This document shows, piece after piece, positions 1 through 64,000 of a stretch of DNA of 64,000 nucleotides. Source of the DNA: Branchinecta lynchi (taxonomy: Eukaryota > Arthropoda > Branchiopoda > Anostraca > Branchinectidae); the NCBI GenBank assembly GCA_023053575.1, contig JAKZAP010000020.1:19525998-19589997 (forward strand), written 5' to 3'. The notes below the pieces were generated by a model, which worked only from the letters and a program-made list of their open reading frames with translations, ran no database searches and was not told the DNA's origin. Position 1 is the first letter of the stretch. The number at the start of each line of letters is the position of its first letter. Position numbers and translations under genes: made by a program.

Positions 1-2
1 TG

Positions 3-600
3 GATGCTAAGGCTGCGTTTGATCTTGTCAATCACGCGAAACTTCTTTACAAGCTGCGACTGAAAGGCGCTGGCCCGAGAATCATTCGGGTTCTTGGATA
101 ATGGTTTACTGTGCAGAAGTTTCGTGTTAGATAAGTGGATGCTATAGCTCACATTTCCCACTCAATGGAGTGCGCAAGGGTGGTTTTTCTTTCTCCACTC
201 CTTTATAACTTGTATGTTGATGAGCTGAATAAGGAGCTGTCTAAAATAGATAGTGGTTGCTACAGTGTTAGTGTTATAAGAATATCAGCTATGTTAACGA
301 TTTAGTTCTTTTGGCTCCGACTGTACTGCACTCAATAGCTTGCTGCTTGTTTGTGAAAGGTATGCCGCCGAACACGATATTGTGTTCAATACCACAAAGG
401 CGAAGTGTATGGCGTTTCTTCCGAAAGGGGCTCGACTGAAACGCATCCCGGACGCCATACTCAATGGTGTCACTCCGGCTTAGCGACTTTGTGACGGCAT
501 TTAAATACCTCGGGTTCCACCTGACGCCTAAACTGACTGACGAGGAGCCCGTAACAGCCGTTTCGAGGTCGCTGTGTGTCCGTGCAGATATAATAATAAT
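3..600 (+). pseudogene. LINE reverse transcriptase fragment, motifs A-D, frameshifted
   Basis: The window opens inside a non-LTR RT. Motif A reads DAKAAFDLVNH, then a stop; motif B survives as FLSPLLYNLYVDELNKEL; motif C appears in another frame as YVNDLVLLAPT, with the second catalytic Asp pair changed to Asn-Asp; motif D follows as HDIVFNTTKAKCMAFLPKG. Several stops and frameshifts show it is dead. Confidence 0.75.
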
Positions 601-1339
601 AACTTTTACTTCAGCCAAAGGCCATACACACACATAAGCAAAAACACAACAAAATTAACAAGCACTAGAGCAAACTAAGGACACACGTCCCTGAGGAGCT
701 CTCTTCTCACAGGAAGGCGGCTGAAAAGGGGATCAGCGGCATTCCCGACAAGAAAATTCTCAGACCAGAAAATTCTCTAGTGAAAAGACGCTTTAAATCG
801 CCTCACAATCTCATTCAGTGTACAACACCTTCGGGAGACAAGTTCATCGCTCACGCTACAAATCTTTAGCTGCGTTATTTGTCACGGGAGTTCTCACCGG
901 TGGTCTCCGGTTTTTCTTATAAGCCGTTTTTGCATCCACCGGTGACTTCTCACCAGTCTTATAACCCGTTTTTGTACTAACCAGTGTCCGGTTTTATCTC
1001 ACCGGTGCGGACTAACCAGAACCTGCTCGTGAGCCGTGATTCAGCGAGGAGTTAGCCGGTTTTCACCAACTCACAGGTGAACCAAAAGAGGGAAGAACTG
1101 GACACTGGTGACTAAACACCAGAGACAGCCCGGAGTGCAACGAACGCAGCTTTTGGTAGTTTATATAGGCGGCGGGCAACTCGATTGTAGCCAGTTTTGA
1201 GTAGTGTGGCCGATTTGAGTGAAATATTGGCCACCGGAGATATCCCAAAAAGATGGTAACAATAGCACTGGAAGCGAGTTTTCACTGCATCAGAGCAGTG
1301 CCCAAATATACTGATTAAAAAAATCTCTGCATGTGAGGA

Positions 1340-1800
1340 AGACATAAAATCTTTTCTTTTCAGGGCCTACTGTACTCTAGTTTACTGCCTGACCCTTGTG
1401 ACCAGCATCTCTGGGGAAACTGACCTGATTATATTGTTCAGTTTCCCAAATTCTTAAATGGCGGCCCATTCATTCCATCGACAAAAAAAACAGCCACGCT
1501 TGCTTCTGTCAGTACGACAAATGAGACTGACATGTTTAGTTTCCATCTGTTTACATGGCTCTCACTCACTCTACCTGTGGCTGTGCTTTCACATTGGGGC
1601 GTTTCGATATGTCCGGTATCTTAGCAAGAAAGAATCTTTGTGTATCTTCTTCTTTTTAATTGTCTGTTAGCATAGTTCTATTTCTTTCCGTTTTGTTCCT
1701 TTTACTATTCTATCTTTTCCTTTCTGTACTCCGCTTTGTCTAATATGTTCAATTCAATTCAGTTTTTTCAGTTCAATTCAGTTTATTTTCAAAACCGATA
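1340..1800 (+). pseudogene. LINE C-terminal fragment with TTCAA-rich tail
   Basis: KSFLFRAYCTLVYCLTLV is a near match to TFLFRAYCTPLYCLSLV at 62.4 kb, so both are thumb-region remnants of one LINE family. The 3' end passes into TACTCCGC and imperfect TTCAA repeats (1746-1795), the usual tail of these elements. Confidence 0.55.
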
Positions 1801-1899
1801 CAACGGTCAATCCGATTTGGTGGTTCTCGTCCATATTAACACTAATTATTTACAAAAGAAATTCTACACTAGTTTGGATACAATAAAGACTTGTCAAAC

Positions 1900-2800
1900 A
1901 TAACACAAAATATTTCAAATGTCAAAATATGTCAAATGTGATATACATCACTTAAGAACGGGTGATCGGATCTTTATGAAACTTGACATCTGGAAAGACC
2001 TCGTGTCTCATTAGTCCCATCCCGATGAAAAATTCTGCGTAGTAGTATTGTAGTAGTATGAAAACGTTGCATGCAATACTATGTAATAGCAAAGAATACT
2101 ATCATTTAATGTGCCTCAGACTGGTCCAATCTTATGTAGTAGTATCCAATAGCATCCTGTCTTGCCATAGTAGCATCCAGTCTTGATAATAGTAGCATAT
2201 AGTAGTATGCAGTAACAAGGTAGCCTTGAAGTAGAAGCATGTAGTAGCATCGTTAGTACTGCATTCAACTTTTTCTTACTACTTCATAGTACTATTTTGG
2301 GAAAAAATTTTCATCGGGATTCCAAGTCAAGACCTGAGCCGGTGACTTTGGGGGAGTTGGAGGGGGGAACCGGAGATCTTGTGACACTCTCAGAGTAGAG
2401 GGATTGAAATGAAGCTTGGCGGGAAGAACAAACACGAGCCCTAGATAATTCGTTTACAGAACCGGACCCGATCCAGGCATTGTAAGGGTTTGAAGGGGGT
2501 TCTGGAATACCGGTGGTCCCAAAATTTAGTACGTCCGTATGTGCTAGCAGGACCGGCAGGCGCACCAGGGACCCGACCGAATAGTCATTTCCTCGATCCG
2601 ACCAGGAGGGGGGGGGGGGCGAATCCGGAACCTTGAGGTATTCATAACTTTTCAACAGGTAATCGGATCTTAATGAAACTTGATATTTGGAAAGACCTCG
2701 TGCCTCCGAGTGACCCACTTAAAATCCGGATCGGATCCGGTGACTTCGGGGGGAGTTCGAGAGGGGGGGAAGCTAATCAAATACATTCATCCATTAATTC
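1900..2800. repeat. Degenerate pyrimidine-rich repeat and AGTA-rich tract
   Basis: 2310-2760 carries, on the minus strand, the same half-repeats as the array at 55.7 kb (aagtttcat...gatccgat, ccggattcgcccc). 2030-2290 is an imperfect GTAGTAGTA/GCATAGTAGT low-complexity tract. No coding evidence. Confidence 0.55.
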
Positions 2801-3199
2801 ATTGAGTTAGTCTCATCATAGAATTAAAAGAATTTTCTCCTTTTCGATACTTATCCAAGCCAAAGCTGACAAATCTTAAAGCACAGAAATAACTTTTTCA
2901 GAATAAATTCGCCCGAAAATATTGTTTTTTCAAAAAGACACATACACTCCTCGTGAAATTAGGTATTCTCCTGTTAGCGCTTGCCGACTCTGGCAGTTCT
3001 TCTCGCAATTATTGTTTTCGCGCGAAAGATATAAAACAAATGCACGCCGTGGTTAAGGCAGAGAAATCAGCGCCAAAAACGCGCGTCGGTAAGCAACGTC
3101 TCAAGACAAAACATAGGTTATGGTCTGGCAACCCTGGTAATCCAAGCTATCTCTGACAAGCGAAAAATTCAAATGAAGCGCTTCACAACTTTTTGTAAA

Positions 3200-3330
3200 T
3201 ATGGAGGTTTCGGGGGTTAGTAGCCCAAGTACGTCATCACTAGTTTTATTTAATTCTTTTATTTTACTTTACATACTCCGCTTTTCAAATGGCGGGTCAG
3301 ACATAAATTACTTATGTGAAAACAGTGAAG
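3200..3330 (+). repeat. LINE 3' end of the ACTCCGC...GGCGGGTCA type
   Basis: Contains tttacatactccgcttttc and ggcgggtcagacataaatta, a short hairpin shared with the LINE tails at 14.8, 25.8, 45.6 and 54.8 kb. Confidence 0.5.
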
Positions 3331-3546
3331 ACCAAGATGGAACTGACGATTGTGCTGGCAATTCTGGAAGGATGTCAATGCCGCTACCGCCTAAGTCTGA
3401 CCGTCCGTCCGAATCATTATAATTTAACTGATTGTAATTAACTTCGGTGAAATGGGGATGTGACCCCCCCCCCCCCCCTCGGGCGCTGTTCCTACGGCCG
3501 GCTTCGATCCGACTGTTGTAGTGGTTTGCGAATTATGTCCACAAGC

Positions 3547-3620
3547 CCTCGGTAGCTCAAACGATAGAGCGTCTGTCGTGTAAGCACAGGATCCTGAGTT
3601 CAAATCCCGGCTGAGGAGCA
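3547..3620 (+). tRNA. tRNA-like sequence, probably a pseudogene or SINE head
   Basis: A tRNA fold is suggested by the acceptor-like arms CCTCGG/CTGAGG, an A box (TAGCTCAAACGATAGAG) and a B box (GAGTTCAAATCCC). The anticodon arm (CTGT/ACAG) has a loop that is too long, with GTA the best anticodon (Tyr), so function is doubtful. The 3' flank (gaggagcattactgtctttc) resembles that of the tRNA-like copy at 54.4 kb. Confidence 0.45.
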
Positions 3621-3970
3621 TTACTGTCTTTCAATTCACTACTTATAAAAATTTAATCGATTTCTTTTAATTCAGCTCCTGACTACATTTTGTGATTCCT
3701 GCAACCTTTTCCTTCCAAAAAAGTGCAATACAGACAAAGTGCAGATATCCTATGTTAATCTCCTCCAGGCCGCTACTTGCATGTGCCTATCTCCTTTTCC
3801 TCACTACCTGGATGCAGCTCGGCGGCGACGAGATTCTTGAGTTTCGTCGACATGCATAATGAATAATTCGTGAATTATAGAACATCTGAGAGTCTTAAAT
3901 ACCAGAATGCAGTTATATCCTTAGTCCATCCCAGTAGTCCATCCTTACAAATATTTTGAAATGTCTCTTT

Positions 3971-4530
3971 CATTTTTGGGATCCCAAAACAAACGTAAGT
4001 GGAGGGATACCTATGACATCGCAAAAGTTGTCCGTCCGTTCGTCCATCCGTCTGTAAGCACGATAACTCTCGAAGGGAATGAGATATTTTGATGAAACTT
4101 GGTGTGAGGATTCTTTGGGTCAAGAGTAAGAGGAAGGTCGAGTTCATAGATGGGCTCTGTAGCCCTATATTTAGGGGTGGGGGTTGAAATTAAGGGGCAA
4201 GCTAAATGTTTTTAAACAGCCAATGTGACAGTCGATTGAGGAGTAAGAAGGCGTGCTGAACGCTATGGTGGAAACCATTTTCTCGCCGGACAAGTAGTTC
4301 GCCCGGAATCCGGCCAAAACCGGAAAGTTTATTAAAAGTAAAGATTTTATTTGAAGTTGATTAGATGTTCGATTTACGGGTAAGAAGACATGCTGAACAC
4401 GATGGCGGAAATCATTTTTTTTTTTTCACCATTTCTGGTAAAGACTGGATCTGGTGAAGACAAGACCCAATTGTCTGGATCAAATGTTGATTTTTTGGGA
4501 TCCCATTGAAACCTTTGGTCTTGTTATTTA
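3971..4530 (+). mobile_element. GGATCC-ended repeat, copy A
   Basis: Starts at tttttgggatcccaaaac, runs through gtaagtggagggatacc, a CCGTCCGTTCGTCC tract, gatgaaacttggtgtgagg and gccggacaagtagttcgccc, and ends at ttgggatcccattgaaac then tttggtcttgtt. At least five copies in the window share this order. No coding capacity; class unknown, possibly Helitron-like. Confidence 0.65.
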
Positions 4531-4549
4531 TGTTCTTGCTCGAAACGTG

Positions 4550-4920
4550 TTGTTATGCAGGAGGAGAGCGCTTCATGCCTGAACCTTGAGAATCGTATCT
4601 TACTTATTTCATATGTGCGGAGATGAGGACGAAAACGTAGTTCATTTGATGTGTGAGTGTGTGGAACTGAACGAACAGAGAAAAGAGGTATTTGGTGAGA
4701 GAGAAGACAATGAAGAACGGATGGTAAGCATGATGAAGGATGAATGTTTTCTTCTCTGTGAAAAACTTGGGCATTACTTGAGGTTTGCGATGGAGCATGA
4801 ACTGATATTTTTAGAATAGGTTAAATGGATTAGGGTTCGGGTATTTATAAAAAGAAAAATTGCTGCCATGGCCCTCGGGCTTCTTTGATAACATATTATA
4901 TTCTATTCTACTCTACCGTA
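4550..4920 (+). pseudogene. LINE C-terminal Zn-knuckle fragment and 3' end
   Basis: Encodes MCGDEDENVVHLMCECVELN, then LGHYLRFAMEHELIFLE and a stop: the CxxC...HxxxC module that ends this LINE family's ORF. The 3' UTR has the GCCATGGCCCTCGGGC hairpin at 4865 and then ATTCT-type repeats (4895-4915). Confidence 0.7.
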
Positions 4921-5065
4921 GGCCACGTTTCTCCGAAGTGCAATTAAGGTAATTATTCAAGGTAATAGTCGTTCTTCCACTGCCGAAGTAAGCCGAGAAT
5001 CTTACTGTCGGGTTAGCTATCATTATCAAGAATCTCGTTTGTGAATTTAGGGATGTAGGACTTAC

Positions 5066-5290
5066 CGCGTTTGAAATCCTCTTTGCTTCAGTCAGGGCTT
5101 TCTTAACTTTGCTGAATTCCTTCTCTAATTCTGCTTTCAGTTCAACTTCTGGTACGCGCTCGATCGACTGTTCAACTTCTGCTAAAACCTCTGAGAAGAT
5201 TTCACTTCTGTTGTTCCCATCCCTTTTCAACATTTGGCGGATGTAGGGGAATGTATCTTCGGGGCGATCCAGCTTGCTTAAGGCCAAAAC
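5066..5290 (-). CDS. PTCD2: PTCD2 exon 6
   Basis: Acceptor CCTTACAG before 5290, donor GTAAGT from 5065. The 75 codons begin VLALSKLDRPEDTFPYIRQM, with EIFSEVLAEVEQSIE and VKKALTEAKRISNA, a charged helical C-terminal region. Because a good donor follows, at least one further coding exon is expected at lower coordinates or beyond the window. Confidence 0.85.
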
Positions 5291-8200
5291 CTGTAAGGAA
5301 CATGTAAAATAAATAAACAGGAAAATTGGCCAAAGTTCGTTCCCAGCCCGGTCCGATTCCCAGCCAAATTTACTGTCGCTTAAACTGCATTTGGCCGAAA
5401 CATCATTCCGTTGTAGCACGTACGTGACTCCTTATTAGGGTGACCACTGATTGGCCGCTGATCAATCCTTGCCAGTGACAAACATAGAGATATTCTGGCC
5501 GATCTAGCACTGGCGACAGAATGGACACGGCACCAAATCTCCTGGTGCCAGTTAAATGTCGCACTAACCGCTGTTCCAGTTCCTTTGTACCATATTGTAC
5601 TGAGAAAATTATCAATGTAATAATTGTATATATTCAACTATTTTAACACATTAAATGTAATGGTCTTTTATTTATTTTATTTATTTATTTAATAATAAAG
5701 CAAAACATATCTCTCGTGGGCAGAGCCCAAATACGATGTTTGTGTAGTCATAAATAAAGTCATAAATAAAGATAAAATAAATTGTCAACAGATAATTTAA
5801 AAGGAAAAAAAGTAACAAGGCAGAACAATGTTAAAGAGCATTGTACTGCTTTACGAAGCTCGGCACAAAGCTTCTACTGTAGCGCATAGTGTTACAGTAG
5901 ATTGGGGTCAGTTTGGGAACCTTTTCAGCCACTTCTCGGGGGGGGGGGGCGAGATCTTACAGGAACAAAGGGTGGGGGAAGGAATGAACGGTACATGGGA
6001 TGGTGGAGAAGGGATGAGCCAAAGTTGCGGCATAGTTTTTCGCGGCGGGAAGAAAGGGATTCAATTTTAAATTCTTTAAGGTAAAAAGAGTATGGTAGGG
6101 GGGAACCGCCATAGATTATTTGCAGCGATCTCTTCTGAACTCGCTCTATTTTATCAGTTTCGTCTTGGGTAAGAGCAAAGTGCCAAACAGGACAAGCATA
6201 TTCGACTAAGGGTCGGATGAAAGAGCAAAACATTAGCTTTAGCTTGTCCTTAGGAACCCGAAACTTTTTCAGTGTTTTTAGCATTTGAATTGCGCTGTTA
6301 GCTTTCTTTACAACTGTCTTTGCATTTTCATGCCATGAAAGGTCAGAAGAGATCACTACACCTAGTAGCGTTATTTTATCCCTGATGAGCCCAGGGTCGA
6401 TAGGAGGTTCGTAAGACGGCCGAGTTTTTCTAAGAAAAGAAAAGGTCGTAACCGAGCACTTATCTTTATTCACGACCATATTCATTTCAGTCGCCTCTGA
6501 GGTAACCTGGTCGATGAAACCGGCAGCGTTACTTTTGAAATCCTCAGATACGACTTCCGCTAGGGACAGGTTGTCAACGTATTTCCATCTGTCCTGCAGC
6601 CCAGCAGCAATTTCATTTCTCATGAGGATGAAGCACAGCGGACCGATCACAGTTCCTTGTGGAACTCCACAAAAAACTGGTGAAGAAGTAGAAAAATGGC
6701 CTTTATACTTTACAGTTTGCTCTCTATTTGTCAAGAAGCTCTTGATGGTTTTGACGATAAAATCGGGTATATTTTTTTCCGCCATTTTTTCGAATGTATT
6801 TATGGAATGTCGATGTATTTACTGCCATGGGCGCTACGAGTTAGATCAATAAAAATATCTATCTACCTATCTGTAAGTGTGCAAAGTGTATTGTTGTAAA
6901 CAGTAACTGATAAATATTCCTTGAGCCCAAGCTGACTTTGAAACATATATTCAAATAATAGATAGAGCGGATACTAGTGGTATTTAAAAGTAACTGATTG
7001 CAGGTTTGTTTCCTTCCCCGACGTTGCCCCTTAAGATTGACAGCGTGACGAGGACTCGTGCCAAGAAGGGCCGGAATATCGCTGCTAAAGCATCGTAGCT
7101 GACGTATCCGTTATATGCATTATTTGAATACAAGTAGCTGATATGTTTAGTTGGGAGAGATGCATCAGCTAACCTCTTTTTTCTATTAAAGTTTACTGAA
7201 AAGGGCTGGGATAGGACCCATCACCCATCACTTATTCACTTAAATTGGCTTGAAGACCCGCCGAAAATGCGTTACTTCGTTGTTCCGCTATTCACGAATA
7301 ACTGATTTTCAAATAGTGCAATTTCCGTGTGATTTGTGATACCTCTATGAGCTCATATCTGTGTTGTATACCTTACCAGAAAGATTTATGATTTTCTTGT
7401 GTTCAGACACTAAGCAGTCTTCACCAAGCCCACCACTGCCCACCACTGCCTACTGAAAAGCCGCGTCTGTGTTGAAATTAAAATTTCCCGCATCATAAAT
7501 TTATTTTAGTACTCCTCACTATATATTCTTTGAGGGAAATAAATAAATGAACGAATGAATAGTAGAATTTACGTTGTGGAGACGGCCGCAGATATTCTGA
7601 ATGGCATAACTAGAGCAGATAGTGGAAAATAAAAAAATCCCTTAGCAGAATCCAAATTATTCAGTGGGGTGAGTGGGGGTGTGGGGTAGGGGGAGGTGAG
7701 ATGGGGGGCGGTGGGTAGGTTGTGACGAGGGAATCGTTTTTGTTTCTTTTCTCTTTTTATTACTCTCTTTCTTTACCTCTTTTTTCTTTTTTCTTTGAAA
7801 ATATATTAGATTAGTTTTTCTGTTATTATTTATTGAATAATTTTATGTTAAACGGTGGTTAGAAGATACAGCCACCCACAGGATTTTTTGTCTTTGATGT
7901 GGTTGTTTAGTTTTTTTGTATAATGTAGTTATGTTTTTTTTTCGTGAAGTAAAAAAGAGTCTAAATCTGTAAAATCTGAATCTCAAATCTCAATCTGAAA
8001 TTCAAATTAAATGACACAAAAATAAGTTGGGTTTTCAGTTAAACTTTAATAACTAAATAAATAATATTGCTTAAAACGAACAAGATGAACTTGCAAACCC
8101 TCTGCTAAATCAGGCAATATCTGATCATCAGTCATCGTTCAGACCTGCGGGACAAGCTCTCACGCCGGCTGTGTATTTACGTCTCCCTTTCTCGGTTTCT

Positions 8201-11200
8201 TATCCTGAATTCTCGTTTCTTTCATCATTAGTAAGTTCTCTTCATCGTTAGGCCTCAACGTGTCAGTGTGAAAGCGGCTTAAATCCCTATACCCTGTCCG
8301 GTGTAAACGAGCGGACGGTAGGAGCTACGTGGGACGTCGCAATTCTACCTCTACAAATAACTATATCGCAGTAAAGCATCGGAGAAGAAACTTCCAAAGT
8401 AAAAGCCGATTGGTTGTCTGGACCCGCTACAAAGCGGAGAAGAACACCTCCTGCACTTTTTCCTCTGATACGCACAGCCGCGAAGAGGAAGCACACGGGC
8501 AGCAGACCAAAGCTCAGCTCATCCATAGTCGCTATACTTCTGTCCGATGTGTGGGTGCGTGGATGAGAGTGTGATTCACATGTTTTGCGATTGTATTGAG
8601 TTGAGTGAATGGAGAAAAGAAGAGTATGATGTGTGCGTATTTGAAGAATGGTTAAACCGAATTTTTAAGGATGAGTGTTTTGCTGCTATAAAGAAAATGG
8701 GGCGATTTTTGAGGCTAGCGATGGAACACAGAAGTAGATTTTTGAAATAAGTAAAACAAAATTAAACGGAAACGAGTATTATTATATGTTAGTGTTTTTT
8801 GTTTTGTTGTTTTTCGTTTGTTAAATTTTTACCATGGCCCTCGTGCTGCTTATAGCAATAAACTATCTATCTATCTATCTATCTATACTGGAAGTTGAAT
8901 CGCCGTATACCTAGCGGAAGAGCCGAAAACACAGCTGTCCGAACGCCCTTTATTGGTTGACAAACAGGGTCATCGTCATCGTTCGGGCAACGTTTCTCGT
9001 TCTTCCCGAGGTTCCTTGGCGTTTTTTGGACAGTGCGAGGGGTCCTTTACATAAGGCCAAATCAACTTTAGGCGTATTCTCGCCGTTCCCCGAGGACTCC
9101 TCGTATCGAAGGGAACGGCGAGAATAGAGGGAGTCACTCCACGCGGACTCCGCCTCGGAAAACAAGGAGAACACGGGGAATGCTTCTAAAATAGATTTTG
9201 TTCTTTAAAAAAATATGCAGCTGACAAAACTAGTCTTTTTTGTTTTGTTTTGTTTATTCTCATTCTTTTTAATTAATTTTACATGCACCAACACCAGCAA
9301 AAACTGATTCCCCTCCGAATATGAAAGGGAGTCCTTTTTGATGATGGTGATGATAATCGGAGCATTCCCCGTCCGTGGGGACTCGCGAGAATACGGGACT
9401 GAGTCCCCGGGACAAACAAAAACGCAGGGACTCCTCAAGTGGAGTCCTCGGGGTACGATTTTATGCACGCAACAGCAACATGGATGACCCTTTTGATGAA
9501 TGATGATTCACTTTTAGAATTTTTTTTTTTTTTTTATTATTTTATTTATTTAAGGGTTATTTTTAAATATTTTAATTATTTTTCGCGTTAAATTCTGTTG
9601 CCGACGAAAATTCAGTGTGAGCATCCAGGCGATAAAGATCTTCTGCCGCTGCGATTGAAAAATCTCGTCATCGCCGCGATTTGCTCTGTATGTACCTAGG
9701 GTAAGACTTTCGAAGGTCACTTTCCACTGACGTCGTGAGTTCGCTTTTCACAACAATTCGGGTCGCGTTCCGAAGCTAGCAGAGTGCCAAAACATAGACA
9801 AATACAATGCTAGAACAAGGCCATCACAATAATAAAAACAAAACAAAAAAGTAGCCCTCAACGCAAAACGGCTTTGATAAGATAAGATAAATAATATTTA
9901 ATTGCACAAAAAGCCAAAAGGCCATGGCAAAAAAAAAGAAAAAAAGATCTATACAGTAACCTACATACTCTAGGCATAATTTTCGGTGATGAAAAGCGAC
10001 CCTGGGGAATCTTGCCAGCCTCCTCAAATTATCACATCTTTGGAAAACAAAAAATAAGCCGCCAGGCAAACCGACTGGCGAGAAAAAAACAAAACCAAAA
10101 GGCAATATCAAACGTCACTCTTACCTTTGCGTTAAAGACTGTGACGTAAGCTGTGAAATCTCCAGTCAGAACTTCCATGGCCTTTAGTGGGTCGTTCTGT
10201 TTAATCGCTAGAGCTGCCAAAAAAACGGTCGTTCGTCTGGTCAAGACGCCACCAGCGTTTACAACTTCGTCGACAATCTGCAGTCCACGTTTGTAGCTCT
10301 CAGGGGTGTTCTAAACATATAATAAAAAAATTGAATGAAATAAAAGCTGAAAGCTCGTATGGCACTTGTAGGAATAGTTAGCATGTTTGTCAGATAAGGT
10401 TTGTAGTTGTCAAGGTCGGATCTCTCTCCCGATATTCCTACAAAAATCGGACATCAGCTGCTAGAAAAAAACCCAGCTGCCTCTTCAGAGATTGTAATCT
10501 TGGATTTCACAGAACCCAAAATACTTTGCTGTCTTACCTAAACTCCGGAAAGATAAAAGCCCAAATCAGTACCAAAGAGGCATTTATTCAATACCCTGTG
10601 ATTGCGGAAAGCGTTACGTAGGAAGGACAGAGAGAACTTTCGGAAAACTAGTTCCAGAACATGGACAAGAAATTGACCATGCCCTATCCAACGGACACCG
10701 CCATAACTATACTTTCAAATCTGCAGTTGCAGAACATATTCTCGAAAACCCATCCCATTCAGTATATTTTGAAAAAGCCCAAATTCTTGCAACGTGCACC
10801 GGACTCCATCAAACTATTCGAGAAGCCGTTGAGATAAAAAAAAAACAAGAGCTACGAGCTCATATGGCACTTGATACGGTATGTGGTACCTGAAAAGTAG
10901 ACAAGAAATCCAAATACCCCCCCCCCCCATCTAAAAATGCGGTTCGGACCTATAAATACGATATCTAGATTCACTCAAGTCTGAGCATTTCCGTCGCCTC
11001 GGTAACTAGGGCAAATGACTTTTCTACCTTTCAAGTTTCAACCTTAAAGATCCACTCGTTCTGATCTTTCACATGCCACACGGTTTCCGGCACACCCTCC
11101 AACATCCCCTACCGAGTTCGAATCTGGTTCGGACTTCGGACTACTAAACGAATCATCTGAAGCATTATCTCTTACCACCTATCAAGTTTCACTTATATCT

Positions 11201-14200
11201 GAGCGTTTTTTGGGAACTCCCCTTAAATCTTCCCCCCCCCTCTCCCCCAGCGTGGTCGGATCCAGTTCGGACCCTAAAATATGTCATCTAGGGCATGTGA
11301 GCTGTCTAAATTACAAGTTTCACTAAAATCGCTCCACTTATTTGATGCCTATGACAGGCAAAACGATCAAGTCCCCCCAATGTGGCTGAACACGAATCGG
11401 AAACATAAACGTCACATCTCTGGCATATCCTAATGAAGCTAGACTGGAATCAGAGCATAGCCTATCCGCAAATTTCCAGTTCCCACTTCACCCCCCCCCC
11501 TCCCCTACCGTGACCAGATCCGATCCAGACACCAAATTACAAATCAAGCCCGCATTAACTCGGAACCGTCCAACTTGCATCCCATTGTCTACCCCCCCCC
11601 CCCCCCCCTCGTCCAACTCTCCTTAACGTGCTTGTATTTGTGTTTTGCTTGTGTAGGTCATCAGTTCTTATCGCACATAAAGTTTTCACACGAATCGGAC
11701 AACCGTTCGCAACTTACGGAAGCCAGTAATTTCCAGATTCCCCTTCCCTCAACTCCCCAAAGATGGTCGGATCCAGGAACACAAACTTTCCTACGGCATT
11801 ATGTGGTGCCTTAAATCATTAAAAGGCCTGCAAAGTTTCATCGTTCTTAGAATAGCTGGAACTATCCTAACTGGCGATCCGAGGAATTCCGGGAAACACC
11901 CTCCAACTCCCCCCACAGAGCCCAGATATGATCTGGTTCTGTCAATTACGTATCTAAGGCTAATGCTTGTTCTTCTCACCAAGTTCCACCCCAATCCCTC
12001 GACTCTAAACGTTCCACGAGATCTCCGGCCCCCCTTCAATCCCCCCCACAAGTATCTGATTCGACCAGGACTTGACATGGGACATCTGATATGATAGCTC
12101 CTTCCACTTGCCAAGTTTCATTCCATTCCGATCACCCGTTCAAAAGTTATGCATGCCACCAGATTCCGGGCTCCCCATCCCTCCACTCCCCCTACGGTGG
12201 TTGGATCCAGGAAACGACTATTATCAAGTCAATCTGTTCGGGTCCCTGACATGTCTTCGAGTTCCATTGTCCTAGCACATTCGGAAGTACCGAACTAGCA
12301 GGATCACCAAAATTCCCGACGCACCCCCCCCCCCCCCCCCACAGTGCCCGAATCTGGTCCGGTTATGTCAACGATGTGTCTAGGACTTGGGCTTGTTCTT
12401 CCTACCAAGTTTCATCCTGATCCCTCCACTCTAAGAGTTTCCCAAGATTTCCGGTTCCTCCCCTCCAGCTCCCCCCAAAGTCACAGGATCCGGTTCGGAT
12501 TTGAATTGGGTCGTCTGAGACACGGCGTCCTTCCAAATATCAAGTTTCATTAAGATCCGATCACCCGTTCAAAAGTTATGAATACCTCTATATTCCAGAT
12601 TCCCCCTGCCGCCACTCCCCCCACGATGCTCGGATCTGGGAAAGTGACTATTTCCAACTTAATCGTTTGGGGTCCCTTGGGGTCCCCCGGGATCGGGTTC
12701 GGATTTAAATTGGGTCGTCTGAGACACGGGGTCCTTCCAAATATCAAGTTTCATTAAGATCCGATCACCCGTTCAAAAGTTATGAATACCTCTACATTCC
12801 GGATTCCCCCTGCCGCCACTCCCCCCACGATGCCCGGATCGGGGAAAGTGACTATTTCCAACTTAATCGTTTGGGGTCCCTAATAAGCCTGCCAAGTTTC
12901 ATCTCCTAGCTTATGTGGAAGTGCCCAAACTAGAAAAACCTGGACAGACCGACCGACGGACGGACAGAAACTGCGATCGCTATATGGCACTTACCAAGCA
13001 GGCATTAACCGAGATACAGGCGACTACTCCCTGCCGGAAACGTGGAACGGGGTTATTAAGAGTAGAAAATTCAAGCATCAGTCCCTTATTAACAACAAAA
13101 CCGAAGTCGATCAAAATGCCGAAAAATACATTTCCTGTCGTCGCCCCAATCGTGCAGCAAAAACAGCAGCCGTGTCAAGAATTAAATCTAGCACTAGTTT
13201 TTCCGTGCAGTGATTATTACAAGTAATAGATACAGGCGAGTACTCCATAATAAAAACGCAGAACGAGGTTATTAATGAAAAAACATTTAAGTTTTCAGTC
13301 CCTTTTTAAATAACAAAACCGAAGTTGATCAAAATACAGAAAAAAACTTCCCTGTCAACGCCCCAATCGTGCAGCAAAAACAGCGGCTGTATCAAAAATT
13401 AAATCTCAGGACTACGTTTTTTTCATTACAGTGGTATTTGAAAGTAATTTGCCCTAATAAGATATTTATAGTCGGTACAAGTTTCAGTTATTTATTACAG
13501 GTTTGTTCCCTTTCCCGACGTTGACCCAGAAGATTGATAGCCTGACGAGGACCCTTGCCAAGAAGGGCCAAAATATCGCTGATGTATCTGACGTATTCGT
13601 TGTAAACATTGTTTGAATATTTGACCGGATTCCGGGCGAACTACTTGTCCGACGAGAAAATTATTTTTATACAGATGTTCAGCATTTCTTCTTACCTCTA
13701 AACCGAACATCTAATCAACTTCAAATAAAACTTTTACTTTTCATAAAGTTTCCTGTTCTGACCGGATTCCGGGTCAACTACTTGTCTGGCGATAATTCGT
13801 ATTCTGATGTGTTACGTGAACGTTGTGTTTGTGAGTGCTATTTTGTGTTTATGTTACTTTCCTACCATGGCCCCACGGGCTTTTTTGAAATAAATTAATT
13901 CATTCATTCATATTCGGATTCAGCATGTCCTCTTACCCCAGATCGAACATCTAATCAACTTCAGATTTAACTTTTACATTTTACAAATTTTCCGGTTTTT
14001 GCTGGATTCCAGGTGAACTACTTGTCCGGGGAGAAAACGATTTTCATATTCAGATTCAGCGTGTCTCCTTATCCCTAATTCTACTATCTCATTAAAAATA
14101 TTTAGTTTTGCCCCTTGATTTGAAACCCCTCCCGCACCCCTAATATATATATAGCTTTGGGGCCCATCTAGGATCTCAATCTGTCCCCTGACCTAAAGAA

Positions 14201-17200
14201 TCTTCACACCAAGTTTCATCACAATATCTCGTTCCTTTCGAGATTTACCGTGTCAAAGAAGGACGGCAGACGGACAACGTATACGAAATCATAGTTTTCT
14301 CGTTCACTCGAGAAAACGTAAGGGGCACTACTATGAATGAATGAATGAATGAATGAATTTATTGCACGAAAAAACCCTTGGGGTCATGGCAACAAAACAA
14401 GAAAAAACACAACAAACTACAAAAATCGCTCTCTATGGGACAAACCAACGCGGAGGAATCTGGCCACCTTACGGATATCCCCCATATTTGTACTTCCAAT
14501 TTTTTCTAGTAGCCACTCCTCCCTAGTAATTCCCACCCCAAATAATTCGACCCTTAAATCACTCAATCCTTCACATTCACACATAAAGTGGAACACATCC
14601 TCATCCACCTTTCCACACATCGGGCAAAAGTAAGGGCCATTCTTTAACCTATTTTTACATCTCGTCATCCTGGTCATCGAGTACATGATGTTTTTCTATT
14701 GTTCAGGCCCAGTTAGAAATTATGTCTAAATTTTGTGTATTTATACTGTTATTTATCTTGTGTTGTTTTTCGTTATTCTCTTTACTCCGCCACCACCTTG
14801 TGTATTTGGCGGGTTACAAATAAAATATATATGTAAAGTATCCATCCACTTACGTTTTGGGATCCCAAAAAAGTTCTCCTAAGAAAATAACATTTCGTAA
14901 AAAAAAAAAAAGTCCAGATTTGAATAAAAAAAAAAGTTCAGTTAAATACGACTCGGGACAAATTTAGAATTGCCACGTGAGAACCTAGCTTAAAGAATGA
15001 TAAGGTCCCCCCAAGATAATATTTTTCTCTTTTCAGCCGCTATCACGATGACGCGTCATTGCAATGCGCTACGTAGCGCATCTTCACACCTGCGCGAGAA
15101 GCTTTCACGCTGGATAGATTTCCTTTCTAGGTTTCTTCTACTGAAACTTCATTTCTTTCATCATTCTTCAGTTTTTACAATAGTAGGTTTTTCTCCAGTT
15201 TTTCTTCAAAAAACTTCAATTTTCCACTAAAAAATCTGATGCGTACGCGTCGACGCAGACGAGTGCAACTCGAACCCATTACCAATAGAACTATACTTGT
15301 GAAAACGATATACCTTGCCCTTCCAACTGGCCCGTCTCTATCCCAACTCGTAAACTGATTATTGCTCGCACTGATAAGAAACTCCGTGGAGCCTACGCGT
15401 CACTTTTTCCGTCGCAAGTGAATATTTCTAAAAAGATCCTTGCAAAGTTTTACAACGCAGTGGCTCTGCCTCACATACCGTTTAGGGCTTCATTCTGGGA
15501 TATTGTAAACGCCACTGATAAGAGCTACGAAAGCTGTTGCTGTAACTGAAGATGGAGCGTACACTGTAGTCGTACGGTAGAGAGGGTAATTACGGGTGGT
15601 AGTAGCCTATAAATTGAGGTAGCGTCCGTAGCGTGTAAGGCGGCGGGTAAGTAAGGGCGGTAGTAGACAAGGTTTACGTTAACATATAGTGGTTTTATTT
15701 CTGACTTACTCTTTATAACGGCAATCCCAATCCGGGTAAATAATATCACGATCGATAACGATAATAGACTAAGTCATGTGTGACTTACAAAATATGAAAG
15801 ACGAAAGACCCAGCGCTAAGACTAGAAAAAGCTTATATACTCCTAACTGCACAAGTGAAGGTCCTGACGTAACATACAATTTAGCTTCCTGGCCGGAAAC
15901 TATCTGATGTCGACGTAGTATGGAATTTAGCAATATCCAACTGACGTGGACTTCAGGTTAACAGGATGTTGTTTAGTTCTGAGTCTTCATTTGTGCGATT
16001 AGATTCTACGAAGTACCAAAGGATCATGTTCACTTCGGTATGTACATATAGTTAGTTAAGCACTTGACATAGAGACCGACACAACACTGTTCTTCAAATT
16101 TGCTAAATTTCTTCTTCAACTTCCCAGTTGGTCCCCCTAGAATTTGGTTCTATTCTTGCGTTGCGTTTTATTTGTCTGCGTCAACAAAAGCGCGGCGCGG
16201 AGGTAAGCGCGGCGCGGAGGTTGCATAGCTCAGTGTGAAAGGCTCAACGCGTGAATGTGAATGCGGCTTTATTGTCGGTCCGGAGTCACGCAGCTATCGA
16301 GCCGACATCAGAGTGTCTTTCTAGCAGGACGGGGAATGCTAGACATCGCTCTCCTTTCTCACCAAAAAGGTATCTCTATAGGATCATCTACACGGCGGGT
16401 ATTTTCCCTCGGAGACGAGAGGGGAAAGTGTTCACATGGTACCCGGGTATTTTTCGGAGAGTACGGTCATGCGGCAATAGATTTCAAGATTGTAAAGCTT
16501 AGGATATCTTTCTACAATGGACACCAACATGTGTCCATTTGGATCACTTCTTATATGGACATAATCAAAATTATTGCTCGAAAATCCGATTTTGTTGTTG
16601 CTGACGTCGAAGAATACCCTTCAATAAACAAATCCCCGGGTAAAAAGTTCGCGAAACTGAAGTCCCAAATACCAGGGAATTTTCTTGCTGCTGCGGGGGA
16701 AAATACCCGCGGAGTACGGGTAAATACCCTCCGTGTAAACGTAGCTTATGTGATAAAATACCTATCAGCTTACCAGCTTATAGCACGCGGCCAAGGCAAG
16801 AGTGGTACATGTCTTGTGGTATGCATAGCCGCCAACTTTGAGTTCCTTAACGACATCAAAAATCCCCAAGACTTCGTTGTACATTGCTTTCTCGAAGAGA
16901 AGATCCATCAAAACTCGGAAAGTTGTGAACTGGTGGAATAGGCCAAGGTTGTCTGGATCACTAAAGGCCTGAAATATGAATGAATGAATGAATTTTATTT
17001 ATAGCCAAACAATAAAAGAGGAATGGGCGGAGTAAATAAACAACGAGAAAAAAAAAAGATAAAAAGTAAACTAACGAGAAAACTTCGTATTAACATATAT
17101 ACAAAACATGAAAAATCGAACATTCAGCAAACGGCACAGTAGATCAAATATGTACATACACATTCAGAAAGACCGCTTAGAGCTTTTGCGCGAGCATGAT

Positions 17201-20200
17201 CTTCAAGCTCGGGCAGCTGAATTAAAATATTGCATAATGTATACTCATTCCCCAGGTATGTATTTCTGGTGTAGAGAGGGAGTCGGAGGAGAAACTTCAG
17301 GTACTTGAAGAAAGCTGATCTAATCTGTAGTTTCTCTGTATTGGATAGCCCATTCCATATTATTTAACTTTAACCATCCATATCGATGGTTAAAGTGATA
17401 AAGGTAGGAAGATTCCTTAAAGGACCTGTCTTACCTATACTAATAACGCAACCTACTTCCATAATCACTCCATATATTTCTAAATCCGGAGACCGAGTTT
17501 CGTGCGGTACATTCTAACTAACAAAACCACGCTGATTTTCTCTCTTAACTTATTTTGCCTTCGATGTGTATCACGCTGTCGACGGATGTCAGCGAGAAGT
17601 TTTTCCATCAGAAAAAACGGTTATGGTTCCACAGTTTTAAAGTATTCAAATGTTTTAAAATACTGTAAGATGAAGCTTTCCTTTAAGCTTTCGATGAAGC
17701 ATCGAGAAAGGTTTGTTTAGTTGGAATTTGGCAAAAAGATAATGTTTATTCCAACAATGGGGAAGGAAACAAACCTGTAATCCTGTAATTTTTTATTACA
17801 GGTTTGTTTCCTTCCCCGAAGCTGAACAAGAGGACTGACAGCCTGACGAGGACCCTTGCCAAGAAGGGCCGAAATATCGCTGATGAAGAATCGTAGCTGA
17901 CGTATCCGTTGAAAACATTGTTGGAATAAATGTTTCAAAGTTAGCTTGGGCTCAAAGAATATTTAAAAAGATAATGTATTTTTGTCTTTTGTTTTGTATT
18001 GCCATGGCCCTCCGGCTTTTTGTGCAAATATATAGCATATCATATCATATCACACAAGAGAGCAGATTCAGATTTCCTTCAAAGAGTCTATACGACTACT
18101 AACATTTTCTGAGCCGACGGATTCCAGCAGAAAGCCTGCGAGTTTTAAAAGGGGGAGGACCCCTACTCTTTCGAAGTCGTTACTGTCACAAATCAAGGGG
18201 TCAAGCGACAATTTTCAAAATGTTCGGGAGACCCTTAGCCTCTTACCCCCCACATCTAATCAACTTCAAATAAGACTTTTACTTTTAACAAAATTTCCGG
18301 ATTTGGCCGGATTCCGGGCGAACTACTTGTCCAGCAAGAAAATGGTTTTCATAATCGTGTTCACCTGTCTTCTTATCCCTTGTCGACCAACTGATTAGCT
18401 GCTGAAAATATTATCCTTGCCCTTTAATCTGAATCCCCTCCCCCGCCCCTAAATGTAGGGCTACAGAGCCCATCTACGAACTCGACCTTTCCCTTGGCCC
18501 AAAGAATCATCACACCAAGTTTCATCAAAATACCTCATTCCCTTCGAGGGTTATCGTGCTCACAGACGGACAGACAGACGGACAACTTTTGCGATGTCAT
18601 AGGTATCCCTCGAAGAACATTTGATTTTTTGTATGATGATTTGCGTGTCGCTTAGCTCTTTTTGACCGTTCTCGTGGTGGTTCGATCTTTTGAGCAAATT
18701 ATGTATCTTGAGAACGGCTTGTTTTTTGTAGTTTTTTTTTCAGTAAATGCAGGAGCAAGATCCATAGCCCTAGTTGTGTTTTTGCAAATACTACCTGCAA
18801 ACCCCAAATTGATACCAAGGTCTAAAGTCGTTTTTGGAGTTACCGTGGTATCTGCTGTAGGCTAGTAGTTACCGTAGTATCTGATACTCAGATACCATGG
18901 GCCCGACGATGGTGCCCGAAAAATCCATCTTACTTTCACCATCACCAACACAAGAGCCTAGGTTTTCTTCAACGAGTTGGTGCGCGTATTTCTTTTGGGG
19001 TGACTCCGGAAATCGCAGATTCGGCAGCTGTCATTTTTCCAAAGTAACCGTATAGTATCAGATACCATGGTAGCTGCAAAACAACTAATAACTCACTTTC
19101 ACAAAAATGTCGCTTGACCCCTTACTCCGTGACAGCGACAAAGTCATTCCTGTTCTTCCTTCACTGCAGCAATGTACCCAACGAAGAATACATCCTATCT
19201 TTGGACGCCTTGAAAATATCTGGGTCACGGCATTGGGAACCTGAGCCCCGTTTTCGTTGCAATAGCGCTGCCGCATCGCTGCTGCAGAACTTCTTTGCTT
19301 TTGCACAATATGCGTTTTTGGGTTCACTTTCTTCTTTTTTGAAGCGGCAGCGCTGCAGCACCTTGCAGGGAAGTACGGACTTGGTCGGTGAACAAGTCCG
19401 TGATTCTCGAGAAGCGCTGCCGTCTTCCTCGGAAGCACTGCAGTGCAAAAAAGGATGTAGGAAGAATCAATCCAATCGGCCGAGAAGAGGACCTGCAGCA
19501 TGCAACAAAAACGAGGCTCTGGGCAGCAAGAGCCTATCTTTCAGTTGATTCACGATACTCCTGATGAATAACTCTGCACGTCCATGAAGAATCGCCGGGT
19601 ACCCACCGACGGGCCAGAAAGGTCACAATAGCAAACGTCCATGATCGGTATACAGGGGATCCGAGTCAATCTGAGAGATATTCCTTCAGCCCAAGCTGAC
19701 TGCGAATCATATTTGACGGTCCAAAACGGAAAAGTCAGCTACATTTTATGAGAGCTATATTTCGGCCCTTCTTGGCAAGGGTCCTCTTCAGGCTCACTCG
19801 AGCCGCTCAAGCTGGAAAATGAACTTCCAAGAAGGGCTGAAATATAGGTCTAAAAAATGTAGCCGACTTACCTGTTTTGCACCGTCAAATACAATTCTGA
19901 GAGTTCGTTTCAGTGACGTTTCTTGTTCTTCCCGAGGTTCACTGGTGTTTCGGACTTCGTCATGTCATATAAAATATTCGCCTAACACCTATAATGCCGA
20001 GTCAAGATTGTGCCGTTTATAATAATAATAATAATAGATTTATTCCCCATCATAGTGCACAAATATACAAGAAGACGGAGTAATTAAATAAAGAAGAAGA
20101 AAAAGAACAAAGTAAGAAATGAAAAAAAAAGAATATCACTGTCAAAAACAATAATGGAAAGAACGCAAGAAACTTATTTGCTCGGCATTATGGCGGTCGT

Positions 20201-23200
20201 GACCTTTTCCACTGTCAGAAATAAAATGTATATTCTGACAGAAATACTTCATATCGGCCAAACAAAGATAGTAATAATTTGGACTCATCTCTGCTCCGTA
20301 ACTTTCCTCAAAGACAGAAATGAATCAATCAAGACAGACACAGTAAGATATTTGTGTTCTGGTTTCCCTCCCAGTTCTCTCTAACGCGACAGTCACCCGA
20401 CCTCGCTTCGTTAGCTAATTCATTAGCTAATGGTGTTAGCCAAATAACTACTCTTATGATGGTTGACAATGGGGAATAAGCTGCAGAGCAAATAGCTAAT
20501 AAATGCAAGAACAAATAATGACAAGAACCCCCGTCTCCCTATCTCTGTAATACAGCCATGCTGAATCGTATTCACTATCGATACCCTACCCAATCCAAAC
20601 GCGGAAATCGCTAAGCGGAAAATCATAATTCATTACCTCTACAAACAGTTATATCGCAGTAGAGCCCCGTAGAAGAATTTCCTTACAAACGCCGTCCAGT
20701 CGTCCTTTACAGCTGATTGGTTGTCTACCTTCTGTGACGTCACGTCTTACTCACTGCAGACCGGGTTCTCCACGCCTGCAGGCATGCTACAGTTTTTGGG
20801 ATCCCAAAACGTAAGTGGAGGGATACCTATGACATCGCAAAAGTTATCCGTCTGTCCGTCCGTTCGTCCGTCTGTCCGTCTGTAAGCACGATAACTCTCG
20901 AAGGGAATGAAATATTTTGATGAAACTTCGTGTGAGGATTCGTTGGGTCGTCGGACCAGTCAAGTTCGTAGATGGGCTTTGTAGCCCTACATTTAGGGGT
21001 GGGGGAGGGGGTTCAAATTAAGGGGCAAACAAAATATTTTGAAACAGCTAATTTGATAGTCGATTATGGGGTAAGATGATGAACACGATGGTGAAAACCA
21101 TTTTGTCATCGGACAAGTAGTTCGCCCGGAATCCGGCCAAAACCGGAAAGTTTGTTAAAAGTAAAAGTTTTATTTGAAGTTGATGAAATGTTCGATTTAG
21201 GGGTAGGAAGACATGCTGAGGACGATGGTGAAAACCATTTTCTCGCCGGACAAGTAGTTCGCCTGGAATCCGGCCCCAACCGGAAAGTTTGTTAAAATTA
21301 AAAGTTTTTTTGGTGTTGATTAGATGTTCGATTTAGGCCAAGAAGACATGCTGGACACTTATGTTCTACGTGGACATGTAGTTCCCGCCGAATCCGGCCA
21401 AAACCGGAAAATTGTTAGAAGCTTAAGTTTTATTTCTAGTTGATTAGACAACCGATTTAACGGTAAGAAGAGATGCTGAATCCGTGTTTGACAATCATAT
21501 TTTACCCGGAAATGTAGTTCGACCGGAATCCGGCTCGAGTCGGAAGTTGATTAGATGTTCATTATTGGGGAAAGAAAATACCCTGAGTTCGTTATTGAGC
21601 TTTCTTTTTTCGCCGGATAAGTAGTTCTGGAGTTCGGCCGAAACCACGAAATTGGCAGAAGTGGCAGGAAGTTTTCGTCAAAACAGATATAACTTATAGG
21701 GTAAACACACATGCTGAATCCATATCTGAACTTGGTTTTCTCAGATGACTAGCTATTTGGCCTTAATCTGTTTCTGAATTTTAATTGTAAAAATGTTCAA
21801 GGAGTCTGGCGATGACTGGATCTGGCTAAGACAAGACCCAGTTGTCTGGATCAGATATTGAATTTTTGGGATCCCACGAAACCTTTGGTCTTGTTCATCT
21901 GGTATGCGCAACGGCGAAGAGGGAAGTAGAATGGTATCACCTCAAAGCTCACAGCAAGTACCTCTAGCTCCGCTCAGCTTTGTCGGGGTGTCCATAGTTA
22001 CTGCATGGGTACCAAAGACGGAGGTTCTATAGGATTGTTTGTTCTTGTTGATAGGTATAGTGTGGCACGAGAGAAAGGGCTGCGTGGGAAAGCATCCCCT
22101 TATATTCTAACAATGGTAGCATACAAGATAAAACATTAATTGGACAAATTATACATGTCTTACCTGAAGTGCTTCTGCTGGTTTGCCATTTAAGTGGAAA
22201 TAGCGCATGATAATCGGACCAAATGTGAAGTTAGAGAATCGAAGGGTTTTTCTTGCGTCCTCGTACCTACAAAAGCCCGGGTAAAAAGCTGATTTGTAAC
22301 AAGAACAAATAATCAGGTAGAACCTCCGCCTCCCTTCTCTGTAATATGACGAATGGAGTCGAATATGTCCCATGCCTTGCCCGCTGCAAACGAGCAGAGG
22401 TTGGTAGCTTCGCGGCACATCAAGTTTCGTTACCTCTACAAATAGCTATATCGCTGTGACGCCGAGTACAGGAAAAGTAGAAGTCAAAGCCGATTGGTCC
22501 TCTGGACGCGCTCCAGAGCGGGTCAGCGCGCCTCCTGCACTTTTTGCTCTGCGATGAGCAACGGCAACGACGGAAGTACAGTCAACCGGTATCAACATCA
22601 GCTAAGCTAGAGCAAATACCTCTAGGTCCGCTCAGTTTTCTCGGGGTATTCATAGTCGCTGCATTGGACAAAAGACGGAGGTTCTATCTGACTTGTTTGT
22701 ATGTATCCTACATATGTATCCTTCAGTCAAGGATTAATACAAATAGGTCAATTCAGTAGGGATAAATTAAGCAGCGAGGCAATCCACCAGCTTCTGAAGC
22801 TTCTTTCCGTTTTTCGCTAAAAAGCTAATAGTTAAGTAAGTACAGTGCTTTGTTTAATGTACATCAATTGTTATTTATTGTTACGAAAGTTATTTGTAAC
22901 AGTGTTTTTTAAATTTATTTTAGTACTCCTCATTATATATTCTTTGAGGGAAGTAAATAAATGAATGAATGAATGAATGAAAGGGTCACACCCGCGATGT
23001 TACAGAAAAACTCATTTAAGATCTGTTTAATATTCCTAACATCTGTTAGTCAGCTAAATATCCAGAATGGCATGATTACTAACCCATCTGAAAGCTTCAT
23101 CAGAAGCTTCTCCCCTTCCCTTGCCCAAAAAGGCCAAACTCTATATGACAAATACGCCAGTGAACCTCGGGAAGAACGACAAACGCCGCCCGAACGATGA

Positions 23201-23434
23201 CTCGAATCCTGTGTCAACCAATAAACGGCGTTCGCTCGGACAGCTGTGGTGACACTTCCGGGTCTTTCACTACGTACACGACGACTCTTCATCGCCACGT
23301 AGAGTAAGTCGTCGCGAGTATAATTGCTTCTTTTTTTTTATCTGAATTCTAAGAATTCCAAGTCCTCGCCTTTCAATTCTCAATTCTCGTACAAATTACC
23401 ATTTTTGCTCTTATCCCCTTTCAATTCTCACTTT

Positions 23435-23465
<31 letters not shown>

Positions 23466-26400
23466 TTACTAATTTAGCTACCCGTTTAAGGACACCTGAA
23501 TCACCCGTTAAAGGAGTACCGGTATCATCCCTATCTGTATGACTTCCGTTAACATTGCCTGCAGAAAACCCAATCCAACTAAGAAATAGTGTTTCCAAGC
23601 TATGATTTTCGCTCCATTTTGCATCTGTCCGTATTTCAATACCGAACAATTTTATAAATGAACAAATGTCTCCAATCAACCCTTCTTTTGAAATTTTTTT
23701 TTAACCAGTTAAGCCCAAACGTATATCTAGAAGAAATTCCAATACGATCCGGTCAGCGCTGTACAAGATTTGAATGAATTGCTCTTTTTGCATGTGAAAC
23801 CTTCTTTGCATGTGATCCCTATTTTGAAAACGTCACGCTCAGGAGAAGAATGCTCTCCGTGGCCATGTCTCTAAATGAATTCTCCATGGTGTGTTCAAGT
23901 ATGGTTTCATTGTTCAGGTGTCCTTTAATATCTGCTTATGTGGACTGAACATCCGCCCTGTGTTGACCAATCAGGAAGTAGAATCTCAATAGTCGAAAAC
24001 GCGAAGTAGGAGAACTGAGAGGAGAATCGCGAGGAGAAATGAGACGAAGCGCGACTAATATGGGATATATTCATGGCGAGAACTTGCTCACGGCTTTCTT
24101 ACTTCGTCTCTTCTTCGCAAGTGGTATTGCAACTCCCTTTTTCATGGTGAGACACCAGCTTGTCACGAAACTGAACCAAGTAAATTTTGTAAGACCCACG
24201 CAATAGATCAGTTTTAACCACAAAAAAATCTGTTTTTCAAAGAACCAACGACATCAGATACACACAAAACCGACTTTCAATCAATTCTGAGAAGGGGTTT
24301 CTCTTCGATGATGACCATGATGATCGGAGCTTCCCAGTTCAACGGGACAAACAAAATCGCAAGTAAACCACTTTGGGAGTCGGCAGGAATGGCCAAAGCA
24401 GGCTACGTCTCTGATCTGCAATCGTAGTTGACGCATCTGTTTGACACAATGCTTAATTTGATCGTATGATCTTGAAAGTCCGAATTTCCGCATGCTCACG
24501 CGCATCCCCGCTCGTCTTATATTCTCCTATCAATGAATGTATTTTCCATTTAATAGGTGAATGTCACTAGTTAAAAGACCTGAGGAAGGAAATATTTGGG
24601 GAAATGATTTAGGGGGAGGAAATGTTTAAACAAATTTTGAAAAGTAGAAGTTTTGAAGATATTAGAAATTTGGGAAGATTCCTAAAGGTAGCTATCATTC
24701 ACACGGAAACTTTTTTGTAAATAGTGGTTGAGGTTATGGTTTCTTTTGGTGTTGTTTTGTTGTTTCCATGGCCCTTTGTGCTTTTAAAGAAACAAATCTT
24801 ATCTTATCTTATCTTATGGGAGATGTTCCTGACGAGAACTAGCTGACGACTTACTTATTTCGTCTTCTTCATCGCAAGTGGTACTGCCTTTATCACGGTG
24901 AGACACCAGCTTGGGCAGCTTGTCAAGAAACTGGACTAAGTAAATTTTGTAAGAACGGCGCAATAGATCATTCTTGAAGACCTAATCCAAACATTCTGTT
25001 TACATTCTCTTACTTACCGGAGGCCATCAGTTTATATTTGAACTTGATTGCTGGGTTTCTATTTTGGCTCGAGAAAAAACCCATGCAGAACGTCTTCTTT
25101 TCCAATTGACTAAATTTTCCACGTTTGATTAGCAAAGAATTATAAGACTTAATTGATTATTTTTTGTATGTCTTCAGGAGTACTACACTGGTCTTGTTTT
25201 TTTTTGTTTTTTTTGTATCTGTAATAATGTTGTGATTACCGATTCATCTTAACGCTCGAGGCGAGCCAGCGAATACAGCAGATGAGAGACGGGATCATTT
25301 GGCTAATCGTGGAATGAATTGGCAGTACCGTGCCAGTGGCCATACAGAGCGTGTTCCACCCTTGTAACAATAGTTACTATTAGTTACTATTTCCGTTCCA
25401 TCCTCACAAAAAGTTACTACGCTGACCGTTCCAACCTTGTCGGAATAGTAACTAATAGTTACTATTTGCTTACCATGCTCGGGAGCGTAGTAAGCGTAGT
25501 AACTACGCATCTCTGCAATGTGATTGGTCGGATTCGCCCCTGGCGTGAGATCCTGCTGGAAAATAGAAAAATCGTTCCAGCCTTGACGGCAAAAAGCCAG
25601 AATTCGTGACGTCATGCGTAGTAACTACGGTAAGTAGGATGGAACACGCTCACAGTAACGTTATAAAGGGTTTTTGTGATCAGCGTTGAGTAAATAAAGA
25701 GAGTGTATTAGAGATTGTGGAGTGTACTGAGAGTGTATTAGAGTGTGTACATTTGATGATGTTCTGTAGTGTGATTTTTCTTTTCCTTCTCATTTTCATA
25801 CTCCGTCCTAATTCCATGTGAATTTTCGGGTATTAAGAATATACCAACAAATAAACAACTGGGAGCATTAGATGGACATTATTATTTTGACCCTTGGCTC
25901 TCTACGTGCCATAACGGCTGTCCTGGATAATCGGCTGAGATTAGTCCTGACCGAATTATTTCAAACCTAGAAATTTTTTTTTTTTTTTATTTGCTCATTG
26001 TTCGACGGTGTTTTTTGTGGTTTTGAACATTCATAGTGGCAGGAGGGATGTTATCATTATGTGTGTGGCAGAAATACCATTTTCTGTGGCCCGCTTAAAC
26101 CACAAAAAATCTGTTTTTCAAAGAGCCAATGAAACCAGAAACACACAAAATCGACTTCTAATCAATTCTGAAAAGTAGTTTCTCTCCGATGATGATCATG
26201 ATAATCGAATCGTTTGAAGTTCGTGGGGAGATCAGCACCGGGACGAACAACCGGGGAACGTCCCAAGTATCTGGAACCGATTGACGCAGCGGCCGAAAAT
26301 GATCTTATCGTATGATCTTTGAAGTTAGAATCTCCGCAGGCTCAAGCGAATAACTGTTGAATTAATGTTTAAAAATCTATGAGAAATGACACGTCTCCAG

Positions 26401-29400
26401 CTGGATGCGTTTCCCCCGACTTCCTCATCTTCAAAACTGTTCGAGGTTCGAGGTATTTCCTTCCCTTTCTTTTCAGTGTATTTTTCTTCTATTTTGGCCG
26501 TTAATATCTGTCTGTATGTGTAGTTTCTTTATGCTTGTAATGCGATGAAACTAACGTAATGTGAATATAATCAGTGTAGGTTAATGTATAGGTGGTGGAT
26601 CCCCAACAAGATAGCTTCAGGGGGTCTTGTTTCTTGCCTTATATTTATGTTACGTAGTTTATGTAGTACGAATAACTGAATAAATGGGGTTAGCCAAACT
26701 GGCCTCATCATGTTTCAAAATATCCAAGCCGACTTACTTTTTACACAGCCTAAGAACAGTATCCACATCCTCTTGTGAGTCAGAAGCAAGGTGAATAAAA
26801 CTTTTGAAGTCGTCAATAAACACGGGATTCTTCGAATCTGATTGAACTAAGTCTCGTAGTTTACTCTTAAACTTTTCCACCATAAGACCACCACTGTACT
26901 GGATGGCCGTCCGCTCTCTCTGTTCTTTGTATTTGTTGACACCCAGGCTTTCGGCTGTGTACAGGGTTCTCATGCCTGAAAATAGCACAGTCAAAAGTTA
27001 GTCGCAGGAACGGTAATCTTAAAGGACGCTTCATACTTGTAATACTAAGTCATCCTACTACAGTAATGTTCTCGTAACCGAGGAAAAAAATTCGATGGTT
27101 TTGGATAACAATTGCGCAAACAATGCGAAAGATTTGCGAGGAAGCAGTCAAATCAGCCGCTAAAGGAATTAGATTTGGTTACTGCAAAATTGGGCCGAAC
27201 TGTTCGAGGTATAGCAGACCTGGGCTTGGGAAGTTACCGTATATACTCAATTTGCGCACCGTATGTTAACTTCCTTGCTGGATTACATTCTATACTCAGA
27301 AAAAAGGACATTCGACGCATAAATCGAGGACCTTCGACGGGAAAAGAACTGTTAAAATGCCCGGATACACACTCGACGACAAGATTTTTAAACTCCTACG
27401 TGTCATACTCATACTACGTGAAGCACTCCAACGACAAGATCCTCGAATCGAAGTGATAGCTTATCATGTGTGTTCTTCTTGTTGCGTCTTTTGGTGTTAT
27501 TCTCTTCTTACTTGTTTGACGTTACCCATGATCTTGTTTGACGATATCCATGTTACTGCACTGTGATAAAGGGAAAGAATAAAGATTATTATTATTATTA
27601 TTATTATACGCTCGACATACATCAGATATCTCAGATATCTTCTCTACCTACGACGGCGCACGCAGAACCGCTACCTGGTCCGCCGTTTGTTAATTTCCGA
27701 CCCATCGTTGACGCTTGAAGCCCTCTCCTCTAATTTGTGTTCTCCGATTGGAAACTGACCTGTCCGCGATACCATCAATGTGATTCTAAATTAGTGAACC
27801 TTTATGGAAAATATTTTTTGAGTGTTTTGCGACCATTTATACTTCTTTGTCCTTTTTCTAGTGCACTTAACGCCCTTGGGCAGTGCGTCGTAAAGCATTC
27901 ATTTATTATTCAGTAGCATTTCGATCCATTCTTGTTCAATTTACTTGCAGGTCGAAGTACAGTACGCCGAGGGAAAGAAGTTGAAAAAAAATATATAGTA
28001 TATCACGAGGAAAAAGGGAACGTTTTTAGTCAAAAGTGTGAAATTAGAAAATAAAGTTAAGGCCGGGATGGAATTGTCCATCTTGGCCGAAGGACAGGTG
28101 CGACAAATTCTACACTTTCAAGTTACCAATGAGGTTATTACTCTTTACTTCCGAGGTCCCGCGATGGACCTTTCGTTGCCGGATCAATGTCGGTACTCTG
28201 ACCGTGGCTAAACCCAACTTGCGAACATAACGGTAGCGTGCGAACGGGGGAATTTCTCGATTCTTCAAAGGCGTATTTGGGATCGTAGTCTTTCGTTTGG
28301 AAGTTCGAGCTGACTTACTTTATTGATAAATTAGTATCACAAAATTCCTAATTCTTCACAACTGCTTTTCTTTGGCTTATTTCTAACTCGCTTCTCAATT
28401 TATTATGCCTCAAAACCGCTCTTCAATTCCTGCTCTCCGTTACCACAACTACCGATACTGCACCACAAAATATATTCTAGAAACCTCAGTACCGCTTTAC
28501 CATCGGGTTGTTTTTATACGTAAGAAATTAAATTCTGCAAACAATTGGGGCGCAAATTTTTACGGAAGAAATACAGATTAACAAAATTCGCATTCAGCGC
28601 TTAATTCAACTTATTCTGGGTAGAATCGCTGGAAGCTTCGCTTTTTAGCTAAAGTTGAAACGAAAAGGCGAATGTGTGAATTTAAACATTCGAAATTACA
28701 TTAAAGGAATAACCTGAACTGACGCATTACAATTAGTTTTACCAAAAATTTCGCCTGCATTTAGTTGGCGTTTTAGGATTAAAAAGAAGTAAAATATATT
28801 TAAACCGATAGAAGAACACTTCTTCTTGCATATAATAAATAGAATAAAGATAAATATTCTTTGAGCCCAAGCTGACTTTGAAACATTGTTTGAATAAATA
28901 GAATAAAGGATAACCTGGGAAGAAATTAAAGTTACAAGAAATAAAAAAGAACATGAAATTCAATCTAAAAAGATTTGGTAACTAAAATTAACAAGGTTAA
29001 ATGATAAAAGTAAAATTGAATCCGATGATCCGTTTTAGGATTTAAACACGTTAAAAGCTAAAACTTGTATGCTAGGTATAGCAAAATGTTTCTGGAAAAA
29101 AGGCGGATTTACAAAATTTCGCCTGCAGCACTTTTCTTATTCTGGGTACAGCCGTTGGAAGCTTCGTTTTTTAGCGAAAGCTGAAACGAAAAGCCAAATA
29201 TGTAAACTTTAATATACGAAATTACATTAAAGGAATAATGTTAACCGATGTCTTACAGTTAGTTTTACACCGGTTCTATTCTATGCTGGTGGGAAACGTC
29301 CCTCTCCCCCCCCCCCCCCCCCCCCCAGGTAAAAGGCTAGTGACGCCCCTGGTCGCCCCCCTTAGGTTTCCGCAAAATGACGCCATTGCTTTCAAGCATT

Positions 29401-29960
29401 TATTTATTTAAACTTCCGCTTTAAATCGATCATGTACCATTGCACCAACATGCAATAATGAACTTCTGAAAAATAATTTGGGCCAAGTTAAGAGAAATGG
29501 GTTTATGTATACTTTCCAAAACTGTCCTGACTACTGAGGGAAAATCCCCAACAATCCCCCAAATCACTTTCAAGCATATAGATGTTCCTTCAGCCCAAGC
29601 TGACTACGAATCATATTAGACGCTGCCCTTCTTGGAAATGGTCCTCTTCAGGCTCAAGCCGCTCAAGCTGGAAAATGAACTTGTGAAAAACAATTAAAGA
29701 TTCTTCCGATTTTGTGAACCCTTGCCAAGAAGGGCCGAAATATATCTGTAATAAAATGTAGCTGACTTATCCATTTTGCACCGTCAAATATAACCCTTTC
29801 AGGCAGTTATTTATTTAGACATTAAGTGCAAAAATATCAACATACAATGGTACATTTTTGACAAGTAATTTAGGGCAAGGTTCCACAACTTACACTGCCT
29901 TCTTAGCTCCAAGCTTGCTGTCTTTGAAAGGCTGACTATTGTCCTCGATGAAGCAGTCAT
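5066..29960 (-). CDS. PTCD2: PTCD2-like mitochondrial pentatricopeptide protein, spliced gene (6 exons found, 3' end missing)
   Basis: Six minus-strand exons (29960-29894, 26975-26738, 22266-22164, 16968-16774, 10310-10125, 5290-5066) all have AG acceptors and GT donors and join in one open frame of 1014 coding bases (338 codons). The product matches the order of conserved blocks I know from PTCD2: a mitochondrial presequence, a charged helix with VDTVLRLCKKYEDARKT, NFTFGPIIMRYFHLNG, FRVLMDLLFEKAMYNEVLGI, LALAACYKLNTPESYKRG, and a C-terminal helical region. PTCD2 is a mitochondrial matrix RNA-binding PPR protein linked to processing of cytochrome b transcripts. Vertebrate PTCD2 is near 390 residues, so about 50 codons remain downstream of the donor at 5065; I could not identify that exon. 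Introns of 2.9-6.5 kb are filled with transposable elements. Identity is strong; the last exon is the open question. Confidence 0.85.
5670..6815 (-). pseudogene. LINE reverse transcriptase, 5'-truncated
   Basis: A 286-residue frame (6785-5925) holds FCGVPQGTVIGPLCFI (motif B), YVDNLSLAEVV where YADDLS would be expected (motif C altered), and the thumb RPLVEYACPVWHFALTQ and IERVQKRSLQIIYGG of CR1/L2/Jockey-type elements. The 3' UTR (5670-5825) is repeated at 59.95-60.11 kb. Loss of the YADD motif and the 5' truncation mean it is inactive. Confidence 0.8.
6810..6885 (+). repeat. LINE 3' end with ATCT tail
   Basis: gccatgggcgctacgag hairpin followed by aataaaaatatctatctacc. Same architecture as at 8.83 kb, inserted against the 5' truncation point of the LINE on the other strand. 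Confidence 0.5.
6905..7150 (+). mobile_element. Hammerhead-bearing repeat, copy 1 (degenerate)
   Basis: Contains the family's ends (ttgagcccaagctgac at 6922; tgcaggtttgtttccttcc at 7000) and a mutated ribozyme. Ends near 7127 at cattatttgaata. Confidence 0.65.
7041..7084 (+). ncRNA. Hammerhead-like motif, degenerate
   Basis: Stem I CAGC/GCTG is kept, but the core reads GTGACGA and GGAA instead of CTGACGA and GAAA. Predicted inactive. Confidence 0.55.
7460..7560 (+). repeat. LINE 3' end, ATGA-type tail
   Basis: tactcctcactatatattc then ggaaataaataaatgaacg; closely matches 22.92-22.98 kb. Confidence 0.5.
7560..8100. other. Low-complexity intronic stretch
   Basis: G-rich (7660-7720) then T-rich (7740-7960) sequence inside PTCD2 intron 5. 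I see no gene or recognisable repeat end. Confidence 0.4.
8262..8535 (+). mobile_element. TIR element of the 'GAACCTCCG' family, 3'-truncated
   Basis: Shares tacctctacaaataacta, gccgattggttgtctggac and cctcctgcactttttcctct with the complete copy at 22.3-22.7 kb. The LINE fragment begins where it stops. Confidence 0.55.
8540..8890 (+). pseudogene. LINE C-terminal Zn-knuckle fragment, (CTAT)n tail
   Basis: Encodes MCGCVDESVIHMFCDCIELS, then MGRFLRLAMEHRSRFLK and a stop. The 3' end has ACCATGGCCCTCGTGC at 8831 and (CTAT)n at 8864-8886. Confidence 0.7.
8893..9060 (+). mobile_element. Short MITE of the 'GTTCTTCCCGAGGTTC' family
   Basis: gcggaagagccgaaaacac, cagctgtccgaacg and tctcgttcttcccgaggttc recur at 19.9 kb, 23.1 kb (minus) and inside the TIR element at 37.9 kb. 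Confidence 0.5.
9057..9466 (+). mobile_element. TIR element, CTTTAGGCGTATTC ends, copy 1
   Basis: Left end ctttaggcgtattctcgcc then ttccccgaggactcc; right end ggactcctcaagtggagtcc then tcggggtacg. Other copies are at 34.07-34.49 and 38.80-39.17 kb. Confidence 0.6.
9820..10030 (-). pseudogene. LINE C-terminal fragment and 3' end
   Basis: The minus strand encodes DNLRRLARFPRVAFHHRKLC, matching the RKVARFLRVGLSHRERF tail at 14.4 kb. GCCATGGCC hairpin at 9919-9925 (as its complement) and a CTTAT-type tail at 9876-9890. Lies 95 bases from PTCD2 exon 5. Confidence 0.6.
10125..10310 (-). CDS. PTCD2: PTCD2 exon 5
   Basis: Acceptor TTTAG before 10310, donor GTAAGAG from 10124. The 62 codons begin NTPESYKRGLQIVDEVVNAG and continue GVLTRRTTVFLAALAIKQND, then DPLKAMEVL; the CYKL-NTPESYK junction with exon 4 reproduces the PTCD2 pattern. 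A LINE C-terminal fragment lies about 95 bases downstream in the next intron. Confidence 0.88.
10498..10893 (+). pseudogene. Penelope-like element GIY-YIG endonuclease fragment
   Basis: A 131-codon frame without an ATG reads KYFAVLPKLRKDKSPNQYQ, then GIYSIPCDCGKRYVGRTER, then ALSNGHRHNY, AVAEHILENPSH, FEKAQILATC and TIREAVEIKK. GIY, Y-V-G, the following Arg and the spaced Cys pair are the start of the GIY-YIG endonuclease domain at the C terminus of Penelope-like retroelements. The RT part is absent upstream, so this is a 5'-truncated remnant. Its last codons run into the left end of the next repeat at 10845. Confidence 0.85.
10845..12990 (+). mobile_element. Pyrimidine-rich long repeat, copy 1 (diverged tandem units)
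   Basis: Begins acaagagctacgagctcat atggcacttg and ends in gaccgaccgacggacgg with gcgatcgctatatggcac. The body is diverged copies of the 281-bp unit at 55.7 kb, each with caagtttcat...gatcc and ccggattcccc blocks. No coding capacity. Confidence 0.7.
13000..13440 (+). repeat. Two tandem units of about 205 bp
   Basis: aaccgaagtcgatcaaaatg, ccccaatcgtgcagcaaaaa and aattaaatct recur about 205 bases later. A related single unit is at 50.66-50.77 kb; in both places the hammerhead-bearing repeat follows directly. Confidence 0.6.
13470..13620 (+). mobile_element. Hammerhead-bearing repeat, copy 2
   Basis: agttatttattacaggtttg start, cattgtttgaata end. The ribozyme core has one substitution. Confidence 0.7.
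13538..13581 (+). ncRNA. Hammerhead motif, one core mutation
   Basis: Stem I TAGC/GCTG (with one wobble), CTGACGA, stem II GG-CCCTT/AAGGG-CC, but AAAA where GAAA is required, then TATC. Predicted inactive. Confidence 0.6.
13625..14330 (-). mobile_element. GGATCC-type repeat, copy C, with a LINE tail inserted
   Basis: Minus-strand copy: gaccggattccgggcgaac, catctaatcaacttcaa and the GACGGCAGACGGACAAC tract near 14260. A LINE 3' end (13800-13915: accatggccccacgggc, then ATTC repeats) interrupts it. Confidence 0.55.
14334..14690 (-). pseudogene. LINE C-terminal Zn-knuckle fragment, (ATTC)n tail
   Basis: Encodes YFCPMCGKVDEDVFHFMC, ECEGLSDLRVELFG and IRKVARFLRVGLSHRERFL plus stop. The best-preserved copy of the CxxC...HxxxC module here; tail ATGAATGA at 14334-14358. 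Confidence 0.75.
14690..14850 (+). repeat. LINE 3' end of the ACTCCGC...GGCGGGT type
   Basis: ttactccgccaccaccttg, ggcgggttacaaataaaat; a GGATCC-repeat terminus (cttacgttttgggatccc) follows at 14850. Confidence 0.5.
15351..15545 (+). pseudogene. LINE RT thumb fragment
   Basis: Open frame RKLIIARTDKKLRGAYASLF, then NISKKILAKFYNAVALPHIP and FRASFWDIVNATDKSYE to a stop. Matches the region after motif D of non-LTR RTs (cf. L...LYNAVVLPHILY); assignment by resemblance. Confidence 0.5.
15550..16760. other. Intronic sequence with an old repeat
   Basis: 16190-16215 duplicates gcgcggcgcggaggt. 16228-16750 is flanked by tcagtgtgaaag-like and gtgtaaacgtagc-like ends and is probably an eroded MITE; a long plus-strand ORF in it lacks recognisable domains. 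Confidence 0.35.
16774..16968 (-). CDS. PTCD2: PTCD2 exon 4 (PPR-like repeats)
   Basis: Acceptor ATTTCAG before 16968, donor GTAAGC from 16773. The 65 codons begin AFSDPDNLGLFHQFTTFRVL, continue MDLLFEKAMYNEVLGIFDVV and end TLALAACYKL, giving paired amphipathic helices typical of PPR units. A long open frame on the opposite strand (16261-16941) overlaps this exon and is taken as spurious. Confidence 0.88.
16976..17345 (-). pseudogene. LINE fragment with (ATTC)n tail
   Basis: On the minus strand FFKYLKFLLRLPLYTRN-like sequence (17300-17130) followed by the 3' end ttactccgcccattcctc and ATTC repeats at 16978-16994. Confidence 0.5.
17745..17964 (+). mobile_element. Hammerhead-bearing repeat, copy 3, with 12-bp target duplication
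   Basis: Flanked by aaaaagataatg at 17733-17744 and 17965-17976. The left 60 bases are inverted partial copies (tttattccaacaatg and gggaaggaaacaaacctgta) of the element's own end and start; then a full copy from attacaggtttgtttcc to cttgggctcaaagaatat. No ORF. Confidence 0.85.
17839..17882 (+). ncRNA. Minimal type I hammerhead ribozyme (intact core)
   Basis: Stem I CAGC (17839-42) pairs GCTG (17879-82). Core CTGACGA 17843-49. Stem II: GG..CCCTT (17850-57, A17852 bulged) with AAGGGCC (17864-70), loop GCCAAG. GAAA 17871-74, then TATC: the last A with TAT forms an ATAT palindrome, the one- or two-pair stem III typical of PLE/retrozyme hammerheads. Predicted cleavage after C17878. Confidence 0.75.
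18235..18615 (-). mobile_element. GGATCC-type repeat, copy D (partial)
   Basis: catctaatcaacttcaaat, gccggattccgggcgaac, and ggacagacagacggacaac then gcgatgtcataggtatccc on the minus strand. Confidence 0.6.
18780..19080 (+). repeat. Repeat with GTATCTGATAC/ATACCATGG ends
   Basis: gatactcagataccatggg at 18882 and tagtatcagataccatgg at 19053 suggest a short element; related words recur at 33.0 kb. No ORF support. Confidence 0.35.
19553..20015. mobile_element. Composite of short repeats with inverted hammerhead-bearing element
   Basis: 19675-19895 is subfamily B of the ribozyme repeat in head-to-head form: a minus-oriented copy (tatttgacggtccaaaacgg) and a truncated plus copy (gttttgcaccgtcaaatac). 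19900-20010 is a copy of the GTTCTTCCCGAGGTTC MITE. Confidence 0.65.
19752..19795 (-). ncRNA. Hammerhead motif, subfamily B, intact core
   Basis: On the minus strand: stem I GAGC/GCTC, core CTGAAGA, the same stem II with GCCAAG loop, GAAA, then TATA (UH = UA). Stem I differs from copy 3 (CAGC/GCTG) at a paired position on both strands. Confidence 0.7.
20020..20110 (-). repeat. LINE 3' end with (AAT)n tail
   Basis: aataataataataatagatt then acggagtaattaaataaag; minus-strand orientation. Confidence 0.45.
20505..22068 (+). mobile_element. 'GAACCTCCG' TIR element interrupted by a GGATCC repeat
   Basis: Left part 20505-20790 (agaacaaataatgacaagaa, tacctctacaaacag) and right part 21895-22068 (gcgcaacggcgaagagg, aaagacggaggttctata) are the two halves of one element, matched by the whole copy at 22.3 kb. 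Confidence 0.65.
20793..21895 (+). mobile_element. GGATCC-ended repeat, copy B (full, several internal units)
   Basis: Starts tttttgggatcccaaaacg, ends ttttgggatcccacgaaacc then tttggtcttgtt. Four to five internal units of about 95-110 bp each carry ggacaagtagttcgcccgg, aatccggccaaaaccgg and gttgattagatgttcgattt. Confidence 0.7.
22164..22266 (-). CDS. PTCD2: PTCD2 exon 3
   Basis: Acceptor TTTTGTAG and donor GTAAG bracket 103 bases. The encoded YEDARKTLRFSNFTFG then PIIMRYFHLNGKPAEALQ is a classic PTCD2 signature block. A TIR element starts only about 33 bases upstream of this acceptor, in intron 2. Confidence 0.88.
22299..22706 (+). mobile_element. 'GAACCTCCG' TIR element, complete copy
   Basis: TIRs: aagaacaaataatcaggtag aacctccg on the left, cggaggttctatctgac then ttgtttgtatgt on the right. 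About 400 bp, no ORF. Sits 33 bases from the acceptor of PTCD2 exon 3. Confidence 0.7.
22895..22985 (+). repeat. LINE 3' end with ATGA tail
   Basis: tactcctcattatatattc, then aaataaatgaatgaatga. Confidence 0.5.
23130..23310 (-). mobile_element. 'GTTCTTCCCGAGGTTC' MITE, minus copy
   Basis: aactctatatgac on the left and gtagagtaag on the right, with aacctcgggaagaacgac inside; related to the insert in the 37.8 kb element. Confidence 0.5.
23490..23924. mobile_element. TTAA-flanked TIR element, copy 1
   Basis: GGACACCTGAA...TTCAGGTGTCC between TTAA at 23486-23489 and 23925-23928. Homologous along its length to 40112-40554. TTAA targets are typical of piggyBac and Kolobok; no transposase here. 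A 26-A run precedes it. Confidence 0.7.
24060..24520. repeat. Diverged repeat related to the CTTTAGGCG family
   Basis: tcaattctgagaaggggttt and gatgatgaccatgatgatcg recur at 26.10-26.26 kb and resemble the centre of the 9.06 and 34.07 kb elements. Confidence 0.4.
24560..24830 (+). pseudogene. LINE C-terminal fragment, (CTTAT)n tail
   Basis: RSFEDIRNLGRFLKVAII and stop, then ccatggccctttgtgctt and CTTAT repeats at 24798-24816. Confidence 0.6.
25347..25651. mobile_element. MITE with GAGCGTGTTCC TIRs, copy 1
   Basis: 305 bp, nearly palindromic at the ends, flanked by ACA on both sides. Inside, GTTACTATTAGTTACTAT blocks repeat in both orientations. Confidence 0.8.
25690..25875 (+). repeat. LINE 3' end
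   Basis: atactccgtcctaattcc with gaattttcgggtattaag, the ACTCCGY hairpin type. Confidence 0.4.
26738..26975 (-). CDS. PTCD2: PTCD2 exon 2
   Basis: Acceptor TTTTCAG precedes 26975 and the donor GTAAGT starts at 26737. The exon encodes MRTLYTAESLGVNKYKEQR, a GGLMVEKFKSKLRDLV helix, an FIDDFKSFIHLA segment and EDVDTVLRLCKK, the N-terminal helical part of PTCD2 before the first PPR-like repeat. It ends two bases into a Lys codon completed by exon 3. Confidence 0.85.
27450..27607 (+). repeat. LINE 3' end with (ATT)n tail
   Basis: gttactgcactgtgataaag then aataaagattattattatt. In PTCD2 intron 1. Confidence 0.45.
28550..29290 (+). repeat. Two direct units 550 bp apart in PTCD2 intron 1
   Basis: cttattctgggtagaatcgc, ggaagcttcgctttttagc and cgaaattacattaaaggaat at 28.6-28.7 kb recur at 29.13-29.25 kb. 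The word cgcctgcagcac also appears at 59.94, 60.24 and 60.44 kb. A poly-C run of about 20 follows at 29307. Confidence 0.5.
29583..29810. mobile_element. Hammerhead-bearing repeat, subfamily B, degenerate
   Basis: ccttcagcccaagctgac at the left, ttttgcaccgtcaaatata at the right, with two broken ribozyme halves in inverted arrangement (29621-29655 minus, 29710-29745 plus). It lies between PTCD2 intron 1 sequence and exon 1. Confidence 0.6.
29894..29960 (-). CDS. PTCD2: PTCD2 exon 1 (start codon, mitochondrial presequence)
   Basis: The ATG at 29960-29958 follows an in-frame TAG in the upstream sequence, so it is the first possible start. Its 22 codons begin MTASSRTIVSLSKTAS and end LELRRQ: basic, rich in Ser and hydroxylated residues and without acids until Glu18, as expected of a mitochondrial targeting peptide. 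The donor GTAAGT at 29893-29888 leaves one base (T), which with the GC opening exon 2 makes a Cys codon. The phase match across a 2.9 kb intron is the main support. Too short to be noticed as an ORF. Confidence 0.7.
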
Positions 29961-30103
29961 GGTAAATTCTTCAGAACTAGCTTGTGCACAACTTAACTAA
30001 CTTCCCCAGTTGAAGTTACACCTGAAACTGAGAATCAAAATGGACCATATCTGAGATGAGAGATCGCAGGCAAGCATTTGTAATAACAACCTTTCTACTA
30101 TCA

Positions 30104-31312
30104 ACAAGAGCTGGAAGCTCATATGGCACTTGTAAGGCTTGGCAATAGGACAAAAGTAGGAATTTGGCAATTCGTGGATTTGTTAAGATCACTAGTGTGC
30201 AAAACCCTTCTGATAAGAATGACGATGGACCCTTGAAAATCACGAGAATGCATGAATTTTCGGTTAAGATGCACACTTTAAGGGTGCCAGAAAGTCATTT
30301 CTAACCAAAACCCTTAGGGCAAAAATTATCATAGGCTCATGGTGATCACGGAAATGCAGATTTTGCTTAAAAGATTTTTTGTACTTTGCGATTAAGATGA
30401 GTCCTTTAAGGGATGGTTGGAACCGGGAAGTGACAATTTCCAAGCCAACGTCTCTAATATTAGGCTACGCTTGTTCTTCCTACCAGGTGTCATCCCAACC
30501 GCCACACTCAAAGCGTGTCACAAAATCCCCCCCCCCCCCCGACTCCCCCATATTGATCGGATCCTGTCCGCGCTTGAAATGTGACATCAGAGACATGAGT
30601 TCTCTCCGAATATCAAGTTTCATTAAGATCCGATAATCCGTTCAAAAGCTGAAAATTTCTCAAATTCCGGATTACTACTTCCTCCACCCCCCCCCCCCCC
30701 CCCCCACGATGGTCAAACCAGAGAAACGACTGTTCTTGAGTTAAAATTGTCGAGTTCCTGCTACGCCTGCCAAGTTTCATCGTCCTAACAAATGTGTAAG
30801 CATCTTAACTCGGGATCACCGGAATTCCGGAACCCCAGCTCCAACTCCCCCCACAGTACTCGGACCCGGTCCGGTCTTGTCAACTATGTCTTTATGGCTT
30901 GTGCTTGTTCTCCCCACCAAGTTTCCAAGTTCTAGATCCGTCCGGTCTGAACAAGTAACACGATTTCTATTTCCCCCATCCAGCTCCCCCCAAAGTCACC
31001 AGGTCCATTCCGAACTTGAAGTGTGACATCTGAGACACGAGGTTTTTCCAAATATCAAGTTTCATTAACATCCAATTCCCCGTTCAAAAGTTATAATACG
31101 TCAATATTCCGGATTACCCCTCCCTCCACTCTCCCCAAGGTTGTCGGATGGGGGAAGAGACTATTTCAAAGTTATTTTGGTCGGGTCTCTATCTGCCTGC
31201 CAAGTTTCATCGTCCTAGCACATGTGTAAGCATCTTAACTCGGGATCACCGGAATTCCAGAACCCTCCCTCCAACTCCCCCCACGGTGCTCGGATCCGTC
31301 CGGTCTCGTCAA
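30104..31312 (+). mobile_element. Pyrimidine-rich long repeat, copy 2 (3' end lost)
   Basis: Starts acaagagctggaagctcat atggcacttg just upstream of the PTCD2 start exon. Its 5' part (30230-30420) matches the same part of copy 3; then diverged 281-bp-type units with poly-C runs. A LINE tail replaces its right end. Confidence 0.65.
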
Positions 31313-31380
31313 CTTTTTTTTTACCATGGCCCGTTGGGCTTTCCATGTACAATACATACATACATACATACATACAATAA
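31313..31380 (+). repeat. LINE 3' end, (CATA)n tail
   Basis: accatggcccgttgggctt then CATA repeats at 31352-31376. Confidence 0.6.
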
Positions 31381-31859
31381 TCATTTAGCAAAGTCGGGGA
31401 ACCGTCAATGTAAGGAATGATCTCACTTTTCAGATGTGTTTCAGATTTATTTTGTTGTTCTTATCCATCCACCTTTCCAAAATAAAGCCTTTTTTGCCTC
31501 AACCAACATTGGCTCTTATCAAGAGATGGTGAAACTGGCTGTAAATAAGCCACTGGTGCGAATTTTATGGGAAAGCAATCAGCCCTACTAGTACTCAGAC
31601 AATACTATCCTCTGACCTTTTTTGCTGGGGTACTTCATATTCACTTCCTTTGAGATAGCGAAATGCAGTAAAAGGGAAGGTTTTTTGCTTACTGACAGTC
31701 TACAACAACTCCTGATATCTGGAGACCCTATGCCTAATGTTGGATAAATTATACCAAACACTGGATACTCTAACCCAATTAACTTTTTATGCTTTTAGAG
31801 AATCTCAGAAATCAACCAAACAGAATTCCTGTACTGGGCTAGGGTACCAACAGCTATTG

Positions 31860-32025
31860 TGCATTTGGCATGGGCTGTCAAAAAATGAGGGGTTAGTGGT
31901 AGATTACTTGTTGGGGAAAACCCCTACTGAAATTTCAGTTTTGACATAGCTCCTGCTTTTGCTGTCGAAAAATCAGAGGTTAGTGGTAGGCTACTTGTTG
32001 GGGAAAACCCTACTGAAATGTATTA
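31860..32025 (+). repeat. Tandem duplication of about 105 bp
   Basis: ggttagtggtagattactt and ttgttggggaaaacccctac recur once, 105 bases on. Confidence 0.5.
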
Positions 32026-32094
32026 CTTCTTTCATTTCAATTCAATTACTTCTGAGAGATTGCTACGCTGTAGCAATAGGACTATAGCCCAGAG

Positions 32095-32445
32095 TGAGGG
32101 CCCAGCTACAATAGATAGATGTTTAATGAAGCCCTTGGGCCATGAACAAAAAACACAAAACAGTACAACAGTACATTTACATTTGTTATACGAGCAAAAT
32201 TTTAATCAACATAAAAAAACAAATCCCTTCAATCTCCAACTAACCTCACATACTTTTTATTAACTTATTTAAATGGTCCATAAATGCACCAACCCTGCGT
32301 ATACTTCTAGGGTTTGTGCTACTGAGTAGCTCCTTTACTGACATAATTATACCATTCAAAAACCTCTCACGCGGGACAGATAACTCCTGGCACTTGTAAA
32401 GAATGTGGTCCAGATCCCCTACCTCATATACAATATAGGGCATAG
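32095..32445 (-). pseudogene. LINE C-terminal fragment
   Basis: Minus-strand frame GDLDHILYKCQELSVPRERF and RSIRRVGAFMDHLNKLIKSM, with the agcccttgggccatg hairpin at 32130-32145. Confidence 0.55.
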
Positions 32446-32667
32446 GGAAAACTAGTTTTGTGATTTCGTTTTTGACCTGACTTCTGTTTTTGCTGCTTGA
32501 TACAGGCTTGATTAGTTTGTTGGCAGTAGATTTTACCTGAATTTTTTATTAACTTTTATAGAGCAGCAAAAACCGTACGCTTGGCACCAAGCCCTGTAGC
32601 ACGGGGATGGTACCCCTGTGAAATTTGGTTAAACTGAGAATGGTTACATACCTAAATAGTCTAGATC

Positions 32668-32930
32668 AAAAGATACCTGATTTTACTTTCTATCCAACTT
32701 CATTTTCCAATTTCCAGAATGTTAGAGCACTTCCAAGATACTGAGTTTCTTGAAGCCACTTCTCTTCTAGAGAGTTTACTCCATCCTTTTTCAGAAAATT
32801 AAAAAGCTTACCTCATTCACTCTACCTTGCAGTGACTACCTGATAATATTTCACTACCTGATAAGATGCTCTAAGATTTCAAAAATTGGAAAATGAGGTT
32901 GGATAAAAAGTAAAATCAGGTATCTTACAT
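32668..32930. mobile_element. TIR element with about 60-bp arms
   Basis: agatacctgattttactttc at 32672 is mirrored by agtaaaatcaggtatctta at 32911; arms continue through the attttccaatt word to agagca. No ORF. Confidence 0.6.
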
Positions 32931-33019
32931 ATGGGCACCATGCCCAAAGATTGAGGATTTGCTTATGATGACCATACCACAATAACTGGACAGATACCAC
33001 AATAACTGCAAAAAGGACT

Positions 33020-33530
33020 TTAGACCATGGTATCAGATACAAGGGTATCTACAAGAATGCAACTCATAAGGTGTTTTTCCGTGCTCCCACAAACATTTTG
33101 TGGATCAATTGTGGCTCGGAAAGTGTCTTTCCACTGCATTTTCTGCGGCCCACAAGTGTGTTTCCACGGCCAACAGGACTTTCGGGGCTCACTTTGTGGC
33201 TCAAATTTGACAAACAACTGGCGAGGTGATTGTAGATAGTGGCGAGAAATTCAACAGCAAAATAGTGTCGAAACAATAAAGTTAACTACTTTTTCAAGCA
33301 TATAGACTTAAAACTAACGATCCCTTTTGCACATAATGGTAGGGAAATAAGCCTCGAGTTCTACTGATTGAGATTTTACATGAATTTTATTTATATTTTC
33401 AGATATCTGAATTTTCTGTCCCAAGAAAAGGACAAAACGGCGTTTCCACGAGTTTCCGCGACAAACACCCAGAAGTGTGTAGCCCACAATTGTGCCGCGG
33501 AAAAAGGTCTATAATAATGACACCCACATA
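33020..33530. repeat. Possible TIR element with TTTCCRCG words
   Basis: gtgtttttccgtgctccc, ttccactgcattttctgc and agtgtgtttccacggcc, mirrored by gtttccgcgacaaacacc and tgtgccgcggaaaaagg at 33.45-33.51 kb. Boundaries not found. Confidence 0.35.
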
Positions 33531-33960
33531 AATGCATCATAAATGAATGAAGTTGAACTGTTGAAGACAAAACAAAGAAAGAATGTTCTTTATGAATAAG
33601 GCAGCCTGGCTTACATACAAATCTAAGAAGTTCTACTATAAGGGTCTTTTTGGCTAATGCCTGCCCAAGCATACCTTCAAGGGATTCACATAAAGTTAAA
33701 ACCCTAAAGGTAAAATAACTCACATGGAAGAGAAATCTAAAGAATTGCCTGTTTTCTTAGAGCTACTACGAAGAGCAACAAGATTTGATGCGTACTTTGT
33801 GGTATGAAAGTATTAACTACAGTATCATATCATTTTAAAAAGCAGGCTGTTATGATTGTTATGGCACGGAAAAATTCTAAAAATGGTTTCCATAATATAA
33901 TTAAAATACTTGATAAAAAAAATTCGATAGTCAACACGTTGGGTGTCAGGATTAATTTAA

Positions 33961-35709
33961 AGCACTGTCTATAAGGAACTGGGAGCCGTACTTTATATCC
34001 TACGGGCTACGGAACCGGCAGTTCTCACAGAAACCTAACCATATGAGGCTGCGATTCTGGGATCTGACGTCTTTAGGCGTATTCTTGCCGTTCCCCGAGG
34101 ACTCCTCGGGGAATCAAAGGGAACGGCGAGAATAGAGGAAGTTATTCCACGCGGACTCCACGTACTGAAAGAGCGAGAACACGGGGAATGCTTCCAAAAT
34201 GGATTTTGTTCGAAAAAAAAAATATGCTGTTGACGGAATTAGTCTGGATCCACTTTACTTTTGGTTTTGTTTATTCTGATTGTTGTTAATTAATTTTACT
34301 TTGCACCAACACCAGCAAAAATTGATTCCCCTCCGAATCTTAAAGGGAGTCATTTTTGATGATAGTGATGATATTTGGAGCATTCTCCGTCCGTGGGGAC
34401 TCGCGAGAATACGGGGAATGAGTCCCCGGGACAAACAAAAACGCGGGGATTCCTCAATTGGAGTCCTCGGGGAACGGCGAGAATACGCCATTTCTCTTTA
34501 AATGCTGGCTCCCGTTTCGGTAGTAAGTGCAAATAGCTCACGGAAACTTCATCTCACCAGCTTCTCGTCCGGTAGCCTCACAGAATTGTGTACTCAGAAG
34601 CTAGGGAGCCGGTAGTTGATACCGGAAACTGTATAATTGGAACTTCTGTTCCGGTAGTGTCTACGTGGAATAGTGAACTCACGAAATAGTTTGGATGAGA
34701 GCTAGGATGCCGGAATTTTCACTGACTGAGAGAAAATAACATGGGAAAAAATCCACTACGGAACTCATATATTGAAAGCTAAAGTACCGGTAGCAACAAC
34801 TATTTGATTGAAAATGACCAGCTCACGGACACATATGGCTATGGGCTAGGGTTCCGGTGATGCCAAAATTAAATAAAAAATTAACTCACGGACCCATGTC
34901 AGTGCAGACTAAGAAACCAAAAGTGAATATTTTTAACTCACGGAACTCAACTCCTGCGTGCTGGGGTTCCGGTAGTGCCAACAATTAAAATTACAAACTC
35001 ACGGACACGTGTTAATATAAACTTTGAGTCCGGCACAGCTCACGGAATCCAATTTCCATGGGCTAGGGTTCCAGTAGTTCGTGATACTCATTAACATTTC
35101 TTACCCTGTGAGTTGATAATATTTACTACCGAACTCTTTAAGTCCATTTTGAAATGTCTCCGTGAGTTTGTTTTGTTTGCACTACCGGAACCATAGCCAA
35201 TTGTAGTTGTGTTCCGTGAGTAAAAAAACATTCACTCCCGGACTCCTAGTCTGAATTAACATGGGTCTGTGAGTTAAAAAATCTTAATTTTTTGACCCCA
35301 CCGGAACCGTAGCCCATCGGAGATGGGTTCTGTGAGTATAATATTCGCAACCGAATCCAAGTTCATATAGACAAGTGTCAGTGAGTTCGTAACATTCCGT
35401 GAGTTCTATATTCCACGTAAACTCTACCGGAACACAAGCTCCAAATATACAATTTCCGGCATCAACTACCGGCTTCCTAGCTTCTGAGTACAGAATTCCG
35501 TGAGACTATCGGACGTGAAGCTGGTGCGATGAAGTTTCCGTGAGGTACGTCCACTTACTACTGGAACGGGAGCCAGCACATTCAAGTTTCCATTAGTCAA
35601 TGACGTCAGATCCCAGAATCGCAGCTCATATTGTTTGATTTCCGTGAGAACTACCGGTTCCGTAGCTCGCAAAACACAAAGTACGGCTCCCGGTTCCCTA
35701 GACAGTGCC
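33961..35709. mobile_element. Foldback (Mutator-like) element with 9-bp target duplication
   Basis: TTAATTTAA at 33952-33960 and 35710-35718. The arms are inverted over their whole length (left agcactgtctataagg, right tagacagtgcc) and meet near 35.05-35.1 kb; each arm is built of about 110-bp sub-repeats with ctcacgga and gggttccggtagtgcc. Long TIRs and a 9-bp duplication fit MULE foldbacks. No transposase. A second element sits in the left arm. Confidence 0.8.
34071..34491 (+). mobile_element. TIR element, CTTTAGGCGTATTC ends, nested copy 2
   Basis: Left ctttaggcgtattcttgccg, right ggggaacggcgagaatacgc. Comparison with the uninterrupted right arm of the foldback (35575-35625) shows the insertion point after gatctgacgtc. 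Confidence 0.75.
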
Positions 35710-36069
35710 TTAATTTAAAGATTTGGGAAAAATTAAAATCGGGGAGTCTCTAAACCAAGTTTCCGATTTTGGAACACTAAAATGGTGGTCAGAATATATT
35801 TTTCAAAAAGGAGATTTGTCAAAAATAGATAATGGTGAAGTTCAACGGTAAAGACACCCCTATTTTCTGCTTCCGAGGATTTATGGAACTCCAACGCTAA
35901 CTACCCTTATTATTGCCACATTCCTTACTCTCATGTAGAATGAATGCCATTTCAGTCCTTGTTTTTTTGTCATCCTCTTCAGGTTTGTCTTTGTGACAAT
36001 TTATCTTTGATTCTTGCTTACAACCCCTTTTGGTACTCCTCCGAGCCCTCGACTTTCTCAAAGCTAATG

Positions 36070-36310
36070 GGACAGGCAATTTGCGGGTAGGGGGACATGC
36101 TGAATCCAAACACGACTTTCTTTTTCTCACCGGACATGTACTTCGCCCGGAATCCGGAAAAAAGGAAATTTGTTGGAAATAAAAGTTTGTACTACGAAGT
36201 CAATCGGAACCTAATACGGGGCAATAACAAACGCTGAATTCATATAAGAATCTTATTTTCTTGCTGGATAAGTAGTTCGCCAGGAATCCGGCACAGGCCG
36301 TAAATTTGGG
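36070..36310 (+). mobile_element. GGATCC-type repeat, copy F (fragment)
   Basis: gacatgctgaatccaaac, ttcgcccggaatccgg, ggataagtagttcgccag; two internal units only. Confidence 0.5.
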
Positions 36311-36569
36311 ACTAAGTACAAACACATTTTTGAAGACGCTGCTCCTTACCTCGGCCCGCTGGCGGAACCAACCAAACGGTCTGATTGGCTCTGCATAAGC
36401 GAATAAAAACGGGTCTATTCTCTTAATACGCCTCATTACGAGCCCCGAGGAAAACAGGAATCTGTAATACACCTAATACGCCGTAAAATACCTTAATACA
36501 CCTAGTTGGACAATGTAAGTGAAGACTGACTAATTAGCAATTCAGGAATAGCCCAGGTTTTGAAGAAGT

Positions 36570-37005
36570 AGCGAGACCCGAGGGGTCGACGACTCTCCCT
36601 GAATGGTGTACACGTCCCGAAGGAATAATCCGGAATGGATTATATTAGATTAGATTAAATTTTATTAGGTGGCAGTCTTCTCTATTCTACATAATGTGGT
36701 AACACTATTTTTATATTATTCTACATGCCATTCATATACGGTTCATACATATACAACAAACATTCTGCTAACAAAAAACACTCACGTATCATTACTATCC
36801 TTTTGCTCTCAAAATGTCTAACTGTAGCCATGAAGGATGCCAGATGACTCGAATTTCTAATTTCAACTGGAATTATATTCCATACAGAGGGTTAGGAATA
36901 ATCCGGAATGGTTAGGAATAATCCGGAATGGTCAGGATTATTAGGTTATTCCGGAATGGTGTAAATAAAAAATTAGAGTCGTCGACCCCTCGGTGAGAAC
37001 CCGTC
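36570..37005. mobile_element. Inverted-repeat element split by a LINE
   Basis: ggggtcgacgactct at 36582 is mirrored by agagtcgtcgacccct at 36975. The interior has several aataatccggaatgg words. Confidence 0.6.
36639..36893 (-). pseudogene. LINE C-terminal fragment with 18-bp target duplication
   Basis: Flanked by aggaataatccggaatgg at 36621-36638 and 36894-36911. The minus strand reads PSVWNIIPVEIRNSSHLA, the WNxLPxxIR end of L2/CR1/Rex-type ORFs, then a TTAGA/TAATC tail at 36640-36657. Confidence 0.75.
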
Positions 37006-37690
37006 TTCGAGTGCTGAGCCTTTTTGCCGCATGCGGTCACAATGCTAAGTACAAACAAATAAATAGAAACTAATTTCAAACATGTGTATTATTTGTACAG
37101 AGTATTTGAATTGTTTAAAGCATTTAAGATTTTTTCGCATTCATTTTATCGTTTTCAAATAATTTTTACTTTCCGACAGAATTTTTTTGTCAACTGAATA
37201 TTTACTATTGTTTCTCCAATCATTTTACCGTTCCGATTTTATTCAATGAACGCTTTAATTCGATTTATGAAAGAGACAGATCTTCTTGACAATTTTTCCA
37301 ATTAATTCAATGACCCCCTCAACAAAGATCGTTCTTGCAGCAAAAGAAAACGATCACCCACGAACAGATCTTTGTCGCAAATTTGTGTTCCTGTGTCATC
37401 CTGGAAGAAGTTTCGGAAGTAATTGGATTTCTTTCATCTCTTCGCAATTTTCGCCATAAGCTCATATGTATCGATTTTTTCTCCTATGTATCCGTGTTCC
37501 TTGGAGGCACAAAGGCCAGTTCTCCTATTTCGGGATGATTCCCAAAAAGAGACTACTCCGGTCTTAGAGATCTCTTCTGAAGCGCAGCCGATTTCTCCCG
37601 GGGCTTCGTATTTTCTGGAAAATGGGTCTGTACTGTTAGTTACCTTTTACCTGTTGAGCATGGACAATGGGGACCAAGTCGTTTCTGCAG

Positions 37691-37806
37691 GAGCAACAGG
37701 GTATAAGAGACCTGTGTTACAGACTATGCCGACAATCCAAGTTACATCACCGCTGAGTGAACATGGTGAAAACGTCTGGGACGCTGACAGCGATTCTGAG
37801 AAAGGA
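37691..37806 (+). CDS. Candidate exon of the AKAP-like gene
   Basis: Acceptor TTTCTGCAG, then an open frame reading ATGYKRPVLQTMPTIQ, TSPLSEHGENVW and DADSDSEKG up to the donor GTAAGC at 37807. The frame is open much further upstream (from about 37423), so the true acceptor could lie earlier. It ends in phase 0, matching an acceptor at 44248. A TIR element with 3-bp target duplication begins 25 bases downstream. Confidence 0.45.
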
Positions 37807-40800
37807 GTAAGCCTTTTTTGTCAGCAATAGGAGCGTGTCCAACCCTTCTAACAGTAGTAACTATACTCTTGATGACTAACTCTCCTTGCCGATGCAAAAT
37901 TGTCGTGTGCCTAGCAGAAGAGCCGAAGCAGCACCTCAGCTGTCCCAAACGAGCGCAATGATTGGCTGACATATGGTTTGAGTTGTTGAGTTTGAGTCGT
38001 TGGTGAGACGTTTTCTTGTTCTTCCTGTGGATCACTGGCGGGTTTTGCACTTAGTCATATAGAGTACTAGCTACCATTTTTCCAACCTCGTGAAAAGTTA
38101 CTACACTGATCGTTTAAACCTCCTTAAATAGTAACTACGGTAAGTAGGGTGGAACACACTCTAGGTATTCTTACCCCTTGGCTTACACGTTTTCTTCCTA
38201 GAGGTATGCTACATGCACAGACAGTCCTATTTTCGCAGCTGGATGCAGAACTTCCTCCTTGGCTTCAAAATGTTGACGCTTCGCATTACCCATCGGCCAT
38301 ATCCCGCTAATTTCTTCTACCCAATTTTTACGTAGTTTCATTCCATCATTTATTTCTGGTAACTTCTTGTAAGTGTATTAGTTAAATTGTTTCTTGTGTG
38401 TCTGTGTATTTTGTAAATTTGTATTCCTTTTCTAGCTTTTAGCTATTCGGATTAAACTTGATTGATTGATGGATTGATATTCCTGTTCAGCGCTTCCAAG
38501 TGGACTGGTTTCTATTAATCCAGAGCAAAATAAATATAGAAAGTATTGCGCGAACTTTGAAAAAGTGACACACAGTCAAATCGCAGCAACACTAGCTACA
38601 CTAGCGGACACGAACATCCGTACTGAAACTCAACCAATCGCAGAGCAGAATTATTTTGCTCTGACCAATCGTTAACGAGCGCTGGCTAGAATCTACGTCC
38701 GCCACTGCCTGCGAACAAAGCGACGGAGGCCCATTTTCGATGCATGGGAAAGATAGGTCTTCGGGGTACTCTCTAGAATTATTTTGTCTGTGTTAATCTC
38801 CCCATGCCACTAGAGGGAGTCACTCCACGCGGACTCCTTGTACAGAAACAGCGAGAACACTGGGAATGCTTTCAAAATCGATTTTGTTTGAATAAGAAAT
38901 ATGCAGTTGACAAAATCAGTTTGGATCCACTTTATTTTTGGTTTTGTTTATTCTGATTATTTTTAATTAATTTTACATTGCACTGATACCACCAAAAATT
39001 GATTCCCCTCGGAATCTGGAAGGGAGTTCTTTTTGATGACGGGGATAATAATCGGAGCATTCCCCGTCCGTGGGGACTCGCGAGAATGCGGGGAGTGAGT
39101 CCCTGGGACAAACAAAAACGCGGGGACTCCTCAAGTGGAGTCCTCGGGGAACGGCGAGAATTCGCCTATAGTAAAATAGATCCACAGACTGATGAGTTTT
39201 ACTCTGAACGTAGTTTGCCCGGGATACAGCTAAACGACTTCCCAAAAGTAAAAGACCTGATTGTCTGCATCAAGAAGTTCAAAAAAAATTCTTTCTATTA
39301 AGTTTATTAAATATTTAATTTTCACCCATCGTAACCTTAGCTCTTGTTTAGAAAGAAAGGCAACCTACTACCTTCAATCTGATGAGATCACAGACTGATG
39401 AGTTTTACTCTGAACGTAGTTTGCCCGGGATACAGCTAAACGACTTCCCAAAAGTAAAAGACCTGATTGTCTGCATCAAGAAGTTCAAAAAAAAATTCTT
39501 TCTATTAAGTTTATTAAATATTTAATTTTCACCCATCGTAACCTTAGCTCTTGTTTAGAAAGAAAGGCAACCTACTACCTTCAATCCCAACTTGGAGTGA
39601 CATAGGGATGTACCTCCTGTCGAGTACTTCTCAGTCCTCGTCGATGACTGATAGTATAGTATTTTGATAGGCGAAAACAGGTCGGTGAGGAGAAGTACAA
39701 TTGCCCACTTTGTTGCACTGGGCAAGATACCATTGACCACCTTCTAGGACAGTGCCAAGAGCTTCCTTCATTGGGTTTAGTTGGGATGGCTGGTGGTGTG
39801 CTCTTTCCTGGTATCTTAAAGTCGACACATAAAAGTGTAATCCGTGAGCTAGTTTCTTTCGTTTTGAATGCAATGAAAAGAAGAAAATAGTTTGTGATTC
39901 ATTTTTAGTGTTATAAATTGTTGTTGGCGCTTCAGGGGCTGTATTAGGTTTTTTCCAAAAAATTATTATTATTATTATTATTCAGACTGAAGAAATTCTC
40001 TTACGTTCTCTTTCCAGCCCTATAGATACTTTCGGCCTTTCCGACTTAGAAAGCTTACGTTGCGTGAATCCAGTGTCGACATTTGTTTAACTTAAGAGGT
40101 AACTTGCTTAAAGGACACCTGAAAGAAGAGTACCAAGTATCATCCCTATCTGTATGACTTCCATTAACATTGCCTGCAGAAAACCCAGTCCAGATACGAA
40201 ATACTGTTTCCAAGCTATGATTTTGCTCCATTTTGCATCTGTCCTTATTAGAGTACCGAACAATTTTAGAAATGAACTAATGTCTCCAATCAACCATTCT
40301 TCTGGAACATTTTTAAACAGTTAAGCCCAAACGTATATCTAGAAAAAATTCCAATACGATCCGGCCAGCGCTGTACAAGATTGAATGAATTGCGCTATCT
40401 GTCTTGCGCTATCTGTCTGTACGTGCAAACCTCCAGAAACAAATATCACTATTTTGAAAACGTCACGCTCAGGAGAAGAATGCTGTCCGTGGCCATGTCT
40501 GGAAATGTATTCTCCTTGGTGTGTTCAAGTATGGTTTCATTGTTCAGGTGTCCTTTAACTTGAAACGTTTCTTATTTATAATAAATATATAGAACATACA
40601 TTCTTTACATGTATCATTGGTTATAATAAATGTATATATTATTTATAATAAATATATATATAACCAAAATGCGGATCACAACTGGAATATCATTTTGACG
40701 TTATAGTTCTGTCGCAAGTTTGCGGCTAGATTTTATTTCTGTTTATTTCGCGTCTTTCATTTCATGTTCTTATTTCGCTGTTTTATAAAAAAAAAATTAA

Positions 40801-43800
40801 AAAATATTAAATTATTTAGTTTCATAATTTCACAAATCGTTATCCTCTTTCGTAATTTTTTTTTCTCTTCGTTCTATTTACTCTGTCTTCGCGAGTGGTG
40901 TTTAGTTGTTTGACGGGTCACAAGTAGATTTTATTTCACCCGAAGCTGACTGCGAACAAGGCCGTATCCAGGGAAACCTACAAAAATAACCATTTGTATA
41001 GGCTTTTCCTTCTGATCTATGTGTTTTTTGTACTTTCTGCCTGACCCGCAGGCGAACCCCCCCCCCCCAAAGGGACCCCCCTCCCCCCCGAAATAAATTT
41101 CTGGATACGGGCCTGACTGCGAATCATACTTGACGGTGCAAAACGTATACGTGTAGCTGACATATCCGTTTTGCACCGTCAAATACGGGTCACAAGTAAA
41201 ATCATCATCACTATTTCAGGATGTCCAGATCTGTGAAGACCTTTCAAACGTCAACCACAGTGCATATTCTCAACAAAATACAAATATGACAGGAAAATCC
41301 CATACCCCTGTAGAGCGTACAGTTTCAGCCATAGATGACGTAGTCGTAGACCCTGGAAAAATAATACAGGGTTCCAGGTCATGGCATGGAGACCTGAAGG
41401 ATGAAATCTTCGTATCGGACAGAGGTAAGATATCACCTTGAATCAGTGTTGGACACTATTTGGATTTTTCAGTATATCAATATTTTCACCGAGATTCGAT
41501 AACCGATTTAATCGATATTTCGGTACCATGTTTGGCTATAGTATGCGACTGAATTTCGCCAAAATTCAATAGCAAAATTGTCATAAGAAAGCATTTTACA
41601 TGAACTCAAACTACGAATAAATTACAACTGAATTACCAAGAACATATTCTCCAATTTCGGTCGTATAAATGTAATATATGCTAGATTATTTACAATAATT
41701 ATAATGAACAAATATCGTTTTCGATATCGATATTTACGTTTTGATACTGGATATCGATATTTGGTCCGATTATTCGATGTATCGTTGTCGATATCGAATA
41801 TCGCCCAACACTACCTTGAATGTGTGGCATGCTTTTTCTCCTGCTGTCGTCCAAAACTGTAAAAACCCATAGCGCACAATTTCAGCTATATTTGGTTCAG
41901 TTAGTGAGCAAGGTTACACACCCTTCATAAAATCCCTTCAGATTAGTTATTTTTGGCCGCTAGATGCGCTAGCATAAAGTAAACACTGACACGTTACTTC
42001 TTGGTTTGGTTGTACCAGGTTTGTTTGTCTATTTTCAATTTAAGGCCTAGCCATTATTTAAAACTTAACTTAATTCCCTCTGCTTCTATTTGCGCTGTGC
42101 CAAACTCTGTTCTGCAAAACCTGCAGGTTGAGGTTTCCACGGGGCTGATGCGCGACTCGGTATATGAAGCGAAAGTCTAATCGCTTATTCCCCATTTATG
42201 CCTTGGCCGCACGATCAGGGTTGGGTGCACCCGGGCTGGAATTCTGCCCGGAATTTCAACACCATCATCACTTCCATTTGGAAAAGTTGAAATTTTTCAA
42301 CTTTGCGATGAAAGAGAAGATAATCCGTCCGGAAATCCTTATCGTATGTTCGCACTTTTACATGATCTCATGTGCGATAGTACTCTATCTAACACCTTCC
42401 CGTAGGTCAGATAGCCTGCTAAAATTGGGGAGCAGAAGCTGGTATAGCAACTGCTAAAAGATGCTATCCAACCTAGGGAAACCTATTGTTCCAATACGCT
42501 CTTTCTCAGTTTCACTGTCTTTTTTTTTCTAATAAAGGGGCCCATTATTTGTTTGTATGTTATCACCGGCTCTTCGCTGACGTAACAGGAGAACCAACTT
42601 CCTTCGTTCCTAAACAAAGAATGTCGGCTATCCGCCCTGTCGCTGTCGGATAGTTCTCGCATCGAAAAATTACCAAATAATGTCAGTAAATTCTCTCACC
42701 GAATTCGTGATAACTATACCGAATATTAGCAATTATGCCGAATCCCGATCATTATATCGAATGGATTTGCACCGATAGCCCATTTGGGATTCAGTATAAC
42801 TACCGAATCCCAGTAACTATACCGAATGGTTCTGCTATCCCAAAAATACTGAACAATCTTGGGACCAAAATTTTACCGAATCTCGAAAAGTTAGGGGGGG
42901 GGGGTACTGCACCCCCCCCCCCCTTGCGACGCCCCTGCCTATAGGTCCAAAGTACCCTGTCGATGACGCCAATGCGAACCAAACCAAATTATTCCATCAC
43001 TATCGATGCTTAGTCCTCGAAGAAATTGACTTTTGGATAGTTAGGTAAATGTGGAATATTTATTTGGAATTTTATTCAAGATGAATGTTTCTTTATTATT
43101 ATTACTGAATGAGGGTTGGGTTGGGCGGGGGGGAGGAGAAAAAGAAATGAGAAGGTTAAGACGAGGAATGTGCGTCATTCTTTGTAATAGGTGAGTAAAA
43201 AGTTGTGCACTCCCACACAGGACACGGTTGTGCCCTTCTTGGGAACAGAGTAAAATAACTCTAGAGAGTAATGCGAAGACTTATCCTTCCCGTGCATCAA
43301 AAATGGGCCTCTGTCGCAGCGCCGCCCAACCCACTTTGTTCGTGCGTGCAGTGGCGGACGTAGAGAATTCTAGCAAGGCTATGATGCGGTGCTGGTTGAG
43401 TTTCAGTAGGGATGTTCGTGTCCTTTAGGGGAGCTAGTGTCGCTGCGATTTGACTGTGTGGCACCTCGGGTTCTTTTCATACGCAAGAAATAAAATCCTG
43501 CAACTATTTGTCGGGTAAAACACAGAAGAAATCGAATTCTGCATGCTTTTGTCGGGCCTCGGTATTGTCGTCGTCACATGATGTTATTTTTATAAATAAG
43601 GAATATATAAGAAATAAAATTGTGTATGCTTTAGTTGGGCGCCGGTCGACTCGTCGGCACATCCTTACTGAAACTCAACCAGCACCGCATCACAGCCTTG
43701 TTAGAATTCTCTACGTTCGCCACTGCACACACGAACACAAGTGAGCTGCTGGGCGGCGCTACGACAGAGGCCCTCGTCTTAACCACTTTTTCAAAGTTCT

Positions 43801-44193
43801 GCTTGGGAACGTTATGTATGTTGTTTCGTTTAAAAAATGATGAAATTAAAATGAAGTGAACTAAATTTAAAACCCAAAGTCATGTTATACTTGCTCGTTA
43901 TGTGGTTTGGAAGAGGAAAATCTGTCTCACTTCCTGTCAATATGAAAGGGGCTCTCGGATTTGAGAGTAAGATTTTTTGGTGAAGATGGGTTGCTCTTTC
44001 CTGGTATCCTAAAGTCATCTTCACGGTCAGCGATAATGGCAGTTACAGGTTTTGTCAAAGAAGCGTTAAAGAGATGTAAATAGTTATTGGTAGTGGGAGT
44101 TTAAAGCGTTTTACATGTGAGTTTATATAATCGCTCTCTCGAAGTGTTTAAAAATGTATGATTTTGTGTATGGCCTAACGGCTAAAACTAAAG

Positions 44194-44247
<54 letters not shown>

Positions 44248-47200
44248 GCTTCTCTTTCAAGGAAGGCCTCCGAGTCCTGAGAACGAGGAAGGCGCTGAAT
44301 GTCAATCGAACCATAGGCGGCGGAGCCTTGTTCTGTCGCCAGCGACAACCCCTGTGTATGCGACCGATGACGAAATGTCTGACGTTGAATCACAAGTTCT
44401 TCAGCAAAGGAGAAAGAGCAGCATGTTGTCGGTACCAAGGAAACGGAGCAGGAAGAGAAGAGAGTCGGAGACGAACGAGAGAAGAGAATTCCACTTCTGT
44501 AAGTATTGCCCAACTTACGTGTGGACTTGAAATATCTTAGTTGTCGAACCCTCGATGGACCGAGAACCTTAGTTGCCGACCCCTCAAAGCAGTAAAACGA
44601 GGAAGGGAACCGTGAACCAAGAACTTTGGTGGACTTTAAATTTTTGATAGTTGCCGACCCCTCAAAGACTAATAATTGAGAATCCACCGTTTTTCCTTCC
44701 TCGTTTTAGTCTTTTAAGGTACTACCCGTGACCAGCTACTAAAACGAGGAATGAAAAGGTTAATTACAGTTTTTGTAGTTGCCGACCCATCAAAGACTAA
44801 TAATTGAGAATCCACCATTTCCTTCCTCGTTTTAATCCTTTAACGTACAACCCCTGACCACAAGGCCGTATCCAGGGGGAGGGGTTAGGGGGTTGAACCC
44901 CCCCCCCCCCCCGAAACATACAAAAATAATCATTTTTATAGGCTTTTCCCTCCGATCTGTGTGTTTTTCGTACTTTTTTGTCCGGCCGGCAGGCAATAAC
45001 CCCCCCCCCGTAATAAATTCCTGGATACGGGCCTGCATGACCAGCTACTAAAACGAGGAATGAAAGAGTTAATTACAATTTCTATAGTTGCCGACCCCGA
45101 CCCCTCAAAGACTAATAATTGAGAATCCACCATTTCCTTCCACCTTACAGTACATTATAGTACACCCGTGACAAGCAACTAAAACGAGGAAGGAAATGGT
45201 GGACTTAAAATATCTTAGTTGCCGACCCCCCACTGGACTCGGAGGATTTAACTCGCCTAACGTCAGAACGAGAAATGAAAAGTTGAATTACAATTTGTAT
45301 AGTTGCCAACCCCTGACTGAACTTAATGCAGACCCCTGTCAGGATACTAAAACGAGAAAGGCATGGTGAACTTGAACTTGAGAAGTTGCCGACCCCTCAA
45401 AGAATACTAAATAGAGGAAGGAAACGGTGCGGCTGTCCAGTTTTTCGCAGCATTCAATTCTGGCAACAGCCTTCCTGGTTTTACTTTTAATTTTACTTTA
45501 CTTCCTGGTTTTTACTTACATTTCTTTTTTCCTTTTCATTTTTCCTTTTTGTTTATTTTTCTTTTCTTATACTCCATCAGTGACATTTTTATGTAAAGAT
45601 GGGTAATAAATATATTCATTCATTCACTATGCCTTCCTGCTTTTCTCGCGTTCCCTTCCCTTCCCGCTTTTACTCGATCTCCACTGAAGCCTTGGATCTT
45701 GTTCCAGTTAATCACAAGCCGCCTGATCAGGAACTACTGGCGATTGCTGCGAAGTTCGTGGCAGAGGTATTACTGATGGCGCAAAAAGAAGCACTGCAGA
45801 GTCTTCCCAACAAGACAGAACCAATCGTAAGTCGTCCACTTCTTCCCCTTAAAGTAGGTCTCAAGGCAGGGGCGGATCCAGCCTTCCGTTCTAGGGGGGG
45901 GGGCGATTCTTACCAAAAAGAGTGGGGGTAAGTGTCCTTTTTGTCGGCTACAAGGCTGATTTTTTTCGCGTTTTGAGTGTCACTGTCGGTCTCTTATTTA
46001 ACGAAAATTTTTCATATATTACAATAATGGCAAAAACTGTACTTGATCAACTGACAACTGTTTACAAGAAAAATTCAAGCTCCTGGCTCCACTTGTAAAA
46101 AGATTTTACAGTCTAGTTACAGTAGTTAGAACATGCGTTAATGCAGACTTCCGTAAGTGCAGTAAAACAAAACAAAAAATTACAACCAGTCTAGGGGGGG
46201 GGGCGATCGCCCCCCTCTGGATCCGCCCCTGTCTCAAGGGATATTTCTAGTAATTTATCGTTAATGGAGTCACCCAAAATCTGGCCTAAAACCGTCCGCA
46301 TCTGGGGCTAGAGACTTGGAGCGGTACGTCTGGATCCTACTTACCTCAGGCAAGTATTCTCCGTATTCAGAGCCGCCATGTTGCTAAGTTCCTATTAGTA
46401 TCTGCTAAAATGTTTGCTTCTATCAATTCTTGTGGCACTTGCCTATCGGCCAAGTGCCATATACTGATCGCTTTCCCGTCGGTCTGTCAGGCCACTCATC
46501 TCGAGTTGGGGTACTTCTAGACGTGCTAGGACGATGAAACTTGGCAGGCATATCAGAGTCCCTACCAAACTAACTTGGAAATAGTCACTTCCCCGATACG
46601 ACCACCGTGGGGGGAGTGGAGGGAGCGGGAATCCGGAATACTGAAGTATTTATAACTTTTGAACGGGGAATCGGATCTTAATGAGACTTGACATTTGCGA
46701 AGACCTTGTGACTCAGATGTCAAACTTTAAGTTCTGAATGGATTCGGTGACTTTGGGGGAGTTGGAGAGGGAAAACGGAAATGATGTGACATGTTTAGAG
46801 TGGGCGGATCGGGATGAAACTTGGTTGGAAGAACAAGCACAAGCCTTAGATAGCCTACATAGTTGACAAGACCGGACCGGATCCTAGCACTGTGGGGGGG
46901 GGGGGGGAGTTGGATGAGGGTTCCAGAATTCCGGTGATCCCGACTTAAGATGCCTACACATGTGCTAGGACGATGGAATTTGGCAGGCATATCAGGGATT
47001 CCACAACTTTAACTTAAGAACAGTCCCTTTCTCCCATTTGACCATCGTGGGGGAGTGGAGGAAGCGGGAATCCAGAGTCTTGAGGTATGTCCAACTTTTG
47101 AACGGGTGACCGGATCTTAATGAAACTTGATATTCGGAAAGAAATTATGTCTCAGATGTCCCCTTTCAAGTGAGACAGGATCCGATCAACGTGGGGGAGT

Positions 47201-48216
47201 CGGGGGGGGGGGGTTACACGCTTATAATGTAGCGATTGGGATGACACTTGGTGTAAAGAACAAACGTAAGCACTATATCTATCAGTGTCAGAACCGGGGG
47301 AGTTGGAGGGGGTCCGGAATTCTGGTGATCGCAATTTAAGGTACTTCCATATGGAGGACGATGAAACTTGGGACGATGGCCTGAAACTTGACGATGAAAC
47401 TTTTCATTTCCCAGATCCGACCATCCCTTAAACTTTAAAGTACTCATCTTAACTGCAAAGTACAAAAAATACTTTTAAGCAAAATCTACATTTTCATGAT
47501 CTCCATGAGCCCATGCTCATTTTTTCCTCAAGGATTTTACTCAAAAATGAATTTTTAGCACCCTTAAAGTGCGAAAAGTAAAAAAAAAATAATTTTGTCC
47601 GAACCATACATATTCATGATCTTAAAGGGCCCAGGATAGTTTTTGCCTCAAGGGTTTTCTTACAGATTAATTTCTAGCGCCCTTAAAGTGCGCATCATCA
47701 CAGCCTAGTGAAAAAAAAAGTTTTTTTTACCAAATGATACATTCTTATGATTTCCATCAAGGGTTTTGCTTAGAAATGATCACAACAAACCCACGAATTG
47801 GCGAATTCCTACTTTCATTCTTTTACCAAGCCTTGCAAGTGTCATATGAGCTTCTAGCTCTTTTCTTGGTAGACAACAAATGGGAACCTCCTTTCAATTC
47901 AAAAAGTGAAAGATTCTCTTTCCTGCTCATTAACTTACGGGTTTGTTGTACTAAGGATCTGTAGTCATATATGTATTTATTTGTGTACTTGTTTTAAGCT
48001 CATGCTAAATTCAGTGTTAAAAAAGAGGGCTAGGAACTTGCTTTCTTTTATATTTTGTCCTTCAAGACTTAATATTTGTTCCAGGTGGAAGTAAAACAAG
48101 AAGTACAGACACACGACGATGGGAAAGTTGACCTCATACGAAGGCGAGCTCGGAGGATGCTTCTCCGCTTTTTAGGCATATGTGGCTGTCTAAACAACCT
48201 CACTCCCTCCCCTTAA
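37691..48216 (+). CDS. Unidentified spliced gene with a candidate PKA-anchoring (AKAP-type) helix, C-terminal part
   Basis: Exons at 44249-44498, 45708-45826 and 48085-48216 join in frame with consensus sites, and an upstream candidate exon (37691-37806) is phase-compatible. The joined C-terminal part (about 204 residues) has an acidic segment (WDADSDSEKG), TTPVYATDDEMSDVE, a basic Ser-rich region with RRKSS and RKRSRKRRES (basophilic kinase sites, possible nuclear signal), the helix AIAAKFVAEVLLMAQ, and a basic C terminus RRRARRM followed by GICGCL and a stop. The helix fits the RII-anchoring consensus (small/aliphatic, xx, two hydrophobics, xx, two hydrophobics, xx, small). That function is inference; I do not recognise the protein. 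The 5' end is not found. Confidence 0.6.
37831..38161. mobile_element. MITE with GAGCGTGTTCC TIRs, copy 2, with nested MITE
   Basis: TAG on both sides. About 185 bp of another MITE (37868-38052, tactcttgatgac...gtcatatagagta) splits it. Confidence 0.7.
38340..38482 (+). repeat. LINE 3' end with TTGA/TGAT tail
   Basis: attcggattaaacttgattg then attgatggattgatattc. Confidence 0.4.
38800..39172 (+). mobile_element. TIR element, CTTTAGGCGTATTC family, copy 3 (left end lost)
   Basis: gtcactccacgcggactcc at the left, ggagtcctcggggaacggcg then gaattcgcctatag at the right. Confidence 0.6.
39183..39588 (+). repeat. Recent tandem duplication, 206-bp unit
   Basis: Two almost identical units (39183-39388, 39389-39588). 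Each holds a short frame after an AG (TDEFYSERSLPGIQLNDF, PKVKDLIVCIKKF); copy 2 has one extra A in the poly-A run, shifting the frame. Not assignable to a family. Confidence 0.7.
39620..39985 (+). pseudogene. LINE C-terminal Zn-knuckle fragment, (TTA)n tail
   Basis: EKYNCPLCCTGQDTIDHLLG, QCQELPSLGLVGMAGGVLFP and SVIRELVSFVLNAMKRRK plus stop, then ATT repeats 39961-39981. Same CxxC...HxxxxC layout as at 14.5 and 43.9 kb. Confidence 0.7.
40112..40554. mobile_element. TTAA-flanked TIR element, copy 2
   Basis: AGGACACCTGAA...TTCAGGTGTCCT between TTAA at 40108-40111 and 40555-40558; homologous to 23490-23924. Confidence 0.75.
40560..40935 (+). other. AT-rich spacer and LINE-like tail
   Basis: ttataataaatatata repeats (40573-40660), then tttactctgtcttcgcgag and gacgggtcacaagtag, a LINE 3' end of the ACTCCGC type. 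Confidence 0.4.
40957..41115. mobile_element. hAT-type MITE, CAAGGCCGTATCCAGG TIRs, copy 1
   Basis: 159 bp, 8-bp duplication ACTGCGAA at 40949-40956 and 41116-41123. TIR starts with CA and the duplication length is that of hAT elements. It is inserted into a subfamily B ribozyme-repeat remnant (41125-41195: ttgacggtgcaaaacg). Confidence 0.8.
41440..41815. other. AT-rich repeat with ATCGATAT words
   Basis: ttggacactatttggattt at 41448 and gaatatcgcccaacac at 41796 form imperfect inverted ends; many TCGATATT words between. Probably an eroded TIR element. Confidence 0.4.
41830..42640. other. No recognised feature
   Basis: Intronic-type sequence. A short plus-strand frame at 42164 lacks any recognisable domain. 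Confidence 0.3.
42645..42942 (-). mobile_element. hAT-type element fragment, ATTCGGTA family
   Basis: Right end gcacccccccccccccct then TGCGACGCCCCTG matches the terminus of the 59.18-60.75 kb hAT element; body rich in taccgaatccc. The opposite end was not found. Confidence 0.55.
43870..44248 (+). pseudogene. LINE C-terminal Zn-knuckle fragment, long (CTAT)n tail
   Basis: SCSLCGLEEENLSHFL, then LSDLRVRFFGEDGLLFP and AVTGFVKEALKRCK plus stop; hairpin atggcctaacggct at 44169 and (CTAT)n at 44194-44246. The tail abuts an exon of the AKAP-like gene. Confidence 0.75.
44249..44498 (+). CDS. Exon of the AKAP-like gene (basic, phosphosite-rich)
   Basis: Donor TCT|GTAAGT at 44499. The frame encodes PPSPENEEGAECQS, LSPATTPVYATDDEMSDVE, VLQQRRKSSMLSVPRKRSRK and ESETNERREFHF. 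Two acceptors are possible: CTAG at 44245-44248, formed by the end of a (CTAT)n tract and phase-compatible with the upstream candidate exon, or TTTCAAG ending at 44261, which gives a different phase. It ends one base into a codon completed by exon 45708. Confidence 0.6.
44525..45430 (+). repeat. Diverged tandem repeat, about 128-bp unit
   Basis: agttgccgacccctcaaag begins units at 44570, 44650, 44778, 45087, 45220 and 45384; each also has ccagctactaaaacgagg. Lies in the intron after exon 44249-44498. A hAT MITE interrupts it. Confidence 0.65.
44861..45035. mobile_element. hAT-type MITE, CAAGGCCGTATCCAGG TIRs, copy 2
   Basis: 175 bp; flanks CCTGACCA and CATGACCA match at 7 of 8 positions. Confidence 0.75.
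45480..45630 (+). repeat. LINE 3' end, ATTC tail
   Basis: atactccatcagtgacatt, gatgggtaataaatatattc, attcattcac. Confidence 0.5.
45708..45826 (+). CDS. Exon encoding the candidate PKA-anchoring helix
   Basis: Acceptor TTGTTCCAG and donor GTAAGT. Encodes NHKPPDQELLAIAAKFVAEV, then LLMAQKEALQSLPNKTEPI. Plotted on a helical wheel, Ala, Phe-Val, Val-Leu and Ala fall on one face as in RII-binding helices of AKAPs. Phases match the exons on both sides (T + TT in, phase 0 out). A 365-bp hAT-type MITE inserted 40 bases after the donor. Confidence 0.65.
45867..46231. mobile_element. hAT-type MITE with CAGGGGCGGATCCAG TIRs
   Basis: 365 bp, perfect 8-bp duplication TCTCAAGG (45859-45866, 46232-46239). 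Ends CAGGGGCGGATCCAG and CTGGATCCGCCCCTG. Poly-G/C runs beside each TIR. Confidence 0.85.
46431..47865 (-). mobile_element. Pyrimidine-rich long repeat, copy 3
   Basis: 3' hairpin tggcacttg...caagtgcca at 46432-46460, then ccgtcggtctgtcagg; body of diverged 281-bp-type units (46540-47400) and three units of about 125 bp with caccctta aagtgcg (47440-47720); 5' end gtcatatgagcttctagctc at 47840. Confidence 0.65.
48085..48216 (+). CDS. Terminal exon of the AKAP-like gene
   Basis: Acceptor TTTGTTCCAG, phase 0, 43 codons and TAA at 48214. Encodes VEVKQEVQTHDDGKVDLI, then RRRARRMLLRFLGICGCL and NNLTPSP. The cluster of arginines beside two cysteines could act in membrane attachment (basic plus acylation), which is inference. 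Confidence 0.6.
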   Translation: MEVKQEVQTHDDGKVDLIRRRARRMLLRFLGICGCLNNLTPSP

Positions 48217-48801
48217 CCCAACCAGTCGGCCGTGCGTCCTCCAAGGAATGCGGATATGCACCTTACACCAGTTCAGCGCTCAAAGCAGACTGCACTAACA
48301 TAAGTTTCATAACAGACAACAGAAGGATGCGCGGTTTCAACAGACAGCACTTCGGATGTTGTCTGTTCTGTTTGAAAATGTTATGCATAAGAAGCGTTGC
48401 CGTCAGGAAGAGCCGAAAAATTGCCAAAAAGCATCTGCTGAATTTTCCGACATCTGGACGATAAACAAAAAAGTCAATAGATGCTCTTTTGGCTCTTCCT
48501 GGTAATGCTCGTTCTGCATAACATTTCATACATAAAGTTTTCCAACACTACAGATAACATCCCAAGTGTCATGCACTGTCTGTTGAAACCGCGCATCCTT
48601 CTGCTGTCTGTTATGAAACTTCTGACAATGTAATTTCTGAAAGTCCCCCATTGTTTCATTATCAACACAGAGAGATGGTAAACTGTCAATCCATAAGGTA
48701 ATGAGTCGAATAGCTTTCAACTTTCTACTCCAAAGACAGTCCATATCTCGGGAAAAAGATTGCCGAGTTTCTACTCATTAACTTGTGGGTCTGCTTACGA
48801 T

Positions 48802-49073
48802 GAGCGTGTTCCACCCTCCTACTACGCATGACGTCACGAATTTGGCTTTTTGCCGTCAAGGCTGGAACGATTTTTCTTTTTTCCAGCAGAATATCATGCC
48901 ACGGTCGAATCCGGCCAATCACGTTACAGAGAAGCGTAGTTACCACGCTTACTACGCTCCCGAGCATGGTAAGCAAATAGTTACTATTTCGAGAAGGCTG
49001 GAACGGTCAGCGTAGTAACTCTTTAGGAGGTTCGAACGAAAAGTAACTATTGTTAGAAGGGTGGAACACGATC
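48802..49073. mobile_element. MITE with GAGCGTGTTCC TIRs, copy 3
   Basis: 272 bp, GAT on both sides. Confidence 0.75.
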
Positions 49074-49074
49074 G

Positions 49075-50240
49075 ATATATGTTGACAAGTAATGAGTATA
49101 AGACACTTTTCTCTCGGAAGCGCTGAACCTGAAATATGGCGAACTAAACACAAAATATGTTAAGGGGAGGATTGCGGTAGCTCGGTTTTCAATTACGGTA
49201 GTTCGAGAGACATTCCATACACATCTGGACGTTAATTTTAAATTGAAAAAAAAAAAAAAAAATAACTTTACAATCCCGTTAACTGATCCAGAAATTATCG
49301 GATTAAGGGACGACGATTATTCGTCTGTGACATTTTGGAACCGAGACAGTCTGAATCTTCCCTTTTTAAACTAAAAAAAAGAAAGAAGATATTGTAAGTT
49401 TAGATCTTTACAAGTTGAACTGAAATTTAACCAGAAACGCCAAATTTAATGGAATGAGATTCTTTTACATTACGGTACATTCGAAAGGCACGACACGGCA
49501 ATTTAAACGTTCCTTGTTTAAACTAAAAAAGAAGGAAACCATATATTTGTACATTTGTTAGTGGACCACACATCGGAAGTGTTACCTGAAATCTTAATTT
49601 CGTTAAACGCTCTCTTCACGCGACAAAAGTTGTAAGCCTGTCGATGTTACGTGGCCAGTTAAGTTTCATCGTCGTCTGATTGCGTCATACAGCTGCTTAT
49701 AGGGCGATTCTGGCAGTCTGGAAAGCTCCGCGAGCTTACGCGCCGGCTGTTCTTGCGACTTCGGCTAAAAGTCGCTTCGCTTTCCAAAGCTGTTCTCGCA
49801 CCCGCTATTTTCCGCCAGCGCATGGAAAGCGAATCCACTTCGCAAGTCGAAAAGTGGTTTGGTCAAGTCAGCGAGGAGTTGTAAAGGTGCAACTGAGGCG
49901 AAACGACTTTTTGCTTGTTCTTGCGCTCGGCGGATTCTGGGTTTGCTTTTCGGAAAGCGAATCCAAGAGATCGCCCTTATGGCTGTTCAGAGACGTAGAG
50001 TAGTCGTGGTGCTTTGATTATGGCGGTATTAGGACGAGAAACCTTCGTCGTGCGATTCGTACTTTTAAAATTCTCGTGATGTTATGTCCACGAAGAAAAA
50101 AAAACTATGTATATTTTGATATTTACTGTTATAAGTGTCTCAAATATCCGTCGGCAAATAAAATATTTTACGTTTTGGACATTTTTATAAACTACTCGTT
50201 TGTTCGCCTACAGTTTCCCCGTGCGGCTGAAGGAGTTTCT
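49075..50240. other. Mostly unassigned; possible MITE 49694-49980
   Basis: tagggcgattctggcag and gaatccaagagatcgccctta hint at a TIR element containing tcgcttcgctttcc words; rest AT-rich with an A18 run at 49243. Confidence 0.3.
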
Positions 50241-50275
50241 ATTTGACGGTGCAAAACGGATAAGTCAGCTACATT
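50241..50275 (-). mobile_element. Ribozyme-repeat remnant (subfamily B end)
   Basis: tttgacggtgcaaaacgg then ataagtcagctacattt; ribozyme part absent, a poly-C run follows. Confidence 0.5.
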
Positions 50276-50504
50276 TTTGTATATGCCCCCCCCCCCCCCC
50301 ACACACGATGAATAGGATACGTGCCAGAATGGAGGTCTAGGCTGGTCAAGGCTAACATGAAGTTTCGCCAGTGCCTCCAATCAAGCTACACTCACGGCGT
50401 GTGGGAAAGGTGCCCCTCCCCTTTATCTGATTGGGGGCGGAATGGAACACGGAACCCCCCCAGGGGATCGTTACCTCATTAGCCTACCTATTCAGATACG
50501 ATAC

Positions 50505-50660
50505 GTCAAAAAAGTCAATTTTTCGTAAAAACAGTTGATTTTTCATGACAACAGTCGGTTTTTAAAAAATCAGTCGATTTTTCATCAAAACAGTAGGTTT
50601 TTTCTTGAAAACAGTCGTTTTTTCTGAAAATGAGTCGATTTTTCGTCCGAAATGTTTTTT
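50505..50660 (+). repeat. Tandem short units of CAGTCGATTTTTCGT
   Basis: About six imperfect 28-30-bp units (aaacagtcggtttttcat-like). The same units recur at 57.94-58.09 kb. Confidence 0.6.
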
Positions 50661-50661
50661 T

Positions 50662-50935
50662 TTTCCTTCCCTGTCATGGCCCCAATCGTGCAGCAAAAAT
50701 AGCGGCCGTGTCAAAAATTAAATCTCAGGACTAGTTTTTTCATTACAGTGGCATTTGAAAGAAATTTGACTTAGAGTCGTTAGAAGCTTCAGTTATTTAT
50801 TACAGGTTTGTTTCCTTTCCCGACGTTGACACAGAAACTTGACAGCCTGATGAGGACCCTTGCCAAGAAGGGCCGAGATATCGCTGATGAAGAATCGTAG
50901 ATGGCGTATCCGTTGTAAACATATTTTTAACATAT
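50662..50935 (+). mobile_element. Hammerhead-bearing repeat, copy 4, with upstream module
   Basis: ccccaatcgtgcagcaaaaa module (as at 13.3 kb), then agttatttattacaggtttg to ccgttgtaaacat. Confidence 0.7.
50843..50886 (+). ncRNA. Hammerhead motif, one core mutation
   Basis: CAGC/GCTG stem I, CTGATGA, intact stem II, but GAGA instead of GAAA. Confidence 0.6.
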
Positions 50936-50944
50936 TTTATTTAC

Positions 50945-51600
50945 TGTTAGGAGGTCAGTTTCTACTTTCAGTATTTGAGGTAAAGTGCTGGACGAAAATT
51001 TGCGGAGGCTGTTACGGCCTCGTATCAGCCTCTCTGGAGGATGATACAGTATCGTATTAACCTCCACAAAAGTAATTGTAATAATATAACTTCCGGTGGG
51101 ACAAAGGAAGATATGCATTGCATACCTGTTCGAGAAAAGTTATGCGATAATAACTATCGCTTCTGCAAACTCCCGCAAGAGTGAGAGGAGTGTAGAAACT
51201 ATCACAATACGCTGTCCCCTCCTCTCGTCATCCTAACTTGCTGGAACTGGAAACTTGATGTGAAGATTCATTGGGTCAAGGGTATGATCAAGTTCGTCTT
51301 TCAGTATTTGAGGTAAAGTGCTGGACGAACATTTGCGGAGGCTGTTACGGCCTCGTATCAGCCTCTCTGGAAGATGATACGGTATCGTATTAACCTCCAC
51401 AAAAGTAATTGTCATAATATAACTTCCGGTGGGACAAAGGAAGATAAGCATTGCACACCTGTTCGAGAAAAGTTCTGTGATAATAACTATCGCTTCTGCA
51501 CAAACTCCCGCAAGAGTGATGACATATGTCCGCGTTGTCATATTTTCGTTTCGGGGGAGCGTCTAACTATCACAATACGGCGCTGGCCCCTCCTCTCGTC
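50945..51600 (+). repeat. Direct duplication of a 300-bp segment
   Basis: ttcagtatttgaggtaaagt, ggaggctgttacggcctcg and cttccggtgggacaaagg at 50.96-51.10 kb recur at 51.30-51.44 kb. Between them is gtgaagattcattgggtcaa from a GGATCC-type repeat. Confidence 0.65.
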
Positions 51601-51656
51601 ATCATAACTTGCTGGAACGCAACCAAAGCCATGCCATTTCCACTATCAATTTCTAT

Positions 51657-51961
51657 GAGCGTGTTCCATCCTACTTCCCGTAGTTACTACGCATGATGTC
51701 ACGAATTATGGCTTTTCGCCGTCAAGGCTGGAACGATGTTTCTATTTTTCAGCAGGATCTCACGCCAGGGGCGAATCTGACCAATCACGTTACAGAGATG
51801 CGTAGTTACTACGCTTACTACGGTCCCGAGCATGGTAAGCAAATAGTAACTATTAGTTACTATTCCGACAAGGTTGGAACGGTCAGCGTAGTAACTTTTC
51901 GTGAGGATGGAACGGAAATAGTAACTATTAGTAACTATTGCTAGAAGGGTGGAACACGCTC
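51657..51961. mobile_element. MITE with GAGCGTGTTCC TIRs, copy 4
   Basis: 305 bp, TAT on both sides; close to the 25.3 kb copy in inverted orientation. Confidence 0.8.
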
Positions 51962-51970
51962 TATATTCCG

Positions 51971-52472
51971 TTCTTTTTGCGATCCCAAAACGTGAGTGGC
52001 GGGATACCTATGACATCGCAAAAATGTCCGTCTGTCTGTGAGCACGATAAGTCTCGAAGGGAACGAGGTATTTTGATGAAACTTGGTGTGAAGATTCATT
52101 GGGTCAAGGGTAAGATCAAGTTCGTAGATGGGCTTTGAAGCCCTACATTTAGGGTGGGGGAGGGGGTTTAAATTAAGGGGCAAATAAAATATTTTTAAAG
52201 AGATAATGTGATAGTCGATTATGGGGTCAAATACGATGCGATACGATGGTCAAAACATTTTGTCATCGGACAAATAGTCCGCCCGAAATATGGCCACGGA
52301 AAGTTTGTTAAAAGCAAAAGTTTTATTTGGAGTTGTCTGGATCAAATATTTGAGTTTTTGGGATCCCATCGAAACCTTTCGTTTCGATGAGGTTCGAAAC
52401 CTCTTCGAAATTGTCTGGATCAAATATCTGAATTTTTGGGATCCCATGGAAACCTTTGGTCTTGTTCTTTAG
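51971..52472 (+). mobile_element. GGATCC-ended repeat, copy E
   Basis: ttctttttgcgatcccaaaa start, ggatcccatggaaacc then tttggtcttgttc end. It abuts the MITE. Confidence 0.65.
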
Positions 52473-52636
52473 CTCACGGTGCAGTCAAAGGGTCAGGGTC
52501 GGGTGCTAGCGGACTGGAATTCCTGCTCTGATTTTTGGCACCATCACCAATTCCGTTTGAAGTAGTTGAGATTTGTTTCACATTTATGATGGAAGCGGAG
52601 AAAACCCAGCCGAGTATACTGACCGTATATTCACCC

Positions 52637-52998
52637 TTAAAGGACCACTCGCAATATTTACTATCCAAGCTGGAGTATTTTAAAATATTTGGATACTATA
52701 AAACTAGGCTGTGTTTCAAAAAATAACCCACGATTTTGTCTCTTTTAAGCCTTTTCCGAGACCCGTTGACTAAAACAGGGAAAACAATTACATAACGGGT
52801 TTTTCTGATGGAAAAACTTCTCTCAGACATTACAGTCGACAGCGTGATACCCATCGAAGGTAGCAAAACACGACTAGTTACAAAATCAGCGTGGTTTTGT
52901 TAGAGGGGTTAGAATTTACCGTACAAAATTGGGGTCTCCTGGTTTAGAAAAAATGGAGTGATTGTGGAAGAAGGTTGCGTTAGTATTATAGGTAAGAC
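52637..52998. mobile_element. Possible TTAA-type element
   Basis: ttaaaggaccactcgc and gacgagtcctttaa at the ends. The right part is homologous (inverted) to 17416-17540. Confidence 0.4.
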
Positions 52999-53344
52999 GA
53001 GTCCTTTAAGAAACTGACGATGGCGAAGAAAATCTTAGCCGGAGTTCCACTCCGTAGCCGCCAAACTCCTTCGATGTCCACAAAATTTATCCAGTTAGCT
53101 CTCTTCGACCATCTACAAGACATAAATTCCACAAGGAACATGTTAACTAAGCTGTGGCAAATAAGCCTGAAACCATTTTCAACTAAATTCAGAAGTACAA
53201 TTCTCCTCCTAAATGTTGGAGGATTCTCTATTTACCCGCGAACACAAAGTTAGATAGCTTTGTGTATGTTTTATGTAAATATGGTTTTCTATGTTTTGTA
53301 TAATATGTTTACCCATCCTTATGTTAAACAGTATGAAAATATGT

Positions 53345-53480
53345 AATTACAGGTTTGTTTCCTTCTTCGAAGTTGAACCAGAGGATTGACAACCTGACGA
53401 GGACCCTTGCCAAGAAGGGCCGAAATATCGCTGAGGAAGAATCGTCGCTGACGTATCCGTTGTAAACATTGTTTGAATAA
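53345..53480 (+). mobile_element. Hammerhead-bearing repeat, copy 5
   Basis: attacaggtttgtttcc to cattgtttgaataaac. Confidence 0.75.
53390..53433 (+). ncRNA. Hammerhead motif, stem I mismatch
   Basis: Core CTGACGA, stem II and GAAATATC are perfect; stem I CAAC/GCTG has one mismatch. Confidence 0.65.
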
Positions 53481-53519
53481 ACTTAATTTAATAAGATATT
53501 TATAGTCGGTAGAAGCTTC

Positions 53520-53650
53520 AGTTATTTATTACAGGTTTGTTTCCTTCCCCGAAGTTGAACAAGCCTGACGAGGACCCTTGCCAAGAAGGGCCGAAATATC
53601 GCTGATGAAGAATCATAGCTGACGTATCCGTTGTAAACATTGTTTGAATA
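53520..53650 (+). mobile_element. Hammerhead-bearing repeat, copy 6
   Basis: Second copy 180 bp after copy 5; about 12 bases before the core are deleted (aacaagCCTGACGA). Confidence 0.75.
53561..53604 (+). ncRNA. Hammerhead motif, shortened stem I
   Basis: Core, stem II and GAAATATC perfect; stem I AAGC/GCTG keeps three pairs. Confidence 0.65.
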
Positions 53651-53729
53651 GATAACACAAGGATGCGCTGTTTCAACAAATAACACTTGGGATGTTAGCT
53701 GTTGAGTTTTTTCAAACGTTACATATATG

Positions 53730-54380
53730 GACGATTACCCTAGGTTCAAACAGCAAATCGCGCCGATGAACGAGATTTTTCAATCGAAGCGACAGAAGAT
53801 TTTTGTCGCCTGGATGTTCACACTGAATTTTCGTCGGCAGCAGAATTTAACGCGAAAAATAATTAAAATAATTAAATAACCCTTAAAATAATTAAAATAA
53901 TAAAAAATAATTAATTTTTCTAAAACTGAATCATCAAAAGGGTCGTACCATGTTGGTGTCGCGTGTATAGAATCGTACTGTCGCCCGATTAAAGTTGAAT
54001 TTTCCCAACATTGAAAATCGCCTGACGAAGCAACAGAAATCGCCGATTTTGGCGACGAAAATCTCGGCGACGGCCAATATCGGCTCAGTGTGAACGTCTG
54101 TGTGAACCTAGGGTTATGCATACAAGAAACTCCGAAACACCGCCAAAAAACATCTGCTGACTTTTTATTTGTCATCATGACATCGGAAAAGTCAGCAGAT
54201 GCTTTTTGGTCGATTTTGTGGCTCTTGGCAATGCTTATTATGCATAACGCTTAATGCGTAACATTTACATAATCATAACAGACAACATCCCAAGTCGTAT
54301 CTCTTGAAAACTGCGCATCCTTGTGTTATCTGTTATGAAACTTCTTCCCCTTGAATTACAATGGTTCCAACTCTGTTAAT
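53730..54380. other. AT-rich sequence with inverted ends, no gene
   Basis: ggttcaaacagcaaatcgc at 53740 and cagtgtgaacgtctgtgtg at 54084 suggest an eroded TIR element (aattaaaataattaaa centre). Confidence 0.35.
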
Positions 54381-54388
54381 AAGCCCTT

Positions 54389-54460
54389 TAGTGAATGAGT
54401 AGGCAACGCGTCGGAATTGTGAAGCGAAGGTCGCCGGTTCAAATCCCGCATCAGGAACAT
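54389..54460 (+). tRNA. tRNA-like sequence (pseudogene or SINE head)
   Basis: B box GGTTCAAATCCC and a TCAGGAA end; GTG is the likeliest anticodon (His) but the stem pairs poorly. The 3' flank (aggaacatttttgtttttctg) resembles that of the 3.55 kb copy. Confidence 0.35.
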
Positions 54461-54779
54461 TTTTGTTTTTCTGTCACAGCCGAAGATCTGTTCTTTAGAG
54501 ACTGGCAAAGTATACTGGTTAACACATTTCTATTTTCATAATATTATAACGCCCACGAAAATCAACAGTTTTTTTGCGGATTTTTTTTTGATTTGGCACG
54601 GAAGACGAACTGCATCATAAAAGAGGTTCCTAAAACGGAAATAATGAAACAATAAATAGAATATCTATTTGTATAAGCTTTCTATCACTTCCTCATATTT
54701 TTCGCACACCACAGGTCGTTTGAGCTTCAAAGTTGGGCCTGAAAGAAAGAAAGAAATTAATTTCCTGTACCTTGAACCT

Positions 54780-54908
54780 ACTTAGATTAAAAATAAGTGT
54801 CTTTTTCTGTGTTTGTATGTGTTTTGTTTACTTTCTTCATTTACTCCGCCTTTCCGAAATGGCGGGTCATAAATAAATTACTTACTTACTTACTTACTTA
54901 CTTACTGT
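54780..54908 (+). repeat. LINE 3' end, (CTTA)n tail
   Basis: ttactccgcctttccgaaa, ggcgggtcataaataaatta, CTTA repeats 54882-54905. Confidence 0.6.
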
Positions 54909-54919
54909 CAATCAATTAT

Positions 54920-55070
54920 TTTTTTTTTTAATTTATTTATTTATGACCCGCTTTTTGCGTAACAGCGGAGTATGAATAAAACACAAAACTAATTCCAAAA
55001 ATCAATCAAATTTATTCCAAAAAGTCTAAAGCTAGAAGATTAACATACGAAATATTTACAAAATACACTA
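54920..55070 (-). repeat. LINE 3' end, (ATTT)n tail, opposite strand
   Basis: atttatttatttatgaccc, cagcggagtatgaataaaa. Tail-to-tail with the preceding one. Confidence 0.6.
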
Positions 55071-55254
55071 AAAAGACAACTGATTAACTGATACACTTAA
55101 CAAGAACTTGTAGTAGCATATTCCTTCGCCAGGTGACCACGAGTGGTAATTTATCGCCAATTTGTTGATTTTTTTTTCCGTTCATATACTCAAATTACTC
55201 AATTTTCCAGATCCAAGATCTTATGCAAGTCTCTGAAGCCTCTAAGATCTTGCT

Positions 55255-55565
55255 CTACTCTAATCCTCTACTCTAAGATCCAGCAAATCACACTGTAGGA
55301 TGTATTATAACATCTGGGCTCTACTTTGCTCTACTCTAATCCTCTACTCTAAGATCCAGCAAATCACACTGTAGGATGTATTATAACATCTGGGCTCTAC
55401 TTTGCTCTACTTGCTCTACTCTAATCCTCTACTCTAAGATCCAGCAAATCACACTGTAGGATGTATTATAACATCTGGGCTCTACTTTGCTCTACTTGCT
55501 CTACTCTAATCCTCTACTCTAAGATCCAGCAAATCACACTGTAGGCCTGTATTATAACATCTGCA
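55255..55565 (+). repeat. Tandem array, 76-85-bp unit, 4 copies
   Basis: aagatccagcaaatcacact starts units at 55275, 55351, 55436 and 55521; units differ by one ttgctctac insertion. Confidence 0.85.
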
Positions 55566-55634
55566 TAAGGATACACAGTTTCAACAGATATGAACATTTC
55601 AACAAAATAGCCTACTCGCAATATTTTCACTAAA

Positions 55635-57825
55635 ACAAGAGCTACGAGCTCATATGGCACTTGTTACGAGTAGGCACGGCTCGGTTATATCAATGATATA
55701 TCTAGTGTTTGCTAGGTGTCTTCCCACCAAGTTTCATCTCGATCCCTCCACTCAAAGCGTTTTCCAATATTTCCGGTTCTCCCCTCCAGCTCCCCCCAAA
55801 AGTCACCGGATCCGGTCCGGATTTTAAGTGGGTCGTCTGAGGCATGAGGTCTTTCCAAATATCAAGTTTCATCGAGATCCGGTCACCCGTTCAAAAGTTA
55901 TAAATACCTCAAGATTCCGGATTCCCCCTCCCTCCACTCCCCCGACAGTGCCCGAATCGGCTCGGTTATGTCAATGATGTATCTAGTGTTTGCTAGGTGT
56001 CTTCCCACCAAGTTTCATCTCGATCCCTCCACTCATAGCGTTTCCAAAGATTTCCGGTTGCCCCCTCCAGCTCCCCCCAAAAGTCACCGGATCCGGTCCA
56101 GATTTTAAGTGGGTCGTCTGAGGGATGAGGTCTTTCCAAATATCAAGTTCCATTGAGATCCGATCGCCCGTTCAAAAGTTATAAATACCTCAAGATTCCG
56201 GATTCCCCCTCCCTCTACTCCCCCCGCAGTACCCGAATCGGCTCGGTTATGTTAATGATGTATCTAGTGTTTGCTAGGTGTCTTCCCACCAAGTTTCATC
56301 TCGATCCCTCCACTCATAGCGTTTCCCAAGATTTCCGGTTGCCCCCTCCAGCTCCCCCCAAAAGTCACCGGATCAGTTCCAGATTTTAAGTGGGTCGTCT
56401 GAGGGATGAGGTCTTTCCAAATATCAAGTTCCATCGAGATCCGATCCCCCGTTCAAAAGTTATAAATACCTCAAGATTCCGGATTCCCCCTCCCTCTACT
56501 CCCCCCACAGTGCCCGAATCGGCTCGGTTATGTCAACGATGTATCTAGTGTTTGCTAGGTGTCTTCCCACCAAGTTTCATCTCGATCCCTCCACTCATAG
56601 CGTTTCCCAAGATTTCCGGTTGCCCCCTCCAGCTCCCCCCAAAAGTCACCGGATCCGGTCCAGATTTTAAGTGGGTCGTCTGAGGGATGAGGTCTTTCCA
56701 AATATCAAGTTCCATCGAGATCCGATCACCCGTTCAAAAGTTATAAATACCTCAAGATTCCGGATTCCCCCTCCCTCTACTCCCCCCACAGTACCCGAAT
56801 CGGCTCGGTTATGTCAATGATGTATCTAGTGTTTGCTAGGTGTCTTCCCACCAAGTTTCATCTCGATCCCTCCACTCATAGCGTTTCCCAAGATTTCCGG
56901 TTGCCCCCTCCAGCTCCCCCCAAAAGTCACCGGATCCGGTCCGGATTTTAAGTAGGTCGTCTGAGGCATGAGGTCTTTCCAAATATCAAGTTCCATCGAG
57001 ATCCGATCACCCGTTCAAAAGTTATAAATACCTCAAGATTCCGGATTCCCCCTCCCTCTACTCCCCCCACAGTACCCGAATCGGCTCGGTTATGTCAATG
57101 ATGTATCTAGTGTTTGCTAGGTGTCTTCCCACCAAGTTTCATCTCGATCCCTCCACTCATAGCGTTTCCCAAGATTTCCGGTTGCCCCCTCCAGCTCCCC
57201 CCAAAAGTCACCGGATCCGGTCCGGATTTTAAGTAGGTCGTCTGAGGCATGAGGTCTTTCCAAATATCAAGTTCCATCGAGATCCGATCACCCGTTCAAA
57301 AGTTATAAATACCTCAAGATTCCGGATTCCCCCTCCCTCTACTCCCCCCACAGTACCCGAATCGGCTCGGTTATGTCAACGATGTATCTAGTGTTTGCTA
57401 GGTGTCTTCCCACCAAGTTTCATCTCGATCCCTCCACTCATAGCGTTTCCCAAGATTTCCGGTTGCCCCCTCCAGCTCCCCCCGAAAGTCACCGGATCCG
57501 GTCCGGATTTTAAGTGGGTCGTCTGAGGCATGAGGTCGTTCCAAATATCAAGTTTCATCGAGATCCGATCACCCGTTCAAAAGTTAAAAATACCTCAAGT
57601 TTCCGGATTCCCCCTCCCTCCACTCCCCCCACGGTGCTCGGATCGGGGAAGTGACTATTTCCAACTTAATCATTTGGGGTCCCTGATATGCCTGCCAAGT
57701 TTTATCATCCTAGCTTATGTGGAAGTGCCCGAACTAGCAAAACCTGGACAGACCGACAGACCGACGGACGGACAGAAATTGCGATCGCTATATGGCACTT
57801 GGCCGAAGGGCAAGTGCCATAAAAA
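55635..57825 (+). mobile_element. Pyrimidine-rich long repeat, copy 4, with 281-bp x 7 array
   Basis: 5' end acaagagctacgagctcat. The word ctcggttatgtcaatgatgt recurs at 55680, 55961, 56242, 56523, 56804, 57085 and 57366: an exact 281-bp period. Each unit is two related halves (caagtttcatctcgatccc / caagttccatcgagatccg) with poly-C blocks. 3' end gacagaccgacggacgg, then the hairpin tatggcacttg/caagtgccata (57790-57821). No ORF of note. Confidence 0.85.
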
Positions 57826-57829
57826 CATT

Positions 57830-57890
57830 GCAAACCATGATATTTATTGTAGAAAAGCCCGAGGGCCATGGCACCACGTTGAGAAAAAAA
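57830..57890 (-). repeat. LINE 3' hairpin fragment
   Basis: agcccgagggccatggc, minus orientation, directly after the hairpin end of the preceding element. Confidence 0.5.
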
Positions 57891-57934
57891 AATTGTTGTC
57901 GCCCAGTCGGTAAAAATAACCGACCGGGGTTTTC

Positions 57935-58095
57935 CGTAAATATTGTGGAATCCATCGATTTTCTAAAAACAGTAGATTTTTCGTAAAAATAATAGATTTT
58001 CTCTTAAAAACAGTCGGTTTTTCTGAAAATCAGTCGATTTTTCGTCAAAACAGTCGTTAAGAGTATTTTTTACTGGAAAAACAGTCGGTAAATGC
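57935..58095 (+). repeat. Tandem short units of CAGTCGATTTTTCGT, second site
   Basis: Same units as 50.5 kb, ending in a C15 run and ctagtaacgcctctgag. Confidence 0.55.
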
Positions 58096-58275
58096 CTTGC
58101 CCCCCCCCCCCCCCTCCAAAAAAAAATTATTTGGGCTAGTAACGCCTCTGAGGAGAGCTATGAAACATAACCTTCAAAGGTGCTGATCTAAACAGGTACT
58201 AATATGTTCTCAGAAACAAGGTCAAAACTCGTTTTTCCACCCTGAACCGGAAATCCGGCCGGACTTCTGTTCCAG

Positions 58276-58690
58276 GAACTTATGTTAGCAAGCACTGTGA
58301 TCCTTTTCAAGAAGTACGGCCTGCAATCCCTGTCGAAGATCAATAGCGGACGCGAAAACTCTCAAGTTTCGGAGAAAACTTCATTAATTAGAAACGTCTT
58401 GTTAAATCCCGAAAAGGAACCGGAAACTTTTCTAATGGAAGTTTCGGAATCGGCACCCTTGAACCCAACTTTACAAGTTCCTAGAAATCTCATCTCATTA
58501 TCCGACTGGGGGGACATTTTGGAAACTCACTACCCAAGAAGTGTCAGAGCACACAACGGAGATGTTAGCTCTCCACGAGCCCGTAACCAAACTAATCCAA
58601 AAATGTATAGCCACTGGGTCCAACGTTGTACTCGGTCCCTTTCGGCCTTTCTTTTGGGTAGGACCGGTTACCACTGCAATCGGCTCTAGT
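58276..58690 (+). pseudogene. Unassigned coding-like region, apparently frameshifted
   Basis: After TTCTGTTCCAG an open frame reads LMLASTVILFKKYGLQ, LIRNVLLNPEKEPETFLMEV and LISLSDWGDILETHYPRS. From about 58520 a second frame looks equally coding (EVSEHTTEMLALHEPVTKLI) and leads into the LINE sequence. Either a broken gene copy or an unfamiliar TE ORF; I do not recognise the domain. Confidence 0.35.
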
Positions 58691-59179
58691 GTCTTAGTTT
58701 ATCAGTGTCTAAATCAGCTAGCACCTACTTATTTCTGTAATATACTGTCAACGAATTCTGCGTACCATTAGGTACCCATAAATTTCCTGTAATGACTCGC
58801 CATTCAGGGGGCTTGTCAATAAGATATTTCTGATGCGCTCTTGACCGAGCGTCAGATAGTTCGAGAAATACCCACGGGGATAAAATACCCGACTATCCAG
58901 ATAGTCAAAATTTTTCACAGCTTTTGTGCTGAACTAGGAATATTTCTCTGTAGTGGAAGAGTATCCTGGATCTTTTGTCCTAGCTTAGGTACCTGGTGGC
59001 ATGCTGAATAGTCCTGACTTGTGCCAACAAATTTTGGCTATCTGAGCACGAACGTCGATTAGACCCAAGCGGAATTTTTGGAAACTAGGTGAGGCTCGGG
59101 CAACATAGCAACATAGAAGCATAGGAAATGACAAGCCCCCTGAATGGCGAGTCGTTAAAGGACATTTATGGGTCCCTGG

Positions 59180-60745
59180 CAGGGGCGTCGCAAGGGGGGG
59201 GTGCGGGGGGTGCAGCACCCCCCCCACCGTTTTGAGATTCGGTAAAATTTTGGGCCGGAGGCCCAAAAGCTTACCAAAATGTCCGGTATTTTTTCGATTT
59301 ACGGGGATTCGGTAGTTATACAGAATCCTAAATAGTCTATCTGTACAAATCTCTTCAGTATAATGATCGGGATTCGGTATAATTGCCAGTATTCGGTAGT
59401 TATCACGAATTTGGTGAGAGAATTTACTGAAATCATTTGGTAATTTTTCATTGCCGGAACTATTCGGTATATTTATGGAGATTCCGCAGTTACACAGACT
59501 CCCGAATAAGCTATTTGTTCAGAATTATTCGGTGTCATGACTGGGATTCGATAATTTATTCAGTATAATTTCCAGGATTCGGAAGTTAACCACGAATCCT
59601 GACTTTGTTCCAGTTTCGACGAAAGTATACCGAATAAGAATATTGTTCGGTAGTCTTTCGGTACCAAAATAATTCGGTATACTAACCGGGATACGGTGGT
59701 TATACAGAATCCCGAACACGCTATTGGTCTAAACTTATTCGGTGTAATAACTGGGATTCGGTAACTTATTCGTTGTAATTGCCAGGATCCGGAAGTTACC
59801 ACGAACCTCGAAACTCAGAAGAGGTCGAGTGAAGCACTGGTCGCAGACAAAAGGGATGATCTGTGATATCATCGATAGTCCTTACTTCTATTTTGGATCC
59901 CAAAAAGAATATCTAATCATAAATATTTCGAAAATTCCGCCTGCAGCACTTTCAATTTTCAATTTATTTAATAATAAAGCAAAACATATCTCTCGTGGGC
60001 AGAGCCCAAATACGATGTTTTTGTAGTCATAAATAAAGTCATAAATATAAGATAAATAAATTGTCAACAGATAATTTAAAAGGAAAAACAGTAACAAGGC
60101 AGAATTCGTAATGTTCTCTATTTTGTGAAAGGGCACGTCATTTGACGGGGGTTTTAAGCCAGTTTTAGGATTGAGATTTCGAAACATTAAAAGCTAGAAT
60201 TGGAATGGAAATTAAATTTGGCAGGAAAAAGCAAAAAAAAAATTTCGCCTGCGGCGCTCACTTTATGTTATCATAGGTAGTATATTGACTAGACTACAGT
60301 TGCTGCTGCTGCCGGAACGTCGCTCCCTCCGTTTTCTAGAACTTCTGAAGAGTCTCGGTATTTCATCAACGGTAAATGATAGAATTTGTAAGAGAAGCAG
60401 TTAAATTTTAGCCTACAACAACAAAAAAATGGATTTCGAAAATTTTCGCCTGCGGCGCTCGATTTCATTTTCTATTGGCTATAATAGACATTAGCTGTTA
60501 CTGCAATCATGACCGGCAATGTATTCTCTATGTGGGCTTCGCCGAGGGCTTCGTCAAAACGCCGCCTAATAGTTGGCTTATCGTCGTTCATGCTGCCTTT
60601 TACTGTTGCTCTCCCTACGTAATCGTTTCTGTTCCATAATTTAAAGCTCGAATTCTTAGTTCTGGGATTCGGTAAAATTTTTGAAGGATTCGGTAAAATT
60701 TTGGCTCTGCACCCCCCCACCGAAAATGCACTTGCGACGCCCCTG
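59180..60745. mobile_element. hAT-type element with 8-bp target duplication
   Basis: TIRs CAGGGGCGTCGCAAG / CTTGCGACGCCCCTG, flanked by GTCCCTGG at 59172-59179 and 60746-60753. The body is full of gggattcggta words; no transposase. Confidence 0.85.
59945..60115 (-). repeat. LINE 3' UTR copy inside the hAT element
   Basis: gcaaaacatatctctcgtgg, gcagagcccaaatacgatg and gtcaacagataatttaaaag match 5690-5820, the 3' end of the RT-bearing LINE. Confidence 0.7.
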
Positions 60746-61129
60746 GTCCCTGGTACCATTCATATGAAACAAAGAATTCAGAGGACCTTGTACATGAGAG
60801 ACAACATACTTCACGGTCTAGTTTTGTGTTTAGAAATGTGGGTGTTTCAGTATGGAATAATCTGCCGGAAAGCACTAGGATGGCCGAGGGTGTATATTCA
60901 TTTAAAAATAAGATGACAAGTTTTTTGATGAGCAAAGGTGGGTGAGGAGAGAGGGTTACCTTGGGTATGAATCGGTTTTGGATTGCCACGAGGTTTAATT
61001 GTCTTCTGCTTATATATAATATTTAAAAAAAAAATATATTTATATAGTTGTTTATGTATAGTACTGCATTTATTTTTTCCCTTTTCTTTTTTGTTCCAAA
61101 TATAATTAGGCTAAGTGATTAAATTATTT

Positions 61130-62150
61130 AGTCCTGCCACAAACAAATCTGTATAGATTTTCACGTGGTAGGTCTGTTATGATATTAAAATTTTCTTTTG
61201 TAAAATTCCATTATGTGTTAAATTTGTTGTCTCTAGTGGTATATTTTCTTCTTCATGACGTTGACTAGGGCTTTGTAGATTTGGAGCTCGTTCTTCTTCT
61301 GAGTTTAGGTGATTGTGCAGTTGGAGTTGGGGATTTTGAGCCACAGCAACCAGGTGCCACAACAAAAATATTTAGAGATTGACTTTTGGCCCAAAAGAGA
61401 GAGTGAATTAGGAGTGAAAATTATTTTCATGAAGTTTTCATTTTGGTCGGAATCGCTTCTGTGAAAATGACACATCTTATTTTACTTTCACGAAAAAAAC
61501 TTGAATAGTCACTTATGGTCGGAATCCCTGCTGCAAAAATGACACATATGGTCATTTTCTGAAATCGAGTGATTTTATGCCCTATGTCGGACAAGAGTGA
61601 CAAAAATAAAATAGAGTAAAAATGTGGCAACCCTGACCGTAACGGACTACCAGAAGTGTCGAAGTTAGATGCCCACAGAATTTGCATTGGCGTTGGCTAT
61701 GCGATTCGGCATCGCAAGCGAAAAATCCGCGACCCATCTTCGGCTCCTAGTTAATCTTCACGTTTTTGGCGATTGAGATGAAGTCAATTCTTCCTTTATT
61801 GCGTTTTTGTCAGAAACGAGACCGGGGAAAGCTCCGCGATTCCATAGAATAGAGAAGCTGCTTCGATAGTCGGTTCTCCAATTTCGGTCTCCATAATCAT
61901 TCCTCATTGGTGAATGAAGGGCGGATCTTCAATACGTACTAACGGCTGGTTAAATTGGTGTTTTTGTCAAAACCGAGAAGAGCAAAACACTAATTTGTAC
62001 GAGAATTGAGGAGCGAACGCAATGAAATTAGTGACGAGTCTTGATTACACCTTGACTACCTAGACCAATCTACAAAAGGGCTGCTGATCATCAAACTGTC
62101 CTTAAGCCACTTGAATTTTGTCTTTATTTGAGGATTCTGTATGGGCCATC
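61130..62150. other. No recognised feature
   Basis: Contains a short direct repeat (ggtcggaatcsctt and gaaaatgacacat words at 61445-61555); otherwise nothing I can assign. Confidence 0.3.
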
Positions 62151-62835
62151 AATTTCCCTTTGGCGAGCTCATATGATTAAGTCTGTTCGGTCGAGAGTTC
62201 AGCGAGCTTCGGTAGTGTTATTTCTATTCGAGATTATTTAACTAGGAGATCTTCTGCGCGCGTCTTCAATTTCGTATTTGGGCTTTACTTTTATTCCTTC
62301 TATGTCTGATGAGCCTCACGTTGCTGCGCTCTCCAGATCACTGTCTGTGAGGGCCAACATATTAATTCGGAGGTTTGGTTGATGCGAGGCTTCTGTTAAG
62401 ACCTTTCTTTTCAGAGCTTACTGTACTCCGCTGTACTGTTTGTCACTGGTGTGTAACACGAGAGTTAAGTGTCTAGATACATTTCGGGTTTAATATAACA
62501 ACTCTTTCCGGTGGCTACACGGACTTGCATGGAATTGTAGTGCGTCTGGCATGTTTGTGGGTGAGGGCCTTCCTTCTTTCGGGGAACTTCGGCATCGGGC
62601 TATCTTTTCTCTCCAGACCCGAATTCTTCGCTCTCGAAACCCCATGCTCGTGGTTCTTTCGAGTCCCCATATGAGACTGACGTTGCCTGTGTGGTTAGTC
62701 TGGAACCGCGAACTTTACACTTGTTGCGTAGAAGGCTCGCAATCTTAAATGTATTTTGTTGTTGTTTTTATGTGTTGTATGTATAATGGCTCTAGAAGCC
62801 GTAGTCGAAGTTAAATAAATAAATAAATACGGTTT
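62150..62835 (+). pseudogene. LINE RT C-terminal fragment, (AAAT)n tail
   Basis: VKTFLFRAYCTPLYCLSLVC, HGLAWNCSASGMFVGEGLPS and LRHRAIFSLQTRILRS before the stop at 62748; 3' hairpin atggctctagaagccgta and AAAT repeats at 62813-62828. Frame interruptions at 62485. Confidence 0.65.
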
Positions 62836-63059
62836 GCTCTACTTCAAGTCCTTTTATTTTCTAGTTGGCTTCCTTATTTTTCTAATTCTAATATTGCGTC
62901 TGTTAAAACTACTTTTTTAATTTTTGTGTCGACTTCCAAAATTCCATTCTACTTCATCTACTATAAATTTGTACCATTTGAAAGATCCACTTCAAATTAT
63001 ACGAAAAAAACAACTAAAATGTATGTCGAAAATGTCTTCTCTTCCTCATAACCTAAATT

Positions 63060-63240
63060 TAGCGGTTAAAGAGTTAATATAGTTTAACGCGTGTGTATGA
63101 TTTTTTTTTTTACATCTAGTGTTCTTTGACCAGATTGTTTTTTTTTTGTAATATTACATATTGGGCCAATTTTTATGTATTTATTTCACTTTATACTCTC
63201 CGATCTTGGGGTTAATAAAATATTTGAATTTGAAAGGCGT
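63060..63240 (+). repeat. LINE 3' end
   Basis: tatactctccgatcttggg then ttaataaaatatttgaattt. Confidence 0.4.
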
Positions 63241-63714
63241 TGCGCCATCCCAGATACTAGCTAGACACGTCTGCCTTTGGCCTAGGCGCGCGCAGGCAGG
63301 CATGAATCTGAGCGCGAGCGCAAACGCATTTCATGGTAATCATCACCGCCTAAGCTCCGCTCCACACAAACCGGCATCTTTTCCTATTTCCTGGCGACCG
63401 ACAAGCTCTGCAGAATTTCACATGATCTTTCCCTAGCGTCAGCATGCTTTCAAACCCCTCGCCCTCCCTTCCGTCAGCTTGCTAACGATTTTCTTTCTCT
63501 GCTACTAATGACGGAAATCCAAACAAAATCAGCGCCAGAAACTTAATCCAAAATTGCCCAACTGTTGCATTATATCTCCCGTGACTTGATTTACAAGAAA
63601 ATATACCTTAGAGACACTGGGCAACCGCTACAGGTGGCTGCTAACGAACCGATAGACTGGTGTTTGTTAGTTCTATGTAACCAATAGCAAACTCATGCAT
63701 GGCAAAAATCATCG

Positions 63715-63915
63715 GGGAGATCAGTAATACCAAGAACAAATAATCAGATAGAACCTCCGTCTTTGGTCTCATGCAGCGTAAATGGACACCCCGACAAAAC
63801 TGAGCAGAGCTAGAGGTACTTGCTCTAGCTTTGAGTTGATACCCGTCTACTTCCGTCTTCGCCGTTGATCATCGCAGAGCAATAATTGCAGGAGGCATGC
63901 TGACCCGCTAATTTT
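63715..63915 (-). mobile_element. 'GAACCTCCG' TIR element, partial
   Basis: agaacaaataatcagataga, gacaccccgacaaaactgag and cttccgtcttcgccgttg match the right half of the 22.3 kb copy. Confidence 0.6.
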
Positions 63916-64000
63916 TTTTTTATTTTTGCTTCCCTTCTCCTCCACTCAGTGACACAAGTGTGGCACTTACTCTTTCTATTTTTACTTTAAAATTATATTA

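Follow-up and report, generated by a model that had tools for sequence, protein, structure and literature searches.

Hammerhead-bearing repeats of Branchinecta lynchi, very probably pseudo-LTRs of a Penelope-like element, and the paired unlike ends of their head-to-head insertions

Short repeats with a hammerhead ribozyme motif are scattered over the 64,000-nt stretch of Branchinecta lynchi DNA analysed here (the window), which raises the question of what element they belong to and how they were inserted. A first-pass annotation of the sequence had taken them for a small non-autonomous retroelement, with a ribozyme fold described for Penelope-like elements (PLEs) and metazoan retrozymes, which moves as ribozyme-processed, possibly circular, RNA. 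Our analysis leads to a different parentage: very probably they are pseudo-LTRs (pLTRs) belonging to an autonomous PLE, whose minimal hammerhead they carry. The PLE family, the ribozyme and the gross architecture of the insertions are already known. In the open-licence PubMed Central literature we found no statement of the exceptionless pairing of two unlike ends, A and B, described below. Published views of the route of PLEs from RNA to insertion include self-priming and internal initiation. With its many short, well-bounded insertions, this genome offers a sequence record of where synthesis starts, how arms are paired, how junctions form and which target duplications result.

Hammerhead copies and the probable parent element

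A pattern search allowing up to three mismatches found eight scattered copies of the hammerhead repeat in the window; none of 100 shuffled sequences contained the motif (0/100). The copies start at 7041, 13538, 17839, 19752 (minus strand), 50843, 53390 and 53561, seven positions already listed in the first-pass annotation and all genuine, to which we add an eighth, partial copy matched at 29717–29741. The copy at 17839–17882 folds as a minimal type I hammerhead with a 4-bp stem I (CAGC/GCTG), a 7-bp stem II that has a bulged A and a GCCAAG loop, and AUAU alone in the place of stem III; GAAA is followed by TATC or TATA in the window copies. This is the composition of minimal PLE hammerheads, i.e. 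a CUGANGA and GAAA core with stems I and II and without an internal stem III. The earlier reading as a minimal type I fold was thus correct, as were the length and loop of stem II and the bases after GAAA, the bulged A being an addition. As to the proposed ATAT stem III, the AUAU is present but loop-less and cannot form a stem within a single molecule, although it could pair with a second copy.

The core bases are complete in four of the eight copies (17839, 19752 on the minus strand, 53390 and 53561), and among these only 17839 and 19752 (2/4) have a perfect 4-bp stem I. A core common to all seven listed copies, as claimed previously, therefore holds for these four and fails for 7041, 13538 and 50843. 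The accompanying remark that dead copies are damaged at essential bases holds, because 7041 (GTGA and GGAA), 13538 (AAAA) and 50843 (GAGA) carry core changes and the copy at 29717 has lost its 5′ half. Table 1 lists the insertions to which the copies belong.

Table 1. PLE-derived insertions and their parts in the window
Feature	Position	Strand	Details
Complete insertion	17745..17964	+	Tail arm 17795-17964 and inverted short arm 17745-17781 with internal deletion
Target duplication of 17745..17964	17733..17745 (left), 17965..17977 (right)		12-13 bp, AAAAAGATAATG(T), read from sequence
Intact minimal type I hammerhead	17839..17882	+	Stem I 17839-17842/17879-17882; stem II 17850-17857/17864-17870; AUAU 17874-17877; predicted cut after C17878
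PLE tail	17931..17964	+	RT start site B to site A, first ~11 PLE ORF codons
Truncated PLE copy, predicted GIY-YIG endonuclease part	10505..10848	+	94% to L065; open frame 10498-10893
Same PLE copy, ORF end, 3′UTR and pLTR to site B	12993..13619	+	88% to L065; hammerhead 13538-13581 in pLTR, GAAA changed to AAAA; target duplication not clear
Head-to-head insertion, one A and one B end	6909..7130	+	Hammerhead 7041-7084 damaged; no clear target duplication
Subfamily-2 head-to-head insertion (A/B)	19677..19897	-	Intact hammerhead 19752-19795; 8-bp word TCTGAGAG common to both ends
Mini-insertion	28849..28899	-	~35 nt from site A and ~15 nt from site B; no ribozyme; duplicated AATAAATAGAATAAAG
Subfamily-2 head-to-head insertion (A/B)	29581..29791	+	Forward hammerhead, 3′ part only (29716-29743); no clear target duplication
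Short subfamily-2 insertion, inverted arms	41113..41185	.	End resolved on one side only
PLE 3′UTR and pLTR	50665..50938	+	Hammerhead 50843-50886 damaged (GAGA)
Two pLTRs in partial tandem, 171 bp apart	53346..53653	+	Hammerheads 53390-53433 and 53561-53604, core intact, stem I weakened

The window also holds an open frame that we take, from its motif, to be GIY-YIG endonuclease-like (10498–10893). Searched in the genome, it gave 1703 candidates, of which 150 places were scored. At these places open frames including the endonuclease reach 868 aa, several being of 863 aa; neighbours within 7 kb comprise 26 head-to-head pairs, no tail-to-tail pair and nine same-strand tandems, the latter with a spacing of 3018–3020 bp. 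Ten of the 26 head-to-head spacings cluster at 2345–2645 bp (e.g. C3:22646723 and C13:10873154); within this cluster the split between the arms varies from pair to pair, as judged by frame lengths.

One tandem, with a 3,019-bp spacing, provides the locus L065, where the end of the endonuclease, a stop, a 3′UTR, a pLTR and an ATG at site B follow each other. Its pLTR (169 bp) is 94% identical to the window arm and has an intact hammerhead (80.3 bits), and the frame after the site-B ATG is open to the end of the piece. Reckoned from the 3,019-bp spacing, 863 codons separate this ATG from the stop that follows one unit later; site B is therefore the start of the ORF and the tail its first ~11 codons, the junction of pLTR and ORF being known from this one locus and the ORF having been read piecewise.

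The reverse transcriptase (RT) and the endonuclease are predicted from homologues. An RT piece from the same tandem (L066; 400 aa open) matches 266 proteins; among the 120 of these that were listed most carry PF00078 together with PF28514 and two carry PF01541. The C-terminus of P0046, a protein in which PF00078 and PF01541 occur together, is 43% identical over 63 aa to the L065 endonuclease, and the homologue search with the window endonuclease returned one unnamed protein. Direct Pfam scans of the two endonucleases (window and L065) and of the L066 RT piece found no GIY-YIG or RT domain; NCBIfam gave for the RT piece a weak match to the RT model Drt3a (21.8 bits, cut-off 200), and the PDB sequence search gave no match for the endonuclease piece and two matches with E near 0.8 for the RT piece.

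Two marks of PLEs are thus seen here, an RT and a GIY-YIG endonuclease in one ORF (in homologues of the L066 and L065 pieces) and tandem copies with pseudo-LTRs (nine pairs, with the order of parts read in L065). The annotated link to PLEs agrees with L065, in which a pLTR with its hammerhead is continuous with the PLE ORF, and the repeat is indeed a dispersed retroelement. That it should be a separate small non-autonomous element is not supported, since an autonomous PLE of this genome has the repeat as its pLTR, hammerhead included.

In the window, the match of the truncated PLE copy to L065 stops at the end of the 10505–10848 part and resumes at 12993, with ~2.1 kb of other sequence between. 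In the partial tandem at 53346–53653 the second pLTR starts ~46 nt 5′ of ATTACAGG and abuts the B end of the first, as though one of them had inserted at the other's end.

The closest counterpart is PAc, a Poseidon element of Anolis carolinensis (PMC11167929), which likewise has a stem I/II hammerhead near the ORF start, tandem copies, a tail defined by two adjacent internal RT start sites and an integration reaction in which both target strands are cut and extended. PAc differs in its layout, since the ORF of the present element begins only after the ribozyme, at site B. Animals are reported to have thousands of minimal type I hammerheads, mostly dispersed and some of them in PLE pLTRs (PMC7761336). 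The minimal PLE hammerheads (Cervera and de la Pena 2014; Lunse et al. 2017, via PMC7761336) are, like ours, dispersed and without helix III; the repeat described here would be a further family, judged by its bulged-A stem II and GCCAAG loop.

Unlike ends of head-to-head insertions

Dispersed copies usually begin at a 5′ point ATTACAGG and end at one of two 3′ points, either B, the ORF start codon, or A, 34 nt further in. A search of the same assembly (575.7 Mb, 216 contigs) yielded 1885 candidates, of which 40 places, picked by likeness to a tail-arm query, were scored. Since the query held the tail arm, a tail on one arm was selected for, while its absence from the other arm was not. Of these 40 query-selected places, 30 have complete palindromes, their arms head-to-head with the junction at or near ATTACAGG and fillers of 0–74 nt; the remaining 10 have single, truncated or internally deleted arms, or extend upstream past ATTACAGG (L038, L039 and L040). 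All 30 palindromes combine one B arm with one A arm. In the 29 elements that were measured (L015, which is in the set of 30, is left out of these measurements) the ends lie at arm positions 132–143 (B) and 168–170 (A).

Systematic sampling of 10 kb at 5.00 Mb on each of 20 contigs (200 kb in all) gave 23 clusters of the repeat, 10 of them head-to-head; both ends were resolved in five, all A/B (5/5). The window together with L043 and L044 contributed seven resolved pairs (7/7 A/B), and three pairs that include ORF sequence, examined at the outer ends, were likewise A/B (3/3), with 11–12-bp duplications. In total, 45 of 45 pairs are A/B, with no A/A and no B/B pair; the 34-nt tail on one of two inverted pLTRs, seen in 45/45, corresponds to the 30–40-bp tail by which PLEs are recognized. 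This count leaves out head-to-head clusters with one unresolved end (five in L045–L064 and one in the window), L037, L038 and L039, which have one A and one B end each and failed the filter for complete palindromes, and L031, whose second arm ends at position 116 and thus at neither A nor B. The adjacent arms L043:7540/7859, a subfamily-1 B arm by a subfamily-2 A arm, were not scored as a pair, and L030 is outside the 30 palindromes. L002 and L030 (G000:C1, ~9 kb apart) have the same target duplication AGCTAGCCCCT and similar flanks; because of this likeness they are probably one insertion duplicated with its surroundings.

Target duplications in the 29 elements are short, 6–17 bp with a mode of 12 bp, as is usual for PLEs. 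In 23 of the 29 they are at least 9 bp long, while 2000 random flank pairs give 3–8 bp, so that the other six do not exceed the 8 bp reached at random. A target motif around the duplications of 23 elements amounts to no more than a weak preference for T/C two bases beyond the duplication on the tail side.

The two arms of an element diverge by 1.86% as against 4.91% between arms of different elements, a difference reached in none of 20,000 permutations, and the nearest arm is the element's own partner in 19 of 30 elements. Both arms thus usually come from one RNA or from close sister RNAs. Arms are not especially alike in L007, L025, L011 and L022, of which L007 and L025 are clear exceptions. 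An origin of the arms always from unrelated RNAs is rejected by the same likeness within elements. The junction fillers take 28 distinct forms in 29 elements, the coinciding two being empty; palindromes have therefore formed anew, and their transposition as ready-made units is rejected.

What reaction would leave one A end and one B end each time? We tentatively favour, with a confidence that falls a little short of even, an obligatory asymmetric two-strand integration, in which the subunits of a PLE protein dimer would prime the two staggered-cut strands on one RNA, one at A and one at B. The protein would cut both target strands ~12 bp apart, and each target 3′ end would prime reverse transcription inside the RNA, on the same RNA or on a sister RNA. 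Both cDNAs would run towards the RNA 5′ end, taken to be ATTACAGG, and short-homology annealing or snap-back would unite them head-to-head into an inverted repeat flanked by target duplications. RNAs starting in the pLTR would leave only short dead-end copies, and longer tandem RNAs would give copies with the ORF. We infer the two-strand priming, the dimer and the RNA start at ATTACAGG, together with the processing role of the hammerhead discussed below. If the reaction is as proposed, each insertion is born head-to-head with exactly one tail, and the tail marks which subunit primed which strand. The one-A-one-B rule is a sharp prediction for purified PLE protein, and makes PLE integration testable.

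The main rival for the origin of the palindromes is self-priming, in which a single cDNA begun at A would form a hairpin at its 3′ end and serve as its own template; we regard it as possible though rather unlikely. It would account for the likeness of arms within an element, and it is favoured for rotifer Penelope elements in PMC3846280. The fillers fit it as well: symmetric extensions of at least 3 nt, as expected of snap-back, occur in 7 of 23 usable fillers, against 0.47 expected from shuffles. However, it leaves unexplained why the second arm stops constantly at B in every counted case. Moreover, the mini-insertions at 28849–28899 and L064:3487–3571 resemble a pair of short cDNAs of which one came from A and the other from B, and the two arms are not always truncated at the same point (L038, L039 and L049).

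Published insertions offer partial parallels. In vitro, no difference between the strands in start site was seen for PAc (PMC11167929), whereas the genomic pairs here have one A and one B. Penelope elements of the rotifer Adineta vaga have head-to-head inverted pLTRs with a 31-bp tail on one of them, 8–10-bp target duplications and junction palindromes, as found here (PMC3846280). They differ in being of low copy number, whereas ORF-less palindromes are common in B. lynchi, and the word hammerhead is absent from the main text of that study (PMC3846280).

Predicted cleavage, fold and abundance of the ribozyme

If cleaved or circular RNA were the template, arms should begin at the cut. Among 147 arms, one begins within 2 nt of the first base of the 3′ cleavage product: 1/36 in the 200-kb sample, 0/25 in the window with L043 and L044, and 0/86 at the 40 places, where arms had been selected by likeness to a full-length query; the insertion at 17745–17964 is counted in two of these sets. 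Most arms start upstream of the cleavage site, at ATTACAGG (exactly so in 25 of 29 arms of each kind) or at scattered points. Cleaved or circular RNA is therefore not the usual template, although circles may exist. At the 171-bp tandem of 53390 and 53561, the only one in the window, an RT start site is joined to a truncated 5′ end, unlike the continuous join that a circle would give. Movement as ribozyme-processed or circular RNA, as first annotated, thus found no support in either the arm starts or this join. The counts agree with PAc, in which mutation of the ribozyme leaves insertion in vitro unaffected (PMC11167929).

The wider form of that idea is a metazoan retrozyme, a small non-autonomous element: its hammerheads cut the oligomeric RNA, which is circularized and then copied back by a PLE enzyme. 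Retrozymes likewise have type I hammerheads in short repeats, PLEs are their proposed helpers (PMC7229834), and the window has one 171-bp tandem pair. Ribozymes of amphibian retrozymes also are without clear helix III (PMC7761336), so the missing stem III does not exclude a retrozyme. We nevertheless consider this reading very unlikely. The repeat runs on into an autonomous PLE ORF in L065 and hence does not stand apart from a coding element; inverted copies in head-to-head order are frequent (30 of the 40 query-selected places and 10 of the 23 clusters in 200 kb); and multiple tandem repeats of 150–450 bp, typical of retrozymes, are represented by that one pair, all else being single or head-to-head. 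Published retrozymes form tandem arrays and circular RNA, with canonical ribozymes in the coral (PMC7229834), whereas the copies here are pLTR insertions of an autonomous element, often inverted. A retrozyme moving as circular RNA is rejected on this architecture and on the 1/147 arm starts.

As to what the ribozyme of the PLE does, the position of the hammerhead between the RNA 5′ end and the start sites means that cleavage would part the two. Its role is most likely the processing of tandem transcripts, not the making of the inserted template; for this it may dimerize by AUAU pairing or be assisted by protein. Minimal PLE hammerheads may self-cleave as dimers (PMC7761336). Two short arms (17745–17781 and L037) lack the ribozyme region through an internal deletion, as might result if the enzyme had skipped the folded RNA.

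An Rfam covariance-model search, the check by which the first-pass annotation had been prepared to see its ribozyme refuted, gave no hammerhead match in the window, whether gathering thresholds were applied or E was allowed up to 10, and none in 17800–17960 searched by itself. Minimal type I hammerheads without helix III are, at the same time, known from PLEs (PMC7761336). Covariation in the seven window copies alone is not significant, being reached by 65 of 500 shuffles. A covariance model built from these seven copies and searched over the window and 22 other stretches (23 sources) produced 34 matches at E up to 0.0001, the model's own seven included, of which 32 are distinct. In the 32 distinct rows of this alignment, which leans towards the structure as it was fitted to the window-copy model, 91.5% of the cells are paired, compared with 86.9% after shuffling (0/500 shuffles reach this value). 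Two-sided changes occupy 15 cells, compared with 7.3 (again 0/500); 12 of the 15 sit at the outer pair of stem I and divide two subfamilies, and the number of pairs with a two-sided change, four, is reached by 16 of 500 shuffles.

Variability in 48 arms of 24 elements amounts to 1.1% in the core, 2.0% in stem II and its loop, 5.5% in stem I and 2.8% in the rest of the arm. The statement that only outer positions drift fails because of stem I, which varies at twice the rate of the remaining arm or nearly so. A hammerhead likeness due to chance or low complexity, to which the Rfam result, the variable stem I and the lack of significant covariation in the seven window copies could be credited, is extremely improbable given the absence of the motif from shuffles, a core less variable than the rest of the arm, the paired changes over 32 distinct copies and a neighbourhood, by the ORF start, that is shared with the PAc hammerhead.

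The 200-kb sample has 25 hammerhead motifs at E up to 0.1 and 24 at E up to 0.01 with the window-built model; a strict pattern finds the core kept in 11 of the 25. One motif per ~8 kb extrapolates to about 70,000–72,000 in 576 Mb, a crude figure, with one position sampled per contig, elements clustered and old copies counted. The PLE has probably seeded the genome with tens of thousands of copies. The axolotl genome is far larger than this one. Published counts are up to 120,000 retrozyme copies in axolotl and, for hammerhead motifs, >6000 in the coral Acropora and about 5000 in the mussel Mytilus (PMC7229834).

Other features of the window

Several further features lie in the window. Another reverse transcriptase fragment, which we take to be probably of a LINE, is on the minus strand at 5925–6818 (PF00078, E 4e-9). 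A tRNA-like sequence at 3546–3618 (Rfam, 36.2 bits; uncalled by ARAGORN in its bacterial setting) could be the head of a SINE. A long inverted repeat at 54126–54225 (minus strand) is hairpin-precursor-like, with a mir-616 score of 31.4 bits, far below the gathering score of 100. Satellite-like tandem repeats occupy 55677–57646 (281-bp units) and 12486–12881 (204-bp units); the two are related to each other, and the latter sits in the sequence interrupting the PLE copy of 10505–13619.
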